From positions 1-32,053 of the forward strand of contig NZ_JAQVEJ010000016.1 in assembly GCF_028698005.1 (NCBI RefSeq): a stretch of DNA of 32,053 nucleotides, written 5' to 3'. The notes below the pieces were generated by a model, which was given only the letters and a program-made list of their open reading frames with translations, did no database searches and was not told the DNA's origin. Positions 1-32,053 of the stretch are shown here, in pieces; within the stretch, counting starts at the first letter, position 1, and each line of letters opens with the position of its first letter. A program made the translations under genes and the position numbers. The DNA is from Hydrogenophaga sp. (GTDB lineage: Bacteria; Pseudomonadota; Gammaproteobacteria; Burkholderiales; Burkholderiaceae_C).

Positions 1-3
1 GGG

Positions 4-156
4 CCGCATCGCCCGGCCCGTGCGGATCGGGTGTCCGTCAGTACGCTGTCCTCACCGGCAGCCGGACAGCCAGCCGGGCGATCACCATCGCCCCGGCCAG
101 ACAAGACCTTGGAGGGTGTTTGTTCATCAACACCGTTCCTGTTGTCAAAGGTCTTG
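4..156 (+). promoter_or_regulatory. Structured leader of the terC-like gene; candidate yybP-ykoY manganese riboswitch
   Basis: Three stems can be read: CCGCA 4-8 with TGCGG 21-25, GCTGTCC 45-51 with GGACAGC 64-70, and GGGCGAT 76-82 with ATCGCCC 87-93. They are followed by CAAGACC at 102-108. CAAGACC near the 3' end and the earlier CCGTCAGTAC (36-44 region) resemble, from memory, the conserved boxes of yybP-ykoY manganese riboswitches, which often precede terC/alx genes. CAAGACCTT (102-110) is a perfect 9-bp complement of AAGGTCTTG (148-156), which contains the only Shine-Dalgarno-like sequence of the gene starting at 160. The two states therefore look mutually exclusive: aptamer formed and ribosome site free, or site masked. 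The conserved 5' strand (GGGGAGUA-like) is not seen and may lie before the window. The masking stem is directly visible; the family name is inference. Confidence 0.5.
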
Positions 157-159
157 CTC

Positions 160-1116
160 ATGGAAACCATCGCGCCCCTGTGGCTGTGGCTCGTGTTCGT
201 CGGCTTCGTGCTGGCGGCGCTGTTCGTCGATTTCGTCGTGCTCAGGAAGCAGGGCGCCCATGAGGTGGGCGTGAAGGAGGCGCTGCACTGGTCGCTGGCC
301 TGGGTGGGCGTGAGCTTCGTGTTCAACGGCCTGCTGTGGTGGGCCGTGAAGGACATGACCGGCTCGACCGCGCTGGCCAACGAGAAGTCGCTGGCGTTTC
401 TCACCGGCTACCTGATCGAGAAAAGCCTGGCGGTCGACAACATCTTCGTTTTCCTGCTGATCTTCACCTACTTTGCGGTGCCACCGGCGTTCCAGAAGCG
501 GGTGCTGATGTTCGGCATCCTGGGCGCCATCGTGCTGCGCACGGTCATGATCCTGGTGGGCGGCTGGCTGCTGTCGCAGTTCCACTGGATTCTGTATGTG
601 TTTGGCGGCTTCCTGGTGCTCACCGGCATCAAGATGTGGTGGGCGGCGGGTCAGGAGGAGGGGCTGGACGACAACCCGGCGCTGAAGCTGCTGCGCCGCG
701 TGATGCCGGTGAGCCAGCGCTACGACGGCGAGAGGTTCTTCACCGTCGAGCGTGGCAAGCGCCTCGCCACGCCGCTGCTGATGGTGATCGCCATGGTGGG
801 GCTGACCGACGTGATCTTCGCGGTGGACTCGATTCCCGCCATTTTCGCCATCACCCAGGATCCGTTCATCGTGCTGACCAGCAACGTGTTCGCCATCCTG
901 GGCCTGCGCGCCATGTTCTTCCTGCTGCAGGCCGCGGCCGGGCGCTTTCACCTGCTCAACTACGGGCTGGCGGTGATCCTGGTGTTCATCGGCACCAAGA
1001 TGATGCTGATCGACGTCGTCAAGATCCCGGTGGCGGTGTCGCTGGGCGTGGTGCTGGGCATCCTGGCGCTCACCATGCTCTGGAGCGCCAGGACCGCGCC
1101 CGCTCAGGTGCGCTGA
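160..1116 (+). CDS. TerC/Alx family integral membrane protein, probable metal (Mn2+) exporter
   Basis: The product has 318 residues, the usual length for the TerC/Alx family, and about eight to nine hydrophobic segments. Family-typical acidic residues sit inside membrane segments: D24 in LFVDFVVL, D93 in LAVDNIFVF, and D217 and D223 in TDVIFAVDS. Family members (E. coli Alx, YkoY/MeeY) export manganese or help metallate exported proteins; the tellurite name is historical. I chose the ATG at 160 because homology begins there and AAAGG lies 8 nt upstream. In-frame starts further upstream would add a low-complexity stretch lying inside the leader RNA. It converges with the DUF1304 gene, leaving 9 bp between the stops. 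Control is probably translational through the masking stem at 102-156. The family is clear; the exact ion is inferred. Confidence 0.92.
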   Translation: METIAPLWLWLVFVGFVLAALFVDFVVLRKQGAHEVGVKEALHWSLAWVGVSFVFNGLLWWAVKDMTGSTALANEKSLAFLTGYLIEKSLAVDNIFVFLLIFTYFAVPPAFQKRVLMFGILGAIVLRTVMILVGGWLLSQFHWILYVFGGFLVLTGIKMWWAAGQEEGLDDNPALKLLRRVMPVSQRYDGERFFTVERGKRLATPLLMVIAMVGLTDVIFAVDSIPAIFAITQDPFIVLTSNVFAILGLRAMFFLLQAAAGRFHLLNYGLAVILVFIGTKMMLIDVVKIPVAVSLGVVLGILALTMLWSARTAPAQVR

Positions 1117-1125
1117 CGGTCGGGG

Positions 1126-1479
1126 TCAGCGCAGGAACAGCACCGCCGCGATGGCCAGCGCGGCCGGCACCGTCTGTACGAACAGGATCTTGCGGCTCGC
1201 GGTGGCGGCGCCGAACAGGCCGGCCACGGCCACGCAGCCCAGCACGAACAGCAGCGCACCGCGCTGTCCGGTGGCCAGGGCCCAGGCGATGCCCGCGGCC
1301 AGAAAGCCGTTGTACAGGCCCTGGTTGGCGGCCAGCGCCTTGGTGGCCCTGGCAAAGTCCGGCTTCAGGCCAAAGGCCTTCATGCCCGCCGGCTTGTCCC
1401 AGAGGAACATCTCGATCACCAGAACGTAGACGTGAATGGCGCAGACGATCAGGGACAGGACAAGGGCGATGGCATGCAT
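1126..1479 (-). CDS. DUF1304 family small membrane protein
   Basis: The product has 117 residues and four hydrophobic segments. It begins MHAIALVLSLIVCAIHVYVL and carries the family-typical stretch EMFLWDKPAGMKAFGL followed by LAANQGLYNGFLAAG. DUF1304 proteins are four-helix inner membrane proteins of unknown function, widespread in Burkholderiales and Pseudomonas. The ATG at 1479 (minus strand) follows GGGAGA at a suitable distance and opens directly into the first helix. The stop (TCA on the plus strand, 1126-1128) lies just beyond the terC-like stop, so the two genes are convergent. Upstream it faces the kinase gene across about 230 bp. I see no clear promoter for it. The family assignment is firm and the function unknown. 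Confidence 0.85.
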   Translation of the reverse strand: MHAIALVLSLIVCAIHVYVLVIEMFLWDKPAGMKAFGLKPDFARATKALAANQGLYNGFLAAGIAWALATGQRGALLFVLGCVAVAGLFGAATASRKILFVQTVPAALAIAAVLFLR

Positions 1480-1684
1480 GACGGGTGTCTCCCGGGGGAT
1501 GAGTGGGGCGCTGGTGCACGGCAGCAGCGGTGCCACGAGGGCCGCATCTGCGCGACGGGTCTGCCGGCCACGATGCCACGTTGTGGCGGGCCCGGCTGTC
1601 CGGTGTGCGACGGCACGCCATGAGCCGCTTGCGTTGCGCCGCCCGCCCGGGCGCAAGGCGTGCACCCACGCATCGTGGCCAGTT

Positions 1685-1700
1685 TGGCACATGGCTTGCT
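1685..1700 (+). promoter_or_regulatory. Sigma-54 (-24/-12) promoter motif at the kinase start
   Basis: TGGCAC-N5-TTGCT is a perfect match to the sigma-54 consensus, with GG at 1686-1687 and GC at 1698-1699. Transcription would begin near 1711, almost on the proposed kinase ATG at 1713. The transcript would then be leaderless, or translation would start at 1725 or further in. The match is strong but the placement is odd; activity is inferred. Confidence 0.55.
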
Positions 1701-1712
1701 TGCCCGGAGGGC

Positions 1713-2933
1713 ATGAACCTGGACATGCCTTGGGCACCGGATGGCAGCGTGACGCCGACCACGCCGGACTGGCGCGAGACGCTGGGCTTGCTGCTGTCGT
1801 CGACCGGGGAGGGGGTGTACGGCGTCGACCTGGACGGACGCTGCATCTTCATCAATCCGGCGGGCGCGCGCCTGATCGGATACGAACCGGGGGAGCTGAT
1901 CGGCTGCAACATGCATGAGCTGACCCACCATGCCCGCGCCGATGGCAGCCCGTACCCGGAGGCCGAGTGCCCGATCTTCAATGCCTTCCGGCGCGGCATA
2001 CCCTGCCGCATCGACAGCGAGGTGTTCTGGCGGCGGGACGGCACGGCCATGGCGGTCGAATACTCCAGCCACCCCATCATGGATGGCGGCCGGGTGCGCG
2101 GGGCGGTGGTGACCTTTGTCGACATCACCGAGCGCCGCCGGGCCGCCGATGCCCTGCAGCGGGCCAAGGATGAACTGGAGCAGCGGGTGGGCGAGCGCAC
2201 CGCGGCGCTGGAGACCGCGCTCCGGCAGGTGCGTGATCTGGCCGCCCGGGCCGAAATGGTGCGGGAGGAAGAGCGCACCCGCATCGCGCGCGAGGTGCAC
2301 GACGAGCTGGGCAGCCTGCTGGTGGCCATGAAGATGGACGTCAACTGGCTGGACAAACGGCTGTTCGAGCAGGCGTCCCGTCACCCGCAGGCAGCGGAAG
2401 ACATGCGTGCCCGCATGCGCTGCAAGTGCCAGAACATGAGCCGCCTGATCGAAACGGCGGTGGACAACGTGGGCCGCATCATCACCGACCTGCGCCCGAG
2501 CATCCTGGACCACCAGGGCCTGTGGGCGGCCCTGGAATGGCAGGCGCAGGAATTTGCCGCCTCGGCCGAGCTGGCACTGGACTGGTGCATGGCGGTGGAC
2601 GAGGGACTGGAGCTGCCCGAGCCGATGGCCATGGCGGTGTTCCGCATCTTCCAGGAGATGCTCAGCAACGTGGGGCGGCACGCCAGGGCCGCGCACCTGC
2701 GCATCGAGATCGCCCGTGCCGGCGATGAACTCCAGGTGACCGTGGAGGACGACGGCGTGGGCGCGCCGCCACAGGCCTTCGAGGCGGCCGACGCCTACGG
2801 CATCATGGGCATGCGTGAGCGCGCGCGCCACTTCGGCGGACAACTGGATATCTGCAGTGCACCGGGCGAGGGCACCCGCATGCGCGTGAGCGTGACGCTG
2901 CCGGCGCGCCCGCTCGGGGAAGGGGCGTCATGA
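1713..2933 (+). CDS. Soluble PAS-domain sensor histidine kinase (NarX/LiaS-type HisKA_3)
   Basis: The product has 406 residues from this start. A PAS domain occupies about residues 21-140, a short coiled coil follows to about 185, then a HisKA_3 dimerisation domain with phospho-acceptor H196 in REVHDELGS. The C-terminal HATPase has N319 in the N box, DDGVG at 346-350 and GIMGMRERA at 363-371. No membrane segment is present, so the signal must be cytoplasmic. The PAS domain carries cysteines 65, 86 and 98, which could serve redox or metal sensing (speculation). The stop overlaps the start of the response regulator in ATGA, the mark of a translationally coupled pair. The start is uncertain: GGAGG at 1706-1710 is only 2 nt from ATG 1713, and ATG 1725 is the alternative. 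Position just before the cyanate genes suggests it controls them. Confidence 0.88.
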   Translation: MNLDMPWAPDGSVTPTTPDWRETLGLLLSSTGEGVYGVDLDGRCIFINPAGARLIGYEPGELIGCNMHELTHHARADGSPYPEAECPIFNAFRRGIPCRIDSEVFWRRDGTAMAVEYSSHPIMDGGRVRGAVVTFVDITERRRAADALQRAKDELEQRVGERTAALETALRQVRDLAARAEMVREEERTRIAREVHDELGSLLVAMKMDVNWLDKRLFEQASRHPQAAEDMRARMRCKCQNMSRLIETAVDNVGRIITDLRPSILDHQGLWAALEWQAQEFAASAELALDWCMAVDEGLELPEPMAMAVFRIFQEMLSNVGRHARAAHLRIEIARAGDELQVTVEDDGVGAPPQAFEAADAYGIMGMRERARHFGGQLDICSAPGEGTRMRVSVTLPARPLGEGAS

Positions 2934-3586
2934 CGACGATCCGGGTGCTGATCGGGGACGACCACCGCATCGTGCGCGAGGGGCTCAAGCAGGTGCTGGC
3001 CGACGCACCCGAAGTGCAGGTGGTGGCCGAGGCGCCGGATGGCGGGCAGGTGCTGGCGCAGGTGGAGGCGCTGGGCGGGCGGCAGGGACTGGAGCTGGTG
3101 CTGCTGGACGTGGCGATGCCGGGTCTGGACGGCATCGACGTGCTGCAGCGCCTGCGCAAGGCCCACCCGGATCTGCCGGTGCTCATGCTCAGCACCTACC
3201 CCGAGCGCCAGTACGCCGTGCGCTGCATCCGCATGGGGGCGGCGGGCTACCTGCACAAGAGTGCCGATCCGGACGACATGCTGGCGGCCGTGCGCAAGGT
3301 GGCCGCCGGCGGTGTCTTCGTGACGCCGGCCACCGCCGAAGCGCTGGTGTCGGCCGTGGGGCGCAGCGATGCCCGTGCCGGGCCGGAGGCGCTGTCGCAC
3401 CGCGAGCACCAGGTCTACCGTCTGCTGACCCAGGGACTGACCGTGACCGAAATTGGTGCGCAACTGGGGCTGGCGCCCAACACCGTGAGCACCTACCGCG
3501 CCCGGATTCTGGAGAAAACGGGCACCAAGAACGATGTGGAGCTGGCGATCTACGCCGAGCGCCACGCCAGACCCGCCGCCTTGTAG
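2930..3586 (+). CDS. NarL/FixJ-type response regulator
   Basis: The 218-residue product has a receiver domain (about 1-120) and a LuxR-type helix-turn-helix (about 152-210). Receiver acidic pocket D10-D11, phospho-acceptor D60 (LLLDVAMPG), T89-region switch residue and K110 (YLHKSA) are all present. The DNA-binding domain reads LSHREHQVYRLLTQGLTVTEIG and ends in a VSTYRARILEKTG recognition helix. It is coupled to the kinase by a 4-bp ATGA overlap and is almost certainly its partner. The downstream nrtA-like gene begins 128 bp later with its own sigma-54 motif. NarL-type regulators usually work with sigma-70, so if this one controls the cyanate genes, either a second promoter or an unusual arrangement is needed. 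The target is inferred from position. Confidence 0.93.
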   Translation: MTTIRVLIGDDHRIVREGLKQVLADAPEVQVVAEAPDGGQVLAQVEALGGRQGLELVLLDVAMPGLDGIDVLQRLRKAHPDLPVLMLSTYPERQYAVRCIRMGAAGYLHKSADPDDMLAAVRKVAAGGVFVTPATAEALVSAVGRSDARAGPEALSHREHQVYRLLTQGLTVTEIGAQLGLAPNTVSTYRARILEKTGTKNDVELAIYAERHARPAAL

Positions 3587-3599
3587 GGCCAGCCCTACA
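3582..3599 (+). promoter_or_regulatory. 18-bp perfect dyad over the response-regulator stop
   Basis: TGTAGGGC-CA-GCCCTACA is a perfect 8-2-8 inverted repeat whose left arm includes the TAG stop. No T-tract follows, so a classic intrinsic terminator is unlikely. It sits about 66 bp upstream of the -24 element of the next promoter, which suits an operator. A short RNA hairpin is the alternative. Confidence 0.45.
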
Positions 3600-3664
3600 G
3601 CCTGTGGTCCGTCTGTCGGCGATTTCCGGCACATGGCCCCGTGGGCCGTCCGTTGGCATGCAAC

Positions 3665-3680
3665 TGGCCCGTTGCTTGCA
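3665..3680 (+). promoter_or_regulatory. Sigma-54 promoter of the cyanate transport/cyanase operon
   Basis: TGGCCC-GTTGC-TTGCA matches the -24/-12 consensus with a single change, with GG at 3666-3667 and GC at 3678-3679. A second, weaker copy (TGGCAT-N5-TGGCC) starts 11 bp upstream, at 3654. The predicted start near 3691 leaves a short leader before the ATG at 3715. No convincing NtrC dyad is visible upstream. Confidence 0.65.
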
Positions 3681-3714
3681 ATGAACACCGCGTCATCAAC
3701 CAACGAGGTGTGCC

Positions 3715-5121
3715 ATGTCCGAGTTCTTCGATCCCTACAACGCCGACCGCCCCCTGATGATGAAGTGCAGTTGCGGGCGCGACCACCGTGCGGCCGACCA
3801 CCACGCGGAAGCCGCTGCCGACGAGGCCGCCCAGGTGCTGCGCCGGCGCAGCGAGAGCGCCGAGTTCGAGGCCTACAGCAACGCGTTCATCGAGGCGACG
3901 CTGGTCAAGGCCATCTTTCCGCATGACGCGCAGCGCCGCCGCTTCCTGCGGGCGGTCGGCAAGAACACGGCCATGGCGGCCATTGCCAGCGTGCTGCCGG
4001 TGGCAAGCCTGCAGGCCATGGCCCAGGAAAAACGCACGCTGGAAAAAACCGATCTGAAGATCGGCTTCATCCCGATCACCTGCGCGACGCCCCTGATCAT
4101 GGGCCACCCGCTGGGCTTCTACCAGAAGGAGGGCCTGAACGTCGAGGTCACCAAGACGGCGGGCTGGGCGCTGGTCCGCGACAAGGTGATCAACAAGGAG
4201 TACGACGCCTCGCACTTCCTCTCGCCCATGCCGCTGGCCATGAGCCTGGGGCTGGGCTCCACCGCGGTGCCCACCAATGTGGCGACGATCCAGAACATCA
4301 ACGGCCAGGCCATCACGATGTCGATCCGCCACAAGGACAACCGGGATCCGAAGAACTGGAAGGGCTTCAAGTTCGGCATCCCGTTCGATTTTTCGATGCA
4401 CAACTTCCTGTTGCGCTATTTCCTGGCCGAGCACGGCCTGAATCCCGACACCGATGTGCAGTTGCGCGTGATCGCGCCGCCGGAGATGGTGGCCAACCTG
4501 CGGGCCGGCAACATCGATGGCTTTCTGGGCCCCGACCCGTTCAACCAGCGCGCGGTGTATGAGGAGGTCGGCTATATCCACACCCTGACCAGGGATCTGT
4601 GGAACGGTCACCCCTGCTGCGCCTTCGGCACCACCACCGAGTTCATCCAGAAGCACCCGAACACCTTCGCGGCGCTGTACCGGGCGGTGCTGTCGGCAGC
4701 GGCCATGGCGCGCCAGCCCAGGAACCGCGAACTGATCGCCAAGGTGATTGCGCCGCCGCAGTACCTCAACCAGCCCGAGGTGGTGCTGCAACAGGTGCTG
4801 ACGGGCAAGTTCGCCGATGGCATGGGCAAGATCCAGAACGTGCCGGACCGGGCGGACTTCGACCCCATGCCCTGGCAGAGCATGGCGGTGTGGATGCTCA
4901 CACAGATGCAGCGCTGGGGCTACATCAAGGGCGACGTGAACTACCAGCAGATTGCCGAGAAGGTGTTCCTGATCACGGATGCCCGCAAGCACATGAAGGC
5001 GCTGGGCCAGGATTTCACGGCCGGGCCGGCGTATGCGAAGCACACCATCATGGGCAAGGAGTTCGATCCGGCCAGGGCCGCGGCCTACGCCCGGAGCTTT
5101 GCCATCAGCAAGGCGGGGTGA
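3715..5121 (+). CDS. NrtA/CmpA-family ABC substrate-binding protein (cyanate/nitrate), Tat-exported
   Basis: The 468-residue product is a periplasmic binding protein of the nitrate/bicarbonate/cyanate family (NrtA, CmpA, CynA). The mature domain starts around residue 110 (LKIGFIPITCATPLIMG) and carries family motifs such as GFYQKEGLNVEV and PEMVANLRAGNIDGFLGPDPFN. A twin-arginine signal, RRRFLRAVG at 74-82 followed by a hydrophobic stretch to about 103, indicates folded export through Tat. The 73 residues before it form an unusual pre-signal extension containing CSCGRDH (C18, C20, H24) and H29-H30, which looks able to bind a metal. The start has SD-like GAGG about 9 nt upstream. Linkage to cyanase favours cyanate as substrate, but nitrate or both cannot be excluded. 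Confidence 0.88.
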   Translation: MSEFFDPYNADRPLMMKCSCGRDHRAADHHAEAAADEAAQVLRRRSESAEFEAYSNAFIEATLVKAIFPHDAQRRRFLRAVGKNTAMAAIASVLPVASLQAMAQEKRTLEKTDLKIGFIPITCATPLIMGHPLGFYQKEGLNVEVTKTAGWALVRDKVINKEYDASHFLSPMPLAMSLGLGSTAVPTNVATIQNINGQAITMSIRHKDNRDPKNWKGFKFGIPFDFSMHNFLLRYFLAEHGLNPDTDVQLRVIAPPEMVANLRAGNIDGFLGPDPFNQRAVYEEVGYIHTLTRDLWNGHPCCAFGTTTEFIQKHPNTFAALYRAVLSAAAMARQPRNRELIAKVIAPPQYLNQPEVVLQQVLTGKFADGMGKIQNVPDRADFDPMPWQSMAVWMLTQMQRWGYIKGDVNYQQIAEKVFLITDARKHMKALGQDFTAGPAYAKHTIMGKEFDPARAAAYARSFAISKAG

Positions 5122-5125
5122 TGCC

Positions 5126-5995
5126 ATGAAGACACCGGACAGTCTGAACCTGCGCGCGGCGATCGTGTCGCTGCTGCTGCTGTTGTGCGTGGTGGGTGCC
5201 TGGCACCTGGCCACCACGGCCGGCGGTGGCGCTGCCGCGGTGACCGCCGGTCTCTCGGCCGACGAGATCGAGTACCTCAGGATGATGGGCAAGGACCCGG
5301 GGGCCACCAAGAGTGGCGGCTTTCCGGGACCGCTGGAGGTGGCCCGCACCAGCTGGGGCCACCTGTCGGATCCGTTCTACGACAAGGGGCCGAACGACAA
5401 GGGTATTGGCATCCAGCTGGCGCACTCGCTGGCGCGGGTGGGGCTGGGCTTCCTGCTGGCCCTGCTGGTGGCCATCCCGCTGGGCTTCGTGATCGGCATG
5501 TCGCCGCTGATGCAGAAGGCCTTCAACCCGTTCGTGCAACTGCTCAAGCCCATCAGCCCGCTGGCCTGGATGCCGCTGGCGCTCTACACCCTCAAGGACT
5601 CGGACGTCAGCGGCATCTTCGTGATCTTCATCTGCTCGATCTGGCCGATGCTGATCAACACGGCCTTCGGCGTGGCCTCGGTCAAGCGCGACTGGATCAA
5701 TGTGGCCGCCACGCTGGAAGTCAACCCGATCCGCAAGGCCTTCCAGGTGATCCTGCCCGCGGCCGCGCCGACCATCCTGACCGGCATGCGCATCAGCATG
5801 GGCATCGCCTGGCTGGTGATCGTGGCGGCCGAGATGCTGGTGGGCGGCACCGGCATCGGCTACTTCGTGTGGAACGAGTGGAACAACCTGTCCATCACCA
5901 ACGTGATCTTCGCCATCGGCATGATCGGTGTGGTCGGCATGCTGCTCGATCTGGTGTTTGCCCGGCTCCAGAAGGTGGTGACCTATGTGGAGTGA
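5126..5995 (+). CDS. NrtB/CynB-type ABC transporter permease
   Basis: The 289-residue inner-membrane permease belongs to the binding-protein-dependent transport family (BPD_transp_1). It has an N-terminal helix (residues 12-30), a soluble stretch to about 95, then a five-helix core. The cytoplasmic EAA-type loop is visible as AATLEVNPIRKAFQVILP, where the ATPase docks. The start at 5126 lies 4 nt after the stop of the binding protein, indicating tight coupling. The inserted stretch around ADEIEYLRMMGKDP is typical of the NrtB/CmpB subgroup. It should form the channel through which cyanate or nitrate enters, with the ATPase that follows. Length and motifs are normal for the family; no defects are seen. 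Confidence 0.9.
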   Translation: MKTPDSLNLRAAIVSLLLLLCVVGAWHLATTAGGGAAAVTAGLSADEIEYLRMMGKDPGATKSGGFPGPLEVARTSWGHLSDPFYDKGPNDKGIGIQLAHSLARVGLGFLLALLVAIPLGFVIGMSPLMQKAFNPFVQLLKPISPLAWMPLALYTLKDSDVSGIFVIFICSIWPMLINTAFGVASVKRDWINVAATLEVNPIRKAFQVILPAAAPTILTGMRISMGIAWLVIVAAEMLVGGTGIGYFVWNEWNNLSITNVIFAIGMIGVVGMLLDLVFARLQKVVTYVE

Positions 5996-6065
5996 CGAGT
6001 TCCTGCGCGCAGGCGCATCCCGTGTGGCCCCGGTGGCCACGCCACCCCAGCAGAAGGTAGCGTCG

Positions 6066-6863
6066 ATGTCTTCCGGATTCCTGAAGGTCGAGCGGCTGGC
6101 CAAGGCCTACCAGGCCGCCCGGCCCGTGTTTGCCGACGTGTCGTTCGAGATGGCGCGAGGCGAGTTCGTCTGCATCATCGGCCACAGCGGCTGTGGCAAG
6201 ACCACCATCCTGAACGTGCTGGCCGGTCTGGACACCGCCAGCAGCGGCCACGTGTTCATGGACGGCCGCGAGGTGGCCGGCCCCAGCCTGGAGCGTGGCG
6301 TGGTGTTTCAGGGCCATGCCCTGATGCCCTGGCTGACGGTGCGGCAGAACATCGCGTTCGCCGTCCGGTCGCGCTGGCCCGACAGGGGCAAGGACGAGGT
6401 CCGGTCCCAGGTCGAGAAGTATGTGGCCATGGTGGGGCTGTCGCACGCCATCGACAAGAAGCCCAGCGAACTCTCGGGCGGCATGAAGCAGCGGGTGGGC
6501 ATTGCCCGGGCCTTCTCGATCCAGCCCAAGATGCTGCTGCTCGATGAACCCTTCGGCGCGCTGGACGCGCTCACCCGCGGCACGATCCAGGATGAGCTGA
6601 TGGGCATCGTGCGCCAGACGCAGCAGACCGTCTTCATGATCACGCACGATGTGGACGAGGCCATTTTGCTGGCCGACCGCATCCTGCTCATGAGCAACGG
6701 CAGCGACACCGACAGCGGCTACCGGCCCGGTGGCCTGGTCGAGATGGTCGGCAACCCGCTGCCCCGCGAGCGCACGCGCGCCCAGTTGCACCACCTGGAC
6801 GGCTACTACGACCTGCGCAACCACATCGTGGACTTCCTCGTGTCCCGCGCCAAAGCGGCCTGA
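6066..6863 (+). CDS. NrtD/CynD-type ABC transporter ATP-binding protein
   Basis: The 265-residue ATPase has Walker A GHSGCGKTT (39-47), a Q-loop in VVFQGHALMPW, signature LSGGMKQ (136-142), Walker B LLLDE (157-161) and an H-loop in ITHDVDEA. It lacks the C-terminal NrtA-like domain found in NrtC, so it matches the short NrtD/CynD/SsuB-like form. I chose the ATG at 6066 because AGAAGG lies 8 nt upstream and homology begins at FLKVERLAKAY. An in-frame ATG at 5985 overlaps the permease end by 11 bp and would add 27 unremarkable residues; it also has a GAAGG upstream and cannot be ruled out. It powers the upstream permease and sits between transport and cyanase genes. Confidence 0.88.
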   Translation: MSSGFLKVERLAKAYQAARPVFADVSFEMARGEFVCIIGHSGCGKTTILNVLAGLDTASSGHVFMDGREVAGPSLERGVVFQGHALMPWLTVRQNIAFAVRSRWPDRGKDEVRSQVEKYVAMVGLSHAIDKKPSELSGGMKQRVGIARAFSIQPKMLLLDEPFGALDALTRGTIQDELMGIVRQTQQTVFMITHDVDEAILLADRILLMSNGSDTDSGYRPGGLVEMVGNPLPRERTRAQLHHLDGYYDLRNHIVDFLVSRAKAA

Positions 6864-6904
6864 CGATCTTTCTTCCTTTCTTCCCACCATCAAGAGGCAA
6901 CACC

Positions 6905-7348
6905 ATGACCCGACTCGCCGTCACCGAGAAGATCATTTCCACCAAAGTCAGCAAAGGCCTGAGCTGGGCCGACGTGGCCAAGAAAATCGGCCAGTCCAAG
7001 GAATGGACGACGGCCCTGTGCCTGGGGCAGATGACCGCCACCGCCGCCCAGGCCAAGGTGCTGGGCAAGATCTTCGGCCTGAGCGCCGAAGAGCAGAAGT
7101 GGCTGCAGGTGGTGCCCTACAAAGGTTCGCTGCCCACCAGCGTGCCGACCGATCCGCTGATCTACCGCTTCTATGAACTGATCAACGTGTACGGCACCAC
7201 CTTCAAGGAGCTGATCCACGAGGAGTTCGGCGACGGCATCATGAGCGCCATCGACTTCAAGATGGACCTCCAGCGCGAGAACGACCCCAACGGCGACCGC
7301 GTGAACATCGTCATGTCGGGCAAGTTCCTGCCGTACAAGCAGTACTGA
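6905..7348 (+). CDS. cynS: Cyanase (cyanate hydratase)
   Basis: The 147-residue enzyme converts cyanate and bicarbonate to ammonia and CO2 through carbamate. The catalytic triad maps to R88 (LIYRFYEL), E91 and S114 (GIMSAIDF), matching E. coli R96, E99 and S122 with a constant offset of 8. The N-terminal helix-turn-helix-like domain (SWADVAKKIGQSKEW) and the C-terminal dimer-forming domain (RVNIVMSGKFLPYKQY) are both complete. GAGG lies about 9 nt before the ATG. It is 41 nt downstream of the transporter ATPase and is very likely co-transcribed, so ammonia release couples to uptake. A GC-rich inverted repeat, GCCCGC 7349-7354 with GCGGGC 7361-7366, follows the stop but has no T-tract. Confidence 0.97.
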   Translation: MTRLAVTEKIISTKVSKGLSWADVAKKIGQSKEWTTALCLGQMTATAAQAKVLGKIFGLSAEEQKWLQVVPYKGSLPTSVPTDPLIYRFYELINVYGTTFKELIHEEFGDGIMSAIDFKMDLQRENDPNGDRVNIVMSGKFLPYKQY

Positions 7349-7400
7349 GCCCGCTGCGGCGCGGGCCGGTGCCCCGCTCCACGCGGCCCCCGGATGGCCG

Positions 7401-8270
7401 TCAGCCCGGCAGCGGAATCCACTCGTCCCGGTCGTCGGGCGGCAGCGGGAAGCGGCCGGCCTGCCAGTCGGCCTTGGCCTGCTCGATGCGCTCGCGCCGC
7501 GACGAGACGAAGTTCCAGAAGATGTGGCGCTCACCCAGGGGCTGACCGCCGAAGACCATGAGGGTGGCGCCGGCGTCGCCGGCCGTCACGGCATCGCCCT
7601 CGCCGGTGAAGACCATGAGCTGGCCGGGCCCGGCGTGGGTGCCGCCGTGGCCCACGGCACCACGGGCCACGTAGACCGCCTGCTCGGCGTGCCCGGTGGG
7701 CAGGACCAGGGTGGCGCCGGGCGGCACGGTGGCGTGCAGCGCAAACAGCGGTGAGTGCGTGCGCACCGGCGTGGTGTGGCCGTAGGCGCTGCCGGCGAAC
7801 AGGCGCCACCAGATGCCCCCCGCACCGCCTTCGGGCATCAGGGACCGGGGGTAGTGGGTGAAGGCGGGCTCGCACTCTTCGTCGGCCTCGGGCAGCGCCA
7901 CCCAGAACTGCATCAGTTCCAGCCCGCCGCCCGCAAACGAGTCGGGGTGGGTGAAACGCTCGGAGTGGCTGATGCCACGACCGGCGGTCATCCAGTTGAC
8001 ATCGCCGGGGCGGATGTCCTGCCGCACGCCCAGGCTGTCGCGGTGCGTGATCTGGCCGCTGAGCAGGTAGCTCACGGTGGACAGGCCGATGTGGGGGTGC
8101 GGGCGCACGTCGGCCGCGCGCACGTGTTCGGGCGCCAGGGTCACCGGGCCGGCGTGGTCCAGGAACACGAAGGGGCCGACGTGGCGCCGCCTGGCAAAGG
8201 GCAGCACGCGCCGCACCGTCAGGCCGTTGCCCAGGTCGCCGTGTCGGGCGTTGATCAGCATCTCCAGCAT
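7401..8270 (-). CDS. Pirin family protein
   Basis: The 289-residue protein has two cupin domains, full family length. The N-terminal metal site is complete: H58 and H60 (RPHPHIG), H102 and E104 (SHSERF), equal to the iron ligands of human pirin. Further family motifs are DVNWMTAGRGI and a C-terminal IFWNFVSSRRERI. Bacterial pirins include quercetinases and redox-sensing regulators of metabolic enzymes; which applies here is unknown. The ATG at 8270 follows AGAGGA at a good distance. It is divergent from the RlmN-like gene (81 bp apart) and convergent with cynS, so it is not part of the cyanate operon. Confidence 0.93.
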   Translation of the reverse strand: MLEMLINARHGDLGNGLTVRRVLPFARRRHVGPFVFLDHAGPVTLAPEHVRAADVRPHPHIGLSTVSYLLSGQITHRDSLGVRQDIRPGDVNWMTAGRGISHSERFTHPDSFAGGGLELMQFWVALPEADEECEPAFTHYPRSLMPEGGAGGIWWRLFAGSAYGHTTPVRTHSPLFALHATVPPGATLVLPTGHAEQAVYVARGAVGHGGTHAGPGQLMVFTGEGDAVTAGDAGATLMVFGGQPLGERHIFWNFVSSRRERIEQAKADWQAGRFPLPPDDRDEWIPLPG

Positions 8271-8351
8271 GGTGGGTCTCCTCTTGCGGGCAGAGCGACC
8301 ATTGTGACCGCAAGGGCATTGCCGGCATGCGCTTGGGGGGACAATCCGGCC

Positions 8352-9383
8352 ATGCGCATCGAAACCCTGCGCCAGCGCCTGCGGGCACTCGGCGCCAACC
8401 CCCGCCATGAGCAGCGTGTGCTGCGTTTGTGGAGCCAGGCCCTGCCGCAGACCGCGGGCAAGCGCCAGGTCGAGCACTTCCTGCCCGCGCCGCTGGTGGC
8501 CGAGCTGCCCGCCATCACCGAAGAGCTGGCCGCGCTGGCCCGACTCGCCTCCGAGCACCCGGGCGAGGATGGCTCGGCACGCCTGCTGGTGCGCCTGGGC
8601 GACGGGCAACTGGTGGAGAGCGTGCTGTTGCCGCGCGATGGCCTGTGCGTGTCCACGCAGGTCGGCTGTGCCGTGGGCTGCGTCTTCTGCATGACCGGCA
8701 CCACCGGCCTGATCCGCCAGCTCGGCAGTGCCGAGATCGTGGCCCAGGTGGCGCTGGCGCGCACGAAGCGGCCGGTCAGGAAGGTGGTGTTCATGGGCAT
8801 GGGCGAACCGGCGCACAACCTGGACAACGTCATGGAAGCCATCGAGCTGCTGGGCACGGTGGGCAACATCGGGCACAAGAACCTGGTGTTTTCCACCGTG
8901 GGCGACCCGCGGGTGTTCGAGACCCTGCCGCGCGGCCCGGTCAGGCCCGCGCTGGCGCTGTCGCTGCACACCACCAGGGCCGATCTGCGCGAACGCCTGC
9001 TGCCGCGTGCGCCACGCCTCACGCCCGACGAACTCGTCGAAGCCGGCGAGGCCTATGCCCGTGCCACCGGCTACCCGATCCAGTACCAGTGGACGCTGCT
9101 GGCCGGCATCAACGACGGCGACGACGAGATCGAGGGCATCGTGCGCCTGCTCGCGGGCAAGTACGCCATCCTGAACATGATCCCCTTCAACGCGGTCGAG
9201 GGCATGCCCTTCGAGCGGCCGGGCTGGGACAAGGCCGCCGACATCGCGCGCCGCCTGCACCGCCGCGGCATCCTGACCAAGCTGCGCCAGTCGGCCGGAC
9301 AGGACGTGGACGGCGGTTGCGGGCAGTTGCGGGCACGGGCCGAGCGGCCGGTGCGCAGCGTGATACCGGTTGCCGCCGCCTGA
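8352..9383 (+). CDS. RlmN/Cfr-family radical SAM RNA methyltransferase, divergent paralog
   Basis: The 343-residue product has the radical-SAM cluster cysteines C106, C110 and C113 (GCAVGCVFC) and a C-terminal methyl-carrier cysteine C323 in GGCGQL, so the dual-cysteine mechanism of RlmN/Cfr looks intact. VVFMGMGEPAHN is the family GGE-like motif. It differs from the housekeeping RlmN: CMTGTTG replaces the usual CSTAQQG, and the N-terminal accessory domain is short. Burkholderiales normally keep canonical rlmN elsewhere, so this is probably a second copy. Its target base (23S A2503, a tRNA, or another site) is unknown. The ATG lies close behind GACAAT, a possible -10, so the mRNA may have almost no leader. 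It is convergent with the following gene with 12 bp between stops. Confidence 0.87.
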   Translation: MRIETLRQRLRALGANPRHEQRVLRLWSQALPQTAGKRQVEHFLPAPLVAELPAITEELAALARLASEHPGEDGSARLLVRLGDGQLVESVLLPRDGLCVSTQVGCAVGCVFCMTGTTGLIRQLGSAEIVAQVALARTKRPVRKVVFMGMGEPAHNLDNVMEAIELLGTVGNIGHKNLVFSTVGDPRVFETLPRGPVRPALALSLHTTRADLRERLLPRAPRLTPDELVEAGEAYARATGYPIQYQWTLLAGINDGDDEIEGIVRLLAGKYAILNMIPFNAVEGMPFERPGWDKAADIARRLHRRGILTKLRQSAGQDVDGGCGQLRARAERPVRSVIPVAAA

Positions 9384-9395
9384 GACCGGGCGGGC

Positions 9396-10340
9396 TCACT
9401 CCCGTTCCAGCTCCAGATACGTCCGGCTGGCGTTGCCCGGGTGCAGCTCGGCGGCGTTGAGCAGGCCCATCCAGGGTCGGGCGTCAAAGGCCTTGATGGC
9501 CGCGCTGATGTCCTGGCCTTCGTCCACGGCCTGTTGCATGTGCGCGCGCAAGGCCTTCAGGTAGTCACGCGTCTGTGCCCGGGCCAGGGGCAACTCGCAC
9601 ACCTGACCGTGGCCAGGCACGATGCGCGCTGGCTGCAGAGCCTCCAGCGCGGCAAAACTCTCCAGCCAGCGGCCGGTGTGGCTGACCGGGATCACGCCCA
9701 GCATGCGGTCCACATAGACGACATCGCCACTGAAGACCACGCGCTGCTGCGGCAGCCACACCATCACGTCGCCGGGCGTGTGCGCGCCGCCGCGGTGGAT
9801 GACCTGTACCGTGGTGCCCCCCAGGTTCAGACGCTCGTCGGTGCCGGTCAGCCAGCGCGTGGGCAGGGTGGGCACCGTGCCGTCGAGCTTTTCCTGGAGC
9901 GCGGGCGTGAGGGCTGCGATATGGTCGCCGCCGCGCGCCAGCATGTCGGCCTTGCCGTGGGCATGGGCGATCACCTCGGCCCCCTGCGCGGCAAAGTAGC
10001 CATTGCCCAGCCAGCGGTGATCCTGCCCGCCGGTGTTGATCACCCATTTGACGGGCTGGGTGGTCACCTGCGCGACCGCCGCATGGATCTTCCGGGCGCT
10101 CTGCAGGCTCGCGCCGCTGTCGATCAGCAGTGCACCGTCGGCCGTGACCACCAGACCGATGTTGGCGTTCAGGCCTTCGTTGTCATAGGTGCGGCCCGAT
10201 TTCTCTCCGATGAAAGCGTACAGACCGGGCGCGACCGGCTCGAAGCGGACCTCGATGGCGTGGGCCGACGCCGTGATGCCCAGCCACAGGGCAGCGGTCA
10301 GCACGGGCAGGGCGCGGCGGGTCAGGGGGGGCAGGGGCAT
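9396..10340 (-). CDS. Exported metallo-beta-lactamase-fold protein with altered metal motif
   Basis: The 314-residue protein begins with a signal peptide (basic start, hydrophobic 11-22, cleavage near ASAHA at 24-28). The MBL fold is recognisable by LLIDSGAS (72-79), GGAHTPGDV with H187, SGDVVYVDR with D206, and VPGHGQV with H244. The usual HxHxDH zinc motif is replaced by NTGGQDHRWLGN (102-113), keeping only D107 and H108 and missing the first two histidines. The relatives I recall are quinoprotein-associated zinc hydrolases (SoxH-like), but this is from memory. It may bind one metal, use other ligands, or be catalytically inactive. GGAGA precedes the ATG. It is convergent with the RlmN-like gene and divergent from the ABC operon. 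Confidence 0.85.
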   Translation of the reverse strand: MPLPPLTRRALPVLTAALWLGITASAHAIEVRFEPVAPGLYAFIGEKSGRTYDNEGLNANIGLVVTADGALLIDSGASLQSARKIHAAVAQVTTQPVKWVINTGGQDHRWLGNGYFAAQGAEVIAHAHGKADMLARGGDHIAALTPALQEKLDGTVPTLPTRWLTGTDERLNLGGTTVQVIHRGGAHTPGDVMVWLPQQRVVFSGDVVYVDRMLGVIPVSHTGRWLESFAALEALQPARIVPGHGQVCELPLARAQTRDYLKALRAHMQQAVDEGQDISAAIKAFDARPWMGLLNAAELHPGNASRTYLELERE

Positions 10341-10658
10341 GCACGTCTCCGGGGTTGTGTGTATCTCCCTCCAGTATGCACTTTCGCTGTGGCCAGCGCC
10401 GCACGCCAGCCGCCAGCGTCATCGCTTGTCAATCGCATTCAAGCCCGGACGACATCCTGAAGATGCCCTCGGCCCTGTGGCAGGCGGTGGCGCGCCGCCG
10501 GCGTCGGGGCGAGCGAGGACCTGCCCCCCTGGTGCCGATCGGGTGCTTCCCGCCCCACCTGGCAACCGCTGCCAGTGCCGTGGATTAGACTTGCCCTTTT
10601 GGGCTGCCCGGTGGGCCGCCCGTTTGTCCTTCTGCTGTCGAAAGAAAGAGATCCCCCC
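10341..10658. other. 318-bp intergenic stretch between MBL and ABC-operon genes
   Basis: It holds a coding remnant (10443-10495), a perfect 6-5-6 dyad CTGGCA-N5-TGCCAG (10559-10575), a possible -10 (TTAGAC near 10585), and GC-rich complementary runs (GCCC-TTTT-GGGC at 10593-10604, then TGCCCGG and GGGCCGCCC) that could fold alternatively. The last could act as an attenuator of the downstream ABC operon, but no T-tract terminator is visible. Confidence 0.4.
10443..10495 (+). pseudogene. Remnant or duplicate fragment of the 72-codon gene at 17737
   Basis: Fifty of 53 bases match 17825-17877, including wobble positions, and the encoded peptide PDDILKMPSALWQAVARR parallels PDEILKMPPALWQAVERA. 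Similarity stops on both sides: the flanking frame is arginine-rich and has no plausible start or SD, so this looks like a decayed copy. A functional micro-ORF (10355-10588) cannot be ruled out. Confidence 0.5.
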
Positions 10659-11630
10659 ATGCGCTTCACCTCGCTCTGGGCACCGATGGGTGCCGTTGCC
10701 CTGGCCGTCGCTGCCCTGGCCCCGGCCCAGGCCGCCGAAACCAAGTCGGTCGCCGTCACGGCCATCGTCGAGCACCCGGCGCTGGATTCGGTGCGCGACG
10801 GCGTGCAGGCCGCCCTCAAGGCCGCGGGTTTCGAGGCCGGCAAGAACCTGAAGTGGCAGTACCAGAGCGCCCAGGGCAACACCGGCACGGCGGCGCAGAT
10901 CGCGCGCAAGTTCATCGGCGACAAGCCCGACGCGATCGTCGCCATCGCCACGCCCTCGGCCCAGGCCGTGGTGGCGGCCACCAAATCGGTGCCGGTGGTG
11001 TTCTCGGCCGTGACTGACCCGGTCGCCGCCAAGCTGGTGGCCAGCTGGGAGGCTTCGGGCACCAACGTCACCGGTGTGTCCGATGTGCTGGCGCTGGACA
11101 AGCAGATGGAACTGGTGCGCCAGGTGGTGCCGCAGGCCAAGCGCGTGGGCATGGTCTACAACCCCGGCGAGGCCAACTCGGTGGTGGTCGTCAAGGAACT
11201 GCAGAAGCTCCTGCCCACCCTGGGCATGACCCTGGTCGAGGCCGCCGCGCCGCGCACCGTGGACGTCAGCAGCGCCGCCCGCAGCCTGGTGGGCAAGGTG
11301 GACGTGATCTACACCAACACCGACAACAACGTGGTGTCGGCCTACGAGGCGCTGGTCAAGGTCGGCCAGGATGCCAAGGTCCCGCTGGTGGCCTCCGACA
11401 CCGACTCGGTCAAGCGCGGCGCGATCGCGGCGCTGGGCATCAACTACCGCGATCTGGGCGAGCAGACCGGCCGCATGGTCGTGCGCATCCTCAAGGGTGA
11501 GCAGCCCGGCGCCATCAAGCCCGAGGTCAGCACCAAGGTGGAACTGTTCGTGAACCCCGGTGCCGCCGAGAAGCAGGGCGTCCAGCTCTCCGACGCGCTG
11601 GTCAAGTCCGCCGCCCAGGTCATCCAGTAA
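10659..11630 (+). CDS. TrpX-type ABC transporter substrate-binding protein (ABC_sub_bind family)
   Basis: The 323-residue protein starts with a Sec signal peptide (about 1-26, ending PAQAA). The mature two-lobe domain carries VAVTAIVEHPALDSVRDGV, IVAIATPSAQAVVAAT, PVVFSAVTDPVAAKL and GALAALGINYRDLG-like stretches typical of PF04392. This family includes TrpX of streptococci, an importer of tryptophan-related compounds; in betaproteobacteria the substrate is undefined. The ATG at 10659 is preceded by a purine-rich AAAGAAAGAG. The start directly opens the signal peptide. Permease and ATPase genes follow in the same direction (24 and 16 nt gaps), making a complete importer. No operator can be assigned, though the upstream dyad at 10559-10575 is a candidate. 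Confidence 0.9.
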   Translation: MRFTSLWAPMGAVALAVAALAPAQAAETKSVAVTAIVEHPALDSVRDGVQAALKAAGFEAGKNLKWQYQSAQGNTGTAAQIARKFIGDKPDAIVAIATPSAQAVVAATKSVPVVFSAVTDPVAAKLVASWEASGTNVTGVSDVLALDKQMELVRQVVPQAKRVGMVYNPGEANSVVVVKELQKLLPTLGMTLVEAAAPRTVDVSSAARSLVGKVDVIYTNTDNNVVSAYEALVKVGQDAKVPLVASDTDSVKRGAIAALGINYRDLGEQTGRMVVRILKGEQPGAIKPEVSTKVELFVNPGAAEKQGVQLSDALVKSAAQVIQ

Positions 11631-11654
11631 ACCGGGGCGCACCGGGCGTTTGCC

Positions 11655-12539
11655 ATGTCACTGTTTTCGCTGCTGGGGGCCGTCGAGATCGGCCTGATCT
11701 TCGCGCTCGTGGCGCTGGGTGTGTACATCTCGTTCCGCCTGCTGCGCTTTCCCGACCTGACGGTCGACGGCAGCTTCCCGCTCGGTGGCGCGGTATGCGC
11801 GGTGCTGATCGTGGCGGGGGTGAACCCCTGGCTGGCGAGCCTCGCCGCCGCCGCCGCCGGCGCGGTGGCGGGGCTGATCACGGGCTGGCTCAACGTCCGG
11901 CTCAAGATCATGGACCTGCTGGCCTCGATCCTGATGATGATCGCGCTGTACTCGATCAACCTGCGCATCATGGGCGGGCCCAACGTGCCGCTGATCACCG
12001 AGCCGACCATCTTCACGCAGTTGCAGCCCGAGAACATGGCCGACTACGTGCTGCGTCCGCTGGTGCTGCTGGTGATCGTGGTCCTGGCCAAGCTGGCGCT
12101 GGACTGGTTCTTCGCCACCGAGCGCGGCCTGGCCATCCGCGCCACCGGCTCCAACGCGCGCATGGCGCGCGCCCAGGGCATCCACACCGGTGCGATGGTG
12201 CTGCTGGGCATGGCGATTTCCAATGGGCTGGTCGGCCTGGCCGGCGCGATGTTCGTGCAGACCCAGGGCGGCGCCGACATCTCCATGGGCATCGGCACCA
12301 TCGTCATCGGCCTGGCGGCCGTGATCGTGGGCGAATCCATCCTGCCCTCGCGCCGCATCGTCTGGGCCACGCTGGCCGTGGTGGTGGGCGCGATCGTCTA
12401 CCGCTTCTTCATCGCCGCCGCGCTCAACAGCGACTTCATCGGCCTGAAGGCACAGGACCTGAACCTGGTCACGGCGGTGCTGGTGACCATCGCGCTGGTG
12501 ATCCCGCAACTCAAGCGCAAGCTGGCCGCGCGCCGCTGA
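11655..12539 (+). CDS. TrpY-type ABC transporter permease
   Basis: The 294-residue inner-membrane protein has about eight to nine helices and belongs to the BPD_transp_2 group, as used by branched-chain amino acid and sugar importers. Diagnostic stretches are LRFPDLTVDGSFPLGG near residue 30-45, RATGSNARMARAQGI in the cytoplasmic loop (about 160-178) and GLVGLAGAMFVQTQGGADISMGIG, all typical of permeases that pair with PF04392 binding proteins. The start is 24 nt after the binding-protein stop. No SD of normal strength is visible, so coupling is likely. It forms the membrane channel of the importer. Substrate is unknown. Confidence 0.9.
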   Translation: MSLFSLLGAVEIGLIFALVALGVYISFRLLRFPDLTVDGSFPLGGAVCAVLIVAGVNPWLASLAAAAAGAVAGLITGWLNVRLKIMDLLASILMMIALYSINLRIMGGPNVPLITEPTIFTQLQPENMADYVLRPLVLLVIVVLAKLALDWFFATERGLAIRATGSNARMARAQGIHTGAMVLLGMAISNGLVGLAGAMFVQTQGGADISMGIGTIVIGLAAVIVGESILPSRRIVWATLAVVVGAIVYRFFIAAALNSDFIGLKAQDLNLVTAVLVTIALVIPQLKRKLAARR

Positions 12540-12555
12540 CCGGAGGACATCTGCC

Positions 12556-13350
12556 ATGCTGAGCGCGCAGGACCTGCACATCACCTTCAACCCCGGCACG
12601 CCGATCGAGACCCGCGCCCTGCGCGGGCTGTCGCTGCACATCCCGGACGGCCAGTTCGTCACCGTCATCGGCTCCAACGGCGCCGGCAAATCGACCTTCC
12701 TGAACGCCGTCTCGGGCGACCTTGCGGTCGACAGCGGGCGCATCGAGATCTCGGGCCAGGACGTCACGCGCCTGCCGGTCTGGGAGCGTGCCCAGCGCGT
12801 GGCGCGCGTGTTCCAGGATCCGATGGCCGGCACCTGCGAAGACCTGACGATCGAGGAAAACATGGCGCTGGCCCATCGCCGCGGCGCGCGCCGCACGCTC
12901 GGGCAGGCCGTCAGGGGCCCGATGCGCGAGCTGTTCCGCGAGCGCCTGGCCATCCTGGGCCTGGGCTTGGAAAACCGCCTCAGCGACCGCATCGGCCTGC
13001 TCTCGGGCGGCCAGCGCCAGGCCGTGAGCCTGCTGATGGCGGCGCTGCAGCCCTCGCGCATCCTGCTGCTGGACGAGCACACCGCGGCGCTGGACCCGCG
13101 CACGGCGGACTTCGTGCTGCAACTGACCGCCCGCATCGTGGCCGAGAGCCAGCTCACCACGATGATGGTCACGCACAGCATGCGCCAGGCACTGGACGTG
13201 GGCGAGCGCACCGTGATGCTGCACCAGGGCCAGGTGGTGCTCGATGTCTCGGGCGAGGAGCGCGCCCGCATGGATGTGCCCGACCTGCTGCAGATGTTCG
13301 AGAAGGTGCGCGGCGAAAAGCTCGCCGACGACGCGCTGCTGCTGGGGTGA
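12556..13350 (+). CDS. TrpZ-type ABC transporter ATP-binding protein
   Basis: The 264-residue ATPase has Walker A GSNGAGKST (39-47), signature LSGGQRQ (149-155), Walker B LLLDEH (170-175) and an H-loop in VTHSMRQAL. The histidine right after the catalytic glutamate (DEHTAALDP) is a hallmark of the ATPases that pair with PF04392 binding proteins. GGAGG-like CGGAGGA lies 7-12 nt before the ATG. It completes the three-gene importer. A GC hairpin, GCCCGG 13388-13393 with CCGGGC 13401-13406, lies between this stop and the convergent rubredoxin gene, without a T-run. Confidence 0.93.
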   Translation: MLSAQDLHITFNPGTPIETRALRGLSLHIPDGQFVTVIGSNGAGKSTFLNAVSGDLAVDSGRIEISGQDVTRLPVWERAQRVARVFQDPMAGTCEDLTIEENMALAHRRGARRTLGQAVRGPMRELFRERLAILGLGLENRLSDRIGLLSGGQRQAVSLLMAALQPSRILLLDEHTAALDPRTADFVLQLTARIVAESQLTTMMVTHSMRQALDVGERTVMLHQGQVVLDVSGEERARMDVPDLLQMFEKVRGEKLADDALLLG

Positions 13351-13412
13351 CGCCCCGCCGGCACGGCACTGCCGCCGTTGCCTGTCCGCCCGGGACGTGA
13401 CCGGGCCTGTGC

Positions 13413-14711
13413 TCAGCCCAGTGTCATCGGGCACGAGCTGGTCTTGACGCGCACCGCGGCGGGCCTGTGTGCATAGGGCACCGGGCAGGCGTCCGGTCCC
13501 GCGCCCTGGCGCCGTGCCACCAGCTTGGCGGCGATGGTGGCGGCCTGGCGGCCGATGGGCTCGATGTAGCGACTGGCCTGGCCCTCGATGGTGATGCAGT
13601 CGCCCAGCGCATGGATGCGCGGATGGCTGGTGGCCAGGGTGACGGGGTCCACCGCGATGCCCTGGCGCCATGTCAGACCGGCGCTGTCGGCCAGCCGGTG
13701 GGGGGTGGCCAGACCGGTGGCCGCGATCACCTGATCGACCTGCAGCACCTCGCCGCTGCTCAGGCGCAGGCGCTTGTGCTCGCCGGCCTCTTCCACCGCC
13801 GCCACGCCCACGCTGCCGATGAAGCGGATGGGCAGACCCTGCCACGCCCGCAGCGCGGTCTGTCCGGCACCCTGCGCCTGCCAGCGCGCCAGCGGCTCGG
13901 GTTGCGGGTCGATCAGGCTGACCCGGCAGCCGGCCAGCGCCAGGTCGTTGGCCAGCTCGCTGCCGATCAGGCCCGCGCCCACGATGGCCACGTGGGGCGA
14001 CATGCCCGCGGGCCACACACCGGTGTCCGGCAGGCCCAGGCTCTCGCGCAGCCGCCGGTAGGCGTCCAGGTGGTTGATGCGCCAGCACAGCTCGGCCGGC
14101 AGGGCGGGGGGCAGGGCCACCTGCGCGCCGTGCGCCAGCACCAGCTCCGAGAAGGGCAGGGTGCCGCGTGTGGTGCTCAGCGTCAGGGTGCGCGGGCAGA
14201 TGCGGGTGGCCTGCGTCCGGGCCATCAGGCGCACGCCCAGGCGCTCGGCCGCCTCGGCACCGGTCTCGCGCACCAGGCTGTCCATGGCCAGGCGCCTGGC
14301 CAGCGCCACCGACAGCAGCGGCTTGTCGTACACGTCGGCCGCGCAGCCGCTGACCAGGGTGATCGGCAGCGCCGCGTCCAGCGCGCGCAGCGCCTCGGCC
14401 ATGGCCCAGCCGGCACGTCCGCCGCCCACGATCACCACCCCCGGCGCCGCTTTGCCTGCCACGCGGGGCCCGGCCGCGGCCGTGCGTGGTGCCGCACCCG
14501 CCGCCGGGCGCACCGGCGGGGTATAGGGCGAGAAGTCCGCCTTGGTCACCTGGCACAGCGGACAGGCCCAGTCATCGGGAATGTCCTCGTAACGGGTGCC
14601 CGGTGCCAGCCCGCTGTCCGGGTCGCCCTTGGCCTCGTCGTAGATCCAGCCGCAGGCGTGGCAGATGTACTGGCGGTACGGGATGGGGGGCTCGGCGGCG
14701 GGGCTGGACAT
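13413..14711 (-). CDS. Rubredoxin fused to FAD-dependent rubredoxin reductase
   Basis: The 432-residue protein has an N-terminal rubredoxin domain (about 14-63) with iron ligands C17, C20, C50 and C53. A proline/alanine linker follows, then a pyridine-nucleotide reductase with an FAD motif VIVGGGRAG (93-101), an NAD(P)H motif [14 protein letters not shown] (241-254) and the second FAD contact IHALGDC. It is an AlkG-AlkT type fusion, able to pass electrons from NAD(P)H through FAD to its own iron centre. The ATG at 14711 has GGAG upstream and starts just before the rubredoxin domain; longer readings enter the neighbouring gene. It is last in the minus-strand operon, 26 bp after the acyl-CoA-dehydrogenase-like gene, so it may serve as electron partner to that flavoprotein or scavenge oxygen species. 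Confidence 0.92.
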
Positions 14712-14737
14712 GGGCGGGCTCCGGTGCGGATCGGGTT

Positions 14738-15874
14738 TCAGGCGGGCAGGGTGTCGGCGCACAAGGCGGCCACTTCCTTGCGCAGGTGCTTGATGGCCGG
14801 TGTGACGATGGCCACGAACTGCGCTTCGCGCACACGGCGCTGCACGTCCGAGCTCATCAGGTAGCCGCGCGCGCCCTGGTGCATCAGCGCCGAGTTGGCC
14901 GCGCGCAGGCACAGTTCGCCGCCGGCCAGGCGGGCACCGAGCACATCCAGGAAGTAGGCCTCCGACGTGTCGTAGGGCGTCTCGGCCAGGCGGGCCACCG
15001 TGGCCAGCAGGTCATCGAGCTCGGCCTGCAACTGGTCGGGCCGGTCGTCCAGATACTGGTTCACGTGGCCCAACTGGTCTTCCACCCGCCACATGCTGTC
15101 GATGGCGCCCTGGGTGATGCCGGCCGCGATGCCGCACTGCAGCAGCACGAAGGCAGCCCGGATGCGGCGGATGTAGGGCCGGCACGGATCGGCCACGATG
15201 TCCCCGGCGCCGATCACCAGGTCCTTGCACTGCACGGCGTAGGTCCCCGTGCCCTCCATGCCCGAGAACCTGGGGCAGGGCTTGAGCGTGACGCCGGGCG
15301 CATCGCAGTGCAGCATGAACATCACCTCGCGGCCCGGTTCTCCTTCGACCGCGGCCACCGCGCCAAAGTAATGCCCGGCCGCCAGGTTGCTCACCCACGG
15401 CAGCGTGCCGTTGATGCGGTAGCCGCCGTTCACCGGCGTGGCCCTGAGCAGCAGGTTCTCGATCTGTGCGAAGCACTTCATCGGGTTGGACATGCCGGTG
15501 CCGCCCAGCGTGGCGCCGCTGAGGTGGCGCTGCAGGCGCTCGCCGTGCAGCGCCTCGTTGTCGGAGGCGTCCATGTACAGCGCGGCCGCCGCCTGGGCCC
15601 ACATCATGAAGGCGGTGGCACCGCACACCTTGCCGGCCTCGGCCATGGCCGCCATCGCGTCCATGTAGCTGCCGGGCCGCCCCGGCTGGTCGATGTGCGC
15701 GCTCATCGCGCCCACGGCGCCCAGGGCGTGCAACAGGTCGGCCGGATAGGCGCCTTCGTCGATGGCCTGTGCGCGTTCGGCCAGCGGGCCCTGGGCGATG
15801 GCGCGCACGGCGGCCAGCAGGTCTTCGGTGCGGGTGGCGGCAGCCACGTCGGTGGGCATGTCAGCGACGTTCAT
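14738..15874 (-). CDS. Acyl-CoA dehydrogenase-fold flavoprotein, substrate unknown
   Basis: The 378-residue protein has the three-domain acyl-CoA dehydrogenase layout: helical N-terminus (about 1-120), middle beta domain with [10 protein letters not shown] and [10 protein letters not shown] typical of flavin-binding loops, and C-terminal helices ending in a [19 protein letters not shown] stretch. The fold also serves DszC/SfnB-like monooxygenases that attack organic sulfur compounds, and the rhodanese and OsmC neighbours make such a role as likely as fatty-acid oxidation. I cannot place a catalytic glutamate with confidence. CAGGAGT precedes the ATG at 15874. It lies 24 bp after the OsmC-like gene and 26 bp before the rubredoxin fusion in one transcription direction. 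Specific function is not assigned. Confidence 0.82.
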
Positions 15875-15898
15875 GGGGGGGACTCCTGCGATGGGGCT

Positions 15899-16456
15899 TC
15901 AGGCCATGGAAATGGTGAAGGGCACGGGGTTGCGGATGGTGTTGGCCACCGGCGAGTAGAAGTTGGCGTGCTGCACGATCTCCTCCAGCACCTCGCGCGG
16001 GGCATCGCCTTCCACCAGCACCTTCACCCGCACGGCCTGAAAGCCCATCTGCGGTGGCGTCATCTCCAGCGCGCCACCGGCGCCCCAGGCAGCGGGGTTG
16101 CCGATGTCGCCCTCGAGAAACACCTCCAGCCGGCTGAGCTTCACGCCCTTCCAGGTGGCCACGGCCGTCACGCCCACGGCAATGCAGCCACCCAGGCCCG
16201 AGAGCACGATCTCGCCCGGCGCCGGCGCGGTGTCCTGCCCGAACAGGTGCAGCGGCTCATCGACCACCACGGTGTGCTTCTCGCCCACGTGCGAGATCGA
16301 GCGGTACTGCCCCTCCATCACGGTGTGGACCTTGTTGGTGCCGCGGCGGTCCGGGTTGGCCTTGCCGGCGGCGGCGAACGCGGCCAGGCCCTGGCCATCG
16401 ATGGGGCGCAGGCAGGTCTTGACGGTGGTGACGGGGTCGAGGGTATCGGTGGTCAT
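15899..16456 (-). CDS. OsmC-like protein lacking the second cysteine
   Basis: The 185-residue protein has the OsmC/Ohr fold. The first active cysteine is C91 in LSGLGGCIAVGV. The usual second cysteine of the Cys-Pro-Val motif is serine: FYSPVANTIRNP places S168 there. A two-cysteine peroxidase cycle is therefore unlikely; it may use an external thiol or bind a thiol compound instead. GGAG lies 6-9 nt before the ATG at 16456; a TTG at 16474 in frame is a weaker alternative. It is 44 bp downstream of the rhodanese gene and 24 bp upstream of the flavoprotein gene. OsmC-like proteins next to rhodaneses often handle sulfur carriers, which fits, but no substrate is visible. Confidence 0.87.
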   Translation of the reverse strand: MTTDTLDPVTTVKTCLRPIDGQGLAAFAAAGKANPDRRGTNKVHTVMEGQYRSISHVGEKHTVVVDEPLHLFGQDTAPAPGEIVLSGLGGCIAVGVTAVATWKGVKLSRLEVFLEGDIGNPAAWGAGGALEMTPPQMGFQAVRVKVLVEGDAPREVLEEIVQHANFYSPVANTIRNPVPFTISMA

Positions 16457-16500
16457 GGAAGCTCCAGGGTTCAAGGAAAAAAAGAGAAAAGGTCAGGGGA

Positions 16501-17385
16501 TCAGGCGGCCAGCGGCAGCGGTGCGGGCGCCACCAGGGCGGGCAGGCCGGACTCGATGGGCAGGCCGGGGTCGCGCGACCATTCGTTCCACGAGCCGAAG
16601 TACATGCGCACATCGGCAAAGCCGGCCTGCTTGAGTGCCAGGAAGGTGTTGGACGCGCGCGCGCCCTTGAAGCAGTACAGGTAGATGGTGTCGGTGGGCG
16701 TGATGCCGGCGGTGGCGCACTCGGCCTTCACCTCGTCGGGCGACTTGAACACCGGACCGGTGGCCGAGGGCTTCATGAAGCGGTACCACTCGATCCATTT
16801 GGCGCCCGGCAGCCGGCCCTTGCGCGGGGCAAAGTCCTTGCCATAGGGGCTGGAGCTTTCGCCGATCCACTCGTCCACATCGCGCACGTCCAGCAGCACG
16901 GTACCCGTGCCCAGTGCCGCCAGCACGTCGGCCCGCGTCAGCATCACGCCGGTCAGGGGTCGGTCCGGGAAGCTGGCGGGGGTGGGCGTGGCGGCCTCGG
17001 TGGACACGGGCAGTCCCGCCGCCTTCCAGGCCGAGAAACCGCCGTTGAGTACCTTGACCTTGGGGTAGCCCAGCCAGGTGAGCAGGTAGTAGCCCCGGCA
17101 CGACTGGCCGTAGCCGCTGTTCATCGCGTCCTCGTAGAAGACGGCGGTTTCGGCACCGGACAGGCCCGCATCGCCCAGCGCCCTGGCAAAGGTGGCCTTG
17201 AGCTCCTGCAGACCCTCGGGCGTGGATGTGGCCAGAAAGGTGAAGATCTCGCGCAAATTGACCGCGCCGGGGATGTGGCCCGCCGCATAGGTGTCCGCGT
17301 CGCGGGTGTCGATGACGACCACCGGTTCGGCGGCCTGCAGGGCAGCGAGCTGCTCGGGAGACATCAGGATGGCTTCAGTGCTCAT
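16501..17385 (-). CDS. Two-domain rhodanese-family sulfurtransferase
   Basis: The 294-residue protein has tandem rhodanese domains (about 5-125 and 145-290). The catalytic cysteine is C238 in the loop CFKGAR of the second domain; the first domain lacks a cysteine loop, as is normal. The loop resembles CRKGVT/CGTGVT of thiosulfate and mercaptopyruvate sulfurtransferases only in part, so donor specificity cannot be read off. AGAGG precedes the ATG at 17385. It is the first gene of the minus-strand operon and lies about 37 nt after the predicted sigma-54 transcription start. No signal peptide is seen, so it acts in the cytoplasm. Probable role is moving sulfane sulfur to or from a partner in the same operon. 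Confidence 0.9.
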   Translation of the reverse strand: MSTEAILMSPEQLAALQAAEPVVVIDTRDADTYAAGHIPGAVNLREIFTFLATSTPEGLQELKATFARALGDAGLSGAETAVFYEDAMNSGYGQSCRGYYLLTWLGYPKVKVLNGGFSAWKAAGLPVSTEAATPTPASFPDRPLTGVMLTRADVLAALGTGTVLLDVRDVDEWIGESSSPYGKDFAPRKGRLPGAKWIEWYRFMKPSATGPVFKSPDEVKAECATAGITPTDTIYLYCFKGARASNTFLALKQAGFADVRMYFGSWNEWSRDPGLPIESGLPALVAPAPLPLAA

Positions 17386-17432
17386 GGGGACCTCTGAATC
17401 AGGGCAAAGGCAAGATCGCCTGGGCCCTGTAT

Positions 17433-17448
17433 CGCAACCGCCGTGCCA
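17433..17448 (-). promoter_or_regulatory. Sigma-54 promoter of the rhodanese operon
   Basis: Read on the minus strand, TGGCAC-GGCGG-TTGCG matches the -24/-12 consensus with only the last base off. Transcription is predicted to start near 17422, giving a leader of about 37 nt before the rhodanese ATG. Confidence 0.78.
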
Positions 17449-17476
17449 GGGTGGCGGTCGGCCCGGCCGGTGAGAG

Positions 17477-17489
17477 AAATTGCTTGATT
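17477..17489 (-). promoter_or_regulatory. IHF-like site between promoter and enhancer dyads
   Basis: Minus strand AATCAAGCAATTT matches WATCAANNNNTTR at all but the last base, inside an AT-rich patch (17470-17510) that stands out in this GC-rich DNA. It is placed about 30 bp upstream of the -24 element, as expected for DNA bending at sigma-54 promoters. Confidence 0.5.
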
Positions 17490-17559
17490 TGATTGAAGTT
17501 TTTCCCGGTTTCTGTGGCGGGATTCGATGCCGTCCGGCGACGGGGGCCTGACATTTCGT

Positions 17560-17632
17560 TGACACAATGTCGACACATGGTCGGATCACAGCGCCCCGCT
17601 GCGAGGGGGACCAGAATCGGCGACACTTGTCG
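17560..17632. promoter_or_regulatory. Cluster of three CGACA-type dyads, candidate activator sites
   Basis: Three related partial inverted repeats are visible: TGACA-CAA-TGTCG (17560-17572), CGACA-CATG-GTCG (17571-17583 region) and CGACA-CT-TGTCG (17621-17632). They lie 110-185 bp upstream of the -24 element of the rhodanese operon, the normal range for upstream activator sites of a sigma-54 enhancer-binding protein. The nearby activator gene is the obvious candidate to bind them. The rest of the 351-bp gap between 17385 and 17737 has no further recognisable element. Confidence 0.45.
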
Positions 17633-17736
17633 GCAGTTGCCTCACACCCGTGGCGAAGCGCGGCACATCCGTGGCCGCCGTGCATGCCGGCCCGCGGGTG
17701 GATCGCCCGCCCTGCCGCACGCTGACCGGAGCCCCC

Positions 17737-17955
17737 ATGAAAACCATCGACGAAATGCTCCACCTGGAACTGCTGACCGCCGACCAGCACCGCCAGATCA
17801 GCGCCTGGATCGCCCGGGCCAACGGCCCGGACGAGATCCTGAAGATGCCCCCGGCCCTGTGGCAGGCGGTGGAGCGCGCCAGCGCCGTCATGGGCATTGA
17901 CGACGATCTGCTGCGCCCGCCCGCGATGGATGCGGGGGGGCTGGTCTGCGGGTGA
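17737..17955 (+). CDS. Small conserved-looking hypothetical protein, 72 aa
   Basis: I do not recognise this family. The 72-residue product starts MKTIDEMLHLELLTADQHRQ, is predicted mainly helical, acidic in its first half, with no signal peptide or membrane segment. The segment PDEILKMPPALWQAVERA is repeated nearly base for base at 10443-10495, which supports a real coding sequence. GGAG lies 6-9 nt before the ATG. It is transcribed away from the rhodanese operon and converges with the sigma-54 activator gene (6 bp between stops), so it lies between the operon and its presumed regulator. It might be a small partner of that regulator; nothing in the sequence proves this. Confidence 0.65.
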   Translation: MKTIDEMLHLELLTADQHRQISAWIARANGPDEILKMPPALWQAVERASAVMGIDDDLLRPPAMDAGGLVCG

Positions 17956-17961
17956 ACCGCC

Positions 17962-19533
17962 TCAGCGCAAACCCGCCTTGCGCAACCGGTAGCTGAACTG
18001 CCGCAGCGTCAGCCCCAGGCTTTGCGCGGCGCGCGACTGGTTGCCGTGGTGCAGGGCCAGGGCCTGGGCCAGTTGGCGGGCGTCGTGCGAGTGGGCGCTC
18101 AGATAGTCGCGCACCAGCGGGGCCTCGGGGGCCCCCGGGGCCACCGCCAGGGGGGCGGAATGGGCGGCGTCGGACAGAGGGTGGGTGTCGGGCAGGAAGC
18201 GGCCCAGATCGTCGGCGTGCACCACCGGCTGATCGGCCAGCAGCACCAGGCGCTCGACCACGTTGCCCAGTTCGCGGATGTTGCCCGGCCAGTCCAGCCG
18301 TTCCAGCCGCTGCAGGGCGTCGGCGGCCAGGTGCACGTTGCGCTGGTGGGCCTGGTTGGCCCGGTTCACGAAATGCAGGGCCAGGGCGCGGATGTCTTCG
18401 CGGCGCTCGCGCAGGCTGGGCAGCCGGATCGGCACCACGTTCAGGCGGTAGTACAGGTCCTGCCGGAAGCGGCCCGCGGCGGCCTCCTGCGCCAGATCGC
18501 GGTTGGTGGCGGCCACCAGCCGCACGTCGATGCGGATTTCGCGCTGGCCGCCCAGGCGCACCAGGGTGCCCTCCTGCAGGGTGCGCAGCAGCTTGGCCTG
18601 CATGGCCAGTGGCAGTTCGCCGATCTCGTCCAGAAAGATGGTGCCGCCGTGCGCCTGCTCGAACCAGCCGGGCCGCGCCTGCGTGGCGCCGGTGAAGGCG
18701 CCACGTTCGTGGCCGAACAGCTCGGACTCGAACAGCGTGTCCGGAATGGCCGAGCAGTTGACCTTGATGAAGGGCTGGTCACGGCGGCCGCTGGCCAGGT
18801 GCACGGCGCGCGCGAACAGCTCCTTGCCCGTGCCCGACTCGCCCAGCAGCAGCACCGTGGCCTGCGACTGCGACACGCGCTCCAGTTCGCCCAGGGCCTG
18901 CAGCAGCGCGGGGGAGCGGCCGATCAGGCCGTAGCGGGCGCTGGCGCTGTCCAGGGCACGGGCCAGGGCCTCGTTGCGCGCCTGCAGTTGCGCGGTTGTC
19001 GCCTGCACCAGGCGTTCAAGCTGCAGCAACTGGCCGGTCAGTGTGGCCAGGGTGCGCAGCACCGCCAGGTCATCGGTCAGGCGCCGGCGCCGGCTGCGGA
19101 TGCGATGGCAGGCCAGCACGCCGGCCACGCGGCCGTCCACCTCGATCGGCAGGGCCAGGAAGGCGACGGTGTCCGCGGGCAGCTGTTTGCGCCGCACACT
19201 GCGGAACAGAAACAGCGGCTCGGCGTCGATATCCTGCACGATGATGGCCTGACCGCTGGCCAGCACCCGCCCGGTGATGCCTTCGCCCGGTGCGTAGCGG
19301 CCGCGCCGGCGCTCGGCCGCCGTCAGCCCGTAGGCCAGCCGGATGCCGGCCTGCTGGCGGTCGTCGTCGTCCACCAGCACGATGCGGCCCCGGTTCAGGC
19401 CCAGCAGCTCGCTCATCAGGTGCAGCATCTCGTGCAACACCGGCTCGGGCGAGAGGCTGCGACCGACGCGCTTCATCACCTCGTGCAACAGCAGGAGTTC
19501 CTGGGCATGCCAGTCAACGGTGGCGGGTGTCAT
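17962..19533 (-). CDS. Sigma-54-dependent activator, NifA-like GAF-AAA+-HTH
   Basis: The 523-residue product has a GAF sensor domain (about 28-175), a coiled linker, a central AAA+ domain with Walker A GESGTGKE (231-238), sigma-54 contact loop GAFTGA (278-283) and Walker B in [17 protein letters not shown]-type helix-turn-helix sits at the end ([21 protein letters not shown]). The domain order is that of NifA/FhlA-type enhancer-binding proteins, so it senses a small molecule rather than a phosphate. I chose the ATG at 19533, where homology begins; longer in-frame readings run through the metH riboswitch and are unlikely. No strong SD is seen. Its closeness to the sigma-54 promoter and dyads at 17433-17632 makes the rhodanese operon its likely target. 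Confidence 0.9.
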
Positions 19534-19579
19534 GCCGGGGAGATAAGCAAGCTTCGCACCAGAGCTGGGCGGCAGACGG

Positions 19580-19585
19580 TAAAAT
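19580..19585 (+). promoter_or_regulatory. -10 element of the metH transcript
   Basis: TAAAAT is a good sigma-70 -10 box and stands out in GC-rich DNA. It would start transcription around 19592, exactly at the 5' edge of the SAH riboswitch. The -35 region (near 19557-19562) is poor. Confidence 0.55.
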
Positions 19586-19593
19586 CGCCGCCT

Positions 19594-19695
19594 CTCAAGG
19601 AGCGTTGCAGCGCCGGGCATCCCGCCGGCGTCAGGCTTGAGAACACGGGCGACCACCGCCCTGCCGGCCCTGCCGGCCGCAACGGCGCTCACCAG
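19594..19695 (+). promoter_or_regulatory. SAH (S-adenosylhomocysteine) riboswitch
   Basis: The hallmark segments are in order: CTCAAGGAGCGTTGC (19594-19608), GTCAGGCTTGAG (19630-19641) and CAACGGCGCTCACC (19680-19693). CTCAAG pairs with CTTGAG, and GAGCG with CGCTC, as in the known ahcY/metH SAH aptamer. The class turns expression on when SAH builds up. A variable hairpin fills 19645-19680. The placement directly before metH is the known context. Confidence 0.93.
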
Positions 19696-19717
19696 TTTCC
19701 GAACCCTTTCTGGTGAG
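19688..19717 (+). promoter_or_regulatory. SD-masking hairpin, expression platform of the SAH riboswitch
   Basis: CTCACCAG (19688-19695) pairs perfectly with CTGGTGAG (19710-19717). The 3' arm holds the GGTGAG ribosome site of metH, and the 5' arm overlaps the CGCTC needed for the aptamer. SAH binding should therefore free the ribosome site (translational ON switch, inferred from the overlap). Confidence 0.8.
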
Positions 19718-19720
19718 TCC

Positions 19721-22471
<2,751 letters not shown>

Positions 22472-22495
22472 GGGCCGGCACCGGGGCGGGCGGGC

Positions 22496-22993
22496 TCAGG
22501 TCCGTCCGTCCTCCGGGCAGCCCACGCGCTCGACCGTGGTCGAGCCCATCACGGTCACGCCCTTCTGTTCGGCGTTGTTGCCCATCACCGTGGTGCCACC
22601 CGAGGACATGGCGATCTGGGCGTTGCAGGCCAGACGGATGGTCAGGCCGCCCATGACGTTCACGGTGGTGCGCAGGCAGTACCAGCCGTTGGGGTTGAGC
22701 AGCTCGATCTCGCTGCCGCCCATCACGTTGACACCCGGGTTGACGACCACCAGCGAGGGGCGGGCTGTCTTCTCGTAGTCGCCCGAGGCCTGGCCGATGC
22801 CGAACACCTTGACCGAGGTGCTCAGCACGCGGTAGCCGGGCTTCTTGCCGAAGGGGTGGCTGCCCCAGGCCTGGAGGCAGGCAGCGACGCCGCTGTCGAT
22901 GTCGTCATCGGCGAGGGCAGCGGTGGTGGTGCCCAGGGAAAGCGCGGTGGTGGCCAGCAGCACGCGCGCCAGCCGTGGCAATGCGAAACTCAT
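22496..22993 (-). CDS. Exported VMG-repeat protein of unknown function
   Basis: The 165-residue product starts with a Sec signal peptide (about 1-28, cleavage near AALA). The mature part is small and beta-rich with a recurring short motif: VNVMGG at 88-93 and 111-116, TTVMG at 134-138 and VTVMG at 146-150, plus a weaker VKVFG at 61-65. Spacing is 12-23 residues, suggestive of a short beta-helix or stacked hairpins. Four cysteines (39, 106, 123, 159) could form two disulfides in the periplasm. CGGAGA precedes the ATG at 22993. It converges with metH (24 bp between stops) and diverges from lemA. I do not recognise a family. Confidence 0.75.
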   Translation of the reverse strand: MSFALPRLARVLLATTALSLGTTTAALADDDIDSGVAACLQAWGSHPFGKKPGYRVLSTSVKVFGIGQASGDYEKTARPSLVVVNPGVNVMGGSEIELLNPNGWYCLRTTVNVMGGLTIRLACNAQIAMSSGGTTVMGNNAEQKGVTVMGSTTVERVGCPEDGRT

Positions 22994-23086
22994 GTGGTGG
23001 ATCTCCGTCAGTGGCGGATGCGCCGGCCCGATGTGCATTCCGTCGCATTCCGCTGGCCGTCAATTGTGCCCGCATTGCCGCGCCCA

Positions 23087-23107
23087 CCGCAGCCGGCCGG
23101 GCTGCGG
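23087..23107 (+). promoter_or_regulatory. Inverted repeat upstream of lemA
   Basis: CCGCAGC (23087-23093) and GCTGCGG (23101-23107) form a perfect 7-bp stem around a self-complementary 7-nt loop, followed by TAAGCT. It lies 52 bp before the lemA ATG. It may be an operator or leader hairpin; no regulator can be named. Confidence 0.35.
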
Positions 23108-23158
23108 TAAGCTTTCGGCGTCTTCCCGGACCGATCGATCATCTCGCAGGAGCCTCTC

Positions 23159-23767
23159 ATGTTCCACCGTGCCCTTCGCCGCGCCGCTGCCGTGCTGGCC
23201 GCCCTCACCCTCAGCGCCGGCCTCGCCGGCTGCGGCTACAACGACTTTCAGCGTCTGGACGAGCAGACCCGCTCGGCCTGGTCCGAAGTGCTCAACCAGT
23301 ACCAGCGCCGCGCCGACCTGATCCCCAACATCGTGGCCACCGTCAAGGGCGAGGCCAACTTCGAGCAGGAGACGCTGACCAAGGTGATCGAGGCGCGCGC
23401 CAGGGCCACCAGCATCCAGGTCACGCCCGAGATGCTGTCCGATCCGGCCGCCATGCAGCAGTTCCAGCAGGCGCAGGGCGAGCTCGGCAGCGCGCTCAGC
23501 CGCCTGATGGTGGTGGTCGAGCAGTACCCCAACCTCAAGGCCAACCAGGCCTTCGCCGACCTGCGCGTGCAGCTCGAAGGCACCGAGAACCGCATCACGG
23601 TGGCGCGCAACCGCTACATCGCGGCGGTGCAGGAATACAACGTGCTCTCGCGCAGCTTTCCGACCAACCTGACCGCCATGGTCTTCGGCTACAAGCCCAA
23701 GGAGGGCTTCACGGTGGCCGACGAGGCCGCCATCAGCACGCCACCCCAGGTCGATTTCGCCAAGTAA
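23159..23767 (+). CDS. lemA: LemA family lipoprotein
   Basis: The 202-residue protein starts with a lipoprotein signal and lipobox LAGC, with C25 as the lipidated residue. The mature region is the long helical LemA domain with RRADLIPNIVATVKG, the most conserved stretch of the family, and a C-terminal NRYIAAVQEYN. GCAGGAG lies about 8 nt before the ATG. LemA proteins are membrane-anchored helical proteins of poorly known function, almost always followed by TPM-domain genes, as here. The next gene starts at once after the stop, so the three are co-transcribed. Confidence 0.94.
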   Translation: MFHRALRRAAAVLAALTLSAGLAGCGYNDFQRLDEQTRSAWSEVLNQYQRRADLIPNIVATVKGEANFEQETLTKVIEARARATSIQVTPEMLSDPAAMQQFQQAQGELGSALSRLMVVVEQYPNLKANQAFADLRVQLEGTENRITVARNRYIAAVQEYNVLSRSFPTNLTAMVFGYKPKEGFTVADEAAISTPPQVDFAK

Positions 23768-23782
23768 GTGGACGCGGGTCTG

Positions 23783-24709
23783 ATGTGGCGGACACCGGAT
23801 GCGGGCCACCGGTGGCACTGGCTCCGTTGGTGCCTGACGGTCTGCCTGGTGTGGCCGGTGCTGGCGCTGGCGCAGGGCCTGCAGCCGGTGCCGTCGCTCA
23901 GCGCCCGTGTCATCGACCAGACCGGCACCCTGGCGGCGACCGAGGTGGCTGCGCTGGAGCAAAGGCTGGCCGATTTCGAGCAGCGCCGCGGCACCCAGAT
24001 CGTCGTGCTGCTGGTCCGGACCACCGCCCCCGAGGACATCGCGGACTACACCCAGCGGCTGGGCGATGCCTGGAAGATCGGCCGGCGCGAGGTCGGCGAT
24101 GGCCTGCTGTTCGTCATTGCGGTGGACGACCGGCGCCTGCGCATCGCGCCGGCCAAGGCACTCGAGGGCGCGATCCCCGACGTGCTCGCGCGCCGCATCC
24201 TCGACCAGGTGGTGACGCCGGCCTTCCGCCAGGGCGACTACGCCGGCGGCATCGGGGCCGCGCTGGACCATCTGCAGGCCCGCATCGAGGGCGAGGAGCT
24301 GCCGCTGCCCGAGGTGACACCCAGCGGGCGCGCCACCATCGGCGGGGCCGACTGGCTCGACATCGCCGTGCTGCTGATCGTGGCGGTGCCCCTCATCGCC
24401 TCGGTGCTGCGCAGCATGCTGGGCAACACGCTGGGCTCGTTGGCGGCCGGCGGGGCGGCCGGCTTTCTGGCCTGGAACCTCAGCGGCCTGCTGTGGGTGG
24501 CCATCGTGGCCGGCTTGCTGGGTCTGCTGGCCTCGCTGTTCCTGATGCAACTGCCGGTCAGTCCGCCGCGCGGCCGGGGAGGGCGGGGCGGTTGGGGTGG
24601 TGGCTCCTCCGGGGGCTGGGGTGGCGGCGGCTGGTCATCGGGCGGCGGCGGATTCTCTTCCGGCGGGGGCGGCAATTTCGGTGGCGGCGGTGCCTCCGGG
24701 GGGTGGTGA
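23783..24709 (+). CDS. TPM-domain membrane protein with Gly-rich tail (YgcG type)
   Basis: The 308-residue protein has an N-terminal signal segment (about 13-31), a periplasmic TPM domain (about 40-165; VIDQTGTL, TQIVVLLV, DGLLFVIAVDDRRLRIA), two membrane helices (about 190-250), and a glycine/serine/tryptophan-rich tail (about 255-308). That is the full architecture of the LemA-linked TPM family, sometimes called phosphatases without firm evidence. I took ATG 23783; a GTG at 23768 sits immediately after the lemA TAA and would add five residues. The gene following starts 7 bp after the stop. Confidence 0.9.
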   Translation: MWRTPDAGHRWHWLRWCLTVCLVWPVLALAQGLQPVPSLSARVIDQTGTLAATEVAALEQRLADFEQRRGTQIVVLLVRTTAPEDIADYTQRLGDAWKIGRREVGDGLLFVIAVDDRRLRIAPAKALEGAIPDVLARRILDQVVTPAFRQGDYAGGIGAALDHLQARIEGEELPLPEVTPSGRATIGGADWLDIAVLLIVAVPLIASVLRSMLGNTLGSLAAGGAAGFLAWNLSGLLWVAIVAGLLGLLASLFLMQLPVSPPRGRGGRGGWGGGSSGGWGGGGWSSGGGGFSSGGGGNFGGGGASGGW

Positions 24710-24716
24710 GACGGTG

Positions 24717-25268
24717 ATGAGCGACGCACGCGAATCCCTCTGGCGCCGCTGGCTGCGCTGGTGCCGGCACCGCTGCCTGCCGGCCACGGTGGCGCACCGT
24801 GCCGTGCCGCCCGACATGGCCGACCGCCTGCAGCGGCGCGTGGCCGCCAGCGAGCAGCGCCACAGCGGCGAGATCTGCCTGTGCGTCGAAGGCGTGTTGC
24901 CCGACAGCGATCTGTGGCGGGCCGGGCGCGACGAGCCGCTGCAAGCGGTGGTGCGCGAACGCGCCCTGGCCTGGTTCGGCACACTGCGCGTGTGGGACAC
25001 CGAGCGCAACAACGGCGTGCTCATCTACCTGCTGCTGGCCGAGCGGCGCATCGACATCGTGGCCGACCGCGGCATCGCCCGCCATGTGCCCGACGCGCAC
25101 TGGCAGGGCGTGGTGCAGCGGCTGGCCGCTCGGCTGCGCACGGGTGACACCGAAGGTGGCCTGACCGAGGCGCTGGAGGAAGTCTCGGCGCTGCTGGTCG
25201 AGCACTTTCCGCTGACCGAGGGCGAGGCCAACCCGAATGAACTGGCGGACCACGTGCGGGTGGTCTGA
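24717..25268 (+). CDS. Soluble TPM-domain protein
   Basis: The 183-residue protein carries a second TPM domain (about 35-170; HSGEICLCVEG, NNGVLIYLLLAERRIDIVADRGI). It lacks a signal peptide and membrane helices, so it is probably cytoplasmic or attached from the inside. In other genomes this second TPM gene follows the Gly-rich one, as here. ATG 24717 lies 7 nt beyond the previous stop; a GTG at 24714 is equally close. It converges with comM (23 bp between stops). Confidence 0.87.
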   Translation: MSDARESLWRRWLRWCRHRCLPATVAHRAVPPDMADRLQRRVAASEQRHSGEICLCVEGVLPDSDLWRAGRDEPLQAVVRERALAWFGTLRVWDTERNNGVLIYLLLAERRIDIVADRGIARHVPDAHWQGVVQRLAARLRTGDTEGGLTEALEEVSALLVEHFPLTEGEANPNELADHVRVV

Positions 25269-25291
25269 CGCCGCGCCACGCGTGCCGGGAC

Positions 25292-26857
25292 CTATCCGCC
25301 CGCCCGCGGGCCGCGCCGGTACTGCACCGCCTCGGCCACGTGCGCCACACCCACCTGCTCGCTGCCGGCCAGGTCGGCGATGGTACGGGCCACCCGCATG
25401 GCGCGGTGGGTGCTGCGGGCGCTCCAGCCCAGGCGCGTGGCGGCGGTTTGCAGGAAGGTCAGTGCCTGGTCCTCGGCCCGCAGGCACGCGTCGAGGCTGT
25501 GACCGGTCAGGGTGTGGTTGGGGCCGCCCTGGCGCCGCGTCGCCTGCTGGCGCGCGGCGATCACCCGCTCACGCACCTGGGCGCTGGCCTCCCCGGGCCG
25601 GGCGTGCAGCAGCTCGTCGGGGGGCAGGGCCGGCACCTCCACGTGCAGGTCGATGCGGTCGAGCAGCGGGCCGCTGAGCTTGCCCTGGTAGCGCGCGATC
25701 TGCTCGGGCGTGTCGCGGCAGGCCCGGCCGGGATGGCCGAGGTAGCCGCAGGGACAGGGGTTCATCGCCGCGATCAACTGGAAGCGCGCCGGGAACTCGC
25801 TTTGCATGGCGGCGCGCGAAATCCGGATGTGGCCGGTTTCCAGTGGCTCGCGCAAGGCCTCCAGTGCGCCGCGGGCGAACTCGGGGAACTCGTCGAGGAA
25901 CAGCACGCCATGGTGCGCCAGCGAGATTTCGCCGGGCCGCGGCGGTGAGCCGCCACCCACCAGGGCGACGGCGCTGGCGCTGTGGTGCGGTGCCGCGGTC
26001 GGGCGCAGACCCCAGCGCTCGATGCGGAAGCGCCCGGCCAGCGAGGCCACGGCCGCCGCTTCGAGCGCCTCCGTGGTGGTCATCGGCGGCAGCAGGCCGG
26101 CGAAGCGCTGCGCCAGCATGGACTTGCCCGAGCCCGGCGGGCCGACCATCAGCAGGCTGTGGCCGCCGGCGGCGGCGATTTCGAGGGCACGGCGGGCGGC
26201 GGCCTGCCCCTTGACGTCGGCCAGGTCCGGGTAGTGGTCGGCGGGGCCGCACTCCGCTGGCCGCAGGCGCAGCCAGCCGCCGTCGTCAACGGGTTCGGGC
26301 AGGGCCCCGGCCTCGCCCTCGGGCAGGAAGCGCTGCACCACGTCGAGCAGGTGACGGGCGCGGTAGACCTGTGCGTGCGGCACCAGCGCGGCTTCCTCGG
26401 CGCTGTCGGGCGGCAGCACCAGGCGGGTCGGCGGCGGGCTCCCGGGGTGGCCGCCGCCGTGGGCATGCAGCGCCAGGCACATGGCCAGCGCGCCGCGCAC
26501 CGGCCGCAACTCGCCGCCCAGCGACAGCTCGCCGGCGAACTCCCAGCCCTGCAGCCTGGCGCCGTCGATCTGGCCGCTGGCGGCCAGGATGCCCAAGGCG
26601 ATGGGCAGGTCGAAGCGGCCGGAGTCCTTGGGCAGGTCGGCCGGGGCCAGGTTGACCGTGATGCGCTTGTTGCTGGGGAATTCCAGCCCGGCATTGGCAA
26701 TGGCCGAGCGCACGCGCTCGCGTGCCTCCTTGACCTCGGTGTCCACCAGACCGACCAGCGTGAAACTGGGCAGGCCGTTGGCCAGGTGCACCTCCACCTG
26801 CACCGGACGTGCCTGCAAGCCCTGCAGTGCCCGGCTGTGCACCAAGGACAGGCTCAT
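25292..26857 (-). CDS. comM: YifB/ComM family Mg-chelatase-like AAA+ protein
   Basis: The 521-residue protein has the N-terminal ComM domain (1-200; LVGLVDTEVKEARERV), Walker A GPPGSGKS (239-246), Walker B LFLDEF (318-323) and the cysteine-rich NPCPCGYLGHPGRAC segment, then a C-terminal helical domain. In naturally competent bacteria ComM is a hexameric helicase that extends branch migration during DNA integration; it is also widespread in bacteria not known to be competent. AGGGAGA precedes the ATG at 26857. It is divergent from glnK across 389 bp. Length and motifs are standard. Confidence 0.94.
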   Translation of the reverse strand: MSLSLVHSRALQGLQARPVQVEVHLANGLPSFTLVGLVDTEVKEARERVRSAIANAGLEFPSNKRITVNLAPADLPKDSGRFDLPIALGILAASGQIDGARLQGWEFAGELSLGGELRPVRGALAMCLALHAHGGGHPGSPPPTRLVLPPDSAEEAALVPHAQVYRARHLLDVVQRFLPEGEAGALPEPVDDGGWLRLRPAECGPADHYPDLADVKGQAAARRALEIAAAGGHSLLMVGPPGSGKSMLAQRFAGLLPPMTTTEALEAAAVASLAGRFRIERWGLRPTAAPHHSASAVALVGGGSPPRPGEISLAHHGVLFLDEFPEFARGALEALREPLETGHIRISRAAMQSEFPARFQLIAAMNPCPCGYLGHPGRACRDTPEQIARYQGKLSGPLLDRIDLHVEVPALPPDELLHARPGEASAQVRERVIAARQQATRRQGGPNHTLTGHSLDACLRAEDQALTFLQTAATRLGWSARSTHRAMRVARTIADLAGSEQVGVAHVAEAVQYRRGPRAGG

Positions 26858-26913
26858 GCGGGTTCTCCCTGTTTTGGTGCATGTTCCGGATCGATCCAGG
26901 GAACGGTCGCCAT

Positions 26914-26928
26914 GCACCTGTTTTGTGC
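26914..26928. promoter_or_regulatory. NtrC-like binding site upstream of glnK
   Basis: GCAC-N7-GTGC fits the NtrC core consensus, about 150 bp upstream of the -24 element of the glnK promoter, as for enhancer sites. GGTGCATG at 26876-26883 and CATGCACC at 26911-26918 form an extra 8-bp inverted pair, possibly a second half-site. The remainder of the 389-bp gap contains the promoter and a short open frame. Confidence 0.45.
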
Positions 26929-27075
26929 GCTGTCGGGGGTGATTGGGGCCGCCGACGCCGGAAATGATGGCACGAAGGCGTGCGGCCGCGCTCCCCCGGA
27001 TAGGGGGAACGCCCCTGGGCATCCCCCTGGAGCCGCCCGGGGCGTGACACGGGACGAGGATCGGGATGCTCAGGC

Positions 27076-27091
27076 TGGCACGCTCCATGCT
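27076..27091 (+). promoter_or_regulatory. Sigma-54 promoter of glnK-amtB
   Basis: TGGCAC-GCTCC-ATGCT matches the -24/-12 consensus with one change (A for T), GG at 27077-27078 and GC at 27089-27090. Start of transcription is expected near 27102, giving a leader of about 145 nt. glnK-amtB is a classic NtrC/sigma-54 target. Confidence 0.8.
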
Positions 27092-27093
27092 AG

Positions 27094-27585
<492 letters not shown>

Positions 27586-27616
27586 ACCCGCATCCCACAC
27601 AAGAAAGATCACCGAC

Positions 27617-29008
27617 ATGAAAAAGCTCATTGCTTCCCTATTGCTGGGTCTGGGCATGGCCTTTGCCGGCGTCAGCGCCGTGGCCCAGACCGCCGAGGCC
27701 CCTGCCGCCATCGAGGCGCCCGCCGAAGCTGCCGCTGCGCCGGCGGCCGACGCCGCACCTGCTGAAGCGGCCCCCGCTGCCGATGAACCGAAGGTCGATT
27801 CGGGCGACACCGCCTGGATGATGACCTCCACGCTGCTGGTCATCCTGATGACCATTCCCGGTCTGGCGCTGTTTTACGGCGGCCTGACCCGCTCGAAGAA
27901 CATGCTGTCGGTGCTGATGCAGGTGTTCGTCATCTTCTCGCTGATCAGCGTGCTGTGGTCGATCTATGGCTACAGCCTGGCGTTCGCGGGTGAGGGCAAG
28001 TTCTTCGGCGATCTGTCCAAGATGTTCCTCAAGGGCGTGACCGCCGACACCTTCGGCGCGCTGAGCACGATCCCCGAGTACGTGTTCATCTCCTTCCAGG
28101 GCACTTTTGCGGCCATCACCGTGGCCCTGATCGTCGGCTCCTTTGCCGAGCGCATCAAGTTCTCCGCCGTGCTGGTGTTCGCCGTGCTGTGGTTCACCTT
28201 CAGCTACGTGCCGATGGCCCACATCGTGTGGGGTGGCGGTCTGCTGGGTGCCGACGGCGCGCTGGACTTCGCCGGCGGTACCGTGGTGCACATCAACGCC
28301 GGTATTGCCGGTCTGGTGGGCGCCTACGTGCTGGGCAAGCGCATCGGCTTCGGCAAGGAATCGATGGCGCCGCACAGCCTGACGCTGACCATGGTGGGTG
28401 CCTCGCTGCTGTGGGTGGGCTGGTTCGGCTTCAACGCCGGCTCCGCCGGTGCCGCCAACGGTGGTGCAGGCCTGGCCTTCATCAACACCGTGCTGGCCAC
28501 CGCCGCCGCCACGCTGAGCTGGATTGCCGTCGAGGGCCTGACCAAGGGCAAGGCCTCCATGCTGGGTGCCGCTTCCGGTGCCGTCGGTGGCCTGGTGGCC
28601 ATCACCCCCGCTGCCGGCTTCGTCGGCCCCATGGGCTCGATCGTGATGGGTCTGCTGGCCGGTGTGGTGTGCGTCTGGGGCGTGACCGGCCTGAAGCGCC
28701 TGCTCAATGCCGATGACTCCTTCGACGTGTTCGGCGTCCATGGCGTGGGCGGCATCCTGGGTGCCATCCTGACCGGCGTGTTCGTCGCCGAAGGTCTGGG
28801 TGGTACGGGCCTGGCCGAAGGCGTGAGCATGGGTGCCCAGGTCTGGATCCAGATCAAGAGCGTGCTGTTCACCATTGTGTGGTCTGCCGTCGTCGCCTTC
28901 ATCGCCTACAAGATCGCCGACCTGACCGTGGGTCTGCGTGTCAGCGAAGAAGCCGAGCGCGAAGGCCTCGACATTTCCTCCCACGGCGAGGCGGCCTACA
29001 ACCGCTGA
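27617..29008 (+). CDS. amtB: Ammonium transporter with extended periplasmic N-terminus
   Basis: The 463-residue protein has a signal peptide (about 1-23), a glutamate/alanine/proline-rich stretch (about 24-60) and then eleven transmembrane helices of the Amt core. The twin histidines of the channel are H225 (GGTVVHINAG) and H375 (VFGVHGVGG). The cytoplasmic tail ends in GLDISSHGEAAYNR. The acidic spacer, absent from E. coli AmtB, is common in Burkholderiales. GlnK, encoded just upstream, is its regulator. An intrinsic terminator follows at 29096. Confidence 0.96.
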   Translation: MKKLIASLLLGLGMAFAGVSAVAQTAEAPAAIEAPAEAAAAPAADAAPAEAAPAADEPKVDSGDTAWMMTSTLLVILMTIPGLALFYGGLTRSKNMLSVLMQVFVIFSLISVLWSIYGYSLAFAGEGKFFGDLSKMFLKGVTADTFGALSTIPEYVFISFQGTFAAITVALIVGSFAERIKFSAVLVFAVLWFTFSYVPMAHIVWGGGLLGADGALDFAGGTVVHINAGIAGLVGAYVLGKRIGFGKESMAPHSLTLTMVGASLLWVGWFGFNAGSAGAANGGAGLAFINTVLATAAATLSWIAVEGLTKGKASMLGAASGAVGGLVAITPAAGFVGPMGSIVMGLLAGVVCVWGVTGLKRLLNADDSFDVFGVHGVGGILGAILTGVFVAEGLGGTGLAEGVSMGAQVWIQIKSVLFTIVWSAVVAFIAYKIADLTVGLRVSEEAEREGLDISSHGEAAYNR

Positions 29009-29095
29009 ACCACGGGGGAACCCCGGCGTGGCGTGCGGCTGGCCAGTGGATCCCAAGCCGCCACGCAGTCTCTGAGAGTCTCCTTTGGATGTTCA

Positions 29096-29129
29096 CCCCG
29101 CGCTGCCGCAAGGCACGCGGGGTTTTTTT
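29096..29129 (+). terminator. Intrinsic terminator of glnK-amtB
   Basis: CCCCGCG (29096-29102) pairs with CGCGGGG (29116-29122), followed by seven T residues (29123-29129). This is the clearest terminator in the window. The 87 bp between the amtB stop and this stem contain another imperfect stem-loop (GCGTGG with CCACGC, around 29029-29075). Confidence 0.92.
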
Positions 29130-29250
29130 CGGGCGCCCGTACCCCGTCCGGGGGACGCGTGGCGGGGGCATGACGGGCTACGATGGCCCTGGCCTGGTCA
29201 GGCGGCGTCGGTGCCGGCGGGATCGCCGGGCCGCCGAAGGAGGACAAACC

Positions 29251-29496
29251 ATGTTGAGGGCTCGATGGCGGCGTCGCGCCGCGCTGCTGGCGTTGGCGCT
29301 GGCAGCCTCGCTGGCGCAGGCCGCCGACGAAGCGCCGGCCCGGCTCACGGGCAAGGACGCACAGGTCAAGGTGCCGGCGCGTGTGCGCTTTCTCGACAGC
29401 GGCAGTGGTGAGACCCGGGCGGCGCGCGACAAGCGGCTCAGGCGCGAATGCAAGGGCCGCCCGAACGCCGGCGCCTGCCTGGGGCTGACGCGCTAG
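29251..29496 (+). CDS. Small exported basic protein, 81 aa, unknown function
   Basis: I do not recognise a family. The 81-residue product has a clear Sec signal peptide (basic start, hydrophobic residues 10-20, cleavage near AQA-AD), leaving a mature peptide of about 57 residues. The mature part is basic and arginine-rich (RAARDKRLRRECKGRPNAG) with two cysteines that could form one disulfide. GAAGGAGGA lies 6-12 nt before the ATG, among the best ribosome sites in the window. It is 121 bp after the amtB terminator, so it has its own promoter. No promoter is obvious. Confidence 0.65.
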   Translation: MLRARWRRRAALLALALAASLAQAADEAPARLTGKDAQVKVPARVRFLDSGSGETRAARDKRLRRECKGRPNAGACLGLTR

Positions 29497-29518
29497 CGGT
29501 GGCGCCGCCGCTGGCGCG

Positions 29519-29538
29519 TTTGCACGGATGCGTGCAAA
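29519..29538. promoter_or_regulatory. 20-bp dyad upstream of glcE
   Basis: TTTGCACG-GATG-CGTGCAAA is a perfect 8-4-8 inverted repeat, 33 bp before the glcE ATG. A-rather than T-residues follow on the plus strand, so it is not a plus-strand terminator; an operator for a dimeric repressor or activator is more likely. TTTTGCACGCC at 31980-31990 repeats one arm after glcF. Confidence 0.5.
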
Positions 29539-29571
29539 AAAATCAACGGCACGCGCTGGCCGGCCGCTACC

Positions 29572-30732
29572 ATGCAGGTCATGAGCGCGAGCCCTGCGAA
29601 GGATCCGGAGCAGCCGGATCACCTGATCGATCACATCAAGACGGCCGCCGCCGCGCGCACCCCCCTGCGCATCACGGGCGGCGACACCAAGGCCTTCTAT
29701 GGCGAGGCCGTGGCGGGGCAGCCGCTGTCCACGCGCGACTGGACCGGGATCGTCAGCCACGAGCCGACCGAGCTGGTCATCACCGTGCGTGCCGGCACGC
29801 CGCTGGCCGATGTTGAGGCCGCGCTGGCCGAGGCGGGCCAGTGCCTGCCGTTCGATCCGCCGCGCTTCGGCCCGGATGCGGGCGCGGCCTCGACCATCGG
29901 CGGCGTGGTCGCGGCCGGGCTGGCCGGTCCGGCCCGCGCCACGGTGGGCGGGGTCCGCGACTTCGTGCTCGGCGCCCAGTTCATCGATGGCCGGGGCGAG
30001 TGGCTGAGCTTTGGCGGCCAGGTCATGAAAAACGTGGCCGGCTACGACGTGAGCCGGGCATTGGCCGGATCCATGGGCACGCTGGGCGTGATCACGCACC
30101 TGTCGCTCAAGGTGCTGCCCGTGGCACCGGCCGAGGCCACCCTGGTGTTCCGCCTGGACCAGCACGAGGCGCTGGCGCAGTTGCACCGCTGGGGCGGCCG
30201 GCCGCTGCCGCTGAATGCGAGTTGCTGGGTGCGCGACGACACCGCGGCCGACCGGCCGGACCTGCTGTTCGTGCGCCTGCGCGGCGCCGTGGCGGCGGTG
30301 GAGTCGGCCTGCGAGGTCATGTTGCGCGATGCCGCGGGCGGTGAGCGCATGGACAACGCGCAGGCCGGACCCGACTGGGCGGCCTGCCGCGACCAGGCCT
30401 TGCCGTTTTTTCTTCAGCCGCCATCGCCCGATCTGTGCCTGTGGCGCCTGTCGTTGCCGCAGACCGCGCCGGTGATCGAGCTGCCCCAGCCACAGCTCGT
30501 CGAATGGCAGGGCGCGCAGCGCTGGCTGTGGGCGCCGGCCTCGGCGGCGGCGCAGATCCGCGCCGCCGCCGCCGCCGTGGGGGGGCATGCAACCCTGTTC
30601 CGGGCCGGGGCGGACGGCGCGCCGGGCGTGCCCCGCTTCGATGCGCAGAGCCCCGCGATCCGGGCCATCACCCGCCGCCTGCGCGAGGCCTTCGACCCGC
30701 AGGGCATTTTCAACCCTGGCCGCATGGGCTGA
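29572..30732 (+). CDS. glcE: Glycolate oxidase FAD-binding subunit
   Basis: The 386-residue protein has a PCMH-type FAD domain (about 20-200; LPFDPPRFGPDAGAASTIGG, GGQVMKNVAGYDVSR) and a C-terminal domain ending in the family motif FDPQGIFNPGRM. With GlcD and GlcF it oxidises glycolate to glyoxylate at the membrane. The start is uncertain: ATG 29572 or ATG 29581, neither with a good SD. The stop is 5 bp before glcF. GlcD, normally the first gene, is not upstream in the window. Confidence 0.93.
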   Translation: MQVMSASPAKDPEQPDHLIDHIKTAAAARTPLRITGGDTKAFYGEAVAGQPLSTRDWTGIVSHEPTELVITVRAGTPLADVEAALAEAGQCLPFDPPRFGPDAGAASTIGGVVAAGLAGPARATVGGVRDFVLGAQFIDGRGEWLSFGGQVMKNVAGYDVSRALAGSMGTLGVITHLSLKVLPVAPAEATLVFRLDQHEALAQLHRWGGRPLPLNASCWVRDDTAADRPDLLFVRLRGAVAAVESACEVMLRDAAGGERMDNAQAGPDWAACRDQALPFFLQPPSPDLCLWRLSLPQTAPVIELPQPQLVEWQGAQRWLWAPASAAAQIRAAAAAVGGHATLFRAGADGAPGVPRFDAQSPAIRAITRRLREAFDPQGIFNPGRMG

Positions 30733-30737
30733 CCCGG

Positions 30738-31967
30738 ATGCAGACCAACCTCGCCCCTGAATTTCAAGGAACACCCGATGGCATCGCCGCCGAGGCCATC
30801 CTGCGCAAGTGTGTGCACTGCGGCTTTTGCACCGCCACCTGCCCGACCTACCAGTTGCTGGGTGACGAGCTCGATGGCCCGCGCGGGCGCATCTACCTGA
30901 TGAAGCAGGTGCTCGAAGGCGCCGAGCCCACGCGCAAGACCCAGTTGCATCTCGACCGCTGCCTGACGTGCCGCAATTGTGAGAGCACCTGCCCCTCGGG
31001 CGTGCAGTACGGCCACCTGGTGGACATCGGCCGCAAGATTGTCGACGCCAGGGTGCCGCGTCCGGCGGCCGAGAAGGCCGTGCGCTGGCTGCTCAAGGAA
31101 GGCCTGACGTCGCGTGCCTTCGCGCCCGCCATGGCGCTCGGGCAGCGGGTGCGCGGCCTGCTGCCTCCGGCGCTGAAGGCCAAGGTGCCCGCCAGACAGG
31201 CCGCTGGTCGCTGGCCGACGGCCACGCATGAGCGGCAGGTGCTGATGCTGGCCGGCTGTGTGCAGCCGGCCATGCTGCCCAACATCAACAGCGCCACCGC
31301 GCGCGTGCTGGACGCCGCCGGCATCCAGACCGTGGTCGCGACGCAAGCGGGCTGTTGCGGCGCGGTCAGGTTCCACCTCAATGACCAGGACGGCGGGCTG
31401 GCACAGATGCGCGCCAACATCGACGCCTGGTGGCCCTATGTCGAGCAGGGCATCGAGGCGATCGTGATGAACGCTTCCGGCTGTGGCGTCACCGTCAAGG
31501 AGTACGGCCATCTGCTGCGCGGGGATCCGGCCTATGCCGCCCGGGCGGCGCGCATCAGCGAACTCACGCGGGACCTGAGCGAGTTGTTGCCCGGGCTGGT
31601 GTCGGTGCTCAGGCCGAAGCTGACGCGGCGGCCCGACGCCGGACGGGTGGTCGCTTTCCACCCGCCCTGCACGCTGCAGCATGGTCAGCAACTGCGGGGC
31701 GGGGTCGAGCAGCATCTGGCTGCGCTGGGCTTCACCGTGCAACTGGCGGCCAGCGAGTCGCACCTGTGCTGTGGCTCGGCCGGCACCTACTCGGTCCTCC
31801 ATCCCGGCATGGCCACGGCGCTGCGCGACCGCAAGCTCGGGCATCTGGGTGCGTTGCAGCCCTCGGTCATCGCCAGTGCCAACATCGGCTGCATCACCCA
31901 CCTGCAAAGCGGTACGACGACGCCGGTGCGGCACTGGGTCGAACTGCTCGATGACGCGCTGGGTTGA
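30738..31967 (+). CDS. glcF: Glycolate oxidase iron-sulfur subunit
   Basis: The 409-residue protein has two 4Fe-4S motifs, C25-C28-C31-C35 (CVHCGFCTATCP) and C75-C78-C81-C85 (CLTCRNCESTCP), and two CCG domains (AGCCGAVRFH, HLCCGSAGTY) of the heterodisulfide-reductase type. It passes electrons from GlcD/GlcE toward the quinone pool. Start 30738 is 5 nt after the glcE stop. After its stop the last 86 bp hold no gene. Confidence 0.95.
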   Translation: MQTNLAPEFQGTPDGIAAEAILRKCVHCGFCTATCPTYQLLGDELDGPRGRIYLMKQVLEGAEPTRKTQLHLDRCLTCRNCESTCPSGVQYGHLVDIGRKIVDARVPRPAAEKAVRWLLKEGLTSRAFAPAMALGQRVRGLLPPALKAKVPARQAAGRWPTATHERQVLMLAGCVQPAMLPNINSATARVLDAAGIQTVVATQAGCCGAVRFHLNDQDGGLAQMRANIDAWWPYVEQGIEAIVMNASGCGVTVKEYGHLLRGDPAYAARAARISELTRDLSELLPGLVSVLRPKLTRRPDAGRVVAFHPPCTLQHGQQLRGGVEQHLAALGFTVQLAASESHLCCGSAGTYSVLHPGMATALRDRKLGHLGALQPSVIASANIGCITHLQSGTTTPVRHWVELLDDALG

Positions 31968-32053
31968 CACCGGGCGGCATTTTGCACGCCTGGGGGGTGA
32001 TGTCGGCCCGGTGCCGGGGTGGGGGTATGCCGTCAGCCGCGGCAGGCGTTAAG

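Follow-up and report, generated by a model that had tools for sequence, protein, structure and literature searches.

The DNA analysed here (hereafter, the window) is a stretch of 32,053 nucleotides from Hydrogenophaga sp. Four co-directional genes, encoding a two-domain rhodanese, an OsmC-like protein, a flavoprotein with an acyl-CoA dehydrogenase (ACAD) fold, and a fusion of rubredoxin with a reductase, lie downstream of a perfect sigma-54 box, with intergenic gaps of 44, 24, and 26 bp in that order. A preliminary description had reported four packed redox or sulfur genes behind a sigma-54 promoter; their coordinates were confirmed, and the box has no mismatch. A cyanase and a cyanate-type transporter, absent from that description, are encoded 6 kb from the operon in the same window, as a cynABDS cluster at positions 3715–7348 (+). 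The features are as follows.

3665–3679 (+): sigma-54-like box TGGCCCGTTGCTTGC, located 50 nt before cynA
3715–5121 (+): CynA/NrtA-type substrate-binding protein (SsuA-family match under the cut-off; genes ordered as in cynABDS)
5126–5995 (+): CynB/NtrB-type permease (TIGR01183, 218.3 bits, cut-off 209.05)
6063–6863 (+), open frame from 5985: CynD/NtrD-type ATPase (TIGR01184, 289.4 bits, cut-off 291.8)
6905–7348 (+): CynS, cyanase (NF002773, 228.8 bits, cut-off 150; TIGR00673, 175.6 bits, cut-off 113.3)
13413–14711 (−): fusion of rubredoxin with a NorW-like reductase of the FAD/NAD type (Pfam Rubredoxin and Pyr_redox_2)
14738–15874 (−): ACAD-fold flavoprotein (Pfam Acyl-CoA_dh_N)
15899–16456 (−): OsmC-like protein (Pfam OsmC)
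16501–17385 (−): two-domain rhodanese (two rhodanese stretches in Pfam)
17434–17448 (−): sigma-54 promoter TGGCACGGCGGTTGC, 0 mismatches, lying 63 nt before the ATG of the rhodanese gene
17559–17573 (no strand): palindrome TTGACACAATGTCGA, located 125 bp upstream of the sigma-54 box and a candidate enhancer site for the activator
17737–17955 (+): 72-codon gene (no family match in Pfam or NCBIfam)
17962–19533 (−): NifA-like sigma-54 activator, GAF–AAA+–HTH_8 (Pfam GAF, Sigma54_activat, and HTH_8)

Related loci were gathered by flavoprotein similarity (the best 80 of 579 confirmed matches, plus further matches from genome searches), and the resulting 146 loci, among which Burkholderiales are over-represented, were reduced to 95 by dereplication at 93% flavoprotein identity. 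The same gene set was found in relatives from many genera. Specifically, the OsmC gene was located within 300 bp upstream of the flavoprotein gene at 85 of the 95 loci and the rubredoxin gene within 300 bp downstream at 83, which bears out both the conserved linkage and the pairing of the rubredoxin/reductase with the flavoprotein suggested earlier. The rhodanese, which had been counted in the set and is present in the window, is optional elsewhere (adjacent at 51 loci and not adjacent at 44). In terms of gene arrangement, the rhodanese–OsmC–flavoprotein–rubredoxin/reductase set was thereby shown to be a conserved unit. A tally of neighbours covering 99 of 280 candidate ORFs was led by TetR_N (8) and Radical_SAM (5) among the 25 of 95 families listed. 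At L110, a locus of another class, a family 2A encapsulin shell gene adjoins the module.

The 72-codon ORF is probably a real gene, because it was matched at 73–85% identity at 8 of 20 related loci (L031–L034, L041, and L046–L048). Among the 95 dereplicated loci, just 7 carry it, all in close relatives of the window, and its orientation relative to the activator gene changes between loci; it was therefore rejected as a member of the wider module. The genes lying between the activator or the 72-codon ORF and the rhodanese were likewise dismissed as functional parts, since their content differed among the six loci in which clear inserts were read (11 stretches examined).

The box TGGCACGGCGGTTGC is the only perfect sigma-54 match within the window, where 0.05 such boxes would be expected by chance from dinucleotide shuffles (5 of 100 shuffles contained one). 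Leaving out one of the 95 loci, which had too short an upstream sequence, a GG(−24)/GC(−12) element matching at least 10 of 11 positions was present upstream of 72 of 94 operons, compared with 45 of 1,880 random windows. The palindrome TYGACA-N3-TGTCRA, with at most one mismatch, occurred at 40 of the 62 activator-bearing loci, at 4 of the 32 others, and in 28 of 1,880 random windows. The enrichment is partly circular in that the window and a handful of its relatives were where the motif was first spotted; once these seed loci were removed, 40 of 90 loci carried it with at least 11 of 12 positions matching. The activator was present with at least 50% identity at 65 of the 95 loci, and with 64–66% identity in three of 148 sampled Pseudomonadaceae-type genomes. 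These observations support the earlier prediction that the operon is under sigma-54 control with a neighbouring GAF-type activator. The activator scored below the NCBIfam cut-offs for NifA and NorR. Its identification as CynF was rejected: the PAS-type CynF-like protein of L272 aligned with it only in the central domain (47% identity), and L272 and L103 both encode CynF-like proteins with PAS domains, whereas the window activator has a GAF domain, a comparison made with CynF-like proteins and not with the CECT5344 CynF sequence itself.

The flavoprotein matched the Pfam Acyl-CoA_dh_N model above its cut-off (E = 3e-8), and its middle-domain match fell below the cut-off. Its AlphaFold model (pLDDT 95.1) found short-chain acyl-CoA dehydrogenase (SCAD) as its best Foldseek matches (TM about 0.8; TM 0.70–0.84 and 16–20% identity among the 50 best matches listed), indicating that the ACAD fold is present. 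In SCAD-type enzymes, the catalytic Glu sits in the motif IYEGT. This Glu is absent from the flavoprotein family, being replaced by Thr in 51 and Ser in 2 of the 53 sequences aligned (of 93 listed); the HMMER alignment stops at the RDA/REA anchor, and an ungapped manual extension places Thr358 at the Glu position. Given the missing Glu, the protein was rejected as a canonical acyl-CoA dehydrogenase, the name under which public records annotate its relatives. The flavoprotein also scored below the curated cut-off of all four NCBIfam models matched (37.6 bits against 600 for 3-sulfinopropionyl-CoA desulfinase, NF042439; 19.3 bits against 430.9 for the SfnB sulfur acquisition oxidoreductase, TIGR04022). 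A distant relative (29%) is encoded three genes after cysK on a plasmid of Synechococcus 7942; what we take to be the same plasmid carries many sulfur-related genes according to the available portion of PMC8049743.

The iron-binding cysteines of the rubredoxin (C17, C20, C50, and C53; PF00301 match) were conserved in 75 of 75 rows, and the attached reductase reached 182.6 bits against the NorW model of NCBIfam (cut-off 392). In the rhodanese, whose loop reads CFKGAR, Cys96 and Cys238 were present in all 51 aligned rows. OsmC/Ohr peroxidases use two cysteines, but the OsmC-like protein has a single invariant one, Cys91 (87/87 rows); the second, resolving cysteine was not found in this alignment of 87 rows, no other column having Cys in more than 30% of them.

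The cyn genes of the window have counterparts at many of the related loci. Among the 95 loci, cynS was found at 49, a CynA-type binding protein at 49, and either at 61; among the 73 loci flanked on each side by at least 6.5 kb (the other 22 are shorter on a side), cynS was found at 39 and cynS or the binding protein at 50. CynD matches, which include the ATPase of a second importer, were left out of these counts. The module and cyn genes may be convergent, divergent, or co-directional, and because their order differs among loci, the linkage has been kept through rearrangement. In two Pseudomonadaceae-type genomes, the genes for the activator, OsmC, flavoprotein, rubredoxin/reductase, and CynA, B, and D stand in a single row, and in a third, the activator gene is on a different contig from the set itself. 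The Marinobacter plasmid pMAD49a carries ABC genes, the activator, OsmC, flavoprotein, rubredoxin/reductase, and cynS in that order, and an Acetobacter plasmid carries OsmC, flavoprotein, and rubredoxin genes followed by cynABDS, together with a sigma-54 regulator; a plasmid relative of CynA is annotated as CmpA/NrtA family. No cynS was found in the sequence around the flavoprotein at 46 of the 95 loci, and neither cynS nor the binding protein of either importer at 14 of the 73 full-flank loci. Another SsuA/NrtA-type importer occurs at 12 loci, only one of which has cynS nearby, and the module product therefore need not be cyanate everywhere. Six of these 12 loci, or their kin, encode an AhpD-like protein in place of OsmC.

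Genome content agreed with this linkage. In the family sample, cynS was present in 30 of 38 genomes with a flavoprotein orthologue (8 had none) and 93 of 261 others, and in the phylum sample, in 13 of 16 and 55 of 382, respectively, counts that are not corrected for phylogeny. Genomes with only a paralogue of 29–33% identity (three in the family sample and four in the phylum sample) were counted among the others; when moved to the orthologue side, the values became 31 of 41 and 14 of 20. The operon was thus shown to be tied, physically and by genome content, to a predicted cyanate-type ABC importer and cyanase. Although the gene set put forward earlier as a sulfur-redox system is real and conserved, its frequent cyn partners (50/73) suggest that it serves to assimilate cyano compounds (nitrogen) instead of forming a general sulfur-redox system.

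On what is, in our judgement, an even balance of probability, the operon serves a nitrogen-scavenging pathway in which thiocyanate, or as second choice cyanide, would be converted to cyanate, to be split by cyanase. With linkage and regulation read from sequence, we infer the chemistry and substrate. Electrons from NAD(P)H would pass through the fused reductase and rubredoxin to the ACAD-fold flavoprotein, which may oxidise a small sulfur or cyano compound; with O2, it would bring thiocyanate (most likely) or cyanide to the level of cyanate. In one possible route, a flavin peroxide would form hypothiocyanite from thiocyanate, the single cysteine of OsmC would capture it as Cys-S-SCN, and water would free cyanate, leaving a persulfide on OsmC. 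Rhodanese might hand this sulfur on, or convert cyanide to thiocyanate and so feed the same route. Cyanase would yield NH3 and CO2, and the GAF activator, bound at the palindrome, would turn the operon on under sigma-54. Because rhodanese is adjacent at only 51 of the 95 loci, the sulfur step may be auxiliary, and the 44 loci without adjacent rhodanese weaken the case for an essential one.

It is unlikely, though conceivable, that the flavoprotein instead oxygenates HCN directly, with peroxide addition and water loss giving HNCO, cyanase finishing the reaction, rhodanese providing parallel detoxification, and OsmC protecting against peroxide. A cyanate product agrees with the cyanase linkage, rhodanese detoxifies cyanide, and genes of the cytochrome bd or cyanide-insensitive-oxidase type near three loci (L111, L155, and L265 of Roseomonas) favour cyanide as the substrate. 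Such a cyanide monooxygenase yielding cyanate is already drawn in pathway charts (PMC5778177, in part), and its experimental demonstration is described as lacking in an excerpt of PMC11049912. However, it would have no need for the OsmC that is adjacent at 85 of 95 loci, HCN requires no importer, and the cysK neighbourhood of the distant relative would be superfluous for cyanide.

That an organic cyano or organosulfur compound (nitrile, cyanohydrin, isothiocyanate, or sulfonate) is imported by the SsuA/NrtA-type transporter and then oxidised, with cyanate arising in some lineages as a by-product, is distinctly improbable in view of the frequent cyanase linkage and of the 25 of 95 families listed (99 of 280 candidate ORFs), which include no amidase, nitrilase, or sulfonatase. 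In its favour, distant relatives keep an AhpD-like protein, the flavoprotein, and an SsuA-like ABC transporter with no cyanase match in the stretches read, and a Rhizobium plasmid encodes a similar type of OsmC (68%) close to a nitrile-hydratase-like set of the Co type, where no flavoprotein was matched. A search of the genome of the window for the NHase alpha-type subunit, as a sign of a thiocyanate hydrolase or nitrile hydratase route, gave no match, but the control set gave none anywhere either. Members of the OsmC and AhpD families act elsewhere as thiol peroxidases, as would suit a module that makes no cyanate and repairs cyanate or peroxide damage during cyanate use; the lack of a second conserved cysteine in OsmC, and the many cynS genes found where the module is absent (93 of 261 genomes, and the cynABDS clusters L248–L251), render this very improbable. 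A true acyl-CoA dehydrogenase side pathway, near the cyn genes by chance, would fit the public annotation and the ACAD fold but is hardly credible with the catalytic Glu missing in 53 of 53 sequences, a rubredoxin adjacent, and an association with cyn genes that survives rearrangement.

Under the thiocyanate-first reading, the module is a concrete candidate for the proposed cyanate-forming step, with its regulator and promoter, in culturable strains and on plasmids. Thiocyanate serves heterotrophs as a nitrogen source, and the portion of PMC5328954 available lists such organisms without an enzyme. Searches of open-licence papers turned up no description of this gene combination. We tentatively suggest, with less than even confidence, that it could be the first genetic system for an O2-dependent, rubredoxin-fed flavoprotein by which heterotrophic proteobacteria assimilate nitrogen, converting thiocyanate (or cyanide) to cyanate while a one-cysteine OsmC carries the sulfur, and that it could be part of a wider, perhaps older family (AhpD-like protein, flavoprotein, and SsuA/NrtA-type importer) scavenging small cyano or sulfur compounds. 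If so, the ways of removing cyanide and thiocyanate would be extended by one pathway, a branch of proteins that currently carry the label acyl-CoA dehydrogenase would gain a function, and rubredoxin would have a new use.

The flavoprotein shares its fold and N-terminal Pfam domain with acyl-CoA dehydrogenases (SCAD, 2vig; 3-sulfinopropionyl-CoA desulfinase, 5ahs) but differs from that superfamily in having Thr/Ser in place of the catalytic Glu and a rubredoxin partner. The NorV/NorW and AlkG/AlkT systems likewise combine rubredoxin with an FAD reductase, whereas the terminal partner proposed here is an ACAD-fold protein; to our knowledge, there is no precedent for an ACAD-fold enzyme fed by rubredoxin. 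In the excerpted description of cynFABDS in Pseudomonas pseudoalcaligenes CECT5344 (PMC6627978), a cyanate ABC importer and cyanase are similarly accompanied by a sigma-54 promoter before cynA, a sigma-54 activator, and nitrogen control, and the activator is divergent from cynA, as at some loci here. L272, whose cynABDS genes and gltD-like and hemE-like flanks (by eye) match that partial description, has a PAS-type activator, in contrast to the GAF type here, and its 10-kb stretch gave no match to rhodanese, OsmC, flavoprotein, or rubredoxin. The thiocyanate dehydrogenase pathway of Thioalkalivibrio shares the proposed overall step, from thiocyanate to cyanate and sulfur; its enzyme, according to the same portion of PMC5778177, is a copper protein working with cytochrome c, whereas a flavoprotein with rubredoxin is proposed here.

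The module lies on the minus strand behind its activator, in the order rhodanese, OsmC, flavoprotein (14738–15874), and rubredoxin–reductase fusion (RubRed), with gaps of 44, 24, and 26 bp. The activator and the cyanate genes of the window are as follows:

3665–3679: sigma-54-like box, 50 nt before cynA
3715–7348, plus strand: nitrate/cyanate-type ABC importer and cyanase (cynS)
17962–19533, minus strand: sigma-54 activator with GAF, sigma-54 AAA+, and HTH_8 domains (Pfam, NCBIfam)

According to Pfam and NCBIfam, the rhodanese gene contains two rhodanese stretches, the OsmC gene an OsmC domain, and the flavoprotein an ACAD-like domain. RubRed combines rubredoxin with a pyridine nucleotide-disulphide reductase, for which NorW was the nearest model, at a score below the NorW cut-off. 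The operon has a perfect sigma-54 box, the only perfect match within the window, and an rpoN gene was found in the source genome.

The distribution of the flavoprotein is patchy: 41 of 299 genomes in the family sample and 20 of 398 in the phylum sample had a match (E-value of 1e-30 or better, paralogues included). Wherever its orthologues occur, the neighboring genes recur. Among 95 dereplicated loci (reduced from 146), 85 had OsmC at most 300 bp upstream of the flavoprotein and 6 had an AhpD-like protein there, and 83 had a rubredoxin, either fused to the reductase or alone, at most 300 bp downstream. The rhodanese was adjacent in 51 loci, either before OsmC or after the flavoprotein. Throughout the 95 loci, OsmC (87) and the AhpD-like protein (6) were mutually exclusive, and two loci had neither. 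The operon proposed in the preliminary description is real, and its linkage is conserved. At locus L109, the flavoprotein copy is preceded by an AhpD-like gene and followed by a rubredoxin. A 43% relative was also present in two Neisseria gonorrhoeae records of PLSDB (NZ_CP119140.1 and NZ_CP119142.1), which are classed there as plasmids though chromosome-sized (about 2.17 Mb).

Control by a sigma-54 promoter and an activator, as the same description had proposed, also appears likely from the sequence patterns. Elements matching at least 10 of 11 positions preceded 72 of 94 operons, mostly 48–117 nt ahead of the first start codon, compared with 45 of 1880 random windows. A palindrome, TYGACA-N3-TGTCRA (at least 11 of 12 positions), was found in 40 of 62 activator-holding loci, in 4 of 32 loci without the activator, and in 28 of 1880 windows. 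Mostly located 100–160 bp upstream of the sigma-54 element, it is a natural candidate for the enhancer site of the GAF activator. In some loci, including named alphaproteobacterial plasmids, a TetR-type gene adjoins the module instead. The gap between the activator or the 72-codon gene and the rhodanese (equivalent to 17386–17736 of the window) held differing gene sets in six of the 11 stretches read (L031:11495–13723, L033:1776–5532, L034:2975–5477, L036:10593–12576, L046:10790–12376, and L048:1520–5344), some of them defence-like by eye; it looks like an insertion hotspot.

The cyanate genes are partners of the module. Of the 95 loci, 49 carried cynS, 49 encoded a CynA-type binding protein, and 61 had one or other. 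Among the 73 loci with at least 6.5 kb on both sides, 39 contained cynS and 50 contained cynS or the binding protein (CynD, whose matches include the ATPase of another importer, was left out of this count). Depending on the locus, the cyn genes were convergent with, divergent from, or co-directional with the module, and in 20 of 42 loci tested, cynA was preceded by a sigma-54 box (10 or more of 11 positions), often with the same spacing. A close activator was present in 3 of 148 Pseudomonadaceae-type genomes: two encoded activator, OsmC, flavoprotein, rubredoxin/reductase, CynA, CynB, and CynD in a single row, and in the third, the set lay on a contig ending inside OsmC, with the activator on a separate contig. 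Similarly, Marinobacter shengliensis pMAD49a is annotated with an ABC importer, a sigma-54 regulator, OsmC, an 'acyl-CoA dehydrogenase', an 'FAD-dependent oxidoreductase', and cynS, and on an Acetobacter ascendens plasmid, OsmC through cynS run in one direction, with a sigma-54 regulator. With kinship ignored, cynS was present in 30 of 38 orthologue genomes versus 93 of 261 others in the family sample, and, for the phylum sample, in 13 of 16 versus 55 of 382; genomes with only a 29–33% paralogue (three and four, respectively) were placed among the others, and moving them to the flavoprotein side gave 31 of 41 and 14 of 20. Counting against the link, 14 of the 73 full-flank loci had neither cynS nor a binding protein of either importer, 8 of the 38 family-sample genomes with the orthologue had no cynS match anywhere, and cynS was common without the flavoprotein (the 93 of 261).

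In many relatives, cynS directly follows RubRed in convergent direction. The window differs in that 9396–13350 intervenes, encoding a second ABC set and a metallo-beta-lactamase-fold protein, whose nearest models, below cut-off, were SoxH-related quinoprotein relay models. A PAS histidine kinase and a LuxR-type response regulator (1503–3586) directly precede the cynA promoter; a pair similar by eye lies ahead of cynABDS in L250 and L251, neither of which has a match to the flavoprotein module.

A second binding protein, also of the SsuA/NrtA type and initially recognized on the Marinobacter plasmid, occurred in 12 of the 95 loci and the CynA type in 49, and none had both. The Marinobacter plasmid and L105 carry cynS with this second importer and no CynA match in the stretch examined, suggesting that cyanate is produced inside the cell there. 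Among 10 distant flavoprotein relatives (26–32% identity; L112–L116, L148, L149, and L264–L266, including Roseomonas, Variovorax, and Synechococcus plasmids), an AhpD-like gene adjoined 8 and the second binding protein 8, and no rubredoxin match lay beside any. Their usual arrangement, AhpD-like protein, flavoprotein, and SsuA-type ABC, may represent the system in an older form. One relative lies three genes after cysK on a Synechococcus 7942 plasmid, which we take to be the one described, in the sections available, as carrying many sulfur-related genes (PMC8049743).

The predicted flavoprotein model (pLDDT 95.1) has an ACAD fold, and the closest solved structures among the best 50 matches were short-chain acyl-CoA dehydrogenases and their kin (TM 0.70–0.84, 16–20% identity). 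The place of the ACAD catalytic glutamate is taken by Thr358 (Thr in 51 and Ser in 2 of 53 aligned sequences; the last residues were hand-aligned, ungapped, from a conserved anchor), a replacement that makes acyl-CoA dehydrogenation unlikely. Cys84, Trp92, Ser129-Asn130, Lys133, Trp160, Ser162, and Gln246 were invariant in all 53. Because rubredoxin and reductase are encoded directly after the flavoprotein, electrons would most likely flow from the reductase via rubredoxin into its flavin, which would make it an oxygenase.

As to what would be oxygenated, thiocyanate leads, without certainty, ahead of cyanide. OsmC has a single invariant cysteine (87 of 87), with no second conserved cysteine in the 87-row alignment, and the rhodanese retains Cys96 and Cys238 in 51 of 51. 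On a Rhizobium plasmid without a flavoprotein match (L262:3917–8573), an OsmC 68% identical to that of the window accompanies three-part cobalt nitrile-hydratase-like genes and CbtA/CbtB, and in a genome of another class, a family 2A encapsulin shell gene (L110:6273–7220) adjoins OsmC, flavoprotein, and ABC genes. These cysteines and contexts lean toward thiocyanate, whereas cytochrome bd or cyanide-insensitive-oxidase type genes near three loci (L111, L155, and L265) lean toward cyanide, which we place second. The available text of PMC11049912 discusses a cyanide monooxygenase as not experimentally demonstrated.

A role as the first stage of cyanate assimilation accounts for the module better than a free-standing sulfur-redox system does, given the cyn linkage. 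The operon of the preliminary description stands, with its regulation largely as proposed there; the chemistry and substrate are proposals. In the open-licence literature, to which the search was confined, no description of this gene combination was found. Going by the sections available, P. pseudoalcaligenes CECT5344 has the closest known system, cynFABDS (PMC6627978). In L272, whose surroundings by eye are as described for that strain, no match to the OsmC–flavoprotein–rubredoxin set was detected, and the activator is PAS-type, whereas that of the window is GAF-type. The copper thiocyanate dehydrogenase, as portrayed in the accessible parts of PMC5778177 and PMC5328954, is a different enzyme from the flavoprotein of the window.
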